Shown: piece after piece, positions 1 through 56,949 of the stretch
How the letters are laid out: each line of letters begins with the position of its first letter
How positions within the stretch are numbered: the stretch's first letter is position 1
Assembly: GCF_003130405.1 (NCBI RefSeq)
Contig: NZ_QEAS01000026.1
Coordinates: 19,045-75,993, forward strand
DNA: 56,949 bases
Direction: 5' to 3'
Origin: Pararcticibacter amylolyticus
GTDB lineage: Bacteria > Bacteroidota > Bacteroidia > Sphingobacteriales > Sphingobacteriaceae
Notes under the pieces: model-generated
The model's input: only the letters and a program-made list of their open reading frames with translations
Databases searched by the model: none
Told to the model about the DNA's origin: nothing
Made by a program: the position numbers and the translations under genes

Positions 1-65
1 AATAAAAGACAAAAGTATCTTTTTATTTTGCTGCTGCATAATAAAATACAAAAAAGTCTTTTATT
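1..65. repeat. AT-rich inverted repeat at window edge
   Basis: AATAAAAGAC at 1-10 is the exact reverse complement of GTCTTTTATT at 56-65. Inside it TTTTATT (21-27) pairs with AATAAAA (40-46). The whole block can fold as one long AT-rich hairpin. It lies downstream of the minus-strand SusC/SusD operon and may be a second terminator or the flank of an element outside the window. Function not determined. Confidence 0.4.
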
Positions 66-112
66 GTCCGGCGTCCTCTGGTTTTCGCTTGCAGAAGCAG
101 GGCAGGGCACTT

Positions 113-149
113 AAAACAAAAAGCACCTGCAGAACGTATCTGCAGGTGC
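113..149 (-). terminator. Rho-independent terminator of the SusC/SusD operon
   Basis: A perfect 10-bp stem, GCACCTGCAG (123-132) and CTGCAGGTGC (140-149), has a 7-nt loop. Read on the minus strand it is followed by a T-rich tract (complement of 113-122). It lies about 30 nt beyond the stop codon of the last gene of the minus-strand operon. Confidence 0.8.
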
Positions 150-179
150 CTGATTTTCAGAGGAAAGAAATGTGTGATT

Positions 180-1928
180 TTAATATCCCGGGTTTTGTTT
201 CAATACCGGCATTTTCTGAATTTCCGTTAATGGAATCGGCAGCAGATACATGGCATCCCTGAACTTCAGCTGTCTCATAGAGTATCCGGTTGTGTAATTA
301 TAAGTAGTGGCACTGGTCTTTGTGAGAATGTGAACGGTATTAAAACCAGTTAAAACGGTGGAGGCTATTTTCCAGCGCCTGATATCATTCCAACGCTGAT
401 CTTCAAATGCCAGTTCAATTCTCCTTTCATTCCGGATGATGTCGCGCATTTCCTCTACGGTCATATCCTTTTTCAACCCGTACATGCCGTCTGACCCTGC
501 CCGGATCCCGGCCCTGTTTCGTAATTCAATTAATTTAGGATAAGCCTTTTCCGGATATCCTGCTTCATTTATTGCCTCAGCATAGTTAAGCAGGATCTCT
601 GCGTAGCGGATCAATGGCCAGGCCCGTTCGGTGGTGCCCGAGGATGTCCCTGTTAAATTTTCATCGAGCATTTTCCTGGAGAAAAAGCCGGTATATTTAT
701 TGACTATGGTGTAAGCATCTGTCGAGGTATTGGTAAATCCATTCGCGGTCATATAAGTCTGGATCGCTGTTTTGGTTCCGTTGTTGCTCATATACATCAT
801 GCCGTTGTGGATAATGGAATTGCCGAACCTGGGATCGCGGTTTGCATACGGGTCGTTTGCATCAAACAGGGAACTCTCCCGAATACTTTTTCCGTCAATC
901 ATCGGGAAAGATTCTGCCAGGCTTAGCGTTGGGCGCATGGTACAATTCCCCGAACGGGATGGAGGCAAAAAGAAAGTTTCAAACTCCTTTTGTGCCGGAC
1001 GGTTAAAAGAAAAGATATATTCGGGGTTCACACGCTTTAAGAATACCTGGTAAAAGCCATAACCCGGCCGGGTGGTATTGTCAACATACAGGGAATACAA
1101 GCCCGTATTGATGACGGCTTCGGCTGCATCTGCCGCTATTTGCCAGCGGTTCTTATCAAAAGAAGGATAAGCCAGAACAGCTTTAAGCTCGGTATCACCT
1201 GCAACTCCACCTCCGTTAAAAAGCGGGCTCGCAGCATACATTAGAACTCTCGATTTTAAAGCCAGGCAGGCGCCCCAGGTAACTCTTCCATAGTCAGCAT
1301 CTTTGTACACCACATCTCTCAGGTCTGATGCCGCGCCATCAAGCTCCGATACCAGGTAGCTGATACAGTCTGCATAACTGGTTCTGGGGACACGCGGTAC
1401 GTCATTCGCTTCAAATACCTTGTCTTCCAGTACCGGTATCCCTCCGAATGCAATCAGAAGATAATGGTAGTACCATGCACGGAGGAATCTTAATTCCCCC
1501 TTCATACGCTTTTTCGTGACGTCGGCAAAGGGAGTTTCCGGAAGTTTCGACAACAGCAGGTTCGTTCTTCTTATATTTTTATAGGGAGTGTTCCAGTAAT
1601 CCTTATCGGTCGCAAACCCATTGTTTACCGAGATGGAAGACAAAGCACCCTGCACATAGGAATCGGCAGGTACAGCAGTGTTGTTGGAACCTTCTGCATT
1701 GTCTGTGCACAGTTCAGAATTCCCTGAACCGCCTGATCCTGTATACCTCGAGGGACCAAAACTGTACCCGGCATCTGCGTAAATCCGGTTCAGAAAGTTA
1801 ATCGACTGGATACTGTCCGAAAAGACTACATCTTCTGTTAATCCGTTGGTCTTGTCATCCAGAAAGCCTGTTTTAGCGCATGAGGCTAAAACAGAAGACA
1901 GGATGATCACAAATATGCTCTTTCTCAT
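180..1928 (-). CDS. SusD/RagB family nutrient-binding outer-membrane lipoprotein
   Basis: This is a surface lipoprotein that binds substrate and forms the lid of the adjacent SusC barrel. The N-terminus is a lipoprotein signal with lipobox LASC (Cys17). The body has the SusD pattern: an early TPR-like region with FLRAWYYHYLLIAFGGIPVL, and late in the protein the typical WPLIRYAEILLNYAEAINE and IRNERRIELAFEDQRWNDIRRWK blocks. The end, LPIPLTEIQKMPVLKQNPGY, is a standard SusD C-terminus. At 582 residues it is of normal length. It starts 8 nt after its SusC partner and is the last gene of a four-gene minus-strand operon. No enzyme is encoded beside it, so the substrate cannot be read from context. 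Confidence 0.93.
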   Translation of the reverse strand: MRKSIFVIILSSVLASCAKTGFLDDKTNGLTEDVVFSDSIQSINFLNRIYADAGYSFGPSRYTGSGGSGNSELCTDNAEGSNNTAVPADSYVQGALSSISVNNGFATDKDYWNTPYKNIRRTNLLLSKLPETPFADVTKKRMKGELRFLRAWYYHYLLIAFGGIPVLEDKVFEANDVPRVPRTSYADCISYLVSELDGAASDLRDVVYKDADYGRVTWGACLALKSRVLMYAASPLFNGGGVAGDTELKAVLAYPSFDKNRWQIAADAAEAVINTGLYSLYVDNTTRPGYGFYQVFLKRVNPEYIFSFNRPAQKEFETFFLPPSRSGNCTMRPTLSLAESFPMIDGKSIRESSLFDANDPYANRDPRFGNSIIHNGMMYMSNNGTKTAIQTYMTANGFTNTSTDAYTIVNKYTGFFSRKMLDENLTGTSSGTTERAWPLIRYAEILLNYAEAINEAGYPEKAYPKLIELRNRAGIRAGSDGMYGLKKDMTVEEMRDIIRNERRIELAFEDQRWNDIRRWKIASTVLTGFNTVHILTKTSATTYNYTTGYSMRQLKFRDAMYLLPIPLTEIQKMPVLKQNPGY

Positions 1929-1936
1929 ATTGCCTG

Positions 1937-4900
1937 TTAAAAAGTAATGTTAACACCGAAATTCATGATCCTGGTAGGAGGATAGGGAAGCGAATCAGAA
2001 GATTCAGTAAGTTCCGGATCCAGATCGTACAGCTTGTCGAGCTTGGTCCACGTCAGTAAGTTGTACCCGTTCGTATAAACCCGGAGCCCTTTCAGATGAG
2101 TTTTGCTGAGAAACTTTGCACCAAAACTATAACTCAGTTCGGCTGTCTTCAACCGCAAATAGTCGGCTGGAATGGCCCAAAAGTCTGAATAGTAGTCCCT
2201 GGGACTCTGATCCATTGCGCTCGTATAGAGCTGTGGGTATTTGGCGCTGTTTCCTCTTTCCGGAGTCCAGTGTTCCTGGTGGATGGGCATGGCGTTCGTC
2301 GTGACATGATGAATGACAGCTCCCTGTGCGCTGGCAACCACGTTTGCAGCCCCCTGGAATAGTACTGTAAAGTTTAAATTTTTATAGCTGAGACCGAGGG
2401 TGAGGCCATATACGGTGTTTGGAAGATTGGTATATCCGAAATACGAACGGTCATATCCGTCAATAACCCCGTCTGCATTCAGGTCTTTATATTTGAAATC
2501 GCCCGGCCGGCCGCCAATTGTCGGCTTAGGAACAGATGGGTCGGCTAATTCGGCTTCGGTATAGTATTCTCCTGTCCAGGAGTATTTCATGACCGCGCCG
2601 ATTGCCCGCCCGGTAGAGGCCTGCCATGGATAAAGGGTCTGTGCTTCATCCCTGAAGACGATCTTGTTTTTAGCCACCGACCACGTTCCTTTGACCGAAT
2701 ACTGCCAGTTTCTTCCTGCTTTGTCCTGATAGCCCAGTTCTATTTCGTATCCCTTATTATTGGTTTTTCCCAAGTTGAAAAGAGGTAATCCCTGTCCGAA
2801 GATGGCCGACACCGTACCCTTGCCGCTTATAATATCGTAGCGGTTGTTATTAAACCAGTCTGCCGAGCCGGTCAGTTTCTGGCTGAACATAGAAAAGTCA
2901 AGCCCGATGTTCAGCTTTTTTTCATTTTCCCATCCGACATCATTATTGGCAAGGCTTCCTTCTGTCACGGTGGAATAACTGTTATTTGTAGCCAACCCAA
3001 AGAGGCCCGTTCCGCTGGCCGAAGTATACGATTGTTTGTAAGCGTAAACTCCACCTGTATTGTCGACCCCGACAAGGCCGTATGATCCCCGGAGTTTCAG
3101 ACGATCCACAAATCCTATGTTGTTCTTAAAAAATTCCTCTTCAGAAATATTCCATCCTGCAGTTGCCGATGGAAAGAATCCCATCCGCCTGGTTTTATAA
3201 AAACGGTCTGTTCCGTTGTATGCTCCGCTTATCTCGAAAAGATAGCGCTGGTTGTAGTCGTACCCGATCCTGCCTGTATATCCCCTGAACTTTTCAGGAA
3301 TAAAGTTGTAATCATTATCGCTGGTATTCTGGGCAGTTTTAGTGTTAATATTGTACAGGAGCAGTCCCGAGAAATGGTGCTTTCCGAAAGCTCTGTTATA
3401 GTTCAGAAATCCCTGAAGGGTGACAGCTCTGTTAGTGCTTCCCGGGTTGTATACCATATATGGAGTGGTGATCCGGTACGAATCTTCTTTCATTCCATAA
3501 GAATAGGTGTTGGTGTTAGGGGCATAAACGTAGGAGACAAATCCGGATCCATCGATGGGCCGCTGCATGCTCCGTTCATAGCCGTAAAGATTCCGGTAGG
3601 AGAGGACCAGCTTAGCCGACAAGCCTTTTGTCACAAAGTCAAGTTTCTGATTCGCAGATGTTACCAGGTTGATGTTGTTGGTGAAATTACGGATATAGCC
3701 GTTGTACATCAGCCGTCCTATCAGATTGTTTTTATTTCGGCCTGTAGCAGTACGCTGCCACACACTATAACCCAAACTTCCGTCGGGATTATAAACAGGA
3801 TAATTGTAAGGAGCGGTGTCATAAGCTCTTCCCAGGTCTGCAAACATTACCCCGGCGTTATCTACGCTCGCATTGTTCTGATTCATCTCTCCGACATTTC
3901 CAAACAGGTCAAAACGGACATCCAGACCCTTGTTTACAGCAAGGTCGATGTTCGACCGGTAGTTATACCGCTTATAATAATACCTGCTGTCAAGGTCCAC
4001 TCCGTAGTCTTTAAGTTGTCCGCCCTGATTCAAATAACCTACCGATACAAAGTATTTTACCCTGTCCGTTCCCCCGTTTATGTCGAAGTTAGCCCTTGCC
4101 TGTGGCGCATATTCCTTGAAAAGCAGGTCTTTCCAGTCGTTGTTAGGGTGTCCGTACGGATCTGTGCCGCTCTTAAAAAGTTCCAGGTCTTCTTCCGAAA
4201 AAGTTGGTTTAAAGGAGGGATTGGGATTTAAATTGTTGGTATTGATCTGTGCTTCCCTGAGTATGGAGGCTGCTCCGTATGCATCCAGCTGTTTAGGAAG
4301 CCGGGTGGGCTGATTCAGCCCATATTCCGACTGGAAAGTAATACGCGGCTTACCCGCTTTTCCGCGGGTGGTGGTGACCAGCACCACTCCGTTAGCCCCC
4401 TTGATCCCATAAATAGCCGTTGTAGACGCATCCTTCAGGATACTGATGCTTTCCACTTCATTGGCATTGAGGGAAGCAAATTCATTATAGGTAAATTCAA
4501 TATCGTCCACCACGATCAGTGGATTGTTATTCCCGGTATAGGAGCTTACGCCCCTGATGTTGAAAGCGGCAGCATCTTTCCCTGGCTGTCCGCCTCTTTG
4601 CTGGCTGGTGAACCCGGTGAGCCTTCCGGCCATTGTGTTCTGAAGGCTGGGCGACGGGCTCTGCCGTATTTCTTTGCCCCCCACGACGCTCACTGCCCCC
4701 GTGAGTGTCACCTTCTTTTTCTGTCCGTACCCGATCACCACTACCTCTTCCAGGCTTTTGGAGTCATCCTGCATGTCTACCACAACAGAACTCATACCGG
4801 CTACGGAGACCTCTTTTTTTAGGTATCCGATGGATGACAGGATGATCACATTACTTTGCTTCAGCGTGAGTGTAAATTTTCCGTTCACGTCTGAACTTAC

Positions 4901-5050
4901 TCCGTTTGATGGGTTTCCCTTTTCCGAAACAGATACCCCTGGCAGCGGCCCCGATTTATCTTTTACTAAACCTGTGATTCGTTTTGTCTGGCTCAACAGG
5001 TTGAGACAATACAGAAAACATACACAAAATATAGATAGTCTTCTTTTCAT
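1937..5050 (-). CDS. SusC/RagA family TonB-dependent outer-membrane transporter
   Basis: This is a TonB-driven outer-membrane importer of oligosaccharides or similar large nutrients. A signal peptide (residues 1-21) precedes a carboxypeptidase-regulatory-like domain (about 24-95, with DVNGKFTLTL). A TonB box-like EEVVVIGYG sits near residue 105. The plug follows, with NPLIVVDDIEF and ILKDASTTAIYGIKGANGVV, and then a large beta-barrel. The C-terminus is MNFGVNITF, ending in Phe as expected for an outer-membrane barrel. Length (1037) is typical. It lies 29 nt downstream of another SusD gene and 8 nt upstream of its own SusD, so it is the third gene of the operon. Confidence 0.95.
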   Translation of the reverse strand: MKRRLSIFCVCFLYCLNLLSQTKRITGLVKDKSGPLPGVSVSEKGNPSNGVSSDVNGKFTLTLKQSNVIILSSIGYLKKEVSVAGMSSVVVDMQDDSKSLEEVVVIGYGQKKKVTLTGAVSVVGGKEIRQSPSPSLQNTMAGRLTGFTSQQRGGQPGKDAAAFNIRGVSSYTGNNNPLIVVDDIEFTYNEFASLNANEVESISILKDASTTAIYGIKGANGVVLVTTTRGKAGKPRITFQSEYGLNQPTRLPKQLDAYGAASILREAQINTNNLNPNPSFKPTFSEEDLELFKSGTDPYGHPNNDWKDLLFKEYAPQARANFDINGGTDRVKYFVSVGYLNQGGQLKDYGVDLDSRYYYKRYNYRSNIDLAVNKGLDVRFDLFGNVGEMNQNNASVDNAGVMFADLGRAYDTAPYNYPVYNPDGSLGYSVWQRTATGRNKNNLIGRLMYNGYIRNFTNNINLVTSANQKLDFVTKGLSAKLVLSYRNLYGYERSMQRPIDGSGFVSYVYAPNTNTYSYGMKEDSYRITTPYMVYNPGSTNRAVTLQGFLNYNRAFGKHHFSGLLLYNINTKTAQNTSDNDYNFIPEKFRGYTGRIGYDYNQRYLFEISGAYNGTDRFYKTRRMGFFPSATAGWNISEEEFFKNNIGFVDRLKLRGSYGLVGVDNTGGVYAYKQSYTSASGTGLFGLATNNSYSTVTEGSLANNDVGWENEKKLNIGLDFSMFSQKLTGSADWFNNNRYDIISGKGTVSAIFGQGLPLFNLGKTNNKGYEIELGYQDKAGRNWQYSVKGTWSVAKNKIVFRDEAQTLYPWQASTGRAIGAVMKYSWTGEYYTEAELADPSVPKPTIGGRPGDFKYKDLNADGVIDGYDRSYFGYTNLPNTVYGLTLGLSYKNLNFTVLFQGAANVVASAQGAVIHHVTTNAMPIHQEHWTPERGNSAKYPQLYTSAMDQSPRDYYSDFWAIPADYLRLKTAELSYSFGAKFLSKTHLKGLRVYTNGYNLLTWTKLDKLYDLDPELTESSDSLPYPPTRIMNFGVNITF

Positions 5051-5079
5051 TTTATTCTTTTTTTTAGATCTCCTGAAAC

Positions 5080-6771
5080 CTAGTTGTAGCCTTCGTTCTG
5101 AACAAGTTTTGGGTTCCTGATCATTTCATTATAGGGAATGGGCATGTGGTAGAATTTATCATGGAAGACGATAGTGCTCACCCCCTGCTCCTGAAGCGAC
5201 AGGGAGCCACCGTCATTCGTGATCTTTAACCCCTTAAGAGTGGTGTTTAAAACGGTGCCCGCGATCTTCCATCTTCTGACATCCCAAAAGCGGTGTTCTT
5301 CGAACGCCAGCTCAATACGTCTTTCGTTCCTGATCAGGTCCCTCAGTTCTGATTGTCCGATACCGGCCTTAATGCCGTATCTGCTGTTGATACCGGCAGT
5401 GATTCCCGCCCGTGCCCGGATCAGCTTAAGGGGAGCTACTGCATCCTCCGTTCTGCCGGCTTCGTTTAAAGCTTCTGCATAGTTCAGCAGCACTTCTGCA
5501 AAGCGGAAATAGGGGAAATTATGGCTTTGGTTAGAGTAGGAAGTGGAGGAAGAGAAATCTCCCATAAACTTGCGCAGGTAGTAAGAAGTACGCGTTTGTG
5601 TTTTAAACGGAACATTGGGTTTATCGCGACCTCCCTCGAACGTCTCGATCTGCCTGTTCAGCCATTTTACCCCATTATAGAACAGCATGGACGCCAGGCG
5701 GGGGTCCCTGCCGGTATATTGACCTGCGTCGGTAACTGAGCCAGTATACGGAGTGCCGTCCAGTTTGGGAAAGGCATTTACAAACTCCTGCGTCGGACTC
5801 GTCCTGCCGTTACTTGCCGCAGGCGCAACATAGCCGACGGGCGCGTTGTTTACTTCAATGGAGGTGGAAGCCGCTGATTGTTTGGATAATATAATATCCG
5901 TATTGATCTTGGTGGTGAAAACAGCTGAATAGGCTGTAGATCCTGACCCGGAAGGAAGTTTATAATATGTTAAGCTGACCAGCGCCTGTGCTGCATCGAT
6001 GGCCTTTTGCCATCTGGCGGGATCTGCATCAGGATATCCCGTAAGCGCTTTCAGCTGGCTGTTAGACTCAAATCCACCACCGTTGTAGAGCGGACTGGCA
6101 GCATAAACATATAAACGGCATTTCAGCGCCAGTGCTGCCTCTGAAGGAACGCGGCCGAAATCTGTAGTAGCGATGGCTGACCCTGCGGGCAGACCGGCGG
6201 CGGCCTCATCACATTCCGCAGCAATATAGTCTACACACTCCGCAAAAGTATTTCGCGGCAGGTTCAGGTCGTCGTTCAGGGAGAAGATCGTGTCTCCTAT
6301 AAGCGGGATGCCTCCATATCTTTTCAATAATTCGAAATAGGCAAATGCACGAAGAAAGCGGGCCTCCGCCACCTGGTTCTTCATGGTTGCTTCGGGAATC
6401 GGTACCACACCGATATGTTTCAGAAAGAAATTGCTCTTCCGGATGATCGAGTAGCAGTTTTTCCAGTTGTTGTCCGGATAGTTGACCGAATTCAACTGAC
6501 CATTGGTAAACAGGACGATACCCGATGCAAAAGAAGACGGAACAGCGTCGTCGGTAGCGGCATCCAGGTAATCTCCGTCTATCCGGTTAAAGCCGCCGGG
6601 CAGGAGTGAGTAAATATCAAACAGGAACTGTTTGGCTCCGGTCCCTTTCTGGTCTTTGGGATCGAATATATCGGCTTCGAAATTCCTGTCTGCAGGTTCA
6701 TTCTCGAACTTTTTACTACAGGAGCTCAGCACTGCAACAGAGAATACAATCAAAATAAAGGAACGTCTCAT
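5080..6771 (-). CDS. SusD/RagB family nutrient-binding outer-membrane lipoprotein
   Basis: Second SusD of the left operon and partner of the SusC-like gene just upstream (15-nt gap). The lipobox is LSSC (Cys18) and the following residues are SKKFENEP. Family blocks are ARFLRAFAYFELLKRYGGIPL near residue 140, FRFAEVLLNYAEALNEAG near 430, and IRNERRIELAFEEHRFWDVRRWK near 490. The C-terminus is MIRNPKLVQNEGYN. It is 563 residues long. It is paralogous to the other SusD of this operon, as shown by the shared AASPLYNGGG segment, which suggests a duplicated SusC/SusD unit. Confidence 0.93.
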   Translation of the reverse strand: MRRSFILIVFSVAVLSSCSKKFENEPADRNFEADIFDPKDQKGTGAKQFLFDIYSLLPGGFNRIDGDYLDAATDDAVPSSFASGIVLFTNGQLNSVNYPDNNWKNCYSIIRKSNFFLKHIGVVPIPEATMKNQVAEARFLRAFAYFELLKRYGGIPLIGDTIFSLNDDLNLPRNTFAECVDYIAAECDEAAAGLPAGSAIATTDFGRVPSEAALALKCRLYVYAASPLYNGGGFESNSQLKALTGYPDADPARWQKAIDAAQALVSLTYYKLPSGSGSTAYSAVFTTKINTDIILSKQSAASTSIEVNNAPVGYVAPAASNGRTSPTQEFVNAFPKLDGTPYTGSVTDAGQYTGRDPRLASMLFYNGVKWLNRQIETFEGGRDKPNVPFKTQTRTSYYLRKFMGDFSSSTSYSNQSHNFPYFRFAEVLLNYAEALNEAGRTEDAVAPLKLIRARAGITAGINSRYGIKAGIGQSELRDLIRNERRIELAFEEHRFWDVRRWKIAGTVLNTTLKGLKITNDGGSLSLQEQGVSTIVFHDKFYHMPIPYNEMIRNPKLVQNEGYN

Positions 6772-6786
6772 ATCTTGTCAATAAGG

Positions 6787-9618
6787 CTATAATTGAACGT
6801 TTACACCAAGGTTGAATATCTTTTGGATGGGATAGGAGCCACTATAGTTCTCCGGGTCGGCATCTCCGAACGTTTTGGAACTGATCGTATAAAGATTAAG
6901 CCCGTTCGTATAGATCCTGACAGACTTAATTCCGCCTCCTGCGAAACGTACCGGAATCTTATATCCCAGCTCTACCGACTTCAGGCGGAGGTAGTTTCCC
7001 TGTCGTACCCAAAAGCTCGAAGTCACCCAATTGTTCACAGAGCCGTCCTGCGGACCTGTGCCTGTAGATAACCTCGGATAGCTGGCCGTTCCGGCAGTGG
7101 CAGGAGTCCAGCGGTTCAGGTGGTTTTCAAAAGCCTGCCCGCTTCCGTTATTCTGAAACTCCCAGTAGCTGTTTCCGGATAAGTTGACATACCGGTTCAT
7201 CTTCCCCTGCAGCAATGCTGTAAAATCCAGGTTCCGCCAGGTGAAACCCAAAAACGATCCCAATAAGACCGTAGGCTTCCTTGCTCCGATAGCCGTCTGA
7301 TCATATTGATTGATCAATCCGTCATTATTCAGATCTTTATATTTGATATCTCCCGGCTGGGGTTTATATCCCTCTATCGTGGCATGCCCGGCAATCTCGG
7401 CATCGCTCTGAAACAACCCCTCTGCGATATATCCGAACGCCTGATCGACGCGCTGACCGGTGTGTTTCATCCAGTCGTACTTTTGAAATGCTTCTGCATT
7501 ATAAAGCAGCTTCGAATCCTGGAAGCTGGCGTTGAAAGAGATAAAATAGCCGGACCGGGCTTTTTTCTGCTGCCATTTGATCTGCGTTTCCCAGCCGTTG
7601 TAGCGCTCCCTGCCTATATTCTCATTTGGATAGTCGATCCCGAGGAGTCCGTTGCTGGTACCCCGCACGATGCTCAGGTCGCTGAAGCGGTTTGAATAAT
7701 ACTCAGTGCTGAATGATAGCTTGTTATCCAGCAATGAGCCCTCAACACCAATGTTAAGCTTTTTAGCCTTTTCCCATGTCACTGCCGGATTAGCCAGGAA
7801 TGCTTCTTCCGCCGTTGTAACAGTCCCCGCACTGGATCCGAAGATGGCACCCGGCGAAGTACTGAAGATCTGCTGATAGGTATAATAAGCCCCTTTATCC
7901 TGGCCTGTTTTTCCATAAGATCCATACAGTTTCAAATGATTGAGCCAGGTAACGCTCTTCATAAAGTTTTCCCTGCTGACGATCCAGCCAAGCCCGGCTG
8001 CCGGGAAGAAGCCATACCTGAAACCTCCGTTGTTGGGATAGCGGTTGGCTCCGTTATAGGCGAAGGAAATTTCAAGGAGGTATTTCTGGTCATAATTATA
8101 CGAGGTGTGGCCCGCGATCCCCTGGATGGTGTAGGGAAGGTTTGATCCGTTAACCAGGTTATCCCGGTTTGCAAGCAGCACAGCATCGATGCCATGACGG
8201 TTGAGCTCTTTGGAATACCCTAATGAAAGTTCTTCAAAATCAGAGCGGTTCTGGAAATTGATGCCGTTTGTATTAGCCTGGAGACTGTTGCTGGAGTATT
8301 GCATGTAAGTGGGGCTTCCCGAAGCAGACACGCCTGTCTGTTCGAACACAGCGAAGGTTTTGTTCCTGGTGATATTTTCCCTGAGGCTGCTGAAGAATGA
8401 AGCCCTTGCCTTTATCCACATACCCGGCAGGAAGTCTTCCAGGTCCCTTTTGAGGTAGAAGTCTGACAAAACAGTCCGTATATTTCCCTGGGAATAACCT
8501 GAACTAATGTTCTGTCCCACTATATTGTTCTGAAACCTGGCAAGCCCTGCGTATGTCCCGTTTTCATTGTACACAGGATAAGCATTGCCGGGTGTGGTAG
8601 TAACAGAGGAGAATAAGTTAGCCGTTCCGTTATTTCCGGGTTCATTGGTGTTGATGATCCTTCCCTGGATGTAGATGCCGGCGCTCAGGTGATCTGTCAG
8701 GTTCAGATCGACATTCGAACGGGCAAAGTATCCTTTGGCACTGGCATTCGTACTGTATTTGTTGATATCGCTTGTCTTAAGTATCCCATCCTGGCTGACA
8801 TGCTCCAGGTTGACGAAATAACGAACAAACCTGTTTCCCCCGCTTGTATTGATATTGTACCGGGCAAACATGGATGAATTTTTCAATACCTGGTCCGCCC
8901 AGTTCACATCCGGATACTTGAACGGATCAGATCCTGAACGATAACCTTCCAGGGCAGTCTGGCCGAAGCCATACGTTTCGGCTGGAAGCCCGTCATTTTT
9001 AAGCGCCTCGTTATAAAGAAGGGCATACTGGTAGGATCCGAGGGGGCGGGAGACCAGGTTTTCGAGTGACCTCTGGAAGCCCGTCTGTACATTGACGCTA
9101 ATCTGCTGCTTACCGGAAATACCTTTTTTAGTGATGACCGACAAAGCGCCGCCAGAGCCCCTGATGCCCAGCATGGCTGTTGCAACAGCATCGTTAAGAA
9201 CGGTTACAGATTCGATTTCCTCAATTCCTATTTCGGTTACCGACCGCGGAATTCCGTCAATCAGTATCAGAGGGGTTTGGTTCCTCAATGAGATGGACCA
9301 GCTTTCGTTCAGAGGCTGTCCGTTTCCCTGGATAACATTAAGTCCCGGGAGTCGTCCCCCCAGTGCCAGGGGATAAGACATAACAGGTGTTCTGGCGAAG
9401 TCAGAACCTTCTGCAGATGAAGCCGATGAAGTTGATAACTTTCCGGGTGTTTGAAAGTAGATCAACTGTTTAAGCACGGTTAATGAGTCTGCTCCTGAAG
9501 TGTCGGGAGCAAAAGTCCGGGCCCCTGGTTTGCCGGGCGCCGGGACATTCCGGCCATACGCTGCAAATACGGTCAAAAAGCAGTATGGTAAAAAAAGGGA
9601 TTTGATATAACTCACCAT
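6787..9618 (-). CDS. Divergent SusC-like TonB-dependent transporter lacking the N-terminal extension
   Basis: This is an outer-membrane transporter of the SusC family and the first gene of the left operon. A signal peptide (about 1-23) is present. The carboxypeptidase-like domain and the VVVIGYG TonB-box motif found in the other SusC proteins here are absent. In their place is a Ser/Ala/Pro-rich stretch (about 24-75). The plug is degenerate but readable: PLILIDGIPRSVTEIG, VTVLNDAVATAMLGIRGSGGALSVITKKG. The barrel and the C-terminal FNLGVNVQL are normal. At 943 residues it is about 60-100 shorter than its neighbours because of the missing N-terminal domain. How it couples to TonB is unclear. 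The start is the only in-frame Met before the signal peptide. Confidence 0.9.
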   Translation of the reverse strand: MVSYIKSLFLPYCFLTVFAAYGRNVPAPGKPGARTFAPDTSGADSLTVLKQLIYFQTPGKLSTSSASSAEGSDFARTPVMSYPLALGGRLPGLNVIQGNGQPLNESWSISLRNQTPLILIDGIPRSVTEIGIEEIESVTVLNDAVATAMLGIRGSGGALSVITKKGISGKQQISVNVQTGFQRSLENLVSRPLGSYQYALLYNEALKNDGLPAETYGFGQTALEGYRSGSDPFKYPDVNWADQVLKNSSMFARYNINTSGGNRFVRYFVNLEHVSQDGILKTSDINKYSTNASAKGYFARSNVDLNLTDHLSAGIYIQGRIINTNEPGNNGTANLFSSVTTTPGNAYPVYNENGTYAGLARFQNNIVGQNISSGYSQGNIRTVLSDFYLKRDLEDFLPGMWIKARASFFSSLRENITRNKTFAVFEQTGVSASGSPTYMQYSSNSLQANTNGINFQNRSDFEELSLGYSKELNRHGIDAVLLANRDNLVNGSNLPYTIQGIAGHTSYNYDQKYLLEISFAYNGANRYPNNGGFRYGFFPAAGLGWIVSRENFMKSVTWLNHLKLYGSYGKTGQDKGAYYTYQQIFSTSPGAIFGSSAGTVTTAEEAFLANPAVTWEKAKKLNIGVEGSLLDNKLSFSTEYYSNRFSDLSIVRGTSNGLLGIDYPNENIGRERYNGWETQIKWQQKKARSGYFISFNASFQDSKLLYNAEAFQKYDWMKHTGQRVDQAFGYIAEGLFQSDAEIAGHATIEGYKPQPGDIKYKDLNNDGLINQYDQTAIGARKPTVLLGSFLGFTWRNLDFTALLQGKMNRYVNLSGNSYWEFQNNGSGQAFENHLNRWTPATAGTASYPRLSTGTGPQDGSVNNWVTSSFWVRQGNYLRLKSVELGYKIPVRFAGGGIKSVRIYTNGLNLYTISSKTFGDADPENYSGSYPIQKIFNLGVNVQL

Positions 9619-9932
9619 TGACTTATAGTTTACTTGTGGTTTTATTAAATGGTTAGTGGCGGATCCCGGCCATATGAGGTGGATCAGGATCCGTCGTCGG
9701 CCTGTTATAATGGCAAAAAAGAGTGTGTGATTTAAGAGTAAATATCTGTCATAATTATCCTTTGGTTATGATTAGCTGAGTTTGATGAACGAATGTATCC
9801 AGCTTTTATCAATGCTTTTAGTATTTATGCAGGGTAATTTTCATGAAACCGTTCCCAGACGATGGGAACGGTTTCATGAAAATGGCGGGGATCCCTGTTT
9901 GGGTTATCCTGTTTTTAGATTAGATTAGTTCC
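9619..9932. promoter_or_regulatory. Divergent intergenic region between SusC operon and lacI-type gene
   Basis: This 314-bp region must hold the promoters of the minus-strand SusC/SusD operon and the plus-strand LacI-type gene. I found no exact TAnnTTTG element on either strand. The nearest is TATCCTTTG near 9757 on the plus strand, with one extra base. The only strong structure is the 21-bp inverted repeat at 9837-9883. No additional gene is seen. Confidence 0.5.
9837..9883. promoter_or_regulatory. Perfect 21-bp inverted repeat, probable operator or leader hairpin
   Basis: Arms 9837-9857 and 9863-9883 are exact reverse complements separated by GACGA. Each arm holds a GAAACCGTTCCC-type core with a central CG, resembling the AT-rich half-sites with central CG used by LacI-family proteins. 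It lies 50 nt before the LacI-type start codon. There is no T-tract, so it is not a typical terminator. Autoregulation and control of the divergent operon are inferred. Confidence 0.6.
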
Positions 9933-10961
9933 ATGAAAAGCCATCAAACAACCATTATAGACATTGCTAAGCACCTCAGCATATCTAAATCAACTGTTTC
10001 GAGAGCGTTAACCGGGCATCCCAGTGTGAAGCCTGAGACGAGAGAAGCGGTACTTGCAGTAGCGCAGGAGATGGATTACCAGCGTAACATGCTTTCCATT
10101 AGCTTAATAACCAATAAAACCAAAACCATCGGAATTATCGTTCCCGAGTTTATGACCTCCTTCTTTCCGCAGGTGGTGGTAGGCGCCCAGGAGATTGCCG
10201 CACAAAAGGGATATAACGTGCTGATCAGCCAGTGCAACGAAAGTTATGAAACAGAAGTAGCGAACTCACGGGTGATGCTTGCCAACAGGGTAGACGGCGT
10301 CTTGGTTTCTTTGAGCAAGGAAACGCGTAACTTCGACCATTGGAAAACATTCCACCGCAAGGGCATCCCCATTGTGTTCTTTAACAGGGTGTGCGAAGAG
10401 ATGGCCGTTCCCAAGGTGGTCGTAGATGACTACGATGCGGCTTTTAAAGCGGTGGAGCATCTTATTCAGACAGGAAAGAAGAGGATTGCCCATCTGGCGG
10501 GGCCGGATTCGCTCGCGATCAGCCGGAAGCGTCTGAACGGGTATGAGGATGCACTTAGAAAATATAACTTCCCGGTTGATGAAGATCTGATCATTTCCTA
10601 CGATCTTACATTAAGTAAAGTACGGATCTATATCAGGCACCTCCTGGAACTGGAGAACCCGCCCGACGGCATTTTTGCTATCAACGATCCGACAGCGATA
10701 GAAGCGATCCAGGTGATAAAACAGCATGGTCTGCGTATCCCGGAAGATATAGCGGTGGTGGGATTCAGTAATAATTATGCATCAAGCTTCATTGAACCCA
10801 GTCTGACGACGATCTCACAGCCGGTAAAAGAAATTGGCCGGACAGCTATGGGCTTGTTGCTGGACCTCATGGATAAGGAAACAGCTCTCTGGAAGCCGAT
10901 CATTAAAACACTGGAAACCGAACTTATAGTAAGGAATTCTACAGTAAAAAAAATATCCTGA
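9933..10961 (+). CDS. LacI family transcriptional regulator
   Basis: This is a DNA-binding regulator that responds to a sugar-like ligand. The N-terminal helix-turn-helix is IIDIAKHLSISKSTVSRALTG (residues 8-28), followed by the hinge helix and a periplasmic-binding-protein-like ligand domain (about 62-340) with TIGIIVPEF, DGVLVSLSKE, HLAGP and DIAVVGFSN. Length (342) is normal. It is divergent from the two-pair SusC/SusD operon, the most likely target, and is preceded by a 21-bp inverted repeat that could be its operator. It converges on uxaA and could also sense a uronate-derived ligand; that link is only by proximity. Confidence 0.94.
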   Translation: MKSHQTTIIDIAKHLSISKSTVSRALTGHPSVKPETREAVLAVAQEMDYQRNMLSISLITNKTKTIGIIVPEFMTSFFPQVVVGAQEIAAQKGYNVLISQCNESYETEVANSRVMLANRVDGVLVSLSKETRNFDHWKTFHRKGIPIVFFNRVCEEMAVPKVVVDDYDAAFKAVEHLIQTGKKRIAHLAGPDSLAISRKRLNGYEDALRKYNFPVDEDLIISYDLTLSKVRIYIRHLLELENPPDGIFAINDPTAIEAIQVIKQHGLRIPEDIAVVGFSNNYASSFIEPSLTTISQPVKEIGRTAMGLLLDLMDKETALWKPIIKTLETELIVRNSTVKKIS

Positions 10962-11118
10962 GATACAGGGGTGCTGTTCTGCCTTTAGTCTGAATCCCTT
11001 CGCTTTTGATAAGCTAATGCTTGGCATACCGGTCGCTCGAACTTCGGTCTTCAAGCAAAGGAATAACGAAGGGAAAGCGAAGCAAAAGCGGCGCATCTCC
11101 GAACCAGGTCAGAACAGG

Positions 11119-11154
11119 GGGGCTCTGAAACCGCTAAAGAGAGACCCCTCTTTT
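11119..11154 (+). terminator. Probable terminator in the convergent gap
   Basis: GGGGCTCT (11119-11126) pairs with AGAG-A-CCCC (11040s, at 11140-11148) with one bulged base, and is followed by TCTTTT. It would end transcription from the LacI-type gene and overlaps the last codons of the convergent uxaA gene. Confidence 0.4.
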
Positions 11155-12798
11155 CCAGGGAATAAAATCATCCTGTCCCAGCTGCACTGCTTTGGGCTGT
11201 TCATTCCCGCCTGCCACTTCCAGCACGTAACCAAGCAATCGCATTGCCGCCTCCGGGATGGATTCCTTGCCTTCAATGATGGTCCCGCAGTCAAAATCGA
11301 TGATGTCAGGCATTTTGTGGTACAGGGCAGAATTTGTGGAGATCTTAATCACCGGAGCCACCGGGTTACCGGTTGGAGTGCCCAGGCCGGTGGTGAACAG
11401 TACGATATTCGCACCAGCAGCTACTTCGGCGGTTGTGCTCTCCACATCGCTTCCCGGAGTACATAAAAGGTTCAGACCCGGGCGAACCACCTTTTCCGGA
11501 TAATCCAGTACGTCTGTAACCGGGGAGGAGCCCCCTTTCTTCGCTGCACCTGCGGATTTAATCGCATCGGTGATCAGTCCGTCCCGGATATTCCCGGGTG
11601 AAGGGTTGGCATAGAATCCGGATCCACCGGCTTCAGCAAGTGCATTATAGGATCGCATGAGTTCGATAAACCGCAAAGCAACCGGTTCCTCGATACAACG
11701 GTCGCTGATCTCCTGTTCCACTCCGCACAACTCCGGGAATTCAGCCAGGATCACGCTTCCGCCAAGGCTTACCAGCAGATCAGAAAGAAATCCCAGTGTG
11801 GGATTGGCAGATATACCCGAAAATCCGTCTGATCCTCCGCATTCCAGGCCGATACATAGTTTCGAGAGAGGAGCCGGTTTTCTTTCCGTTTTATTGGCTT
11901 CCATCAGGCCGGTGAATGTTCGTTTAAGTGCTTCCTGCAGCATACTTTTTTCTGTACCGGCTGCCTGCTGCTCCAGCACGATCAGCGGTTTCTGAAAATT
12001 ACTGTCCCGCCGTTTAATCTCTTCCATAAGAATAGAAGCCTGTGCATGCTGACAGCCAAGGCTTAAGATGGTAGCACCTGCTACGTTCGGATGGGTGATA
12101 TAACCGGCCAGTAAACCGCATAAAGCGTCCGAATCCATCCGGGTGCCTCCGCAGCCCATGTCGTGGGTTAAAAACTTAATTCCGTCAATGTTTTGAAACA
12201 GCCTTTTGGCTGGCTGCTGGCCAGGGAGTATATGGAGATCGGCGGAAAGAATCTCTTCAGCCGTCTTGCCGGCCTGGTACATATCGATGAGGGTATTCGT
12301 TTCGTATTCGTAATCTGCTGGTTTGGCATATCCGAGTTTATCGCTAAGGGCATCCTTCAGAACATTCACGTTGCGGTTTTCGCAAAATACAAGCGGAATG
12401 ACCAGCCAGTAGTTTGCGGTTCCGACGGAGCCGTCATGCCGGTGGTAGCCCATGAAAGTCTTTTGCCGGAGAGAGGAGACGTCCGGCTGTGTCCAGCTGG
12501 TTTTCCGTTCACCAAGTTTAAATTCTTCGGCATCATGCCTGACATTATCAATGGTTAAAACGCTTCCCGCAGGGATCTCTGTGCAAGTCCGGCCGACGAG
12601 CACACCATACATCACGATCTTATCATCAGGCTGCAGAGTGCTGATGGTAAACTTATGCTTTGCCGCAACGTCTGTGACCAGCGGGAACGTGGCGCCGTTA
12701 AAATGTATAGCCGTTCCCGGTTTCAGGTCTTCCAATGCAACCAGTACGTTATCGGAGGGATGTATTTGCAGAAACCCGGTGTTTATTTCGTTTGTCAT
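11134..12798 (-). CDS. uxaA: Altronate dehydratase (UxaA family)
   Basis: UxaA dehydrates D-altronate to 2-keto-3-deoxy-D-gluconate in the cytoplasmic isomerase branch of galacturonate use. The N-terminal SAF-type domain (about 8-100) includes IHPSDNVLVALEDLKPG. The main domain has the conserved blocks HDMGCGGTRMDSDALCGLL, SLGCQHAQAS, IGLECGGSDGFSGISANP and FTTGLGTPTGNPVAPVIKIS, then DFDCGTIIEGKE near the C-terminus. These Cys-rich blocks are the metal-site motifs of the altronate/galactarate dehydratase family. The length (554) fits full-length Bacteroidota UxaA. No uxaB or uxaC is adjacent. It is divergent from the AraC-type gene across 145 bp. Galactarate dehydratase is the main alternative. 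Confidence 0.88.
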   Translation of the reverse strand: MTNEINTGFLQIHPSDNVLVALEDLKPGTAIHFNGATFPLVTDVAAKHKFTISTLQPDDKIVMYGVLVGRTCTEIPAGSVLTIDNVRHDAEEFKLGERKTSWTQPDVSSLRQKTFMGYHRHDGSVGTANYWLVIPLVFCENRNVNVLKDALSDKLGYAKPADYEYETNTLIDMYQAGKTAEEILSADLHILPGQQPAKRLFQNIDGIKFLTHDMGCGGTRMDSDALCGLLAGYITHPNVAGATILSLGCQHAQASILMEEIKRRDSNFQKPLIVLEQQAAGTEKSMLQEALKRTFTGLMEANKTERKPAPLSKLCIGLECGGSDGFSGISANPTLGFLSDLLVSLGGSVILAEFPELCGVEQEISDRCIEEPVALRFIELMRSYNALAEAGGSGFYANPSPGNIRDGLITDAIKSAGAAKKGGSSPVTDVLDYPEKVVRPGLNLLCTPGSDVESTTAEVAAGANIVLFTTGLGTPTGNPVAPVIKISTNSALYHKMPDIIDFDCGTIIEGKESIPEAAMRLLGYVLEVAGGNEQPKAVQLGQDDFIPWKRGVSL

Positions 12799-12879
12799 CG
12801 TTATGGATTTACTGCAAAGGAAAGGATTTTAAAAACTGCTTGATTTTATCGATTTATCCAAATAATAAGCGATATTGTC

Positions 12880-12899
12880 TTTGATTATTCAAAATCAAA
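12880..12899. promoter_or_regulatory. Inverted repeat between uxaA and araC-type gene
   Basis: TTTGATT at 12880-12886 and AATCAAA at 12893-12899 are exact inverted repeats with a 6-nt spacer. They sit between two divergent genes and upstream of the probable promoter of the AraC-type gene. This is a candidate regulator-binding site; the protein that binds is unknown. Confidence 0.4.
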
Positions 12900-12919
12900 A
12901 GATAATGGATAATTCCGTA

Positions 12920-12927
12920 TAAATTTG
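12920..12927 (+). promoter_or_regulatory. Bacteroidota -7 promoter element of the AraC-type gene
   Basis: TAAATTTG matches the Bacteroidota -7 consensus TAnnTTTG and lies 16 nt before the ATG at 12944, which would give a very short leader. No clear -33 TTG is seen. Confidence 0.45.
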
Positions 12928-12943
12928 ACCGTCAAACCAGTAT

Positions 12944-13855
12944 ATGAAACCGCAATTACTACATGTGAATAAAGATCTGGATTACTCTTTCAGCTCAAGA
13001 AGAGATACCCTGCCTGACATTAACAGCCGGTGGCATTACCATCCTGAAGTTGAACTTATTTACATCCGGAAAGGTACGGGCAACCAGTTTGTGGGAGATA
13101 ATATTACCCCTTTTTCTCATGGGAACCTGGTACTGATCGGACCAGATCTTCCGCATTGCTGGCAGTTTGATGACTGCTATTTCAACCCCGGATCCGGTGC
13201 CGGGAAGGTAGATGTCTACGTGGTTCATTTCAACAAGTACTTCTGGGGCGAAACATTCCTTAACCTGCCTGAGAACCGTGATCTGAAGTCAGTGCTCGAC
13301 AGATCGAAATGGGGGATACAGCTTAATGGCGATACGGGTGCCATAGGTGACCTTATTGAGCAGATCGTACACGCATCCGGGGCCCGGAAGATCATGCTGC
13401 TGATGGAGGCACTGCTCCGGATAAGTCACTCTCCGGATTGCAGGCAACTGGCTTCACTGGGTTTTCAATATAATTTTCAGGATGCTGAGAAAGACCGGAT
13501 CACCGCCATCTATAATTATTCCATCACCAATTTTCAGAAGAAGATCACACTGGAGGAAATTGCTTCCGTTGCAAATATAAGCCCGAGTTTCTTCTGCAAA
13601 TATTTTAAGTCGCGGAGCCGCAAAACATATTCCGATTTCTTAAATGAATTACGGGTGGGGCATGCCTGCAAGCTTCTGATCGGCAATACTTATAATGTTA
13701 AGGAGGTTTGTTTCCAGAGCGGCTTTTATAACCAGGCCAGTTTTTACCGTTACTTCAAAAAAGTGACCGGTAAAAGCCCGGTTGACTACCAGAGGACAGC
13801 GAAGCATTTTGATGCACCCCACGAGGTAAAGGAAGCCGGCATGGTTGTGCTTTAG
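12944..13855 (+). CDS. AraC family transcriptional regulator with cupin sensor domain
   Basis: The N-terminal half is an AraC-type cupin (about 20-110) with SRWHYHPEVELIYIRKGTG and LVLIGPDLPHCW, which binds a small sugar-like effector. The C-terminal half (about 195-290) holds two helix-turn-helix motifs: ITLEEIASVANISPSFFCKY and VKEVCFQSGFYNQASFYRYF. The protein is 303 residues, normal for the family. It is divergent from uxaA and lies 76 nt upstream of a zinc alcohol dehydrogenase on the same strand, so both are candidate targets. An inverted repeat in the uxaA/araC gap may be its site. Confidence 0.92.
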   Translation: MKPQLLHVNKDLDYSFSSRRDTLPDINSRWHYHPEVELIYIRKGTGNQFVGDNITPFSHGNLVLIGPDLPHCWQFDDCYFNPGSGAGKVDVYVVHFNKYFWGETFLNLPENRDLKSVLDRSKWGIQLNGDTGAIGDLIEQIVHASGARKIMLLMEALLRISHSPDCRQLASLGFQYNFQDAEKDRITAIYNYSITNFQKKITLEEIASVANISPSFFCKYFKSRSRKTYSDFLNELRVGHACKLLIGNTYNVKEVCFQSGFYNQASFYRYFKKVTGKSPVDYQRTAKHFDAPHEVKEAGMVVL

Positions 13856-13931
13856 CTGTTAAAGATCAATTTATCAAAACATAGATTTATGCAGTTGGTT
13901 GTTATACAAACATCTAAAACAAAATCTATCT

Positions 13932-15083
13932 ATGTTAGCAATGAATTACAGAGGGCCTTACCGGGTCCGGGCTGAACAAAGGCCTATGCCGGAGATCCTG
14001 CATCCAGAGGATGCGATTGTCCGGGTCACGCGAACCTGTATCTGCGGTTCAGACTTACATTTATATCATGGCATGGTGCCCGACACGCGTGTCGGATCGA
14101 CATTCGGGCATGAGTTCACCGGTATTGTGGAAGAGGTTGGGCCAATGGTGCAAAATCTGAAAGTGGGCGATCACGTGCTCGTGCCGTTTAACATTGCCTG
14201 CGGGAAATGTAACTTTTGCAAGCAGGGCCTTTACGGAAACTGCCACGAGTCGAATACGATGGCGACGGCAGTTGGCGGTATCTTTGGCTATTCGCATACA
14301 GCGGGAGGCTTTGATGGCGGACAGGCAGAATATGTGCGGGTGCCCTATGCCGATGTTGGCCCTACCGTGATCCCTCCGGATATGGATCCGGATGATGCCG
14401 TCCTTCTTACGGATGTAGTACCCACCGGGTACCAGGCGGCCGAGATGGGAGGAATTAAAAAAGGCGATACCGTAGTGGTTTTTGGTGCCGGTCCTATCGG
14501 GATTATGGCCGCACGCTGTGCCTGGTTCTTCGGCCCTTCGCGTGTGATTATCATCGATCATATTGACTACCGTCTTGAATTCGCACGGAACTATGCGAAA
14601 TGCGAAGCCTATAATTTCAGGTCCATGGAAGATCCCGTGGTATTCCTTAAGAAAATTACAGACTGGTATGGCGCGGATGTATGCATTGATTGTGTAGGCT
14701 GCGAAGCGGAAGGTAACACGCTTCAGACACTTACAGGGAGGGTAGCCCTCATGCAGGCGGGTGCGGCGACTGCTTTGCAATGGGCGATCAATTCCGTTAA
14801 AAAAGGCGGTATTGTATCTGTGGTTGGCGTTTACGGGCCTCCGTTTAATTATGTGCCGATCGGGAACGTGCTGAATAAAGGGATCACGCTGCGTGCCAAT
14901 CAGGCTTCGGTAAAGCGCCTGCTGCCCAGGCTGATCGAGCACGTTCAGTCAGGCCGCCTGAGCCCGAAAGAACTGATCACCCATCGTATACCCCTGGAAG
15001 AGGTGTCGGATGCTTACCGTTTATTCTCCTCCAAACTGGACAATTGTATAAAGACCGTATTGGTTCCATCCTCTAAAGCTTAA
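13932..15083 (+). CDS. Zinc-dependent alcohol dehydrogenase, glutathione-independent formaldehyde dehydrogenase type
   Basis: This is a medium-chain NAD(P)-dependent dehydrogenase acting on an alcohol, aldehyde or polyol. Catalytic zinc ligands are visible in TCICGSDLHLYHG (Cys) and GHEFTG (His-Glu). The structural-zinc cysteines lie in CGKCNFCKQGLYGNC. The Rossmann motif is VVVFGAGPIGIMAARCA. I place the start at the ATG at 13932 (MLAMNYRGPYRV), not at an in-frame TTG at 13899, because homologs begin near MNYRGPYRV. The next gene starts 4 nt after the stop, so the two are co-transcribed. The true substrate cannot be told from sequence. Confidence 0.92.
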   Translation: MLAMNYRGPYRVRAEQRPMPEILHPEDAIVRVTRTCICGSDLHLYHGMVPDTRVGSTFGHEFTGIVEEVGPMVQNLKVGDHVLVPFNIACGKCNFCKQGLYGNCHESNTMATAVGGIFGYSHTAGGFDGGQAEYVRVPYADVGPTVIPPDMDPDDAVLLTDVVPTGYQAAEMGGIKKGDTVVVFGAGPIGIMAARCAWFFGPSRVIIIDHIDYRLEFARNYAKCEAYNFRSMEDPVVFLKKITDWYGADVCIDCVGCEAEGNTLQTLTGRVALMQAGAATALQWAINSVKKGGIVSVVGVYGPPFNYVPIGNVLNKGITLRANQASVKRLLPRLIEHVQSGRLSPKELITHRIPLEEVSDAYRLFSSKLDNCIKTVLVPSSKA

Positions 15084-15087
15084 TATC

Positions 15088-15573
15088 ATGGAAAATATCA
15101 GCAACACTGATTATCAGAATATACCCGGATGGGGCATGGATGCCGATCCGGATAATGAACCGACATATCCGATGAAAAACTATACGGGTGACGATCATAA
15201 CCGGATAAACTATGAACGGTCGCCTCAGCAGCCCGTGACGGTTGAACTGCTGAAATCCAACGAGCGGCCGGCGCCCAGTGTGGTGTTTGGTACGTCCGTG
15301 CCTCCTTCAGGCCTGAGCGGGGCGATACGCCGGTATGCTTTCAGGCATAGCGAAGATCGTTACCGCCACTGGATCCCGCTGATCATGGCCGACAGGGTCA
15401 ATGTGTACGAAGGGATCATAAGTGACATTAAAGCAGGGCATGTGCCGAACTTCTTTAGTGAATGGGGCTGGAAAGCTGAATGGAAATACAACCAGAAGGC
15501 TTTTGTCACGAAGATCGCCTTTGCGACGCTTGCTGCTGTAGTGGTTGCAGGTGTTCTGAAGCGGAAGAAGTAA
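15088..15573 (+). CDS. Small protein with C-terminal membrane anchor, partner of the alcohol dehydrogenase
   Basis: I do not recognise a characterised family. The protein has 161 residues and a polar, Pro- and Asp-rich first half (WGMDADPDNEPTYPMKNY). A central segment has HWIPLIMADRVNVYEGIISD. At the end there is one hydrophobic helix, TKIAFATLAAVVVAGVL, followed by KRKK, which predicts a C-tail anchored inner-membrane protein with the bulk in the cytoplasm. It begins 4 nt after the dehydrogenase stop codon, so translation is probably coupled. It could tether the dehydrogenase to the membrane; this is inference. Confidence 0.75.
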   Translation: MENISNTDYQNIPGWGMDADPDNEPTYPMKNYTGDDHNRINYERSPQQPVTVELLKSNERPAPSVVFGTSVPPSGLSGAIRRYAFRHSEDRYRHWIPLIMADRVNVYEGIISDIKAGHVPNFFSEWGWKAEWKYNQKAFVTKIAFATLAAVVVAGVLKRKK

Positions 15574-15597
15574 GCACGTTAGGTTCATGATGTATAA

Positions 15598-15634
15598 GAA
15601 AGTCCGGCGCTGTTGAAAATGGCGCCGGACTTTC
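15598..15634 (+). terminator. Terminator hairpin after the dehydrogenase operon
   Basis: GAAAGTCCGGCGC (15598-15610) pairs perfectly with GCGCCGGACTTTC (15622-15634) around an 11-nt loop. The 3' arm ends in TTTC and is followed by TGTTC, so the T-tract is short, but the 13-bp stem is strong and sits 25 nt after the stop. Confidence 0.7.
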
Positions 15635-15832
15635 TGTTCAGGCAGATAATGCGACAGTAGAACGTATTATTACTGCTATGATTTCGCTAAAATTTTGGAG
15701 TCTAGTGCTGACGGGCATTGAAGGTATGGGGAATAATACTTGTTTTGAATGTATAAATACCTCTTATGATGAAGAAACTAAACTCATTGAACAATAGTGT
15801 GTTATATTAGTGTTAACAATAAGCACTGCGTT

Positions 15833-16012
15833 ATGAATAAATATGAGGGATCTGAGGATCAGGGACTCCGGGCAGCAGCCGGGAATGTGAAAAATGAAAA
15901 CCGCAAGGCGCTTAAAACTGAGTGGCCATTAACTCAGCGGGATGAGGTAAAGATTGCAGAAGAAAGGACGAGAAGAGCTGCTCACGAGGTTACCAGGCGC
16001 GACACTAAATAA
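15833..16012 (+). CDS. Small charged hypothetical protein
   Basis: This gene encodes 59 residues, starting with MNKYEGSEDQGLRAAAG and ending TRRAAHEVTRRDTK. It is rich in Glu, Lys and Arg and has no hydrophobic segment, so it is probably a soluble, partly disordered or single-helix protein. I chose the ATG at 15833 over an in-frame ATG at 15797, because the extra N-terminal segment is of different composition. A terminator hairpin follows at 16067. I recognise no family and no function. Confidence 0.45.
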   Translation: MNKYEGSEDQGLRAAAGNVKNENRKALKTEWPLTQRDEVKIAEERTRRAAHEVTRRDTK

Positions 16013-16066
16013 GTCAAAAATTATATACTGTATTTTTTCGCTCTCCTTTTTTGTTCTTCTTCCCCG

Positions 16067-16094
16067 GGTCCGGATCAATGTCCGGACCTGTTTT
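16067..16094 (+). terminator. Rho-independent terminator after the small charged protein gene
   Basis: GGTCCGGA (16067-16074) and TCCGGACC (16081-16088) form a perfect 8-bp stem with a 6-nt loop. TGTTTT follows. Confidence 0.7.
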
Positions 16095-16187
16095 CAGGTA
16101 AACTTTTTCAGTTGTATCTGTGTTCTATAGAAGGCGTTACCAGCAGACGTTCACATACTGCTTAAAATGGTAGCTAAATCCAGGATC

Positions 16188-16826
16188 ATGATTAGATTGA
16201 TATTAGCAGAAGATCATGTCGTAGTAAGAAACGGCTTAAAGAGCATCCTTGAAAGAGAAGATGATATCGAGGTTGTGGCAGAGGCAGATAACGGACTGGA
16301 GGTGTTGTCAGCGTTATCATCGGGACTGCAAGCCGATGTGGTTCTGACGGATATCAGTATGCCGGAGATGGACGGGATGACCCTTGCCGGGGAAATCCAG
16401 AAAAAATATCCTGATGTCCGGGTGATGATACTTTCCATGCTGGATAATGAAAAGTATATTTTCGAGGCTTTTAATCTGGGCATCCAGGGATATATGTTAA
16501 AAAACACCAGCGTCGAAGAACTCCTTTTTGCAATCAGGCATGTTTTCAGTGGCAAGCAGGTGATCTGTATGGATTTGGCTCTTATGATGCTCAAAAGGGC
16601 AGCACGCGCCTATGATGACTCAGCATTGGCAAGCTTTAACCTGAGTGCGAGAGAACTGGAGGTACTGGCATTAATTGCCGACGGCTATACTAACCAGGAA
16701 ATTGCCGACCATATCTTTACAAGCAGGCGGACTGTTGAAGGCCACCGCCAGCACCTCATAGATAAAGCAGGGGTGAAAAATACAGCCCAGCTCATTACTT
16801 TTGCCTGTAAGAACGGGCTCATCTGA
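16188..16826 (+). CDS. NarL/FixJ family response regulator (REC plus LuxR-type HTH)
   Basis: The receiver domain (about 1-120) has the acidic pocket in LILAEDH, the phosphoacceptor Asp55 in VVLTDISMPEMDG, and a conserved Lys in MLKNTS. The C-terminal LuxR-type helix-turn-helix (about 148-210) has LSARELEVLALIADGYTNQEIADHIFTSRRTVEGHR. I prefer the ATG at 16188 (MIRLILAEDH), which places the first beta-strand at the N-terminus as usual; an ATG at 16167 adds seven residues. No histidine kinase is adjacent, so its partner is encoded elsewhere. Confidence 0.93.
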   Translation: MIRLILAEDHVVVRNGLKSILEREDDIEVVAEADNGLEVLSALSSGLQADVVLTDISMPEMDGMTLAGEIQKKYPDVRVMILSMLDNEKYIFEAFNLGIQGYMLKNTSVEELLFAIRHVFSGKQVICMDLALMMLKRAARAYDDSALASFNLSARELEVLALIADGYTNQEIADHIFTSRRTVEGHRQHLIDKAGVKNTAQLITFACKNGLI

Positions 16827-16946
16827 TCCTTAAATTAACGTGCATTTTATCCGGGCATTCCCTGCCTTTCTTGTTACCTGAAATACTTGTCGTATATCCC
16901 TGTTCCTCAATTCTTATCTTCATATTACATGAGTTATAATTTTCAG

Positions 16947-16954
16947 TATGTTTG
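16947..16954 (+). promoter_or_regulatory. Bacteroidota -7 promoter element of the GH27 gene
   Basis: TATGTTTG matches TAnnTTTG. It lies 18 nt before the ATG at 16973 and overlaps an upstream in-frame TTG at 16952, which argues that translation begins at 16973. Confidence 0.55.
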
Positions 16955-16972
16955 CTTTACAATTATAAACAC

Positions 16973-19183
16973 ATGCAAAAAATATTCGCATTAATTTGCT
17001 TCATGACCGTTCTGACAGTCAGAGCTCAAAACAAAATTTTCGTAAGCCAGGCCAGATTTCAGACAGGAGACAATTCCGCCTGGCTGAAGCCTGATTTCGA
17101 CGATTCAGGCTGGAAAACGATCAACACGGACCGCCATTGGGAGAAACAGGCAATAGACTACAATGGGTATGCGTGGTACCGGTTTCATGTTAACATCCCT
17201 TCATCTTTCCGGGATAAATCTGTGTTAAAAGATACCCTGGTGGTATATCTCGGCTATATTGATGACTGCGATGAATCTTTCCTGAATGGCCGGCCAATTG
17301 GTAAAACAGGAACGATCCCCTCAGAAAATATAACGTACCAGTCGGCTTACAGCACAGAAAGAACTTACCGTATTCCGCTGAACAGGATGCAGATAAACTG
17401 GGACGGCGATAATGTACTGGCAGTACGGGTATATGACGGGGGCGGCGACGGTGGATTCAACAGCACTAAGCCTTACATCAAAATACAGGATATTGCCGAT
17501 AAGATCGTTGTTGACAAGAGTAAGGGCTTTCGTTTTTCCGGCAGTGTTGCCTCCAAAGCGATCAGCGTGCTCAACAGGAATAAAATGGCCGTTGCCGGTA
17601 CCCTTAAGGTAATTACCAGGGACGACCGTACACGAAAGATCATCTCCGGCAAAGAATATGCGGTAAGTTTACCGGCTGGCGGGAGCAAAATCTATCAGGT
17701 AACCGGCAACAACCGGGAGGGACTGACAATGTCGTATGTGTTCACAGAGAATAGGTCAGGCGGGAAGGTGGAGGCCGATGATCCTATGCCCTATATTCTT
17801 ACGCCAAAAGCATCGCCGAAGCCGCGGATAAACGGAGCCATGATAGCCGGGGTGAGACCCGGATCTCCTTTCCTGTATAAGATTGCTGCTACCGGCAAAA
17901 AGCCTTTGCAGTACAGTGTTGCATCTCTGCCTGAGGGCTTGCGGATTGATAAAACGAATGGCATTATCAGCGGCTCGATCGCAAAGACAGGGGAGTACCC
18001 GGTAAGAATAACCGTTGCTAATTCCCTGGGCAAGGATGAACGTGTTATGACCATAAAAGCCGGAGACTTACTTGCGCTTACACCTGCTATGGGATGGAAC
18101 AGCTGGAACTGCTGGGGGCTTTCCGTCAGTTCGGATAAAGTGAAAAGCTCTGCGCAGGCATTGATAGATAAAGGGCTGATTGATCATGGATGGAGCTACA
18201 TGAATATCGACGACGGATGGGAGTCGGAAAAACGGAATGCCGACGGGACGATCAGTACCAACGAAAAATTTCCGGATATGAAAGAGCTTGGCGACTGGCT
18301 TCACAGCCATGGGCTGAAGTTCGGCATCTACTCATCTCCCGGACGGCTCACCTGCGGTGGATACCTGGGATCGCTTGGATACGAGCTGCAGGATGCACAA
18401 ACCTACAATCAGTGGGGTGTGGACTACCTGAAATACGACTGGTGTTCTTATGGCGAAGTTGCCGGCAGTGATACATCGAGAGCAACTTACATGAAGCCCT
18501 ATATCGTGATGCAGAAAGCATTGAGGGATCAACCCCGTGATATCTACTACAGCCTCTGCCAGTATGGAATGGGGGATGTTTGGAAGTGGGGACCCGAGAC
18601 AGACGCCAACAGCTGGAGAACCACGGGTGATATTACGGATACCTGGGAAAGTTTATACGACATCGGCTTCCGGCAGTACAGGATCTCTGATTATGCTAAA
18701 CCCGGAAGATGGAACGATCCGGATATGCTGATAGTCGGCAAGGTAGGATGGAGCGGCAATCTGAGGCAAACCAGGCTTACCCCGAACGAACAGTATACTC
18801 ACATTACCTTATGGAGCCTGCTCGCTTCGCCGCTGCTAATTGGGTGTGATATCAGCCAGCTCGACGACTTTACTCTTAGTTTGCTCACGAATGACGAAGT
18901 GATAGCCGTTAACCAGGACGTGCTTGGGAAACAGGCAAAACTCGTTTTTACGGGGGATGAATACCAGGTATACGCAAAAGAACTGGAAGATGGGAGTAAA
19001 GCAATCGGCGTTTTTAATCTCTCAAACGATTATAAAGCGGTGAACATTAAATGGGATGATCTTAAAATTGGCCGGGTCAAATCTGCCCGTGATTTGTGGA
19101 GGCAAAAGGATATGGCGGGAGTTGGGGCAACATTTACTTATACGCTGGCACCGCATGGGACAGTGATGATGAAGGTGAAGTAG
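16973..19183 (+). CDS. Secreted GH27 alpha-galactosidase with N-terminal beta-sandwich domains
   Basis: This enzyme releases terminal alpha-linked galactose and probably acts in the periplasm or outside the cell. A signal peptide covers residues 1-18. Next comes a galactose-binding-like beta-sandwich (about 20-170; AWYRFHVNIP, YIDDCDESFLNGRPIG), then a putative Ig-type domain (about 280-360; LPEGLRIDKTNGIISGS). The GH27 barrel starts near 365 with MGWNSWNCWGL and NIDDGWE. The nucleophile is Asp489 in YLKYDWC and the acid/base is Asp584 in WNDPDM. A short C-terminal beta domain ends the protein. It is not in an operon with a SusC/SusD pair. The overall length (736) is longer than plain GH27 because of the two extra domains. 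Confidence 0.92.
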   Translation: MQKIFALICFMTVLTVRAQNKIFVSQARFQTGDNSAWLKPDFDDSGWKTINTDRHWEKQAIDYNGYAWYRFHVNIPSSFRDKSVLKDTLVVYLGYIDDCDESFLNGRPIGKTGTIPSENITYQSAYSTERTYRIPLNRMQINWDGDNVLAVRVYDGGGDGGFNSTKPYIKIQDIADKIVVDKSKGFRFSGSVASKAISVLNRNKMAVAGTLKVITRDDRTRKIISGKEYAVSLPAGGSKIYQVTGNNREGLTMSYVFTENRSGGKVEADDPMPYILTPKASPKPRINGAMIAGVRPGSPFLYKIAATGKKPLQYSVASLPEGLRIDKTNGIISGSIAKTGEYPVRITVANSLGKDERVMTIKAGDLLALTPAMGWNSWNCWGLSVSSDKVKSSAQALIDKGLIDHGWSYMNIDDGWESEKRNADGTISTNEKFPDMKELGDWLHSHGLKFGIYSSPGRLTCGGYLGSLGYELQDAQTYNQWGVDYLKYDWCSYGEVAGSDTSRATYMKPYIVMQKALRDQPRDIYYSLCQYGMGDVWKWGPETDANSWRTTGDITDTWESLYDIGFRQYRISDYAKPGRWNDPDMLIVGKVGWSGNLRQTRLTPNEQYTHITLWSLLASPLLIGCDISQLDDFTLSLLTNDEVIAVNQDVLGKQAKLVFTGDEYQVYAKELEDGSKAIGVFNLSNDYKAVNIKWDDLKIGRVKSARDLWRQKDMAGVGATFTYTLAPHGTVMMKVK

Positions 19184-19220
19184 GTTTTAATAAGCGTGCA
19201 AATTCATCAAATGGTTATTA

Positions 19221-19268
19221 AAATATAGAACATTTATTTAGAATCATTTTAAATAATGTTCTATATTT
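19221..19268. promoter_or_regulatory. 14-bp inverted repeat overlapping a -7 element
   Basis: AAATATAGAACATT (19221-19234) and AATGTTCTATATTT (19255-19268) are perfect inverted repeats with a 20-nt spacer that can itself pair (ATTTA/TAAAT). The right arm overlaps a TAnnTTTG element at 19262-19269. It could be an operator for the gene at 19333 or a terminator for the GH27 gene. Confidence 0.5.
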
Positions 19269-19269
19269 G
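19262..19269 (+). promoter_or_regulatory. Bacteroidota -7 element of the DUF6686-like gene
   Basis: TATATTTG is an exact TAnnTTTG match 63 nt before the ATG at 19333. It is covered by the right arm of a 14-bp inverted repeat. Confidence 0.45.
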
Positions 19270-19332
19270 ATCCGTCAGGTCCCATAGAAGAACCGGCGAG
19301 CGACCCTACAGATCACCAGATAATGAATTTGT

Positions 19333-19650
19333 ATGTGCAGAATAAGAATATTAAGTAGCGTTGAGCAAACTGTTGTAAGCGATTGTTTAGATTGCCATTG
19401 CATGAATATATGGCACAACAACCTGCTGCTGAATTTTACAAAAGAAGAGTTCTTATCGTTCAGAAAGGTTATTAACGACCTTGTGTTCGGGGATAACAGC
19501 CTTCCTTTTCCCGATGATATAGACCGGATCATCCTGCGGACTCCTAACCGTGACATCAGCTTTACCTTTGCAGAATTTGATTTCGAGCAGTTTAAGCAGG
19601 CCATGGATGAAGCGATCTACTTTTCTGAAATTTATTCGATGATGCAGTAG
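19333..19650 (+). CDS. Small conserved protein, DUF6686-like
   Basis: The product has 105 residues. A cysteine cluster near the N-terminus (VVSDCLDCHCMNIWHNNLLL) is followed by FTKEEFLSFRKVINDL and ILRTPNRDISFTFAEFDFEQFKQAMDEA. The layout matches small Bacteroidota proteins that I remember as DUF6686: a CxxC-type motif, one beta-meander and two helices. The family name is from memory. It may bind a metal through the cysteines; no function is known to me. It is monocistronic, with a promoter-like element at 19262. Confidence 0.75.
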   Translation: MCRIRILSSVEQTVVSDCLDCHCMNIWHNNLLLNFTKEEFLSFRKVINDLVFGDNSLPFPDDIDRIILRTPNRDISFTFAEFDFEQFKQAMDEAIYFSEIYSMMQ

Positions 19651-19725
19651 GCTGTATGTACAGCATGATCCGGGGGAACAGATGCCAGGCTTTTCCCTTA
19701 CCACCGCCAATTCCCCGGATTTTTA

Positions 19726-19733
19726 TATCTTTG
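19726..19733 (+). promoter_or_regulatory. Bacteroidota -7 element upstream of the cobalamin riboswitch
   Basis: TATCTTTG matches TAnnTTTG exactly and sits just before the riboswitch, so transcription would start about where the aptamer begins. Confidence 0.6.
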
Positions 19734-19739
19734 CCCAGC

Positions 19740-19905
19740 GTTGGTTTCTGTTCCTGTATCGGATCAGAATTAAAAGGGAATCCCGGTGTGAATCCGGAAC
19801 TGTCCCGCAGCTGTAAGCTCTGAAACCAAAATCCATTCTTTTGGCCACTGTAAATCGGGAAGGCCGGGTTGAGGGGAGCAAGTCAGAAGACCTGCCAATG
19901 CTGAA
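19740..19905 (+). ncRNA. Cobalamin (vitamin B12) riboswitch
   Basis: The conserved core is readable: GGGAATCCCGGTGTGAATCC followed by GGAACTGTCCCGCAGCTGTAA (about 19776-19818), and the B12-box-like AGCAAGTCAGAAGACCTGCC at 19878-19897. These are the sequence signatures of the adenosyl/hydroxocobalamin aptamer. The distance to the next start codon (20016) leaves about 110 nt for an expression platform. B12 would repress the downstream lipoprotein gene, as is usual for the class. Confidence 0.93.
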
Positions 19906-20015
19906 TGTTTATTCATGGCTTCCGGGGATTGAAGCTGGAATGAAGGTACTTACCGGGTATCTGCATTTTAGAATTTCGATATACCAGCATATTTACATTC
20001 GTGTTTAATCTGAAT

Positions 20016-21140
20016 ATGAGAACACAATATAACACACATCGTAAAATTACCGCGCTGGTAATAGCTTTTTCAACATTGTTCGTCTTTTCCTGTAAGAAGG
20101 ACAAAGAGCAGGATGGACTGGATAAGATTGACATATCTGCCAGTGCACAGGGCGACATAGCACTGGGTGATACCGTACTTTTTAAGGTAAAAGCACCTCA
20201 GGGCTTAACTTACAAAGGTGTATGGAAGGTAAATGACGAAACCGTATCCGAAGCCGACAGCCTGGTTCTGTTAAAATACAAGGCAGGGACATACGCGGTT
20301 GAATATGTCGCTTCTGCTGAAGGGAGTAGCTCAAGCAAAAAAATCACCGTAAATGTTCTGCCCAAAACCACACCTGTATCCGAAGCGAATAAGATGTATG
20401 TTTCCAGCCTGTTTGAATATCTGCCGGCGCCGGGACAGTATATCAACGTGAACGTTGGAAACCTGGAAAGTGCAGCAGGAATATTGGGAAAGCGGGGAAC
20501 TGTCACCCTGGGTGCCTGGGGAGGATATATCGTACTGGGGTTTGATCACAAAGTACCGAACGTAGCCGGTAAGGAAGACATTATCATTTACAATAATGCC
20601 GGCTTGATTTCTGAACCGGGTGTAGTCTGGGTGATGGAAGATCAGAATGGAAACGGCAAGCCGGATGATACCTGGTACGAGCTTAAGGGCAGTGCTTCGG
20701 CGATGGCAGGTTATGTCCGCAATTACTCTGTTACTTACACCCGTCCGAACCCTATTACAGGAGATGTGCCGTGGAAAGATAATAAGGGCAATACCGGTGT
20801 GGTGAAGACCAATAGCTATCATCCTCAGACTTATTTCCCGTTATGGATAAGCGGCAATGAATACACCCTGACCGGAACTTCCCTGCCTTCCGTTAATATC
20901 AATATGTCTAATCCTTCTTACATCACCAGTTCTCCGTTTGAATACGGTTATGCCGATAATGCGAGAGAAGGATTCGATAAGCTGGATATATCAAACGCAA
21001 TAGATGCCAGCGGAAACAGCGTGAATTTACAGGGAATTCATTTCATTAAGATCCAGACCGGTATTCAGGCAAACATGGGCTGGTTAGGGGAACTTTCTAC
21101 GGAAGTGCTGGGAGTAGCAGACGCCAGCCTGGTGAAGTAA
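20016..21140 (+). CDS. B12-regulated surface lipoprotein with Ig-like domain
   Basis: The product is a lipoprotein (signal with FVFSC, Cys26 or so) with an N-terminal Ig/PKD-like domain of about 85 residues (DISASAQGDIALGDTVLFKV). A larger domain follows, starting SLFEYLPAPGQYINVNVGN, with GTVTLGAWGGYIVLGFDHKVPN and DQNGNGKPDDTWYELKGS. It resembles the 'cell surface protein' often encoded beside TonB-dependent B12 receptors in Bacteroidota. Its gene follows a cobalamin riboswitch, so a role in capture of cobalamin or its precursors at the cell surface is likely but inferred. I prefer the ATG at 20016 to the GTG at 20001. No BtuB, BtuF or ABC gene is adjacent. It does not look like the beta-propeller BtuG. 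Confidence 0.85.
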   Translation: MRTQYNTHRKITALVIAFSTLFVFSCKKDKEQDGLDKIDISASAQGDIALGDTVLFKVKAPQGLTYKGVWKVNDETVSEADSLVLLKYKAGTYAVEYVASAEGSSSSKKITVNVLPKTTPVSEANKMYVSSLFEYLPAPGQYINVNVGNLESAAGILGKRGTVTLGAWGGYIVLGFDHKVPNVAGKEDIIIYNNAGLISEPGVVWVMEDQNGNGKPDDTWYELKGSASAMAGYVRNYSVTYTRPNPITGDVPWKDNKGNTGVVKTNSYHPQTYFPLWISGNEYTLTGTSLPSVNINMSNPSYITSSPFEYGYADNAREGFDKLDISNAIDASGNSVNLQGIHFIKIQTGIQANMGWLGELSTEVLGVADASLVK

Positions 21141-21160
21141 GCACCCCGACATTTAACAAA

Positions 21161-21212
21161 TTTACCAAAAGAGCTCTGTCCTTATAAACAAGAACAGAGC
21201 TCTTTTGGTAAA
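21161..21212. terminator. Bidirectional terminator hairpin
   Basis: TTTACCAAAAGAGCTCTGT (21161-21179) and its exact complement (21194-21212) form a 19-bp stem with a 14-nt loop between two convergent genes. Each strand ends in a T-rich arm, so it can stop transcription in both directions. Confidence 0.9.
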
Positions 21213-21235
21213 TTACAGATTTAGTTCGTTTTATC

Positions 21236-23743
21236 TTACTTTATCTCCAGCTCTGCCTCAACACCTTCGAGCCAGGGCGATGAGAACCGTACCTGCACTT
21301 TTTCACCCGCTTTTCCGCTTGCCCGGATATAAGCGATCATTTTTCCATGATACACTCTTTGGCGGTTATCCGTGTAATCAGACATATCTGAGTTATCGCC
21401 CGCCTCAAGGCCAAGCAGATCTGCTGGTCCCATTATTTTGCAGGTCACCTCGTTATCAGAAAGCATCACGGGCACACCATCCTCGTCAACCACCTGCAAG
21501 GCTATCTGGGCCACACCGCCATTTGCTGTTATACTTTTCTCTGATGAGATGATCCGGAGGGCTTTAGGCCTTTTTGAGGACTGAATACTGTAGCGGCATG
21601 TTTCTTTACCGTGCTCATCCAGGCCAACAACTTCCAGTTTCCCATTCGCGTAGGGGATATCCCAATGGATGATCCCATGCTCGTCATTGTGTACCAGGGT
21701 TTTACCAATGGTCTTTCCGTTTAGTTCCAGGCGGGCTTTTGCTGCATTGGTGTAGCATACCACCCTTATTGACTGGCCTTCCTGGTAGTTCCAGATGGGC
21801 CAGGCATCCATAGATGGGACCTTTTCCTCTCCGTTATCCTGGGCGTTTTCTGCTTCCATTGCCGACCACACATCTTTGGCCTGCTGCACGCGCTCTTTTC
21901 CCGGAGTTGGGTAGGTGCCGATGTAAGCCACTGGCTTATCTGCCCATAGTGCCTGGCGGAAATGGCCACGGGGCTTTATAAATCCGCCAAAGTCCAGCAG
22001 CCCGGAATAGAACCCCCGTGAAGGCCATCTTCCGGACTCTCCCAGGTAATCGATGCCGGTCCAGAGGAATTGTCCGAAAATGTGTTTATTATCCCTCACT
22101 GCTTTCCATGCTTCGAAGTCATGCCGGTTCTCGCTGCCATAGATCACTCTTTTCGGGTATTTTACATGGTCAGTCTGGTAACGGCTCTCGGTATAGTTAT
22201 AACCGGCGATATCAAGAGCAGAAGGATATTCAGTTTCGTTGGACATCGCTACACCTGCTAGCCCTGCCGTGACAGGCCGGCTTCTGTCGTACGTTCTTAC
22301 AACAGCAGCCAGGCGTTTTGCGATATCACCAAGTCTGCCGGCATCAGGAGCGTCCTTCTTATATCCCCCGAAAATTGGCTGTGTAAAACCGCCTTCGCGA
22401 CTTCCGTCCAGCACAGGGTGGGAGTAGGGATCATTAGGATAATCCACCTCGTTGCCGATGCTCCAGGCGAATACAGAAAGATGATTCCGGTCGCGCTTCA
22501 CCATGTCGGCCAGGTCTTTCTCTCCCCATTCTTTGAAGAAATCGAAATTACCGTCGAAGCCCGGCGTACCTACATTCCATCCCTCCAGCCATTTGCGTTT
22601 CGGAAACTCCCACTCGTCAAATGCTTCATTCATCACCAGCAAACCCAGTTCGTCGCAGAGTGCATATAAGCCCGGGGCCTGGGGATTGTGACTGGTGCGG
22701 ATAGCATTACACCCGAGCTCTTTTAAGGTAAGCAGCCTGCGCCGCCACACTTCCGGATACACCTCTGCTCCGAGTACTCCTGAGTCATGGTGCAGGCATA
22801 CGCCTTTTATCTTCATCCATTGCCCGTTGAGCGCAAATCCTTTGCCGGGATCAAATGTAAACGTGCGGAAGCCGGTGGTGACAACCGACTGGTCAATTAC
22901 TTTACCATCCTGCAGAACGGTTGTGCGTAATTTATATAAAGCAGGACTGTTCAGGCTCCATAACTGTGGTTGTTTCACCGCGAGGCTAAACTTTACCTTG
23001 TTCCCGTTACCTGCATTTACTGCAATTTTACTGGTTTTATTTGCTGCTGTACGTCCGTCGGGAGCGATCAGCTCATTCCGGATCGTCAGACTTGCATTGC
23101 GTGAAGAGCTGTTCGTCAGGCTGATCTCTGTATGGAGCGATGCCTGGTTCCCTTTTACTTGCGGGTAGGCATATACGCCCCACTGATCAATATGTACCGG
23201 GTTTGCCGATACTAACCAGACATCTCTGTAAATGCCGGATCCGGTGTACCAGCGGGAATCTGCCGATTTGCTGTGGTCTACCCGTACTGCAATGATGTTT
23301 TCCGCACCATACCGGATATACGGGGTAGCGTCGTACAGAAAGGAGATATAGCCGTTTGGACGGATGCCGAGCGAATGTCCGTTAATGAATACCTCGCTGC
23401 GGTTGTACACTCCTTCGAAATAAAGGAATGTTTTCTTTCCTTCGCTGTCCTTAGGAACAGTCAGCTTTTTCCGGTACCAGCCGATGCCTCCCGGTAAATA
23501 TCCGGTAGCACTGGCGAGGCTCGGGCTCAGGGCTTGTTTAACACTCCAGTCATGAGGCAGGTTCACCCGCTGCCACGACTGGTCATTTATGTCCGGAGTT
23601 TCTCCGTTTTTTACGTCGCCGAGGTGAAACAGCCAGTCAGCATTGATTTTTTCCGGCTGGCCGAAGCCCGGCTGTGCATGCAGGAAGACGGGCACGGAAA
23701 GGAGAAATAATAGCCAGATCGGGAAGAGGGATGTCGGTTTCAT
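21236..23743 (-). CDS. GH2 family beta-galactosidase-like glycoside hydrolase
   Basis: This is an exo-acting beta-glycosidase, probably a periplasmic beta-galactosidase. The signal peptide ends near LHAQ (residue 24). Domains in order are a sugar-binding jelly roll (WLFHLGDVKNGETPDINDQSWQRVNLPHDW), an Ig-like domain, and the TIM barrel. The acid/base is Glu432 in AWSIGNEVDYP and the nucleophile is Glu538 in YGSENRHD. A DUF4982-like beta domain follows (AWPIWNYQEGQSIRVVCYTNA), then a final Ig-like domain. Length (835) is typical. It is the last gene of the HTCS-linked locus, 27 nt after the GH30 gene. Beta-glucuronidase or beta-mannosidase activity cannot be excluded by eye. Confidence 0.9.
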   Translation of the reverse strand: MKPTSLFPIWLLFLLSVPVFLHAQPGFGQPEKINADWLFHLGDVKNGETPDINDQSWQRVNLPHDWSVKQALSPSLASATGYLPGGIGWYRKKLTVPKDSEGKKTFLYFEGVYNRSEVFINGHSLGIRPNGYISFLYDATPYIRYGAENIIAVRVDHSKSADSRWYTGSGIYRDVWLVSANPVHIDQWGVYAYPQVKGNQASLHTEISLTNSSSRNASLTIRNELIAPDGRTAANKTSKIAVNAGNGNKVKFSLAVKQPQLWSLNSPALYKLRTTVLQDGKVIDQSVVTTGFRTFTFDPGKGFALNGQWMKIKGVCLHHDSGVLGAEVYPEVWRRRLLTLKELGCNAIRTSHNPQAPGLYALCDELGLLVMNEAFDEWEFPKRKWLEGWNVGTPGFDGNFDFFKEWGEKDLADMVKRDRNHLSVFAWSIGNEVDYPNDPYSHPVLDGSREGGFTQPIFGGYKKDAPDAGRLGDIAKRLAAVVRTYDRSRPVTAGLAGVAMSNETEYPSALDIAGYNYTESRYQTDHVKYPKRVIYGSENRHDFEAWKAVRDNKHIFGQFLWTGIDYLGESGRWPSRGFYSGLLDFGGFIKPRGHFRQALWADKPVAYIGTYPTPGKERVQQAKDVWSAMEAENAQDNGEEKVPSMDAWPIWNYQEGQSIRVVCYTNAAKARLELNGKTIGKTLVHNDEHGIIHWDIPYANGKLEVVGLDEHGKETCRYSIQSSKRPKALRIISSEKSITANGGVAQIALQVVDEDGVPVMLSDNEVTCKIMGPADLLGLEAGDNSDMSDYTDNRQRVYHGKMIAYIRASGKAGEKVQVRFSSPWLEGVEAELEIK

Positions 23744-23770
23744 ATTTGTGTGTGCTTGTTTCGGAACCTA

Positions 23771-25369
23771 TTATTTTAAATTATAAACAACTGTAACCAC
23801 TGACCCGGGGTTTACTGTAATGGGGCTTTGCCCGCCGGCGATCGTTCTTTCAGCCATGTCCTGGCTTGCACTGGTGGTATAAGCTTTAATATCTGCAATC
23901 TCTGTATCTTTGATGAGGGCTTTTGCGTCAAACTGCTGGGTGGAAAGATTGGTATACACCGCTACAATTTTCTTACCATCGGGGGAGATAAAGGCACTGC
24001 CGAACAGGTCTTTTGAACTGCCCTGGATCTGCAGGTCAACGCGTTTATATCCGGGCCTTATGAATAAACTGTAATTCCCCAGTACCCAGAGGGTTTTCGT
24101 GGCAGTATGGGTTCCCGATTGCCGGATATCTCCGTAATCGCCGCCTGCCGGTGTTACTTTTATGAGGAGGAACCTGTTCTTATGTCCCCACCTTTCAGCA
24201 GACAGCGCTGTCCAGTACGACCACGAAGAGACATTGGCGTACACCAGGTCACAATTTATCACTTTAGACATATAGAGTGCTATATCCATGTAGGATGCTT
24301 TGTCAAAGCCGGGAAATTCATTTTCACTATAGCCATCTCCCAGCATGCTCCATTCGGTCTGCCAGGCTTTAAGTCCCGCTGCTTTAGCGCTTTGGTCAAC
24401 TTTAGTCCTGGTGGAAACCAGGGATTGCCAGGTGCCGTCAGTCCAGTAACTATGACCGGCTATAACAGGTGCTACATGCTCCAGGTTACCCACATAGTTG
24501 GATGAAGCAGAATTGAACAGGTTGCTGATCACATTCTTGCGACCGGGATCACCGTCAGCCTCGTAGACATCGTTCCAGGCAGCCGACTCAGCCAGCAATA
24601 TTTTGGTATTAAGGCCTTTATCTTTAATCGCTTTGTCCAGTTCCACCGTCAGCTTTTTTATCTCACTGTTTTGCCAGGCAGTCCCTTCCTGTCCCGGTTC
24701 ATTCCAGTTATGCTGGGGTTCATTGACGGGGCTGATGTAGTCAAAACGGGTGCCGTTATTATTGAAATGTTGCAGGACTGAAGCCATATACTCTGCAAAA
24801 TCATCATAATGCTCATCTTTCAGATTCGAGTATGCACCCATGCCGGAATATCCCTTGCCGTTCCTGGTAAAGTTAACCGGCGGGGTATTGCTGAACATTA
24901 CAAACTGTTCGCAACCGTAGCTTTTGGCTTTGTTCAGGAAGTATTGCTGTCCGGCCTGTTTCGTCCAGTCTATTGATCCGGTAACGGGGTCGATAAATGC
25001 TTCGGCCCGCCTGCTTATGTCTTCAATGTCACTGGCTGCTCCCTGCTGTGCGGTTCCGCCTCCCAGGTTGAATCTCCATCCTGAAAGTCCGATTCCCTCG
25101 GGCTGCCCGTTTTCTACACGCTTTGAAAACAATAACTTCGCAATCCCTTCGCGCTCACTATCTGACCAGCTGTTGCCGATATAATTGGCGTACCAGCAAT
25201 CCGAAGCTGCAAAACTTTCAATGGTCTGGTATTTTTTCGTGATATCGATCACCACTTTTTCTTCCCCGTTACTGACGGTCCTGGTATCCGGAGCTATAGT
25301 AGGGGCAGGGGCTTTGTTACAGCCAGTTGCAATAGCCGATACCAGGAGCAGAATTTGTTTGATGTTCAT
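23771..25369 (-). CDS. GH30 family lipoprotein, probable endo-beta-1,6-galactanase
   Basis: A lipobox ATGC (Cys17) predicts a lipid-anchored enzyme, probably at the cell surface. The protein has the GH30 fold, a TIM barrel plus side beta-domain. Hallmarks are KYQTIESFAASDCW, GLSGWRFNLGGGTAQQG, SPVNEPQHNW with acid/base Glu217, and AWQTEWSML with nucleophile Glu339. The C-terminal beta domain has GNYSLFIRPGYKRVDL and is typical of the family. The LSGWRFN and NEPQHNW patterns resemble fungal and bacterial endo-beta-1,6-galactanases (GH30 subfamily 5); subfamily placement is by eye. Beta-1,6-glucanase is the main alternative. The gene sits between SusD and GH2 genes, which fits a surface endo-enzyme feeding the SusC/SusD pair. 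Confidence 0.88.
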   Translation of the reverse strand: MNIKQILLLVSAIATGCNKAPAPTIAPDTRTVSNGEEKVVIDITKKYQTIESFAASDCWYANYIGNSWSDSEREGIAKLLFSKRVENGQPEGIGLSGWRFNLGGGTAQQGAASDIEDISRRAEAFIDPVTGSIDWTKQAGQQYFLNKAKSYGCEQFVMFSNTPPVNFTRNGKGYSGMGAYSNLKDEHYDDFAEYMASVLQHFNNNGTRFDYISPVNEPQHNWNEPGQEGTAWQNSEIKKLTVELDKAIKDKGLNTKILLAESAAWNDVYEADGDPGRKNVISNLFNSASSNYVGNLEHVAPVIAGHSYWTDGTWQSLVSTRTKVDQSAKAAGLKAWQTEWSMLGDGYSENEFPGFDKASYMDIALYMSKVINCDLVYANVSSWSYWTALSAERWGHKNRFLLIKVTPAGGDYGDIRQSGTHTATKTLWVLGNYSLFIRPGYKRVDLQIQGSSKDLFGSAFISPDGKKIVAVYTNLSTQQFDAKALIKDTEIADIKAYTTSASQDMAERTIAGGQSPITVNPGSVVTVVYNLK

Positions 25370-25423
25370 GTATAACTTTATTTAGGCCCCTCAGGGTATG
25401 AGGGGCCGGTCAATTGATTCCTT

Positions 25424-27007
25424 TTAAAAATTGGGGTTCTGAACGATGCTGCCGCCGGAAAGCTGAATTTCTGTATTGGGGATCGGAAACAGCAGGTCGC
25501 GGTTTTCCTGGAACGTAATACCTTTATTACTGTTTTCCCGCTGGTTGCTGCGTTCGTATTCATCTGTCGACTCCTGCATGTTATAGCGGACGAAAGAACC
25601 ATTGGGACCCATAATATTGGCGATAGCTTTTTTGCCGTTATCGTCAGTCCAGCGACGGATATCATAAAGGCGCTGAAATTCGAGTGCCAGTTCCAGCCTT
25701 CTTTCCAGCCTGATGGCATTCCGTAGTGCGGTGCCTGAAGCTGTCACCGGAGGCAGGTTAACACTTGCGCGCCCGCGTACCCTGTTCAATGCCTGACGGG
25801 CATCGGCATCGCGGCCCACCGCATTGGCTGCTTCTGCGTACATCAGCAGTACGTCGGCAAAACGCAGCAAACGCTGATTGAGATTATTATGATTGCCGTC
25901 GTAGGGCGTAGGACGCAGATTGTGAGGGATATAGAACTTCCTGTTGATGCGCGCCGATTTATGCTGGCCCGGTGCAATCACATAGTTCTTTGCTTCAGGA
26001 GTATTGTCCCCGGCAACATCATCCCCGTTCTTAACAATGGTCCACCTCAAACGCTCAGCGTCACCCGCATCTATGAATGCTTTCTCCAGGTTACTGGTAG
26101 GTAAGCCCCAGGACCATCCGGAGTCATTGCGGGAACCTGTAAATACCGGAAGCCGTCCGCCGAGGTTGTACGTGAGGTCGGAACTATATTGTACCTCAAA
26201 AAGCGATTCAATACTGTTATTATGCTCGATCGACCACACATCTCCGAAATTGGGCAGAAGATCGTATTGATTTGACTGGATAACCTGTCCCAAGACGTCC
26301 AGTGCTTCGTTATATTTTTCCTGGTAGAGGTATGCTTTGCCGAGGTAACCCATTGCTGCACCCTTGGTAGCACGACCAAGATCGGCTGCCGGATATTCAC
26401 TTCTCAGCGGAAGATCGGCGATTGCATCCTGCAGATCCTGCTCGATCTGTTTGTAAGTTTCCTGGACGGAAGCTCTTGTAATACCCAGAATCTCGCTGGG
26501 TAGTTTCATTTCCGTAATCAGGGGCACCCCACCGAAATTTTTCACCAGCTCGAAATAATTAAAAGCACGGAGAAACTTGGCTTCAGCAATGATCCTCTTT
26601 CTGAGTGTCTCATTTTTGATGGGTGCACCGGGTACCTTGCTGATCACGATATTACATCTCAGGATGCTCTTGTAGCGGTATTGCCAGTAATTGCTGATAG
26701 GGCCATCCTGACTTGGGTTACCATAGTGGGCCGTCCGGAGCCAGTCGCTTTGCGATTGCGTCGTGTTTCCCATCCAGAGATCGTCAGAGGCCATTTCGAA
26801 GCCGACACTGGGTGCGGCTATCTGCCACCAGTCATCCCAGAACACACCCTGGTAGGCGCCTGTCAGCTGCTTCAGACATTCTTCTTCTGTCTGAAAGTAA
26901 GTGTTAAGATTCTCCTTTCCGAGCACCGGCTGTTCCAGGAAGTTAGAGCAACTGCTGAACGAATATAAAAATGTACAGCAGATAAATATTTTCAATGCAT
27001 GTCTCAT
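25424..27007 (-). CDS. SusD/RagB family nutrient-binding outer-membrane lipoprotein
   Basis: This is the glycan-binding lid protein of the HTCS-linked locus. The lipobox is FSSC (Cys20), followed by SNFLEQPVLGKEN. SusD blocks are AKFLRAFNYFELVKNFGGVPLI near residue 145, LLRFADVLLMYAEAANAVG near 390 and NAIRLERRLELALEFQRLYDIRRW near 435. The C-terminus is SIVQNPNF. At 527 residues it is normal. It starts 12 nt after the SusC gene and is followed 54 nt later by the GH30 gene. Confidence 0.94.
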   Translation of the reverse strand: MRHALKIFICCTFLYSFSSCSNFLEQPVLGKENLNTYFQTEEECLKQLTGAYQGVFWDDWWQIAAPSVGFEMASDDLWMGNTTQSQSDWLRTAHYGNPSQDGPISNYWQYRYKSILRCNIVISKVPGAPIKNETLRKRIIAEAKFLRAFNYFELVKNFGGVPLITEMKLPSEILGITRASVQETYKQIEQDLQDAIADLPLRSEYPAADLGRATKGAAMGYLGKAYLYQEKYNEALDVLGQVIQSNQYDLLPNFGDVWSIEHNNSIESLFEVQYSSDLTYNLGGRLPVFTGSRNDSGWSWGLPTSNLEKAFIDAGDAERLRWTIVKNGDDVAGDNTPEAKNYVIAPGQHKSARINRKFYIPHNLRPTPYDGNHNNLNQRLLRFADVLLMYAEAANAVGRDADARQALNRVRGRASVNLPPVTASGTALRNAIRLERRLELALEFQRLYDIRRWTDDNGKKAIANIMGPNGSFVRYNMQESTDEYERSNQRENSNKGITFQENRDLLFPIPNTEIQLSGGSIVQNPNF

Positions 27008-27019
27008 CTCTGTTGCAGA

Positions 27020-30000
27020 TTAAAAGTTAACGTTTACACCAAATAGGAACGTACGGGGGTTGGGGTACGCGATATTATCGATCCCTGCTTCCAGGACGCC
27101 TCCCAGGCCTGCCCGTTCCGGATCCATTCCGGAGTAACCGGTGATAGTGAAAAGATTCTGACCGGAGGCGGATAATCGCACTCCCATTCCTTTCGTTATT
27201 TTTTTAGGAAGCGTATATCCTAACTGAAGCAGGTTGCAGCGGAAATAGGAGCCATCCTCCACGAAGAAAGAAGACACACGCTTGAAGTTGAGGTTTGAAT
27301 CTTTATCAGAAAGACGCGGGTAGAAATTACTGGTGCCTTCACCTCTCCATGCTTTGTCATAAGCATCTGCATATACATTCTGGCCATCCGCACCCGAATA
27401 GAACCCAGCCATTGCGCTATTGTAAATATCGTTGCCGAATGTCCCGTAAAAGTTAGAAACCAGGTCGACGTTTTTGTAAGACAAGCGGATATTCAACCCT
27501 GCTGTCAGGTCGGGAAATGCCTTGCCGATATACGTTTTGTCCTTTTCATTCAGAACTCCGTCACGATTCAGGTCTTTAAAACGAATATCGCCGGGCACAG
27601 CATACTGCTGGAGGATTTCCCCATGTTCGCCTGTATGACTATTTATTTCTGTCTGATTTTGGAATATCCCATCCGCTACATATCCATAGAAACGGCTGAT
27701 CTCGCCCCCTTCTTCGTTCCTGGTAATAAAGTCATTGAAGAAGCCGCCTCTTAACAGCGGGGTATTATCGACAAATTTGAGCGCTTTGTTCTTTACGTTC
27801 GAAAGGTTTATACCGGCTTCATATCCAAAGTCGCCAGTTTTATCTTTCCACCTAAAAGATAGTTCCCATCCTCTGGCCTGCATGGTGCCGATGTTTGTCA
27901 TCATTTCACCGGCCCACATTGGATATCCAAGTATAGAAAGATTAGGTTTCGGCATGAGCATACCCTTCGATTTTTTAGAGAAGAAATCAGCTGTGATATC
28001 CAGTTTGCCCTTCAGTAAACTGACATCCAAACCCATATTGTAATCTTCTACAGTTTCCCACCCGAGCTGAGTGTTTCCAACCTGGCTGATCGAGGTGCCT
28101 ATTTGTCGTTCGCCCCCCGGGCCGAACACGTAATCTGAGGCTCCGATAAGGTTCAGGTAGAGATCGGGATCTATATTCTGATTACCTACACGTCCCCATC
28201 CTGCGCGGATCTTCAGGTTGGAAATAGCTTCCACATCTTTTAGAAATGCTTCTTCTGACGCACGCCATGCTACTGAGACTGACGGGGACTTTGCGTATTT
28301 ATTTCCTGAAGGAAATCTTGATGAACCGTCTATCCTGTATGTACCGGTCAAGTAATAGCGGTTATCATAGTTATACATAATACGTCCCAGGTACGAGATC
28401 AGGGTCCTGTATATGTTGGTGCCGGAAGATTGCGGAGTTAAGGTGCCCGCATTGAGATATTGCAGGTCAGGATGATTGCTTGGAACTCCGTCACGTGATC
28501 CGAAGAGCTGGTAATCTCCTTCTTTTTCCATTGTGAAGGCGCCCATCATGTTGAAATGATGCATCGTCGCAATCGTTGTATTGTAATTCAGCGTATTGAT
28601 CCAGTTCCAATCGACCCAGTTCCTTGCGGTTCTCTGAATTTTAGTCCGGTCGTTCTTTTCCAGGTTATCAATATAAAATACAGGAGAAAATTCGTCGCTT
28701 AACCTGAACCTGGCATTAACGCTATACTGCGTCCTGGCAACAAGCCCTTTTACCGGCTCTATGCTGATAAATGGAATCATCAGCATCCCGTATTCGTTGC
28801 TGTGACGGTTCTCCCGCGCCACGCTTGCCACGGGGTTCCATGTCTGGTTGTTATAAGAACGTGCATAGTTGTTAAAGGGGTTTGCTACCCAGTCTTCCTG
28901 TGCATTAAAAACAGGTGTTGTGGGATCCATTCGCATAACAGACGAAAACAGGTCGGGGGTATCGTTCCAGTTCTCATATTTTGGAGCCAGGTTTATCCCC
29001 GCTTTTACAGTTTTGCTGAACGTATATTCTGTGTTGAAGCGTCCGGTGATGCGCTTCCATTGTCCAACATCAAATTGCGATTGCTGTTGAAAATATCCAA
29101 GGCTTCCGCTGTATATCAGCTTATCATTACCTCCCTGGAAACTCAGATTATGCGTCTGGGTATATCCGAAATCATTCACCGTCTGATCCCACCAGTCTGT
29201 GTTGATCCCTTTGTCCGACTTTTCATTCCAGAGTGGGGTAGATTCATCATTCGTGTATCTTTCCTTGAAAACCAACGCATACGTGGCGGCATCTGCCAGT
29301 TTAGGTTTGGTGATGGTTTGAAGACCCACGGAGGAATTGAGCTGAAAACGGTTCTTGCCCTGGGTACCTTTTTTGGTCGTTATTATAATGATCCCGTTTG
29401 CTCCCCTCGTACCATAAATGGCAGAGGCAGACGCATCTTTCAGTATTTCAATACTCTCAATATCGTCCTGATTAAGGAAATTAATATTCGTTCCTACCGG
29501 TGATCCATCTACTACATACAGGGGATCCGTCCCGTTTATGGTCGTTACTCCACGGATCAGGACCCGCGGAGAAGCCCCCGGGCCGCCACTTGCCGTAACC
29601 TGCACACCGTTTGCCTTCCCCTGCAGCGAAAGCATGGCATTGCCCGCAGTCGTGTTTTTCAGATCCTCACCTTTTACTGTACTGATCGAGCTGGTCAGAT
29701 CGCTTCTTTTGGCCACACCATACCCGATCACCACTACCTCATCCAACATTTTTTGATCTTCGGCCAGGCTGACATTTATCGTGTGGTTTTCATTTACCGT
29801 TACTTCTTTCGCGACATAACCGGCATATGAAAACACGAGCACACTATTGTTGCCGACACTCAGGGTGTATTGCCCGTTAATGTCCGTTGCGGTGCCGTTC
29901 TTAGTGCCTTTTTCCTTAACGGTTACGCCGATCAGGGTTTCATTGTCTTTGCTGGCTGTTACCTTCCCCCTGACGGTGACCCTGGTCTGAGCCGGCAGAA

Positions 30001-30046
30001 ATAAGGGCAGTATAAGCAACAGCAATACTAAATATCTCTTTGTCAT
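27020..30046 (-). CDS. SusC/RagA family TonB-dependent outer-membrane transporter
   Basis: This is the outer-membrane importer of the glycan locus. The signal peptide (1-19) is followed by a carboxypeptidase-like regulatory domain (ETLIGVTVKEKGTKNGTATD, DINGQYTLSVG). A TonB box-like DEVVVIGYGVA is near residue 105. The plug has PLYVVDGSPVG and ILKDASASAIYGTRGANGII. The barrel ends FLFGVNVNF. Length 1008 residues. It sits 18 nt after the SusE/F-like gene and 12 nt before SusD. The substrate is probably the oligosaccharide made by the GH30 enzyme. Confidence 0.95.
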   Translation of the reverse strand: MTKRYLVLLLLILPLFLPAQTRVTVRGKVTASKDNETLIGVTVKEKGTKNGTATDINGQYTLSVGNNSVLVFSYAGYVAKEVTVNENHTINVSLAEDQKMLDEVVVIGYGVAKRSDLTSSISTVKGEDLKNTTAGNAMLSLQGKANGVQVTASGGPGASPRVLIRGVTTINGTDPLYVVDGSPVGTNINFLNQDDIESIEILKDASASAIYGTRGANGIIIITTKKGTQGKNRFQLNSSVGLQTITKPKLADAATYALVFKERYTNDESTPLWNEKSDKGINTDWWDQTVNDFGYTQTHNLSFQGGNDKLIYSGSLGYFQQQSQFDVGQWKRITGRFNTEYTFSKTVKAGINLAPKYENWNDTPDLFSSVMRMDPTTPVFNAQEDWVANPFNNYARSYNNQTWNPVASVARENRHSNEYGMLMIPFISIEPVKGLVARTQYSVNARFRLSDEFSPVFYIDNLEKNDRTKIQRTARNWVDWNWINTLNYNTTIATMHHFNMMGAFTMEKEGDYQLFGSRDGVPSNHPDLQYLNAGTLTPQSSGTNIYRTLISYLGRIMYNYDNRYYLTGTYRIDGSSRFPSGNKYAKSPSVSVAWRASEEAFLKDVEAISNLKIRAGWGRVGNQNIDPDLYLNLIGASDYVFGPGGERQIGTSISQVGNTQLGWETVEDYNMGLDVSLLKGKLDITADFFSKKSKGMLMPKPNLSILGYPMWAGEMMTNIGTMQARGWELSFRWKDKTGDFGYEAGINLSNVKNKALKFVDNTPLLRGGFFNDFITRNEEGGEISRFYGYVADGIFQNQTEINSHTGEHGEILQQYAVPGDIRFKDLNRDGVLNEKDKTYIGKAFPDLTAGLNIRLSYKNVDLVSNFYGTFGNDIYNSAMAGFYSGADGQNVYADAYDKAWRGEGTSNFYPRLSDKDSNLNFKRVSSFFVEDGSYFRCNLLQLGYTLPKKITKGMGVRLSASGQNLFTITGYSGMDPERAGLGGVLEAGIDNIAYPNPRTFLFGVNVNF

Positions 30047-30064
30047 TTTGCTTTAGTTTATGAA

Positions 30065-31492
30065 TTAATTAATCGGATAGAGCTGGGAGCGCTTCAGGTG
30101 CGTGTCGAATTTGAAAATATATCTTCCTGATGTTGTCACTTTCCAGTCTCCGGGATTTTCTCCGTCGTTTGAGACATTTGCTTCCGGATCGTCGCTGCGG
30201 TCCCAGCGCCAGAACGGCTCAGGCCACCATCCCCATGAATGCTGTGCCTGGATGATGAAACCGATAGTAGCCCCGGCCTGGAGGGTCATCTCCACCGAGA
30301 ACTGGTATTTATTTTCCGGGTTCTGGGTGAGCAATAAGGGAGATGCCGTGTTCCAGTTTCCGGCATTCGGTACACCACTTCCCACGAGACCGATCTGAAG
30401 CGGGATACTACCTTCACCCGGGCGGGTAGGATCCAGGAGCATCGGGCTTCCTATTGCCAAAGGAGCATCTGAGGGAGTGTAGGGCGTTACCGAATAAACG
30501 CCGGTTTTTACATTGAAGTTTATTTCATAATATCCTTTTGCAGGAAGGCTTATCGGAAGTGACACTTCCGGGTCATCCGTCAGCAAATTGTTATTTAAAG
30601 GATCTACACCGAAGCAGATCGGGCTGAAGTCCGTTTTTTGCGGGATAAATCTGATCTGCGTACCTGCAGCGGCTGAATAGTACCGGGCTTTATAGGTAAA
30701 TGCCCCGCTGCGTGAGATCAGCATTGGAACGCCAAAAATGTCACTGTTCAGTTTTGCGGCGTCCGCTACATCAGTGAGGTACATTTTAGGGAAATCCGGC
30801 ATTTCAGAGACCGTGATGATACTTGAACTTTTTGCTTCAAGCCCTGCTTTGTCTGTCGCCACAAGCGACAAGGTATACGTCGCCAGTGCAGCAGGCAGGT
30901 TAATAGCCTCATTGAACTGGAGCATTTTTCCGGAATTGGTGAATTCCGTTACATCTTTGGTGTAATTGATCTCGGGGATCTCAATCCTCACCTGTTTTAA
31001 AGCCTTGTCATCATTTACTGTAAACTTAACGTTTAAGCGGGTCGTGCTTTTCAGGAGAACTGTAACGGCCTTATCCGGAGCAATGGCAAAAACCGGGTTG
31101 GTAAAGTCGCCGTCCATCGTGATCATAACAGTCGACTTTGTTGAGCGCCCTCCACGGTCGAGAACCGTAATCTCCAGCGGGAAGTTGTCTCCCTTCAGAT
31201 CCTTTTTTGTTGTGAACCTGTAGCTCAGATCATAAGCATACACCGTGCTGTCAAGGGTCAGATCGATCGTTTTGTTAAGATCAAATTCCGTGTTCTTCAG
31301 ATTGACGGATTTGATCCCGTCTTTGTCTTCGATCCTGGCCCGGATAACGAATTCGCGGCCCGGTTCTGTCGATATACGGTCTGATGCAGCTTCGATGCTG
31401 GGGGGTAAGCCGTCAACATCTTTAAACTCATCTTTCTTACATCCACACAACAGGCACGCAGCAAGCAATAGCAGGGTAAAGTACCTTTTCAT
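30065..31492 (-). CDS. SusE/SusF-like glycan-binding outer-membrane lipoprotein
   Basis: This is a surface glycan-binding protein of the locus. I place the start at 31492 (MKRYFTLLLLAACLLCGC), giving a lipobox Cys18; an in-frame ATG at 31555 would precede the promoter element at 31522. After the lipobox come two or more Ig-like beta domains (about 25-225; DGIKSVNLKNTEFDLN, DKALKQVRIEIPEINY). C-terminal starch-binding-like repeats follow, with aromatic residues in SWGWWPEPFWRWDRSDD. The end, DWKVTTSGRYIFKFDTHLK, is a SusF/SusE signature. It is the first gene of the operon, whereas SusE/F genes usually follow SusD. Confidence 0.85.
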   Translation of the reverse strand: MKRYFTLLLLAACLLCGCKKDEFKDVDGLPPSIEAASDRISTEPGREFVIRARIEDKDGIKSVNLKNTEFDLNKTIDLTLDSTVYAYDLSYRFTTKKDLKGDNFPLEITVLDRGGRSTKSTVMITMDGDFTNPVFAIAPDKAVTVLLKSTTRLNVKFTVNDDKALKQVRIEIPEINYTKDVTEFTNSGKMLQFNEAINLPAALATYTLSLVATDKAGLEAKSSSIITVSEMPDFPKMYLTDVADAAKLNSDIFGVPMLISRSGAFTYKARYYSAAAGTQIRFIPQKTDFSPICFGVDPLNNNLLTDDPEVSLPISLPAKGYYEINFNVKTGVYSVTPYTPSDAPLAIGSPMLLDPTRPGEGSIPLQIGLVGSGVPNAGNWNTASPLLLTQNPENKYQFSVEMTLQAGATIGFIIQAQHSWGWWPEPFWRWDRSDDPEANVSNDGENPGDWKVTTSGRYIFKFDTHLKRSQLYPIN

Positions 31493-31521
31493 ATAATTTA
31501 AGTTTTGGTTATAAACTGTAA

Positions 31522-31529
31522 CAAAAGTA
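31522..31529 (-). promoter_or_regulatory. Bacteroidota -7 element of the glycan-utilization operon
   Basis: On the minus strand this reads TACTTTTG, an exact TAnnTTTG match. It lies 29 nt before the start codon of the SusE/F-like gene. The HTCS gene is divergent, so its binding site should be in 31493-31667. Confidence 0.5.
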
Positions 31530-31638
31530 GGCGGACCGGCTTCCGGCATGCGCATACAGATCCGTCAATTGTAGATCGCAGATCGGTCATTTCCGTGATA
31601 AACCGTCCCCCGTGTCCTCTTGAAAGCCCCCCAGTTGT

Positions 31639-31646
31639 TATCTTTG
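31639..31646 (+). promoter_or_regulatory. Bacteroidota -7 element of the HTCS gene
   Basis: TATCTTTG matches TAnnTTTG exactly, 12 to 21 nt before the two candidate ATG starts (31659 and 31668). A TTG lies 16 nt upstream of it, a slightly short -33 spacing. Confidence 0.5.
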
Positions 31647-31667
31647 AGCCTGGAATTAATGAATTAT

Positions 31668-34600
31668 ATGCCTGTAAAATTACTCTGTTTATTTTGCCTG
31701 GTCTCACTTACATTGTTTGGACAAACCCGGAATTATGATATAAAAAAACTGGGTATCGAACAAGGGATCTCCAGCAACTATGTGGTGAGCATCACCCAGG
31801 ACAGGAAGGGCTTCCTGTGGTTTGCTACGGAGTCGGGACTCAACAGGTTCGACGGAAGCAAATTCAGGGTCTACAAAAAGAACCAGGGTACTTCCGCTAT
31901 TAGCGGAAACGAACTGAATAAAGTATATGCAGATCAATATGAGGATGTGGTGTGGATTGCCACGCAAAGAGAGGGCTTGAACAGGTTTGACTGCAATACC
32001 GGGAAGCTGACGCATTATAAGCACGACGATGCCCGCCCGGCGGGAATTATTACTAATGATATTACGGATATCAGCAATTCGGGAAACGGCAATCTTTGGA
32101 TCTCAACCTATTACAGGGGAGTCGAGTATTTTGACAAGAAGAACGAAACCTTTATCCACTACAACAGGGCTACAGTCCCGGGAATGGTGAGCGACAACGT
32201 GTGGTCGGTCGCCGAAGACAGTAAAGGCAATCTATATATCGGACATGTAAATGCCGGTCTGAGCATCCTTTCATTAAAAGATAGAAAAATACGGAATTTC
32301 AGGCACCGCGCCGGCGATGAGGCGAGTTTACCCGGCGACGAAGTAAAAACCGTCTATGTCGACAGGAGTGATAACGTGTGGATCGGTACGAATAATGGCC
32401 TGGCCCTGTTTAACAGCGAGAAAGGATCATTTGTGGTCTTCAAACATGATCCGGCTAACAGTTTGTCGCTTGCTGCAAACTTTGTTTACACCATCCGGCA
32501 GCTTCACGACGGGAAACTTTGGATCGGTACAGAGAAAGGAGGGATCAGTATTTTAGATGTAAAGCACAATATGTTCCTGGATCCCCGGCATATTTTACTG
32601 GAACATATTTCTTACAGCGGTGACGACAGCGGTTTATCGAATCCGACTATCCGCAGTATTTTCCAGGACTCATTTAATAATATCTGGCTGGGGACTTACG
32701 GAGGGGGAGTCAATTTTATCGGTCACCGGCCCCCGCTTTTCAGAACATGGACTTATTCGCCGATCCAGACCAGGAAAGAGGTCTTAAACAACCCTGTAGC
32801 CTGGGGGATCAGCAGCGATACGAGAGGCCGGATATGGGTAGGAACCGATGGGGGAGGCATCAATATCTTTCAGAACGGAAGAAGGACCGGGACCATCAGC
32901 AGGCAGAAGGATAAACTAGCCGACGACGCGGTTTTAGCCGCTATGCGCGATAGCTCAGGGAATCTCTGGTTTGGAACTTTTAAAGGAGGTGTAAATGTTT
33001 TGAATCCTCAGGGTCAGCGGATCATACATTTCGGAGCAGGCGGCAACGATTCAGACATCCGGTGTTTTTATGAAGACAGCGGCCATATCGTCTGGGTGGG
33101 CAGCAGCAGCGGCTTGTACCAGTATAATACCCTGACGAAACAACTCAAACTTTATTCTTCAGGGAATTCGAAGATTCCTGGAAACCTGGTCAGGGCAGTT
33201 TCAAAAGATAATAAAGGACAATTATGGGTAGGGTTCTTCGGACAGGGACTTGCTGTTCTGGATAAAGACCTCCGTGTCGTGAAGACGTACGACACTTATT
33301 CAGGGTTTCCCTCCAATACGGTAAATTATATTTACAGGGACAGGAAGGGCGGAATGTGGGTGGCTACCGGTGAAGGGCTTGTCTGGTTCAGGAACGGCGG
33401 TTCGTATCAGGCCTTTACTGAAAAAGATGGCCTCAGCAACAGCCATATCCGGGCTATAACGGAAGATGCAAACGGCAATATCTGGTTCAGCACGATAGGA
33501 GGCATCAGCCGTTTTATGCCTTCGCAGAAGAGGTTCTTTAATTACGACTATCACCATGGAGTTCCCCTGGGAGACTTCATGAGCGGATCTGTCACAAAAG
33601 ACCCGGGCGGAAAGATCTACTTCGGTTCTCAAAACGGCGTATGTTATTTTGACCCCTTACTGATCCCGACCCATATTAAGCTGCCCGAAACCATCATTAC
33701 GGGATTCAAGGTGTATCAAAACCAGCTGAAAGCCGATAACGTAAGCGATCTTCCTGTCAACTCCGGTATTCACTTAAATTACCGGCAGAATACCTTCAGT
33801 GTTTCCTTTAATGTTCTTGATTTTTCGCTGAACCAGTTAACGGAATATGCTTACATGCTCAGGGGATTATCTGATTCATGGAATCAGGTACAGGGAGATA
33901 ACTCTGTTACTTTCAGGAATATTCCCCCTGGTACATACGAATTGCTGATCCGGTCGAGGATCAAAAACCAGGATTGGAAGGACAACATCACCTCCCTGAG
34001 AATTGTGATTTCTCCTCCTTTCTGGCTTACATGGTGGGCAAAGACAATTTATATGCTGGCCGCCGGAGTCGTCGGGTGGTTTATTCTTCGATTTTATAAG
34101 CGAAAGCTTAACCTCGAAAACTCACTCGTACTCGAAAAGATGAATCACCGCCATGAGCAGGAACTGCATGATGAGCGCATCCGGTTCTTTACGAATATTA
34201 CTCATGAACTGCGTACGCCGCTGACCCTCATTCTCGGGCCGCTGGAAGATCTCAAAGGAGAGACAGGCCTTTCAGAAAATCATTCTTCCAGGATATCGGT
34301 CATTCATAAAAGTGCTGCGCGGCTTCTGACCCTGATCAATCAGCTCCTGGAATTTCAGAAAACCGAAAGCCAGAACAGAAAACTAACCGTGCTGCGCGGA
34401 AACATCGAACAACTGGTCCTCGAAACCGGATTAAAGTACAAGGAGTTGAATACCAATAAAAACGTTGACTTCAGTATCGTTTCAGAAACCAGAAACACCA
34501 CGTGGTATTTCGACCCGGATATCGTAGCCACCATTCTGGATAATTTGCTTTCCAATGCTTTTAAGTATACGCAAACAGGCAGTATTGTCCTGGCTCTGAG

Positions 34601-35714
34601 GGACGTAACAGACCATGGTGTTCAGTTCACTGAAATCGAAGTGAGTGATACGGGAAGCGGGATCCCTGCTGACGCCATTTCAAAGATCTTTGAACGGTAT
34701 TATCAGGTTGGAAGGGACAGGCATGTATCGGGTACTGGCATTGGCCTGGCCCTCGCTCAGAATCTTGCATCCATTCATGAAGGAAAGATCTTCGTAGAAA
34801 GCACGCTGGGGGAAGGGTCATCTTTCCGGTTCCGCATCGGCACAAACAACGGGTATCCTGATGCGATACACCAGGATGCGGTGCTGCCTGAAGATGTTTT
34901 GATACATGAAGAGGGAAAGCAGTCCGGAGGAAAGCAGGTGGTGCTGGTAGTGGAAGACAATCATGATATCAGAGATTACATCTTCCAGTCCCTGTCAGAA
35001 CAGTATCTGGTTTATACGGCAGCGAATGGAAAGGAGGGCATTGAAAAGGCCTTTACGCACATTCCCGACATTATAGTAAGTGATATCATGATGCCTGAAG
35101 CGGATGGGTTTGAACTTGGTAAAACACTCAAAGAGGATATCAGGACCAGTCATATCCCGATCATTTTCCTAACCGTCAGGGATGCTGTGCTGGATCGTAA
35201 AGAAAGTTATAATATTGGCGTCGACTCTTATCTAACCAAACCATTCAGTGCAGAATTGCTGAAAAGCCGTATAGGTAATTTGCTTGACGCCCGGAAAAAG
35301 CTCGCTGAACTGATCAGCAAAAATACGGATAGTAAACATGCAGGCATTGCAGGCTCGCTGAACAAAATAGACAATGAATTTATTGAGAAAATAACCAGCG
35401 TTATTGAAGAGAATATTGATTCTGACAAGATTGATGTGGTGTTTATCGCTGATAAGATGATGATGAGCCATTCTACTTTATATCGTAAAGTGAAGGCGCT
35501 GGCAGGAATATCGGTCAATGAGTTTATCCGGAAGGTGAGGATCCGTCATGCCGAAAAGCTGTTGCTGACCGGCCGGTATACTATTTCGGAAATCTCTTAT
35601 ATGGTGGGAATCAACAGCATTACCTACTTCCGGCAATGCTTTAAAGACGAATTTGGCCTGGCTCCGTCAGAATATGTAAAGAAACTTAACAGCAGCGATT
35701 CCTCTTTGTCATAA
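31668..35714 (+). CDS. Hybrid two-component system sensor/regulator (HTCS)
   Basis: One polypeptide senses a periplasmic glycan fragment and activates transcription. A signal peptide (LLCLFCLVSLTLFGQ) precedes about 14 two-component propeller repeats (WFATESGLNRFDG, WIGTNNGLALFN, WVATGEGLVWF). Then come a Y_Y_Y domain (about 665-765; YAYMLRGLSDSWNQV) and one membrane helix (FWLTWWAKTIYMLAAGVVGW). The histidine kinase has phosphorylated His846 in FFTNITHELRTPLTL and ATPase motifs DTGSGIP and GTGIGLALAQ. The receiver has Asp1139 in VSDIMMPEADG, and the C-terminus is an AraC-type HTH. The start is the ATG at 31668 (or 31659), since an upstream TTG precedes the promoter element. It is divergent from the GH30/GH2 operon, its likely target. 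Confidence 0.95.
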   Translation: MPVKLLCLFCLVSLTLFGQTRNYDIKKLGIEQGISSNYVVSITQDRKGFLWFATESGLNRFDGSKFRVYKKNQGTSAISGNELNKVYADQYEDVVWIATQREGLNRFDCNTGKLTHYKHDDARPAGIITNDITDISNSGNGNLWISTYYRGVEYFDKKNETFIHYNRATVPGMVSDNVWSVAEDSKGNLYIGHVNAGLSILSLKDRKIRNFRHRAGDEASLPGDEVKTVYVDRSDNVWIGTNNGLALFNSEKGSFVVFKHDPANSLSLAANFVYTIRQLHDGKLWIGTEKGGISILDVKHNMFLDPRHILLEHISYSGDDSGLSNPTIRSIFQDSFNNIWLGTYGGGVNFIGHRPPLFRTWTYSPIQTRKEVLNNPVAWGISSDTRGRIWVGTDGGGINIFQNGRRTGTISRQKDKLADDAVLAAMRDSSGNLWFGTFKGGVNVLNPQGQRIIHFGAGGNDSDIRCFYEDSGHIVWVGSSSGLYQYNTLTKQLKLYSSGNSKIPGNLVRAVSKDNKGQLWVGFFGQGLAVLDKDLRVVKTYDTYSGFPSNTVNYIYRDRKGGMWVATGEGLVWFRNGGSYQAFTEKDGLSNSHIRAITEDANGNIWFSTIGGISRFMPSQKRFFNYDYHHGVPLGDFMSGSVTKDPGGKIYFGSQNGVCYFDPLLIPTHIKLPETIITGFKVYQNQLKADNVSDLPVNSGIHLNYRQNTFSVSFNVLDFSLNQLTEYAYMLRGLSDSWNQVQGDNSVTFRNIPPGTYELLIRSRIKNQDWKDNITSLRIVISPPFWLTWWAKTIYMLAAGVVGWFILRFYKRKLNLENSLVLEKMNHRHEQELHDERIRFFTNITHELRTPLTLILGPLEDLKGETGLSENHSSRISVIHKSAARLLTLINQLLEFQKTESQNRKLTVLRGNIEQLVLETGLKYKELNTNKNVDFSIVSETRNTTWYFDPDIVATILDNLLSNAFKYTQTGSIVLALRDVTDHGVQFTEIEVSDTGSGIPADAISKIFERYYQVGRDRHVSGTGIGLALAQNLASIHEGKIFVESTLGEGSSFRFRIGTNNGYPDAIHQDAVLPEDVLIHEEGKQSGGKQVVLVVEDNHDIRDYIFQSLSEQYLVYTAANGKEGIEKAFTHIPDIIVSDIMMPEADGFELGKTLKEDIRTSHIPIIFLTVRDAVLDRKESYNIGVDSYLTKPFSAELLKSRIGNLLDARKKLAELISKNTDSKHAGIAGSLNKIDNEFIEKITSVIEENIDSDKIDVVFIADKMMMSHSTLYRKVKALAGISVNEFIRKVRIRHAEKLLLTGRYTISEISYMVGINSITYFRQCFKDEFGLAPSEYVKKLNSSDSSLS

Positions 35715-35828
35715 GAAAAACGCCTGGCAGATCAAACACAGGCGGGGATTCGTATATTTATCCTGAACACATCCGGTATGTACTACGGAAAAACTCCCTG
35801 CCTCCGGATGGCGCCAGCTTGATCAGGA

Positions 35829-37283
35829 ATGACTGAAACAGTAAAAACGGATTATGATGCAGTGGTGGTCGGATCGGGCCCGAACGGACTTGCGGCAGCT
35901 ATCACGCTTCAGCGCCGGGGACTCTCTGTGCTTCTCCTCGAGGGCAAAAATGAAATCGGTGGAGGCATGCGTTCATCCGAACTGACCTTACCGGGTTTTG
36001 TTCATGATATCTGTTCGGCTGTACATCCCCTTGCTATCGCTTCTCCTTTTTTTACCGGGCTTCCGCTCGAGCAATACGGGCTTGAATATATTACGCCCGG
36101 CATATCCGCTGCGCATCCATTTGATAATGGGAATGCTGCAATTCTCCTGCCTTCGATAGAACAGACGGCCGGCCGGCTTGGTGATGACGGAGATACTTAC
36201 CGGCGGCTGATGGAGCCGCTCGTCCGGGATTGGCCTCTCATCAGCAGTGATCTGCTGGGGCCTTTGCGTATCCCTTCTCATCCTGCTGCTTTTGCCCGGT
36301 TTGGACTGAAAGCTCTGCCCTCAGCTTTGCAGCTTGCCGGCCGTTTCCGTACCATGGAAGCCCGGGGACTCCTGGCCGGGATGGCGGCACATTCTATACA
36401 GCCGCTGTCTAATCCCGCCACCTCCGCTATAGCACTGGTACTGATGATAAACGGGCATCTGGCAGGCTGGCCTGTGCCAAAAGGAGGCTCTGCATCTATC
36501 ACAAAGGCGCTCGCCTCTTACTTCCTCGCATTGGGAGGGAAAATAGAGACGGACTTTTTTGTTACCAAACTCAGCCAGCTTCCGTCTGCCAGAGCTGTTC
36601 TGTTTGATGTGGGCCCCGCACAGCTATTACAGATCGCCGGCCACCGCTTTTCCCGGATCTATCGCTGGCAACTGGAACGATACCGCTATGGGATGGGAGT
36701 GTTTAAGATCGATTGGGCGCTGGATGGGCCGGTTCCGTTTACTGCACCTGACTGCCGGAGAGCGGCTACCGTTCATCTTGGCAACACCATTGAGGAGATT
36801 GCTGCAAGTGAAAAAGCGGCTTTTAGAGGGCAGGTTAGCGAACGCCCCTTCGTGCTGCTGGCACAACAGAGCCTGCTTGACAGTTCCAGGGCACCGGAGG
36901 GCAAACATACCGCCTGGGCCTATTGTCATGTCCCCTTTGCTTATAAGGGTGATATGACTAAAGCGATCGAGACACAGGTAGAGCGTTTTGCTCCCGGCTT
37001 CCGTGAACGCATACTCGCCCGCCATACCATGAATGCGGGTGAAATGGAACAATACAACCCCAACTATATTGGTGGTGATATCAACGGCGGACTTCAGGAT
37101 ATCAGGCAGATCTTTACGCGTCCGGCACTGAGATCCTCTCCCTACCGCACTTCTGCTAAAGGGCTCTACATCTGTTCTTCTTCAACTCCTCCGGGAGGAG
37201 GGGTACACGGAATGTGCGGATATCATGCAGCGAAAGCAGCGTTAAAGGACGTTTTTAAAGAAGATCCGGAAAAACTGATCTGA
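35829..37283 (+). CDS. Phytoene-desaturase-like FAD-dependent oxidoreductase
   Basis: The N-terminal dinucleotide-binding motif is DAVVVGSGPNGLAAAITLQRRG (residues 9-30), followed by VLLLEGKNEIGGGMRS. The C-terminus has the second FAD-contact motif, LYICSSSTPPGGGVHGMCGYHAA. This layout fits the CrtI/PYROXD2-like amine-oxidase superfamily. At 484 residues it is normal. No crtB or other carotenoid gene is adjacent, so a role in carotenoid synthesis is not supported; PYROXD2-like proteins are often of unknown substrate. It is monocistronic, between the HTCS gene and a terminator at 37379. Confidence 0.88.
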   Translation: MTETVKTDYDAVVVGSGPNGLAAAITLQRRGLSVLLLEGKNEIGGGMRSSELTLPGFVHDICSAVHPLAIASPFFTGLPLEQYGLEYITPGISAAHPFDNGNAAILLPSIEQTAGRLGDDGDTYRRLMEPLVRDWPLISSDLLGPLRIPSHPAAFARFGLKALPSALQLAGRFRTMEARGLLAGMAAHSIQPLSNPATSAIALVLMINGHLAGWPVPKGGSASITKALASYFLALGGKIETDFFVTKLSQLPSARAVLFDVGPAQLLQIAGHRFSRIYRWQLERYRYGMGVFKIDWALDGPVPFTAPDCRRAATVHLGNTIEEIAASEKAAFRGQVSERPFVLLAQQSLLDSSRAPEGKHTAWAYCHVPFAYKGDMTKAIETQVERFAPGFRERILARHTMNAGEMEQYNPNYIGGDINGGLQDIRQIFTRPALRSSPYRTSAKGLYICSSSTPPGGGVHGMCGYHAAKAALKDVFKEDPEKLI

Positions 37284-37378
37284 TTCCGCGGGGAAAGTTG
37301 TAAAGTAGTCTATTCGGCAGATGGCAAACTGCTGAAAGATAAAACGGACGATTAAAATAGTTTGTCTTAATTCCATTC

Positions 37379-37408
37379 AAAGCGCTTTAAATAAGGCGCT
37401 TTTTTTTG
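37379..37408 (+). terminator. Rho-independent terminator of the oxidoreductase gene
   Basis: AAAGCGC and GCGCTTT form a 7-bp stem around a short AT-rich loop, directly followed by a run of T residues ending near 37407. It closes the upstream gene, so the next promoter must lie inside the long leader region. Confidence 0.85.
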
Positions 37409-37500
37409 CGTTTTCCATTGAGAAGAAAAGGCTTAATATGTTCTTTCTGCGGCTTTTGATAAATAATCTACAAAATCTATAGACTATTTCTAATAATCAT

Positions 37501-37508
37501 TATATTTG
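37501..37508 (+). promoter_or_regulatory. Bacteroidota -7 promoter element of the organosulfur operon leader
   Basis: TATATTTG matches TAnnTTTG. It is the only exact match between the terminator at 37379 and the SusC gene at 38007. It lies 56 nt before the first leader mini-gene, so the transcript would carry both mini-genes and a leader of about 490 nt. Confidence 0.55.
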
Positions 37509-37563
37509 TTGCACAAGTACGGACAGGCCGTATGATTTTATTATTGCCAAATAAAAGACAAGT

Positions 37564-37641
37564 ATGAAAAATTCAATTACTCAGATTGCTGATTCTCATT
37601 TTTTCTGTGACGCCCATCGTTGTAGTACAAACTGCTGTTAA
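37564..37641 (+). CDS. Cysteine-rich leader peptide 1 (25 residues)
   Basis: The mini-gene starts MKNSITQIADSHFF and ends CDAHRCSTNCC followed by TAA, so four of its last eleven residues are cysteine. It is homologous to the mini-gene at 37841: both begin ATGAAAAAT, both have CAGATTGC for QIA, both have His-Arg or His-Lys before the end, and both finish TGCTGT-stop. An AATAAAAGACAAGT-like sequence precedes the ATG, similar to that before the second peptide. No signal peptide is seen. By analogy with cysteine-rich leader peptides in other phyla it may make ribosomes stall when charged tRNA-Cys is scarce; the mechanism is inferred. A short RiPP-like product is the alternative. Confidence 0.6.
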   Translation: MKNSITQIADSHFFCDAHRCSTNCC

Positions 37642-37695
37642 ACGCAAATACCAGCGCCCGGTATGATAGAGTATTACCTGTATTTATAAGAAGAT

Positions 37696-37731
37696 ATGGG
37701 TGATTGCAACAGGACAGACCCGGAGTGTTAG
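37696..37731 (+). CDS. Possible third mini-gene between the two leader peptides
   Basis: An 11-residue frame reads MGDCNRTDPEC and stops 5 nt before the hairpin at 37737. It ends in Cys like its neighbours but lacks the MKN and QIA features. It could be chance. Confidence 0.2.
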   Translation: MGDCNRTDPEC

Positions 37732-37736
37732 AAAAA

Positions 37737-37756
37737 TCCGGCAGTTTCCTGCCGGA
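37737..37756 (+). promoter_or_regulatory. Leader hairpin A
   Basis: TCCGGCA (37737-37743) pairs with TGCCGGA (37750-37756), loop GTTTCC. There is no T-tract after it, so a plain terminator is unlikely. It lies between the two leader mini-genes and may take part in attenuation or RNA processing. Confidence 0.5.
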
Positions 37757-37765
37757 CAGTGTTGC

Positions 37766-37800
37766 GATAATCAGACATAATTCCACTCAGACTGATTATC
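37766..37800 (+). promoter_or_regulatory. Leader hairpin B
   Basis: GATAATCAG (37766-37774) pairs exactly with CTGATTATC (37792-37800), with a 17-nt loop. It ends 40 nt before the start of the second leader mini-gene. Confidence 0.5.
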
Positions 37801-37840
37801 CATTTATTAAAAATCAACTTCTTAATAAACGATCAAAGTT

Positions 37841-37897
37841 ATGAAAAATAACTTATTACAGATTGCCATCTTTCCACGCCATAAGCTTTGCTGTTGA
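37841..37897 (+). CDS. Cysteine-rich leader peptide 2 (18 residues)
   Basis: The full peptide is MKNNLLQIAIFPRHKLCC, ended by TGA. It shares MKN, QIA at positions 7-9, a basic segment with His, and the terminal Cys-Cys with the peptide encoded at 37564, so the two are duplicates that diverged in the middle. It lies 109 nt before the SusC start. A short hairpin, CATGC/GCATG (37913-37929), and CCGGT/ACCGG (37953-37965) follow it. The conserved C-terminal Cys-Cys next to the stop codon suggests that the cysteine codons are what is under selection. Confidence 0.6.
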   Translation: MKNNLLQIAIFPRHKLCC

Positions 37898-37912
37898 TTT
37901 TCTGTTTCAGAC

Positions 37913-37965
37913 CATGCATAAAGAGCATGTGATGTTCCGGCATTTGTCATGACCGGTCAGACCGG
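37913..37965 (+). promoter_or_regulatory. Small hairpins between leader peptide 2 and SusC
   Basis: CATGC (37913-37917)/GCATG (37925-37929) with a 7-nt loop, and CCGGT (37953-37957)/ACCGG (37961-37965) with a 3-nt loop. Both are short. They could form alternatives with upstream RNA but I could not fold the whole leader. Confidence 0.35.
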
Positions 37966-38006
37966 CGTGATCTCATAGTAAAATATTAACGCTTAAAGTT
38001 TAAATT

Positions 38007-41000
38007 ATGGTAAATATCCCAGGAACCGGGTTGCCCAGTTATGCAACGGCCGGCAAGATTCCTGTTGTTATAAAAAAGAGCCTTCTCTTTGTTCTTCTTT
38101 TGCTGGCTGTCAGTGGTTTGATGGCTCAGGATTATTCAGTTCATGGTGTGGTGACAGGAAAAGACGATGGGTTTCCGCTGCCGGGAGTGAGTGTCCTTGT
38201 AAAGGGAGCTTCCTCCGGTACAGTAACAGACAATGCCGGAAAGTTTTCCATTACGATACCTTCGGGCAGAAATATACTGGTTTTCAAGTTCATTGGTTAT
38301 AATACGCTTGAGCTGCCTGTAAGCAGGGAGCGCGAACTTAAGGTAACGCTGGAGACCGATCATAAACAGCTGAACGAAGTAGTTGTTACCGGGTATAATG
38401 TACAAAGCCGTAAGGATTTTACGGGTTCAGCCGCCCGCGTTAATGCGTCTCAGATTGAAAACCGGCCAGCCCAAAGCTTTGACCAGCTGCTCGGTGGGCA
38501 GGCCTCCGGTGTCAATATCGTGCAGCCCGGCGGAGTGCTCAATGCTACCCCGGTATTCAGGATAAGGGGTATAAACTCGATATCGTCGGGTATCTATCCC
38601 CTGGTTATCATTGACGGCGTTCCTTCCTTTACCGGCCAGCTCGGCGGCAATGTAGGAAACAACCCTCTTTCGAATGTGAATCCTTCAGATATAGAATCCC
38701 TGGATATATTAAAAGATGCCTCGGCAACAGCCATCTATGGGTCGAGGGCCGCCAACGGCGTAGTGGTTATTACTACTAAGAAGGGAAAAAAGGGAAGGGT
38801 GAAGGTGGATTATGACGGATGGGTAAACTTCAGTACGCCTTATAATTTACCTAAGCTGCTGAATGCCTATGATTATGTCACGATAAAGAATGAAGCGATG
38901 GTGAATTCAAGCCGGGAACCCGGCTTTGCCTTGCAGACCCTTTCTGACGGCACAGTGGTCAATACCGACTGGTACGACGTTGCTTATCATACGGGTGTTT
39001 CACAGGGGCACAACATCGGTTTTTCAGGAGCAACAGATGCTACCAGTTATTTCATTTCTCTCGGTTACTCTGATCAGAACGGAATACTGAGAACCAACAC
39101 CCTGGATCAGAAAACAGCCCGGATCAACCTGGACCACCAGCTTCTTAGTAATTTAAAAGCAGGTACCCATTTATCCTATAGCAATTCGCTTGGAAAAGGT
39201 CCGGCGTCAGGTTCACTGCCTGGCCAGTATATCGGTACCGACGCACTGTCGCGGATGACGTATATTCTGCCCCCCAATGTGGCGGTTTATAATGAAGACG
39301 GTTCCTACAATATCCAGGATAAGCAAAGGGTAGGGTACGGAGCTAATAATGCGGTGGCTACAAGTGCCGGGTATGTAGGAAACATCAATGCATACAACCT
39401 GCAATTGATCCTCGACCTCGATAAGTATAGCTCCGAAAACAATTCACTGATAGGCGATGTGTTCGCCGAATGGGAAATTGCAAAAGGGCTCAGGATAAAA
39501 ACCAGTTATGGCCTGAATAAGCTCGTGGTAGAGAACCTGAGCTTTCAGAACGGACTTCATGGAGATGCAGGTCCCGCTAATGGAGGTGCTACTAACTCTA
39601 ACAGACGGCTTAACCGCACCGACTGGGTTAACACATTGACCTATAATAAATCCTTTGGCGGCCTGCATAACATAAATGTGCTGGCGGGATATGAAGAGAT
39701 CGTCACCACCAATGATATCTGGGGGGCACAGAGGACGGGTCTTACAGATCCTTTCTTTACGAGCTTTCAGGGAGGTTTCACTACGATTACCGCTCCGGCA
39801 GGCCTTAACTCCCAGAGCAGGAATGGCTTCATTTCTTACTTTTCAAATCTTAATTACAATTTCAAAGAGAAATACCTGTTAAGCTACAGCTTCAGAAGGG
39901 ATGGTTATTCCGGTCTTCCAGGGGGAAGCCGCTATGGGAATTTTAGTGGCGGATCTGTCGGATGGATAATTTCAGAAGAAGGTTTTTTTAAATCGTCAGC
40001 CCTGGTTGATGTCATCAGTAATATCAAACTAAGAGCAAGCTATGGAGAGGTCGGAAATATCAATATAGGGGATTTCCCTTCACTGGGTCTCTACACCGCC
40101 GGTACCTATAACGGGGTCCCTACGTTGGGATATTCCCAGGCGGGCAACAGCAACCTTCGCTGGGAAACCAGCAAGAAGACTGATGCCGGGGTAAGCTTTT
40201 CCTTTTTTAATGACCGCATCACGCTGGAAGCTGATTATTATTACAACAAAGTAGACGGCCTGATCCTCGATGCTAAACAGGCACCGTCGAAGGGCATCCC
40301 GGGGAATGTAATCAGTGCCAATGTAGGGTCGCTCTATAACAAGGGGCTTGAATTCAGCGTAAACGCATCCCTCATCAGCAGGGCGAGCTTTAAATGGAGT
40401 ACCAATATAAACCTGTCGACCGTCAAAAACCGGGTTACAACCCTGTTCAATTCTACAGATATCTACACGCCAAGTAATTTTGGTATTCAGAACATGACAA
40501 GGGAGGGCTACTCCGTGGGTTCAATCTGGGCAGTGCCAACCGACGGAGTCAACCCGGATAACGGCAACAGGGTCTTTATTAACCGCAATAACGAGAAGGT
40601 TCAGTATAACCATGCAGCGGCAAATAAGTGGACATACCTTGACGGAAGCGTAGCTCCGGCTATAGATAATTATCTCGATGGACGTATCCAGGGTTCGTCA
40701 CTTCCTGCCTGGTATGGCGGATTTAACAATTCGTTTGGATATAAAAACTTTGACCTGACTGCCGGGATCATCTTTTCAGGAGGCAATAAATTATACAACG
40801 GCACCCGGGCAAATCTCCTCGACCAGCGGTATTTTAACAACGGAACGTTTGTACTGGACAGGTGGACCAGCCCTGGTCAGAAAACCGGCATCCCAAAACT
40901 CTATTTTTCTGATAATGTGTCTACTGGCTTCTCCATTACCAATTCGGCCATGGTTGAAGACGGCGACTTTATCAAGCTCAAGAATGTCGCACTCGGATAC

Positions 41001-41204
41001 AAGGTTCCTGTGCAGAAGATTGCCAGGGGAAGGATTTCGTCACTGAGAGTGTTTGTCCAGGCAACCAACCTGTTTACCATCACTGATTATAGCGGGTCGG
41101 ACCCTGAAATCTCCATAAATGGAAATTCTATTGCTTCCGGTAAGGATCACAATGCCGTAGCCAATGCAACCACTTATGCGATTGGTATTAATCTGGGTCT
41201 CTGA
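38007..41204 (+). CDS. SusC/RagA family TonB-dependent outer-membrane transporter
   Basis: This is the first structural gene of the organosulfur-like operon. A long N-terminal leader precedes the signal sequence VIKKSLLFVLLLLAVSGLMAQ. The carboxypeptidase-like domain has LPGVSVLVKGASSGTVTD and DNAGKFSITI. The TonB box-like motif is NEVVVTGYNVQ. The plug has PLVIIDGVPSF and ILKDASATAIYGSRAANGVV, and the barrel ends YAIGINLGL. Length 1065 residues. It follows two cysteine-rich mini-genes and is 18 nt upstream of its SusD. The neighbours suggest that it imports an amide-linked or sulfonated organic compound and not a glycan; this is inference. Confidence 0.94.
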   Translation: MVNIPGTGLPSYATAGKIPVVIKKSLLFVLLLLAVSGLMAQDYSVHGVVTGKDDGFPLPGVSVLVKGASSGTVTDNAGKFSITIPSGRNILVFKFIGYNTLELPVSRERELKVTLETDHKQLNEVVVTGYNVQSRKDFTGSAARVNASQIENRPAQSFDQLLGGQASGVNIVQPGGVLNATPVFRIRGINSISSGIYPLVIIDGVPSFTGQLGGNVGNNPLSNVNPSDIESLDILKDASATAIYGSRAANGVVVITTKKGKKGRVKVDYDGWVNFSTPYNLPKLLNAYDYVTIKNEAMVNSSREPGFALQTLSDGTVVNTDWYDVAYHTGVSQGHNIGFSGATDATSYFISLGYSDQNGILRTNTLDQKTARINLDHQLLSNLKAGTHLSYSNSLGKGPASGSLPGQYIGTDALSRMTYILPPNVAVYNEDGSYNIQDKQRVGYGANNAVATSAGYVGNINAYNLQLILDLDKYSSENNSLIGDVFAEWEIAKGLRIKTSYGLNKLVVENLSFQNGLHGDAGPANGGATNSNRRLNRTDWVNTLTYNKSFGGLHNINVLAGYEEIVTTNDIWGAQRTGLTDPFFTSFQGGFTTITAPAGLNSQSRNGFISYFSNLNYNFKEKYLLSYSFRRDGYSGLPGGSRYGNFSGGSVGWIISEEGFFKSSALVDVISNIKLRASYGEVGNINIGDFPSLGLYTAGTYNGVPTLGYSQAGNSNLRWETSKKTDAGVSFSFFNDRITLEADYYYNKVDGLILDAKQAPSKGIPGNVISANVGSLYNKGLEFSVNASLISRASFKWSTNINLSTVKNRVTTLFNSTDIYTPSNFGIQNMTREGYSVGSIWAVPTDGVNPDNGNRVFINRNNEKVQYNHAAANKWTYLDGSVAPAIDNYLDGRIQGSSLPAWYGGFNNSFGYKNFDLTAGIIFSGGNKLYNGTRANLLDQRYFNNGTFVLDRWTSPGQKTGIPKLYFSDNVSTGFSITNSAMVEDGDFIKLKNVALGYKVPVQKIARGRISSLRVFVQATNLFTITDYSGSDPEISINGNSIASGKDHNAVANATTYAIGINLGL

Positions 41205-41222
41205 TTTAAAAGAATTAAGTAT

Positions 41223-42698
41223 ATGAAAACTGATTACAGGAATATAAAAAACACATTCTTTGTGCTGATTGGACTCGCCGCGTTGTCCGGCCTTCCATCC
41301 TGCACCAAAGATATACTCGATACCTCTCCCAAAACCGACATCTCGGAACTCACCGCCTTCAGTACCCCTGAAAAGATCCTGGCACAGGTAAACAATCTCT
41401 ATTCCAGGTTGCAAAGAGCTCATTTTTACGGCGGCCGCTACATTCTGTTCAATGAACAGCGCGGCGACGAGTTCAGCCAGAATTCGGGAAATGCCGCCGA
41501 AGGAGCGTTGATTTGGCAGCATACAGCCTTATCAACCGATACATTCGTCGGAAACCTCTGGAGCTTTGCTTACCAGGCAATCAATAATGCTAATATATTT
41601 ATAGACAAGGTTCAGAACACGACCGTACTGGATGCTGCGCTGAGGGATCAGTATATAAGCGAAGCAAAGTTCATAAGAGCACTTTCCTATTTTGTGCTGG
41701 TACAGGTCTATGCCAGGCCTTATGCAAGCGATAACGGAGCAAGTCCGGGACTTCCTTTAAGGCTCACTCCGCAGACGTCGGGCGGGAATGACGACCTTGC
41801 CCGCAGTTCCGTGGCTGAGGTGTATAGCCAGGTTATTAAAGATCTTGATGAAGCGGAAGCCGGGCTTCCCGCAGCATACAGTACGGCAGCACTCAACGCT
41901 TCCCGCGCCCATAAAGTTACTGCCATTGCTTTAAAGACCAGGGTATACCTGGCGAAAGCCGACTATGGCAGGGTGGTCGCAGAAGCATCGAAACTTGTCC
42001 CCGCGGTTGCGCCATATGCCTATACTGCGGGTTCTCTTACCCACAGGCTTGAAAACAACATTGCAGCCGTGTTCTCCGGTTCTTATACCGGGAATGAAGC
42101 GATTTTCTTTCTCCCTTTCAATGCCACAGATTCCCCGGATTCGCAAAGCGCTCTTGCGCATAATTACCTGGGAGCTGTGATCATTTCATTAAACCAGGCG
42201 GGAATCTATGCTAACCCGGCGCTGTCATCTTCCGCTTCTGCTGACGCCCGGCGGAACCTGATTACGCTGAAGAACGGGCTGAATGTGCTGTCGAAATTTC
42301 CAAAGATCACCACCCCGTTTACCGATTATATTCCCGTGATCCGGTATGCAGAGGTATTGCTGAACTATGCAGAGGCAGCGGCGGAAACTGATGATCTGAC
42401 CAGGGCTGCCGCCTTGCTGAATGCTGTCAGAAAGCGATCCGATGCCGCTTATTCTTTTCCGGATGCGGCAACCTCAACAAAAGGGGCACTCATCAGCACT
42501 ATCCTCACAGAACGCCGGCTCGAATTATTAGGTGAAGGGTTCAGAACCCCTGATTTGCAGAGGAGGCTTCAGCCTTTTCCGGCCAAAACCGGTGGAATAG
42601 GCACCGTAGCAGCAGTATCCCCCACGGCAAGCAACTATATATGGCCGGTTCCGGCAGATGAGCTCGGCACAAACAAGCTTATTCAACCGAATCCATAA
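41223..42698 (+). CDS. SusD/RagB family nutrient-binding outer-membrane lipoprotein
   Basis: This is the substrate-binding lid of the SusC protein just upstream. The lipobox is LPSC (Cys27), followed by TKDILDTSPKTDISE. SusD blocks are EAKFIRALSYFVLVQVYARPY near residue 140, IRYAEVLLNYAEAAAETDD near 375 and LTERRLELLGEGFRTPDLQRR near 430. The C-terminus is LGTNKLIQPNP. At 491 residues it is on the short side and, unlike the other SusD proteins here, lacks the AASPL(Y/F)NGGG segment. It starts 18 nt after SusC and 21 nt before the first amidohydrolase. Confidence 0.92.
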   Translation: MKTDYRNIKNTFFVLIGLAALSGLPSCTKDILDTSPKTDISELTAFSTPEKILAQVNNLYSRLQRAHFYGGRYILFNEQRGDEFSQNSGNAAEGALIWQHTALSTDTFVGNLWSFAYQAINNANIFIDKVQNTTVLDAALRDQYISEAKFIRALSYFVLVQVYARPYASDNGASPGLPLRLTPQTSGGNDDLARSSVAEVYSQVIKDLDEAEAGLPAAYSTAALNASRAHKVTAIALKTRVYLAKADYGRVVAEASKLVPAVAPYAYTAGSLTHRLENNIAAVFSGSYTGNEAIFFLPFNATDSPDSQSALAHNYLGAVIISLNQAGIYANPALSSSASADARRNLITLKNGLNVLSKFPKITTPFTDYIPVIRYAEVLLNYAEAAAETDDLTRAAALLNAVRKRSDAAYSFPDAATSTKGALISTILTERRLELLGEGFRTPDLQRRLQPFPAKTGGIGTVAAVSPTASNYIWPVPADELGTNKLIQPNP

Positions 42699-42719
42699 GA
42701 AGCTTAAATATCTGAGAGT

Positions 42720-44444
42720 ATGAATAAAACGATATGGCTTATTGCACCTGCTGCTTTGTTGCTGCTTTGCGTATCATTCAGGAAAGTAAAACATGAAGAT
42801 AACCAGGAAGCGGCAGACAGGATATATATAAACGGTCATGTGATTACCATGGACCCGTCTCATCCCGAAGCAGAAGCGCTGGCGGTGAAAGACGGCAGGA
42901 TAATAGCAGTGGGAAGCTCGGGATCAATCGGACAGATGAAAGGTCCGCAGACTGTTGTGACCGATCTGGAAGGAAAGGCTTTAGTTCCGGGCTTTATAGA
43001 CGGGCATAGCCACTTTATGAGCCTGGGACGTTCAAAAACAGCGGATCTGTCACCTCCCCCGGTAGGAGAAGTGACGTCTATTCCCGGTCTTGTAAATGCG
43101 CTGAAAAAGTTTCAGAAAGAAAAGAATATAAAGGCAGGGGTGTGGATCACCGGTCGTGGCTACGATCCCGACCAGCTGGCTGAAGGACGCCACCCCGTTA
43201 AGGAGGATCTGGATGCGGCCTTTCCTGATAACCCGGTTCTCATTACCCATACCTCGGGCCATATGTCGGTAGCCAACTCCTATGCTCTAAGGATATCCGG
43301 CGTAAATGCTTCAACAAAAGACCCCGAAGGGGGAAAGATTGTCAGAAAAGCAGGCAGCAATGAACCGACCGGCCTCCTGCTTGAACGGGCCCGCTCAGTA
43401 CTGAAAACGGGCGAAGGGGAAAAGTTGTCTTTAGACGAGCAGTTGAAACTGCTCGACGAACAGCAGGCTCTCTATGCCAGCCAGGGCATCACTACCGCCC
43501 AGGACGGCAGCTCGAGCCTCGCCTCAGTTGTCTTGTTGAAAGAAGCCGCCAGGAGGAAGCGGCTCTACATTGATATCGAATCATTGCCTTCCTATGCGAT
43601 CCTCGACCGCATCCTGACAGATTCCCAATATGTGTTCAATAAGTTACAGAATCACTTAAAGCTTAAAGGAACCAAGATTTTTACGGACGGCTCACCTCAG
43701 GGAAAAACTGCTTTTTTCAGCAAACCTTACCTGACTGAAGTGCCCGGTTGCAGTGACCATTGTACAGGGATCCCCACCATCACCCAGGAAAAGCTGAATG
43801 AAGCGCTTATATATTGCTTTAAGCATAAAATCCAGGTTTATACACACTGCAACGGAGATGCTTCTATTGATATGTATATTCAGGCTGTCAGGAATGCGAA
43901 TACAAAGTTCCCCGGCTACAGCCGGGAACTCAGGCCGGTTGTGATCCATTCACAGTTCGTAAGGGCCGATCAGCTCGACAGCTACCGGGAACTCGGAATG
44001 ATCCCTTCGTTTTTTACAAATCATGCTTTTTTCTGGGGAGATGTGCATGTACGTAATCTCGGGAAAGAACGTGCCTGGTTTCTCAGCCCGGCAAAAACAG
44101 CCCTTGAGAAAGGTGTTCTGTTTACCAATCACACTGATTTTGGCGTAACGCCCATCAACCAGCTATTCCTGCTGTGGACCTCCGTTACCAGGGAATCGCG
44201 TTCAGGCCAGGTAATCGGCCCTGATCAGAGGCTTACGGTAACCGAAGGGCTCCGCGCTATTACTCTCAACGGAGCGTGGCAGTACTCGGAGGAGAAAGAG
44301 AAGGGAAGTATAGAAAAAGGAAAGCTGGCAGACCTGGTGATCCTTTCCGATAATCCCCTGACTGTTCCCGCCGGCCGGATAAAAGATATCACTGTACTGG
44401 AAACGGTCAAGGAAGGGAAAACAATCTTTAAACATCAGCAATAA
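42720..44444 (+). CDS. Secreted YtcJ-like amidohydrolase 1
   Basis: This is a metal-dependent hydrolase of the amidohydrolase-3 type (YtcJ / N-substituted formamide deformylase group) that probably splits an amide bond. A hydrophobic N-terminal signal (TIWLIAPAALLLLCVSF) predicts export to the periplasm. Metal-site motifs are VPGFIDGHSHF (HxH), TDGSPQGKTAFFSKPY, QVYTHCNGDASIDMY, VIHSQF and FTNHTDFGVTP. The last residues, KGSIEKGKLADLVILSDNPL, are the normal cytosine-deaminase-like C-terminal strand. Length 574. The gene lies between SusD and a close paralog and has the same strand and tight spacing. Confidence 0.9.
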   Translation: MNKTIWLIAPAALLLLCVSFRKVKHEDNQEAADRIYINGHVITMDPSHPEAEALAVKDGRIIAVGSSGSIGQMKGPQTVVTDLEGKALVPGFIDGHSHFMSLGRSKTADLSPPPVGEVTSIPGLVNALKKFQKEKNIKAGVWITGRGYDPDQLAEGRHPVKEDLDAAFPDNPVLITHTSGHMSVANSYALRISGVNASTKDPEGGKIVRKAGSNEPTGLLLERARSVLKTGEGEKLSLDEQLKLLDEQQALYASQGITTAQDGSSSLASVVLLKEAARRKRLYIDIESLPSYAILDRILTDSQYVFNKLQNHLKLKGTKIFTDGSPQGKTAFFSKPYLTEVPGCSDHCTGIPTITQEKLNEALIYCFKHKIQVYTHCNGDASIDMYIQAVRNANTKFPGYSRELRPVVIHSQFVRADQLDSYRELGMIPSFFTNHAFFWGDVHVRNLGKERAWFLSPAKTALEKGVLFTNHTDFGVTPINQLFLLWTSVTRESRSGQVIGPDQRLTVTEGLRAITLNGAWQYSEEKEKGSIEKGKLADLVILSDNPLTVPAGRIKDITVLETVKEGKTIFKHQQ

Positions 44445-44515
44445 GAGATGAAGCCTATGTTCCGGCTTTGGAAATCAGCTGGATCCGGCTTTATACATAA
44501 CAAATGCAACTAAGA

Positions 44516-46231
44516 ATGAATACAACACTTAAAAAGGCATGGGGAATAGCCCTGGCGCTTGTCATCTCGAAAGGATCGGGTGCACAAACCCACGCTCCCG
44601 ACAAGATTTTCATAAACGGAAAAGTCCTTACCATCGACTCATCCAATTCTATAGTGCAGGCTCTGGCCATTCGGAATGGAAGGATCGAAGCAGTAGGCTC
44701 TACGGCTCAGATAAGCCGCTTAAAAGGAAAGTCTACGGCGGTCATTGATCTGAAAGGGAAAACGGTAGTCCCCGGCTTTATCGACGGACACAGCCATTTT
44801 ATGGGCTTAGGACAACTTGACCTGGTGAATATAGCTGCACCGCCTGTAGGTAAAGTCACTTCAATAGCCGGGCTGGTAGAGGAGGTCAGGAAATTCAGGG
44901 ACGAAAGAAAGATAAAAGCGGGACAGTGGATTGCCGCCTATGGCTACGATCAGGATCAGCTGACGGAGAAAAGACACCCTGCGAAAGAGGATCTGGACGC
45001 GGTGTTCCCGGACAACCCCGTCCTGCTCGGCCATATTTCCGGGCACATGCTCGTAGCTAACTCAGCCGCTCTCAGGCTGGCAGGTATTACAGCGGCTACC
45101 AAAGATCCGGACGGCGGAATGATTATCCGGAAACCCGGAAGCTCAGAACCTGCCGGCCTGTTGCAGGAAAACGCCCAGGCTTTAGTCATGAAAGAGCTGA
45201 ACAAGCAAAAACCTTCTCCCGAAAAGCAAATGGATCAGATCAGGAGACAGCAAGTGTTTTATGCCAGTTTCGGTATTACAACAGCGCAGGATGGTTTCAC
45301 CAGTCAGGAATCCCTGGACCTGTTAAAGCAGGCTGCTTCCGAAGGTAAGCTTTTCCTGGATGTGGTAGCCCTTCCTTCATTTGTTCTGCTCGATAAGATT
45401 ATTGCTGATCCGGCTGCCTATAAGTTTGGGTTCTACGACAAACGCCTGAAGCTCGACGGGATCAAACTATCATCGGATGGTTCTCCGCAGGGGAAAACAG
45501 CATTTTTCTCAAAGCCCTATCTCACGCCGGTTCCCGGTTGTGACGATCACTGCACCGGCTTTCCCACCATCACCCAGGAGAAATTTAACGAAGTTGTACT
45601 GAAATGTTTCAGTCACAATCTGCATCTGTATACCCATTGCAATGGCGACGGAGCCATCGATATGTATATAGAAGCGGTAAAAAATGCCAATAAGGAACTT
45701 CATTCCGGCAGTATTGGCCGCCGGACGGTCGTCATACATTCGCAGTTTGTAAGGGACGACCAGCTCGATCAGTATAAAGAGCTGGGACTGATGCCCTCGT
45801 TTTTCACCAATCACGCCTTTTTCTGGGGTGATGTACATACGCAGAACCTGGGGAAGGAGCGTGCGGCCTTTTTAAGCCCCCTTCATAGCGCAGGAAGAAA
45901 GGGAATCATATACACCAATCATACCGATTACCCGGTGACACCGGTCAATCCGTTGTTCCTGCTATGGACCTCGGTAAACCGTTTATCCAGATCAGGACAG
46001 GTGATTGGAGCAGAGGAGCGTATCTCAGTCGCAGAAGGTCTGCGGGCTATCACAATCAATGGCGCCTGGCAGTATCATGAAGAAAAAGACAAGGGTTCCG
46101 TAGAGAAAGGAAAGCTTGCAGATCTGGCCATCCTTTCAGACGACCCGCTCTCAGTTGAGCCTGCCAGGATCCGTGACATTGAAGTGCTTGAAACTATTAA
46201 GGAAGGTAAGACCATTTACAGGAAAAATTAA
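44516..46231 (+). CDS. Secreted YtcJ-like amidohydrolase 2
   Basis: This is a paralog of the preceding gene, similar over its whole length. Shared blocks are VPGFIDGHSHFMGLG, SSDGSPQGKTAFFSKPYL, YTHCNGDGAIDMY, VIHSQFVRDDQLDQY, FFTNHAFFWGDVH and NHTDYPVTPVNPLFLLW. A signal peptide ends near GSGAQ. I prefer the ATG at 44516 (MNTTLKK) over 44504. All metal ligands appear conserved in both copies, so both should be active, perhaps on different acyl or amine groups. It is 4 nt from the monooxygenase start, so the two are translationally close. Confidence 0.9.
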   Translation: MNTTLKKAWGIALALVISKGSGAQTHAPDKIFINGKVLTIDSSNSIVQALAIRNGRIEAVGSTAQISRLKGKSTAVIDLKGKTVVPGFIDGHSHFMGLGQLDLVNIAAPPVGKVTSIAGLVEEVRKFRDERKIKAGQWIAAYGYDQDQLTEKRHPAKEDLDAVFPDNPVLLGHISGHMLVANSAALRLAGITAATKDPDGGMIIRKPGSSEPAGLLQENAQALVMKELNKQKPSPEKQMDQIRRQQVFYASFGITTAQDGFTSQESLDLLKQAASEGKLFLDVVALPSFVLLDKIIADPAAYKFGFYDKRLKLDGIKLSSDGSPQGKTAFFSKPYLTPVPGCDDHCTGFPTITQEKFNEVVLKCFSHNLHLYTHCNGDGAIDMYIEAVKNANKELHSGSIGRRTVVIHSQFVRDDQLDQYKELGLMPSFFTNHAFFWGDVHTQNLGKERAAFLSPLHSAGRKGIIYTNHTDYPVTPVNPLFLLWTSVNRLSRSGQVIGAEERISVAEGLRAITINGAWQYHEEKDKGSVEKGKLADLAILSDDPLSVEPARIRDIEVLETIKEGKTIYRKN

Positions 46232-46235
46232 TCAT

Positions 46236-47399
46236 ATGTTAGAGAAGATTGTACCGGTTAACGTGAGAACCGCTCAGCGCGTAGCGGAAGTTTCATGGTT
46301 CAACGATATCATTGGCGGAGATACTGAGTATCTCGGCGTTCTGGATGAAAAGCGAAGGAGCAGCTTTGAACATTGCAGGGACATTACCCTCGCAGCCGAG
46401 CGGCTCGGTTTCAGTAAGATCCTTTTGCCGAGTGCTTATACAGTGGGCCAGGATGTCCTCACTTTTGCCTCGGGGGTAGCTCCCTTTACCAGTAAGATTA
46501 ACCTGCTCGCTGCCATCCGGACCGGGGAAGTCTATCCGCCTATGCTGGCCAGGGCTCTTGCATCGCTCGATCATATGCTAAAAGGCCGTCTCACCATCAA
46601 CATCATTAATTCAGACCTCCCCGGTCTTCGCGAAGATCCTGCTCTGCGTTACCAGCGTTGTGCAGAAACAATAGAAATACTGAAACAGGCCTGGACACAG
46701 GAGTATATCGACTTTAAAGGCGACCTGTACCAGGTAAAACTGCCCGCCGATCCGGTAAAGCCCTGGCAGCAGAACGGAGGCCCGCTGCTTTATTTCGGGG
46801 GAACTTCTGATGGGGCGAGAGACATCTGTGCCCGTTACTGCGATACCTTCCTGATGTGGCCGGAAACAGAAGAAAGCATGTACGAAACAATGCAGGATAT
46901 GAGCGCCCGCGCTGCGTCTTACGGGCGTACCATCGACTTCGGGCTGCGCATCCATGTGGTGGTGCGCGAGCATGAATCAGAAGCAAGGGCATATACCAAA
47001 CGCCTCCTGACATTCTTCAATGAACAGCGTGCTGCCGAAATAAGAGCCAGAGGGGAGGATTCCCGCTCTCTTGGAGTGATCCGGCAGGATGAAATGCGGA
47101 AGTATGCTGATGCCGAAGGTTTCATTGAGCCCCATCTGTGGACCACTATCGGGAAGGTCTTCTCCGGATGCGGAGGCGGCCTGGTGGGCGATCCGGATCA
47201 GATTGTAGCCAAGCTGAACCGTTACCTGGATATGGGGATCCGCGCATTTATTTTTTCAGGATTTCCATTGATTGAAGAGGCGGAATATTTTGCCAGGTAT
47301 GTTCTGAACAGGCTGCCTAATGTATCCCTGTCAGAATTGCACCAGCGGGTGCCACTTGAAACACCCGTCACTCCCTTAACATCTGCTGTATTACATTAA
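46236..47399 (+). CDS. SsuD-like LLM-class flavin-dependent monooxygenase
   Basis: This is a cytoplasmic FMNH2-dependent monooxygenase of the luciferase-like barrel family. It aligns by eye with E. coli alkanesulfonate monooxygenase SsuD over its full length: AERLGFSKILLPSAY, GRLTINIINSDLPG, PLLYFGGTSDGARDICARYCDTFLMW, FGLRIHVVVREHESEA and GIRAFIFSGFPLIEEAEYF. The SsuD Arg/His pair of the FGxRxHV motif is kept. The residues corresponding to SsuD Cys54 and His11 appear replaced (alignment from memory), so the substrate may differ. I set the start at the ATG at 46236 (MLEKIVPVNVR), four nt after the amidohydrolase stop. It would need a flavin reductase encoded elsewhere. Release of sulfite from a sulfonate is the likely role. 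Confidence 0.85.
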   Translation: MLEKIVPVNVRTAQRVAEVSWFNDIIGGDTEYLGVLDEKRRSSFEHCRDITLAAERLGFSKILLPSAYTVGQDVLTFASGVAPFTSKINLLAAIRTGEVYPPMLARALASLDHMLKGRLTINIINSDLPGLREDPALRYQRCAETIEILKQAWTQEYIDFKGDLYQVKLPADPVKPWQQNGGPLLYFGGTSDGARDICARYCDTFLMWPETEESMYETMQDMSARAASYGRTIDFGLRIHVVVREHESEARAYTKRLLTFFNEQRAAEIRARGEDSRSLGVIRQDEMRKYADAEGFIEPHLWTTIGKVFSGCGGGLVGDPDQIVAKLNRYLDMGIRAFIFSGFPLIEEAEYFARYVLNRLPNVSLSELHQRVPLETPVTPLTSAVLH

Positions 47400-47409
47400 A
47401 CACCTGTCG

Positions 47410-48852
47410 ATGAACATAACCAGTGAAGTTGAAAAGCCTCAGGCCCTGAAGGAGTCTGAAGGAATGAAAAGGGAACTGAACCTGCTCGACGCAACCCTGC
47501 TTGTTGCAGGCAGCATGATCGGGTCGGGCATCTTTATTGTCAGTGCAGATATTACCCGTCACAGCGGTTCCGCAGGCTGGCTGATCGCCGTTTGGCTGAT
47601 CGGAGGCTTTATGACGCTTATTGCAGCCCTCAGCTACGGTGAGCTTAGTGCTATGTATCCCAAAGCCGGGGGGCAGTATGTCTATTTAAAAGAAGCGTAT
47701 AATCCGTTGACGGCCTTTCTCTATGGATGGAGCCTTTTTGCCGTAATCCAGACGGGTACTATTGCTGCCGTTGGTGTGTCATTCTCCAAATTCCTGGCTT
47801 ACCTTGTCCCGCAGGTTAGCGAAGACCTGGTTTTATTTTCCGTAGGATCCTTTCATGTGTCGCCTGCGCAGGTACTCGCGATCGGTATCATCTTCTTCCT
47901 GACATGGGCTAATACAAAAGGAGTAAAAGGGGGGAAGGTTATTCAGGCAATATTCACCCTCACCAAATTATTAAGCATCATCGGCCTGATCATTTTCGGG
48001 TTTATTTATTTTAAGCCGCAGGTCTGGAATGTAAACTGGACGCAGGCCTGGGATCTCCAGCGGATCACAAAGGATGGATCATTGCTGTCTTATGAAGGGC
48101 TGCCTGCAATAGGCGGAGCCCTGGCATCAGCACTTGTCGGAGCAATTATGAGCTACGAAGCCTGGAATAATGTAACATTTGTTGCAGGAGAGATCACGAA
48201 TCCCCGGAAGAACATCGGCCTGAGCCTTCTGTTCGGAACTTTACTTGTAACTCTTATCTATGTTTTACTCAACATTATGTTCACCGCAGTTCTGCCGCTT
48301 CACGAGATTGCTACCGCTGAGAAAGACCGTGTCGGCATTGGGGCGTCCCATGCTATTTTCGGAAGTGAAGGCACTGTGATCATTGCGTTGCTGATCATGG
48401 TGGCAACGTTCGGGTGCAACAACGGGCTTATACTGGCAGGGGCCCGGGTGTACTACAGCATGGCGAAAGACGGATTGTTCTTCAGGAGAACCGCAAAGCT
48501 TAACAGGCATTCAGTGCCGGCAGTTGCTTTATGGGCACAGTTCTTAATGGCTTCCTTGCTCTGTCTCAGCGGAAAGTACGGTGATCTTCTTGACATGATC
48601 ACGTTTATTGCCGTATTATTTTATGTACTGACGATAGGAGGGGTTTTCATTCTGAGGGTGCGGCAGCCCGCAGCGGAAAGGCCGTATAAGGCAGTTGGTT
48701 ATCCCATACTTCCTGCAGTATATATCCTGCTTGGATTAAGTTTTTGCATTCTGCTGATCATTTATAAACCGGGGTTTACATGGCCCGGACTCATCATTAC
48801 ACTCATTGGAGTGCCGCTTTATTATCTGCAAAAGAAACCATTGAAGTTATGA
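47410..48852 (+). CDS. APC superfamily amino-acid-type permease
   Basis: This is an inner-membrane importer with about 12 hydrophobic helices. The first has the APC signature ATLLVAGSMIGSGIFIVSADI. Further conserved parts are YPKAGGQYVYLKEAYNP, ANTKGVKGGKVIQAIFTLTKLLSI, MSYEAWNNVTFVAGEITNPRKNIG and YYSMAKDGLFFRRTAKLNRHSVP. The protein (480 residues) resembles the LAT/SteT-like branch. It is the last gene of the operon, 10 nt after the monooxygenase. A logical role is to bring the amine or sulfonate released in the periplasm by the amidohydrolases into the cytoplasm; this is inferred from position. Confidence 0.9.
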   Translation: MNITSEVEKPQALKESEGMKRELNLLDATLLVAGSMIGSGIFIVSADITRHSGSAGWLIAVWLIGGFMTLIAALSYGELSAMYPKAGGQYVYLKEAYNPLTAFLYGWSLFAVIQTGTIAAVGVSFSKFLAYLVPQVSEDLVLFSVGSFHVSPAQVLAIGIIFFLTWANTKGVKGGKVIQAIFTLTKLLSIIGLIIFGFIYFKPQVWNVNWTQAWDLQRITKDGSLLSYEGLPAIGGALASALVGAIMSYEAWNNVTFVAGEITNPRKNIGLSLLFGTLLVTLIYVLLNIMFTAVLPLHEIATAEKDRVGIGASHAIFGSEGTVIIALLIMVATFGCNNGLILAGARVYYSMAKDGLFFRRTAKLNRHSVPAVALWAQFLMASLLCLSGKYGDLLDMITFIAVLFYVLTIGGVFILRVRQPAAERPYKAVGYPILPAVYILLGLSFCILLIIYKPGFTWPGLIITLIGVPLYYLQKKPLKL

Positions 48853-49172
48853 TTAAGGCTGATTTTCGGTGCTGGTGAGGCCCTCGTGCAGAACGCGTCG
48901 GGATCGCTGGTGAGCTGCTTCGAGACTCGGTCGCCCCCTCGTGCGGACACCTTCGGGAAAAGGCGATGAAAATGGTGAAAAGAGGCTAAAGAGAGGTTAA
49001 CGGGGGTAGGGGGCGTCGTCAGAATTAATCCGCATGCGGCAAGCAAATCCATCCAGAGATTAATTTTATTAAGTATAACCTTTTCTGGTTCCTACCGTAT
49101 AGGAAGGCACTCTAGACACGTTGCGCAAAGTCTGTCGAAGATTGAAAACACAAGAAAAGGTAAAACTCAAAA
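48853..49172. other. Intergenic region with short direct and inverted repeats
   Basis: No gene is visible in these 320 bp. CCCTCGTGC occurs twice (48881 and 48936). AATTAATC (49023-49030) and GATTAATT (49058-49065) flank a perfect palindrome CCGCATGCGG (49030-49039), and the right arm runs into TTTTATT, so this may end the upstream operon. TTCCTA/TAGGAA around 49088-49103 lies in the presumed promoter region of the next gene. Confidence 0.4.
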
Positions 49173-49958
49173 ATGAAAAAACAACTATTAATTTTCGCCA
49201 TGGCTGTGGCGACAATTTTCTCTGCATGTAAGAAAAACGACAAAAATGAACTTATCACACCTGAAGAAGAAGAAACTACAAGTCCGGGAACCAGCGGGGT
49301 TAAATTACTGACTGCTGTTTCGTCAGGTAACGGCGAACGCTGGGAATTTAAATACGACAGCAAGAACCGGCTGTCTGAACTCCTTCATCCTCTTGCCAGT
49401 GATGGAAAAGAACGGAAAGAAGTTTACAGTTATGATGAAGAAGGTAAACTGACAGGCATGGATATGTACTTCGCCGGAGCTGTGTCGCAGAAGTCTGTTT
49501 ATACTTACAGTGCCAACACAATAACCCTTGTTCTTTCATACCCGGGTTCAACTCAAAGCAGCAGCACAGAGGTGTATACTACGAATTCTAAGGGACAGAT
49601 TGTGTCGGCGGTAGCCCATGGTGCTAACATGACTTACACCTATAATGAAAACGGTTCTTTGAAGTCTGAATTCAGACAAATAGATGGACATCCTGATTTT
49701 GATTTGATGACAGAATTTACTTACGACAATAAGAAAGGCTCGATGATCAACTGTACAACTCCGGAATGGCTTTTCTATTATACCCACTCTGTTATATTTG
49801 GAAAAATCAATAATATGCTAACACTGGGCCCTGATTTTAAATTCCAGTACGAATACTCAGAAGACGGTTTTCCTGTGAAGAGTACATTCACTCAGACTTA
49901 TGGAAGTAATTCAATGCAAACGGTTTATTCTTATGAATATTCTACTGACAAGAAATAG
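49173..49958 (+). CDS. YD-repeat-like lipoprotein, DUF4595-type
   Basis: The lipobox FSAC (Cys20) is followed by KKNDKNELITPEEEETT, an acidic linker. The rest is a series of short beta strands with the pattern of YD/RHS-like repeats: WEFKYDSKNRLSELLHP, EVYSYDEEGKLTGMDMYF, MTYTYNENGSLKSEFRQ, FQYEYSEDGFPVKSTF. This type is common as DUF4595 surface or periplasmic lipoproteins in Bacteroidota, with no known function. Length 261. It is monocistronic, followed by two hairpins. Confidence 0.85.
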   Translation: MKKQLLIFAMAVATIFSACKKNDKNELITPEEEETTSPGTSGVKLLTAVSSGNGERWEFKYDSKNRLSELLHPLASDGKERKEVYSYDEEGKLTGMDMYFAGAVSQKSVYTYSANTITLVLSYPGSTQSSSTEVYTTNSKGQIVSAVAHGANMTYTYNENGSLKSEFRQIDGHPDFDLMTEFTYDNKKGSMINCTTPEWLFYYTHSVIFGKINNMLTLGPDFKFQYEYSEDGFPVKSTFTQTYGSNSMQTVYSYEYSTDKK

Positions 49959-49991
49959 TAAGTGATCCGGTGCAACCGGGAAAACGGATAG

Positions 49992-50009
49992 CCCGGAAGA
50001 GCTTCCGGG
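49992..50009 (+). terminator. Short hairpin downstream of the YD-repeat lipoprotein
   Basis: CCCGGAAG and CTTCCGGG are complementary with only two bases between. It lies just before the stronger terminator at 50018. Confidence 0.5.
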
Positions 50010-50017
50010 AGTTATAC

Positions 50018-50060
50018 AAAGACCATCCCTGTACGACAAACCGGGATGGTCTTTTTGTTT
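50018..50060. terminator. Strong, probably bidirectional terminator
   Basis: AAAGACCATCCC (50018-50029) pairs with GGGATGGTCTTT (50043-50054), followed by TTGTTTTT on the plus strand. It separates two convergent genes and can serve both. Confidence 0.85.
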
Positions 50061-51752
50061 TTATATATCAAAATCTGCCGGGACCGTAAATGAAAGCCTC
50101 TCCCTGGTTGTGGGATGGGTAAATTCGAGATATTCGGCATGGAGGAACAGCCGCGTATCTTTAGTTCCGTACAAATCATCGCCCGCTATGGGAATATTTA
50201 AGCCGGATGAATGGGCCGCATGTACCCTGAGCTGATGTGTCCGTCCGGTGACAGGATAGAAGTGAATATATGTACGGCCATTTACCCTCTTTTGCACCTT
50301 ATACCGGGTTTGTGCAGGCTTGCCGTGTTCGTAGCAAACCATTTGCTGCGGACGGTTATCCAGGTCGACACGGAGAGGAAGGTCAATAATCCCCTCGTCC
50401 TCTTCCAGAATGCCATCCAGAACGGCAAGATACCGTTTTGCAACAGTTCTTTTGACGAACTGTTTCTGGAGATACACATAGGCATCGTAATGTTTCCCCA
50501 CGAGAATGATGCCTGAGGTGCTTTGATCAAGGCGGTGCACCAGGGTAGCCCGGGGATAAAGCCTCTGGATCCGGGTTTGGACGGAGTCTGTAACGAATTT
50601 CCCCGGAACAGACAGGAATTCCGCCGGTTTGCTGATCACAAGAATATCGTCGTCTTCAAACACGATGCTGATCTCTTTTCCATTAGCCGGGTTGGTTTCT
50701 AAGGGATTATCGTCGACCTGTAAGCCTTCCATCATGAATGTCAGGATAGGGCCGCACTTTCCCCTGCAGGCGGGGTAGAATTCACCATGCTTGCGTACCT
50801 CTGATTTGGGCGATTGTCCCCACCAGAATTCCGCCATGGCAATGGGTTGCAGATTATGCAGATATGCATATTGCAAAAGCTTGGGAGCGGCACATTCTCC
50901 GGCCCCCGCAGGCGGAGTGAGTCCGGATTGCTCTGTAAAAATAGAAAGGAGGCTTTTCCATTCCTTTCTGGCATTCAGGAACCGGTAGTTTTCAAAAAGG
51001 CGGACTTGCAAGCTGGCGGACCGGTTTTTCCGTTCATCCTTCAGTTGATCGATCTTTTGCTGGTGCTGACTGATCTTTTTCTCTATGTCGCTGATCTTTT
51101 CCTGCCAGGAGGCTGATAAGATCCTTAAATCAAACTTTTGTTTTAGGCTTTCATTTCTGAGGACATCCTGCAAGCCCGCAAATTCTTCTTCTTTTAAGCT
51201 TTGCCGTCCCTCGTTTCTTCTCTGGTCGCGTTCTTTTTTCCACATCCTGAGCTTTCTCTTCCATTCGCTGATTTCGGCATCAGCCAGCTTTTGGGTCTCA
51301 GCAAAACTCTTCCTGAGCGCCAGGAACGTACCGTCCTCCTCAAGTGAATCAACATCTTCGTTAAGAGCGACCAGGTTCTTCAGCTCGTTCAGGTACATCC
51401 CGTCTTCCTGAAATACATCATAAACGGGGGGCACGAAATACGGATGCTGCCTGCCCTGCGCCAGCTTTCCGGAATAGGCAGCTAAAAAGCCTGTTTGGTT
51501 TTCAGGGGTTTTCACTACCAGCACTCCGAACATCTTGCCGATCACCATTCCTTCATGCTCCGGGTCGATGCCGAAGTTGTGCTCGTTGTCGTAAGAACTG
51601 TTCAGGAAATCCCGGACCTGCGAAGCCGCCATTCTGGCCAGCGGATGGGCTTCATAGCAGAACGGATAAGTGAATTTTTCCGGCAATGGCCCTTCCGGTA
51701 TATTTTCGTTAAACTGATGAAAAGCCCCGCCACTCATCTTCTCGTATTCCAT
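50061..51752 (-). CDS. RluA family RNA pseudouridine synthase with long N-terminal extension
   Basis: This enzyme isomerises uridine to pseudouridine in tRNA or rRNA. The C-terminal ~200 residues are a complete RluA catalytic domain: IVFEDDDILVISKPAEFLSVPG, the catalytic HRLDQSTSGI motif with Asp409, KRYLAVLDG and GRTHQLRVHAAHS. The first ~360 residues are unusual. They include an acidic region and a long charged helical segment (about 150-270; EKISDIEKKISQHQQKIDQL) that should form a coiled coil. Then comes a Cys-containing block, ECAAPKLLQYAYLHNLQPIAMAEFWWG, and YPACRGKCGPILTFMMEGL. The same layout occurs in other long RluA-type proteins of Gram-negative bacteria. The precise RNA target is unknown. 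Confidence 0.88.
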   Translation of the reverse strand: MEYEKMSGGAFHQFNENIPEGPLPEKFTYPFCYEAHPLARMAASQVRDFLNSSYDNEHNFGIDPEHEGMVIGKMFGVLVVKTPENQTGFLAAYSGKLAQGRQHPYFVPPVYDVFQEDGMYLNELKNLVALNEDVDSLEEDGTFLALRKSFAETQKLADAEISEWKRKLRMWKKERDQRRNEGRQSLKEEEFAGLQDVLRNESLKQKFDLRILSASWQEKISDIEKKISQHQQKIDQLKDERKNRSASLQVRLFENYRFLNARKEWKSLLSIFTEQSGLTPPAGAGECAAPKLLQYAYLHNLQPIAMAEFWWGQSPKSEVRKHGEFYPACRGKCGPILTFMMEGLQVDDNPLETNPANGKEISIVFEDDDILVISKPAEFLSVPGKFVTDSVQTRIQRLYPRATLVHRLDQSTSGIILVGKHYDAYVYLQKQFVKRTVAKRYLAVLDGILEEDEGIIDLPLRVDLDNRPQQMVCYEHGKPAQTRYKVQKRVNGRTYIHFYPVTGRTHQLRVHAAHSSGLNIPIAGDDLYGTKDTRLFLHAEYLEFTHPTTRERLSFTVPADFDI

Positions 51753-51868
51753 GTTGCGAAATTATCTTCTTTCGTGCAACTGATGCAAATGTTTGTCTGT
51801 TTTTCTGATCCCGGGACAGCTGATTGTAATAATCAGGAGGATACATCTGCGTTCAGACTGAAATGTAT

Positions 51869-51876
51869 TACTTTTG
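51869..51876 (+). promoter_or_regulatory. Bacteroidota -7 element of the FUSC-type gene
   Basis: TACTTTTG is an exact TAnnTTTG match 29 nt before the ATG at 51905. It lies downstream of an in-frame ATG at 51863, supporting the later start. Confidence 0.55.
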
Positions 51877-51904
51877 CAGCCGGCTTTCAAAATGGCTTTC
51901 CTGT

Positions 51905-53992
51905 ATGTCCAAGTACTCTGTCATTACCAGATTTTTCCATTTCTTCCTTTCTGAGTATTTTACAGATGCTCTGCGGATCACACTAACGGTGGTAGTGCCT
52001 GTTGTGATGGCATTCAGCCTGGGTTATTCCCGGGAGGCTATTACGATCGGCCTTGGAGCCCTGATGATCAGCCTGACTGACAGCGCGGGGTCGATCCTGC
52101 AGAAGAGCAGGATCTCCCTGATCAGCGTTCCCCTGTTTTTTCTTCTTTCTTACATTACCGCCAGCGTATGGTATATGCCGGTGGTGACAGGTGTTTGGTT
52201 AACCCTGGTGGTTTTCGGCTGCTCAATGCTGACGGCATACGGAAACCGGTTCTACCTGCTTGGATCAGCTGCTATCATTTTTATGATCTTTGTACTCGGA
52301 TTTAAGCCCAACGATCCGATCGCGTTCAGTTTTGAAGTACTGGCGGGCGCTACCTGGTATTATCTGGTCAGTTTGCTGCAGAGCAGGCTTTTTCCATTCA
52401 AATCCGTGAGGCATTCAATTGCTGAGTGCATTTTTGCGACAGCAGGCTTTTTGCGGGTTAAAGCGCTCTTTTATGATGTGAACACTCCCATTGATGAAGC
52501 GCAAAAGCAGTTGCTGGCGCGCCACCTGAAGGTAAATGAGAAGCAGGAACAGCTGAGAAGCATCATTCTGCGCGAACCCAGGGCAATGAACGAAGGGGAT
52601 ATAAAAGGGAAAATGCTTCTCCGGGCCTCGGTCTCTGTGATCGATCTTTATGAAGAGATTACAGCCGTTCATTATGATTATGTGCAGGTAAGGGGCGTTT
52701 TCAGGGTCAGCGGTGTGCTGGAACTCGTGAACAGGATCATAGAGCTGATGTCGGCAGAATTGTTCCGGCTGGGTTATGCCGTTAACTCGGGGGCCGACAT
52801 ACAGTTGCAGGAATCATATAACGAAGAACTTGACCTGATGAGTCAGAGGCTTCAGTATATCATCGAGCGCGAAACGCCGGATAATGCGCTGCTGCTGAAA
52901 AAGCTGCAGATGAACGTGTCGGGAGTGTCAGAGCATATTGAAGCCATACGCTCGGCCTTAATGAAGGAAGAAGATAAATGGCCGGATGAAACGCAGATTG
53001 AATATGACCATTTTGTAAGTAATGAAATGCCGGGGGCAGCATTGCTGACCAACATAAGCGTTAATTCTCCTGTTTTCCGCTTCTCACTCAGGCTTACCCT
53101 GGCCTGTGTTCTGGGCTATATCCTTTCGCTCTTTCTTCCCCTTGGCAACTATAGTTACTGGATATTGCTCACTATCGTGATCATTATGAGGCCTTCTTTT
53201 CAGCATACGGTACGCCGGAATAAGGAACGCCTTGGCGGGAGCCTGCTGGGGATAGGAGCAGGGCTTATACTGCTGTACATCCTGCCCGGGCAAAGTGTTC
53301 AGCTCATTACCGCTATCTTTTTCCTGCTGGCTTTTTTTGCCTGCAACCGGATCAACTACCAGGTAAGCGTGATCTTCATTACCATAATGGTAATATTATG
53401 CCTGAATATTTATACCGGATCAGATGCTTCGTTTATCCTGGAGAGGCTTGTCGACACACTGATAGGCTGCGGAATTGCTTTCGCGGCTGCTTATGTCTTC
53501 CCTGTGTGGGAATCTGGCAGGATCTCTTTTTTCATGGCAGAGGTACTCAAAGCAAATATCGTATATCTCGAAAAGCTTCTGTTTGAGCTGTCGGGGAAAC
53601 CGGCCCAGCCAACCTCCTATAAACTTTCGCGCAAGGACGCTTATGTAAGTCTTGCTAATCTTTCAACCGCTTTTAACGGAATGCTGTCTGAGCCAAGGCG
53701 GTTTTCGGGAAGGCAAAAGAATGTCTTCCAGTTCCAGATCCTGAACCAGATGCTCACTTCGGTGCTTTCTTCCCTGTTCTCTGTACTACGTGCCGGTGAG
53801 GCTTTTTCCGGCAGCGTACCTGGGAAAGCAGCTGTCACGGAAGCCATTGATGCATTGAAATCGGGACTTTCTCTTGTCAGGAATGATCATCATTCTCTGA
53901 CTGGTAATCCGGATGTTCGTGGAGAAAAAAGTGACTGGCTGGTAGGGATCTGCCGGGAGATCCATCTGCATTGCGCTGAGTTTTCAGAATAG
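51905..53992 (+). CDS. FUSC/YccS-like inner-membrane protein
   Basis: The protein has two sets of about six membrane helices. The first set (residues ~20-150) has LRITLTVVVPVVMAFSLGY. A cytoplasmic helical region of about 200 residues follows (LARHLKVNEKQEQLRSIILREPRAMNEGD). The second set (~390-510) has LTLACVLGYILSLFLPLGNYSYWILLTIVIIMRPSF and RNKERLGGSLLGIGAGLILL. The C-terminal tail is cytoplasmic. This is the architecture of YccS/YhfK and related FUSC-family proteins, proposed to be efflux-type transporters of small organic acids. The start at 51905 (MSKYSVITRF) is set by the promoter element. Substrate unknown. Confidence 0.87.
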   Translation: MSKYSVITRFFHFFLSEYFTDALRITLTVVVPVVMAFSLGYSREAITIGLGALMISLTDSAGSILQKSRISLISVPLFFLLSYITASVWYMPVVTGVWLTLVVFGCSMLTAYGNRFYLLGSAAIIFMIFVLGFKPNDPIAFSFEVLAGATWYYLVSLLQSRLFPFKSVRHSIAECIFATAGFLRVKALFYDVNTPIDEAQKQLLARHLKVNEKQEQLRSIILREPRAMNEGDIKGKMLLRASVSVIDLYEEITAVHYDYVQVRGVFRVSGVLELVNRIIELMSAELFRLGYAVNSGADIQLQESYNEELDLMSQRLQYIIERETPDNALLLKKLQMNVSGVSEHIEAIRSALMKEEDKWPDETQIEYDHFVSNEMPGAALLTNISVNSPVFRFSLRLTLACVLGYILSLFLPLGNYSYWILLTIVIIMRPSFQHTVRRNKERLGGSLLGIGAGLILLYILPGQSVQLITAIFFLLAFFACNRINYQVSVIFITIMVILCLNIYTGSDASFILERLVDTLIGCGIAFAAAYVFPVWESGRISFFMAEVLKANIVYLEKLLFELSGKPAQPTSYKLSRKDAYVSLANLSTAFNGMLSEPRRFSGRQKNVFQFQILNQMLTSVLSSLFSVLRAGEAFSGSVPGKAAVTEAIDALKSGLSLVRNDHHSLTGNPDVRGEKSDWLVGICREIHLHCAEFSE

Positions 53993-54065
53993 CTTTTTTT
54001 ATGTTCATTGAGGCATTATCAGAACCATTTAGTAACTTTTGGCCGGATTAACCAATATATTGCTT

Positions 54066-55907
54066 ATGGATGTTCTCAACGGCGTTAACGCCCTTACTCT
54101 TATTTTCTCTGCACTGCTCATCTTCGCCATTGCTTACAGGGTGTATGGCCTCTTTATAGCGAACAAAGTTCTGCGCCTTAATGACAAACATCTTACTCCG
54201 GCCGTGGAGTTTTCGGACGGACAGGATTACGTAGCAACGGACAGGAAAGTATTATTCGGACATCATTTTGCGGCAATCGCCGCCGCCGGTCCGCTTGTCG
54301 GCCCTGTGCTGGCAGCCCAGTTTGGCTATCTTCCAGGGGCGCTCTGGATCCTGATCGGATGCGTACTCGGCGGGGGAGTGCATGACATGGTCGTGTTGTT
54401 TGCCTCGGTCAGGCATAAAGGGCAAAGCCTTGCCACTATTGCGACCAAGGAAATCGGGGCTACGACCGGTACTATAGCCGGACTGGCGATCCTGTTTATC
54501 CTGATTCTCACGCTTGCCGGCTTATCTCTTGCCTGTATTAACGCCATGCATGAAGCTTCCTGGTCGCTTTTTACCGTGATCATTACTATGCCAATTGCAA
54601 TCATCATGGGCCTGATTATGCGCTACAGGAAGAATAGTGTGACTTTTGCGAGCATACTCGGTGGCGTGCTGCTGATTGCCGGCATCATCGGGGGGCATGA
54701 TCTTATGCAGAATGAACAGATCAATAACCTGTTCAGCTGGGATATCAGCACCATTTCAATCGCCATTCCTGTTTATGGCTTCCTGGCATCGGTTCTTCCG
54801 GTGTGGCTCCTGCTGGTACCAAGAGATTATCTGTCCACTTATCTGAAGATCGGGACTATCCTGATGCTGGCGATAGGGGTGATCGTCATTCACCCGACAG
54901 TGCAGATGCCCGCTATTACTTCCTTTATTAATGGCGGTGGCCCGGTTATCGGCGGTCCCGTGTTGCCATTTATCTTTATTGTGATTGCCTGCGGTGCGAT
55001 TTCCGGCTTTCATGCAGTGATCGCCACCGGCACTACGCCCAAAATGATCGCTCATGAGCGGGAAATTCTCTTCGTGGGGTACGGCGCGATGCTGGTAGAA
55101 GGCTTCGTTGCTTTAATGGCCCTTATTGCTGCCTGTACACTGATGCCGGGAGATTACTTCGCTATCAATACTCCCAAGGAGGGATATGACGCTTTTCTGG
55201 CAGCCCATCCGGCATTGCATACGGTTGACCTGCAGCACTATGCGGATGTGATCGGACTCGATCTCCATGGCCGGACGGGAGGCGCCGTTTCGCTTGCGGT
55301 AGGGATGGCTCATATCTTCAATAAGATTCCCTACATGGATCAATTGACGGCTTACTGGTACAACTTTGCGATTATGTTTGAAGCTGTCTTTATCCTGACT
55401 GCCATTGATGCCGGTACGAGAGTCGGGCGCTTTTTCCTGCAGGAGATGCTTGGCGCCGTTATCCCGAAATTCAATGACAAGAACTGGACGCCCGGAGTGA
55501 TCATCAGCAGCGTGCTGTTTACTTTTGCATGGGGATATCTGGTATATACGGGCAATGTCAGCAGTATCTGGCCTTTATTCGGTATCAGCAACCAGCTGCT
55601 GGCTGCCTGCGGACTGATTGTCTGCACCACTATGCTGATCCGCATGAACCGCGGGAAATATGCCTTGTGGTCGGCAATTCCCGGTGTTTTTATGGCTTTG
55701 ATTACTTTCTGGGCGGGGTATATCCAGGTGACATCTATTTATCTTCCGCATCAGCAGTACATCCTGGCCTCGCTGGCAATAGCCGCCATGTTCCTGATGC
55801 TCCTGGTATTTATTGGTGCGTTCAGAAAATGGTATGACTTGCTTAAGAAAGAAGGAAGCCTGACTGACTTTTACGGAGAGTCTGTAAAGGAACTGGTTGA
55901 ACGTTAA
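54066..55907 (+). CDS. cstA: Carbon starvation protein CstA family transporter
   Basis: This is a large inner-membrane transporter, in other bacteria a pyruvate or peptide importer induced by carbon limitation. About 16 hydrophobic helices can be counted. Family blocks are FGHHFAAIAAAGPLVGPVLAAQFGYLPG, LWILIGCVLGGGVHDMVVLFASVRHKG, IACGAISGFHAVIATGTTPKMI, and AIDAGTRVGRFFLQE near the end. The start is the ATG at 54066 (MDVLNGVNALTLIF), because an in-frame TTG at 54039 lacks support. Length 613 residues. It is monocistronic and converges on a small gene 8 nt after its stop. Confidence 0.92.
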   Translation: MDVLNGVNALTLIFSALLIFAIAYRVYGLFIANKVLRLNDKHLTPAVEFSDGQDYVATDRKVLFGHHFAAIAAAGPLVGPVLAAQFGYLPGALWILIGCVLGGGVHDMVVLFASVRHKGQSLATIATKEIGATTGTIAGLAILFILILTLAGLSLACINAMHEASWSLFTVIITMPIAIIMGLIMRYRKNSVTFASILGGVLLIAGIIGGHDLMQNEQINNLFSWDISTISIAIPVYGFLASVLPVWLLLVPRDYLSTYLKIGTILMLAIGVIVIHPTVQMPAITSFINGGGPVIGGPVLPFIFIVIACGAISGFHAVIATGTTPKMIAHEREILFVGYGAMLVEGFVALMALIAACTLMPGDYFAINTPKEGYDAFLAAHPALHTVDLQHYADVIGLDLHGRTGGAVSLAVGMAHIFNKIPYMDQLTAYWYNFAIMFEAVFILTAIDAGTRVGRFFLQEMLGAVIPKFNDKNWTPGVIISSVLFTFAWGYLVYTGNVSSIWPLFGISNQLLAACGLIVCTTMLIRMNRGKYALWSAIPGVFMALITFWAGYIQVTSIYLPHQQYILASLAIAAMFLMLLVFIGAFRKWYDLLKKEGSLTDFYGESVKELVER

Positions 55908-55915
55908 GCCGGAGA

Positions 55916-56128
55916 TCAGGAGGCCTCGCTGATTGCTTTTACCACCGCTTCAATCAGGCCATCGGCCATAGCCATTTTATTGGACGTTGCATTTATCCAT
56001 GTTTTATTATGCTTAATAAAGAGGTAAGGCGTTTTGTACATCCGGATAAATATTTCGTCGTCGGATTGTGATTCTAAATAGAAGTAATAAACCCTGTTTT
56101 CAAAGTGAGCTTCTAGTCGTTCGTGCAT
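55916..56128 (-). CDS. Small hypothetical protein
   Basis: This gene encodes 70 residues (MHERLEAHFENRVYYFYLESQ... ending VKAISEAS). Composition is mixed with several aromatic residues; a beta-rich first half (VYYFYLESQSDDEIFIRMYK) and an amphipathic C-terminal helix can be guessed. No signal peptide. I recognise no family. It converges on cstA with an 8-bp gap. Confidence 0.5.
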   Translation of the reverse strand: MHERLEAHFENRVYYFYLESQSDDEIFIRMYKTPYLFIKHNKTWINATSNKMAMADGLIEAVVKAISEAS

Positions 56129-56186
56129 CTCTGTATGGAAAAGGACGCAATTTAGTACATCCGCATGTAATTGTCGTTCCGAAAAA

Positions 56187-56223
56187 TAAAATTTACACAG
56201 GAGGCCGCAAAAAGGCCTCCTGT
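56187..56223 (-). terminator. Rho-independent terminator of the DUF3185-like gene
   Basis: ACAGGAGGCC (56197-56206) and GGCCTCCTGT (56214-56223) make a perfect 10-bp stem. On the minus strand a T-rich tract (complement of 56181-56194) follows. Confidence 0.8.
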
Positions 56224-56226
56224 CAT

Positions 56227-56448
56227 TTACCGGCTCCTGGTCTTCCCTGAGGCTGCAACGATCACAATTCCCCCCACCAGAAGGATACCTCCGACGTAAG
56301 GCGGCCAGTTAACAGTTTCTTTTTTATCTGCCGATATTTCAATAGGGCCTGCATCTATTACTTTTTCCTTTTTTGTAAAAGAAAATCCTGTCCAGATCAG
56401 CATGACCACTCCAAGTACGATCAGTATTAATCCTATGGTTCTGTTCAT
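56227..56448 (-). CDS. Small two-helix membrane protein, DUF3185-like
   Basis: The 73-residue product has two hydrophobic helices, GLILIVLGVVMLIWTGFSF and YVGGILLVGGIVIVAASG, joined by a polar loop with KKEKVIDAGPIEISADKKETVNWPP. This is the layout of DUF3185 family proteins, small inner-membrane proteins of unknown function. Positive residues (KTRSR) end the chain. A strong terminator follows at once. Confidence 0.75.
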   Translation of the reverse strand: MNRTIGLILIVLGVVMLIWTGFSFTKKEKVIDAGPIEISADKKETVNWPPYVGGILLVGGIVIVAASGKTRSR

Positions 56449-56607
56449 ATTGATTTCGTTTATTTAATGATAAAATAGAATTACAGGCTGATTGTTTTGT
56501 ATTGGTTCCTGTTTATGCAGGTCGGCGATTGTACTTTGGACGTATGAGGAGGAATTCAGACTCGTATTGTCTGACGGATATATGAGCCAGACAGGAAGAG
56601 AACAGAG
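56449..56607. other. Intergenic region upstream of the DUF3185-like gene
   Basis: No gene is seen. TCAGAC (56556-56561) and GTCTGA (56569-56574) form a short hairpin. TACTTTG near 56532 is close to, but not equal to, the -7 consensus. Confidence 0.4.
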
Positions 56608-56838
56608 ACTCAGTCCAGCTTACTGTCCGGTACCTGCAGGGGACTGGTTCGCCCCTGCTTCGGGACTGCCGGCCCTTCTCACCGAGCGGTTTCGCAGATT
56701 TGTCCGGGTTTTCTCCGGGATTTCTCCCGGAAACCCCGGAGAAAACCCGGACAAATCGGGGACAAATCCCGGACAGCACCCAAAGCAGACCCAAAGATGT
56801 CCCGAATCGTTCTCAAACCATTCCCAAACAATGTCTTA
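56608..56838. repeat. 11-nt periodic repeat array, about 21 units
   Basis: Cutting the sequence every 11 nt from 56608 gives 21 in-phase units that mostly carry a C/G-rich 3' end (for example AGAAAACCCGG, ACAAATCCCGG, AGCAGACCCAA, ACCATTCCCAA). Period 11 is not a multiple of 3, so it is not coding. It is close to one helical turn, so units would face the same side of the DNA. Within it is a perfect 23-bp inverted repeat (56697-56719 and 56735-56757). The last unit ends exactly where the 32-nt tandem repeat starts. Confidence 0.6.
56697..56757. repeat. Perfect 23-bp inverted repeat inside the 11-nt array
   Basis: Arms 56697-56719 and 56735-56757 are exact reverse complements with a 15-nt centre. 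Arm core TGTCCGGGTTTTCTCC. A nested alternative pairing, TCCGGG/CCCGGA, is also possible. This is the most stable hairpin of the right end. Confidence 0.85.
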
Positions 56839-56949
56839 TCCTAGAATGGCTATACACCTTACTGAATAAATCCTGAATTAATTATACACGATGATTTGTT
56901 ATTCCTGGTTGAATTATACACTGCAATTTGGTAATCCTGTTTGAACTAT
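56839..56949. repeat. 32-nt tandem direct repeat, truncated by window end
   Basis: Three full 32-nt units (56839-56870, 56871-56902, 56903-56934) and a partial fourth begin with TCCT(A/G) and carry TATACAC at positions 13-19. The second and third units also share TTTG at 25-28. The first unit is the most degenerate. There are no spacers, so it is not a CRISPR array. An iteron-like or regulator-binding cluster is possible. Confidence 0.7.

Follow-up and report, generated by a model that had tools for sequence, protein, structure and literature searches.

A likely cysteine-sensing leader upstream of a SusC/SusD operon in Pararcticibacter amylolyticus

Introduction

The trp, his and leu leader-peptide attenuators are the classical amino acid attenuators. 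A cysteine-responsive kind is known from mycobacteria, where polycysteine leaderless short ORFs act as cysteine-responsive attenuators (Canestrari et al. 2020, PMC8764745; cited in PMC9094748 and PMC13236596). Among Bacteroidota, transcriptomes of B. thetaiotaomicron and F. psychrophilum include leader-peptide-like sORFs that were suggested to mediate attenuation (PMC7366714, PMC9723704). SusC/SusD systems are mainly read as glycan importers, and their substrates are hard to guess.

Here we analyze a stretch of 56,949 nucleotides from Pararcticibacter amylolyticus (the whole stretch is called the window below). A preliminary description, made from sequence alone, had reported two tandem mini-genes with MKN, QIA and CC motifs before a SusC gene, and this held exactly as described. 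In our reading, positions 37466 to 38006 are likely to be a cysteine-sensing sulfur-control leader of the SusC/SusD operon; translation, pausing and the response to cysteine are inferred.

Like the mycobacterial polycysteine leaders, this leader has short upstream frames with clustered Cys codons that are thought to place downstream genes under the control of cysteine supply. One apparent difference, with the transcript start not mapped, is that the frame starts at 37564, about 55 nt beyond a putative promoter element that ends at 37508, and not at the mRNA end. The Bacteroidota targets are TonB/SusC outer-membrane receptors, a palindromic promoter box is present, and a second frame or a start-Cys-stop micro-ORF with hairpins is sometimes added, as is a SAM-I riboswitch at one locus, L244. 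With the trp, his and leu attenuators the leader shares a short frame that carries, close to its end, regulatory codons for a single amino acid, and the attenuator criterion of a short 5' leader frame with clustered codons of one amino acid is met. In contrast to those attenuators, the stretch from leader 1 to SusC in the window holds no intrinsic terminator, no general alternative pairing was found, and the target is import, not biosynthesis. The SAM-I riboswitch (RF00162) is comparable in exerting sulfur-type control on some SusC relatives (L148 to L150), but it is a different kind of sensor and was not found before the window operon. The B. thetaiotaomicron and F. psychrophilum sORFs are also short frames in Bacteroidota 5' leaders, but the relevant sections of those papers contain no Cys class and no SusC link.

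The open-access literature searched gave us no description of Cys leaders in any Bacteroidota or upstream of SusC, and the earlier statement that none is known for SusC/SusD operons held within that literature. Novelty is provisional because most subscription papers fall outside it. Provisionally, then, what is new is the Bacteroidota and SusC/TonB setting, the cysteine-responsive kind of leader being already known from mycobacteria.

Results

Two Cys-ending frames precede the window SusC gene

The features of the control region and operon are listed in Table 1. The host genome (6.3 Mb, 153 contigs) contains at least 56 SusC genes.

Table 1. Features of the leader region, the operon and their upstream neighbors in the window
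Feature	Position	Strand	Basis or remark
Hybrid histidine kinase/regulator	31620-35714		Gene end about 1.75 kb upstream of box
FAD oxidoreductase, just upstream of control region	35829..37283	+	Homolog inside 17/60 clade operons
Palindromic promoter box ATCTACAAAATCTATAGACT (reverse AGTCTATAGATTTTGTAGAT)	37466..37485	none	Exact copy of box pattern
Putative Bacteroidota -7 element TATATTTG	37501..37508	+	Read from sequence
Leader ORF 1, MKNSITQIADSHFFCDAHRCSTNCC-stop	37564..37641	+	25 codons, 4 Cys in last 11
Hairpin 1, TCCGGCAG-TTTC-CTGCCGGA	37737..37756	+	z -3.6
Hairpin 2, GATAATCAG ... CTGATTATC	37766..37800	+	z -4.4
Leader ORF 2, MKNNLLQIAIFPRHKLCC-stop	37841..37897	+	18 codons
Small hairpin CATGC/GCATG, past leader 2	37913..37929	+	Stretch z -0.75, not beyond shuffles
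Small hairpin CCGGT-CAG-ACCGG, past leader 2	37953..37965	+	Stretch z -0.75, not beyond shuffles
SusC/RagA TonB-linked receptor	38007..41204	+	TIGR04056, 762.6 bits, over cut-off
SusD-like lipoprotein	41223..42698	+	SusD/NanU families below cut-offs; position after SusC
Amidohydrolase 1	42720..44444	+	Amidohydrolase families, below cut-offs
Amidohydrolase 2	44504..46231	+	Amidohydrolase families, below cut-offs
SsuD-like LLM monooxygenase	46236..47399	+	TIGR03565, 235.8 bits vs cut-off 518.2; predicted relative of SsuD
APC-type amino acid permease	47410..48852	+	Amino acid permease families, below cut-offs

Both leader ORFs lie upstream of the SusC start on the same strand and have in common the MKN start, QIA at residues 7 to 9 and a terminal CC, with 5 of 15 internal positions identical. 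When everything but the start Met and the terminal CC was shuffled, five or more identities arose in 0.07% of 20,000 trials; with MKN fixed, three further identities arose in 2.1% of shuffles. The identity of the two frames is higher than shuffles usually reach, but partly because the MKN start is common to both. Their common descent is plausible and remains unproven. Each frame has two adjacent Cys codons, below the number in the strict-rule leaders described below.

Six of the 749 ATG frames of 8 to 60 codons on both window strands end in CC. Four of these lie inside frames of at least 150 amino acids, which leaves leader ORFs 1 and 2 as the only ones outside. When the 723-nt intergenic region was simulated 5,000 times with a Markov model, CC-ending frames averaged 0.009 per region and two never occurred (0/5,000); it is very unlikely that the window's pair arose by chance. 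A degenerate pattern fitted to both frames, from MKN to QIA, matched only the window frames across 301 family genomes, and the peptide sequence itself is therefore not conserved. The peptides that were tried against protein families had no match.

Cys leaders recur across one SusC clade

At locus L124, a second SusC gene near the monooxygenase gene, on the opposite strand, has a leader that ends in four Cys codons. Relatives of this SusC are present in 87 of 301 family genomes (E 1e-240), and 60 loci, mostly the best scoring of 100 listed places and including many close relatives, made up our clade set. Leaders were scored as ATG frames at most 500 nt upstream with at least two Cys in the last four codons (loose rule) or at least three in the last five (strict rule). 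The loose rule was met at 36 of the 60 clade SusC loci and 3 of 99 control SusC genes, and the strict rule at 24 of 60 and 0 of 99, respectively. The controls comprised 30 own-genome SusC loci and 69 of 80 other SusC loci, after exclusion of L031 (an ortholog) and 10 loci lacking upstream sequence; for the own-genome list, 56 of 207 candidates were scored, and the window SusC was absent from it.

The strict-rule leaders represent nine genera. A scan of all twenty residues found Cys alone to be enriched (23/60 regions against 0.11 expected), each of the other 19 giving 0 or 1 regions and Cys on the reverse strand giving none. Cys codon usage in the 24 strict leaders was mixed (TGT 65, TGC 41).

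Codon pairs were compared within four sets that together held 13 related leaders. Those involving Cys differed in 5 of 48 cases and all others in 154 of 417. These sets were picked by their Cys ends (one by an exact end sequence, one at a fixed length), and the Cys conservation is partly circular; free of this circularity is the observation that the leader bodies drift, mostly with amino acid changes. An uncircular test, the presence of loose-rule leaders in close SusC pairs, gave agreement no better than chance: among 45 pairs with at least 85% identity, both members had a leader in 14, one in 21 and neither in 10.

Reading of 25 clade loci accounts in part for this poor agreement. Even the loose rule is failed by 24 of the 60 clade members. 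Three loci have runs of four or five Cys a few codons before the stop that the rule misses (L215, ending RCCCCCELCV; L224, HCCCCFMQ; L226, RCCCCRFSK). At L221, L230, L231, L233 and L237 the frame closes with one Cys codon or with spaced ones, and a group of relatives has one or few terminal Cys (MRMCTC, MRMCY, MRMCR and MRMC before the stop). At L203, L206, L216, L223 and L225, no clear leader was evident on reading. Our conclusion from these 25 loci is that the Cys leader evolves fast and is sometimes lost.

Arg-Met-Cys ends (RMRMC, EVMRMC, GRMCC) occur at L221, L227 to L230, L232 and L233, a sub-family with few Cys codons.

In a class-wide sample, the SusC clade was present in 4 of 295 genomes (E 1e-200). 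Cys-ending frames were found at L276 and L278, one about 700 nt away at L275, and none at L277; the L276 leader is in the genome of another family. The preliminary description was to count as refuted if neither the mini-genes nor their Cys codons proved to be conserved in related genomes, and the outcome was mixed but favorable. The peptide sequence failed, being confined to its own genome among 301. The part that held is that short Cys-ending frames recur before SusC/TonB receptors, with Cys alone enriched.

The leader accompanies SusC rather than the monooxygenase

Orthologs of the window monooxygenase are present in 6 of 300 other family genomes (E 1e-60) and 6 of 394 other genomes in a phylum sample (E 1e-130); no relative was found in viral contigs. 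By model comparison, the window gene is predicted to be a relative of SsuD and is not a called SsuD. Cys-coding leaders recur where SusC and SusD precede the monooxygenase. The L122 operon (SusC, SusD, amidohydrolase, monooxygenase, permease) has the leader MKKTYTQPRFILNFNSLKMRCCCI, followed by a stop, before SusC, and L133, from another family, has a TTG-start frame ending NTFCYMCFCC before the SusC of a similar operon. Frames similar to the L133 leader also lie upstream of SusC at L141 and L142. In the two operons most like that of the window, L031 and L121, the only such frame is a start-Cys-stop micro-ORF, ATGTGTTGA, preceded by a strong Shine-Dalgarno-like sequence.

At nine monooxygenase loci without a preceding SusC/SusD pair (L120, L123, L125 and L134 to L139), we found no convincing Cys leader; at L137, a receptor-like gene is preceded, at a distance of 350 nt, by a frame of 7 codons, two of them Cys. 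Locus comparison thus supports the view that the Cys leader tracks SusC/TonB receptors and the promoter box rather than the monooxygenase. The earlier suggestion that such leaders might co-occur with LLM monooxygenases is corrected accordingly: the leader goes with SusC/TonB and the box instead.

The monooxygenase-permease pair of L120, which has no SusC and no Cys leader, is accompanied by a box-like site with four mismatches (13340-13460).

A palindromic box precedes most leaders

The sequence GTCTAYRGATTTNGTAGA or close variants of it precede most of the Cys leaders, typically about 20 nt before a TATRTTTG-like element; TAnnTTTG is the Bacteroidota -7 consensus. The box pattern was composed after inspecting the window and its relatives. 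It occurs within three mismatches in 47 of 67 regions and in 0 of 67 after letter shuffling.

Three sites in the own 6.3-Mb genome are at most three mismatches from AGTCTATAGATTTTGTAGAT (a reversed control gave two), the window box being one of them, and Cys leaders follow all three. At L244 (own genome C80:22613, positions 1500 to 2100), the box comes first, then a SAM-I riboswitch (85 bits), a frame of 49 codons with the end CCKRMCCC, and a PA-domain gene, an arrangement that could represent two sulfur sensors in series. At L245 (own genome C2:449085, minus strand), the box is directly followed by MGHYIFSQCRCCCCCF and a stop, and then by a TonB-dependent receptor.

A box search that was independent of SusC returned 73 places in 121 family genomes, against 13 for the reversed control. 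A locus was returned for 32 of these, namely the three own sites already known and 29 others. Cys leaders lay within 450 nt on either side at 13 of the 32 box loci (10 by the strict rule) and in 1 of 64 control segments (0 strict). With the own sites removed, they were found at 10 of 29 (8 strict). Box loci overlap clade loci at least once, L272 being the same site as L210. Further box-linked genes encode TonB receptors, an Aminotran_5 protein (L267), which we take to be a cysteine desulfurase, an AhpC/TSA-family protein and an ECF sigma factor. That the box itself is the operator of an Rrf2-type regulator is a guess that rests only on the look of the motif.

Start-Cys-stop micro-ORFs

Start-Cys-stop frames lie within 500 nt of 10 of the 60 clade SusC genes, against 1.3 expected and a maximum of 6 in 100 simulations. 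Of these micro-ORFs, six lie about 30 nt upstream of a hairpin of the ACCGGCAAGG type and three upstream of one of the GGGGAA type.

ATG-TGT-stop before a hairpin upstream of SusC was seen at L186, L187, L188, L191, L197, L208, L212 to L214, L031 and L121. The micro-ORFs of L212 to L214 have a strong Shine-Dalgarno-like sequence with ATG directly before it. The middle codon in relatives can also be Tyr (L160) or Ser (L162).

RNA structure downstream of the leader

No terminator-like site was found on the + strand between 37641 and 38007; a weak one lies upstream of leader 1 (37517-37533). The window stretch with hairpins 1 and 2 is far more stable than its shuffles (z -4.65). In part of the clade, two hairpins likewise follow the leader. 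In the second, the arms covary and the loop, GTAACGCCAATCAC, is nearly invariant; this hairpin is not known to us as an RNA family. A covariance model of these two clade hairpins, R1, had two-sided changes at 9 of 18 pairs and a covariation score above all 500 shuffles. R1 exceeded 40 bits at 16 of the 60 clade loci, but 14 of the 16 are sites used to build it. Of 60 genomes including the own genome, 2 matched R1 at E 0.001 under stricter filters, and the own genome was not among them. The window hairpins occur in the same order as the clade hairpins; a common origin is conceivable but unproven.

The R1 match in the window leader is weak (37736-37811, 19.6 bits). It ranks second in the window, behind a likely terminator at 49990-50063 that is the best chance match, and it did not appear at E 0.05 in a search of 67 sources. 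We do not claim that the window carries the R1 RNA family.

The GTAACGCCAATCAC-loop hairpin lies about 125 to 50 nt before SusC at L183 to L194 and relatives. On reading, the second hairpin loop at L031, L121, L122, L172 and L176 resembles the reverse complement of the GTAACGCCAATCAC loop.

Over 23 loci, the Cys run did not pair consistently with sequence further downstream (mean z +0.13); the window on its own was favorable, at -15.4 where 200 shuffles averaged -10.3 and went no lower than -15.8. In the 110 nt after the leader stop, 35 leader loci had means of 22.7 C and 17.5 G, whereas a stretch at a fixed distance before 80 control SusC genes had means of 20.1 C and 21.4 G. The excess of C over G was greater at the leader loci (Mann-Whitney p 6e-6, relatedness ignored). 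The window has 21 C and 28 G after leader 1 and 20 C and 22 G after leader 2.

Sulfur-related genes and riboswitches

After SusC and SusD, the clade operons contain two unnamed membrane proteins in 47 of 60 loci. A FAD oxidoreductase gene is present in 17 (the single member compared with the window oxidoreductase, at L183, is 70% identical to it), a YeiH-like putative sulfate exporter in 17 (97 bits, cut-off 233), a peptidase S51/cyanophycinase-like gene in 10, a cytochrome c in 8 and a SoxC-like sulfite dehydrogenase in 5 (342 bits, cut-off 420). Across the 60 loci, sulfur-type genes were not clearly commoner beside leader-bearing members: the YeiH-like gene accompanies 11 of 36 with a loose-rule leader and 6 of 24 without one, and the FAD gene gives the same counts.

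SAM-I riboswitches precede the SusC relatives L148 to L150, from the genus of genome G617. In the window there was no SAM-I match (RF00162) at the gathering score, and in its leader none at E up to 5. The sulfur link proposed earlier is supported by the YeiH-like and SoxC-like neighbors and by SAM-I riboswitches on SusC relatives and L244. Judging from neighboring genes and these riboswitches, sulfur supply is probably the theme of these operons; the imported compound is not identified.

Genome G617 has one SusC with a SAM-I riboswitch (L150) and one with a Cys leader (L140).

Discussion

In the explanation that we favor, transcription would start at a promoter under the palindromic operator and yield an mRNA with one Cys-ending peptide or two encoded in its 5' part. 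Ribosomes would pause at the Cys codons when cysteinyl-tRNA is scarce, and would finish the peptide and leave when it is plentiful. Pausing would alter events further down the leader such that the SusC/SusD operon, giving the outer-membrane receptor, amidohydrolases, SsuD-like monooxygenase and permease, is made when cysteine is short. Our computations show that the frames exist, that the kind recurs with Cys-specific ends before TonB/SusC genes, and that some neighbors are sulfur related. That the frames are translated, that ribosomes pause on them, that pausing raises expression, and whether transcription or translation is the step used are all matters of inference. Searches for a terminator, an alternative pairing and a C-rich stretch identified no step leading from pausing to expression. 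The original suggestion that ribosome behavior at Cys codons controls the operon is thus supported at the level of the class of leaders, the response to cysteine being inferred.

A bolder reading, toward which we lean slightly less than away, is that Bacteroidota have a regulon for cysteine limitation in which the palindromic operator acts together with a single Cys-codon leader frame or a pair of them. The second of a pair would sometimes be AUG-UGU-stop, the smallest possible sensor; the system would work without an intrinsic terminator; and its targets would be outer-membrane TonB/SusC receptors for organosulfur compounds. If true, Bacteroidota gain a ribosome-based cysteine sensor with an extreme start-Cys-stop form. 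A Cys-codon leader may also mark, by sequence alone, which SusC genes serve sulfur supply.

One possible form of the favored explanation involves Rho: a ribosome that has finished would expose a C-rich stretch after the leader and a paused one would not. The excess of C over G after the leader at the 35 leader loci relative to the 80 controls speaks for it, as does the absence of an intrinsic terminator from the stretch that separates leader 1 and SusC there, but the window itself does not fit, with G exceeding C after both leaders. A different view, which we consider unlikely, assigns control to the box with an unidentified binding protein, or to the kinase/regulator at 31620-35714, and leaves the Cys peptides as accessories, perhaps small peptides of a thiol or metal-binding kind, or else precursors. 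In its favor, the box is linked to promoters (47/67 regions against 0/67 shuffled), a box-like site precedes the leaderless monooxygenase-permease pair of L120, and the kinase gene ends about 1.75 kb before the box. Against it, a box and a leader peptide can coexist, the leader bodies drift, unlike a functional peptide, and the peptides tried matched no family.

It might also be argued that the frames are chance products, or that a (TGT)n repeat or other nucleic acid motif happens to read as Cys, since short frames are common and Cys runs are built of similar triplets. This is very unlikely: the Val and Leu readings of such repeats are not enriched, the reverse strand has no Cys cases, TGT and TGC are mixed, and two frames arose in none of the 5,000 window simulations. 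We retain the cysteine-sensing leader as the likeliest reading.

Other RNA elements in the window

No Rfam family matched the window leader at its gathering score; the best weak match was to a Bacillus sRNA model on the opposite strand (22 bits, cut-off 100). Neither the window nor its leader had an Rfam T-box riboswitch match. The intergenic double hairpin at 49990-50063 has a T-rich end and is a probable terminator. A cobalamin riboswitch (110.7 bits) lies at 19725-19913, upstream of the gene at 20001.
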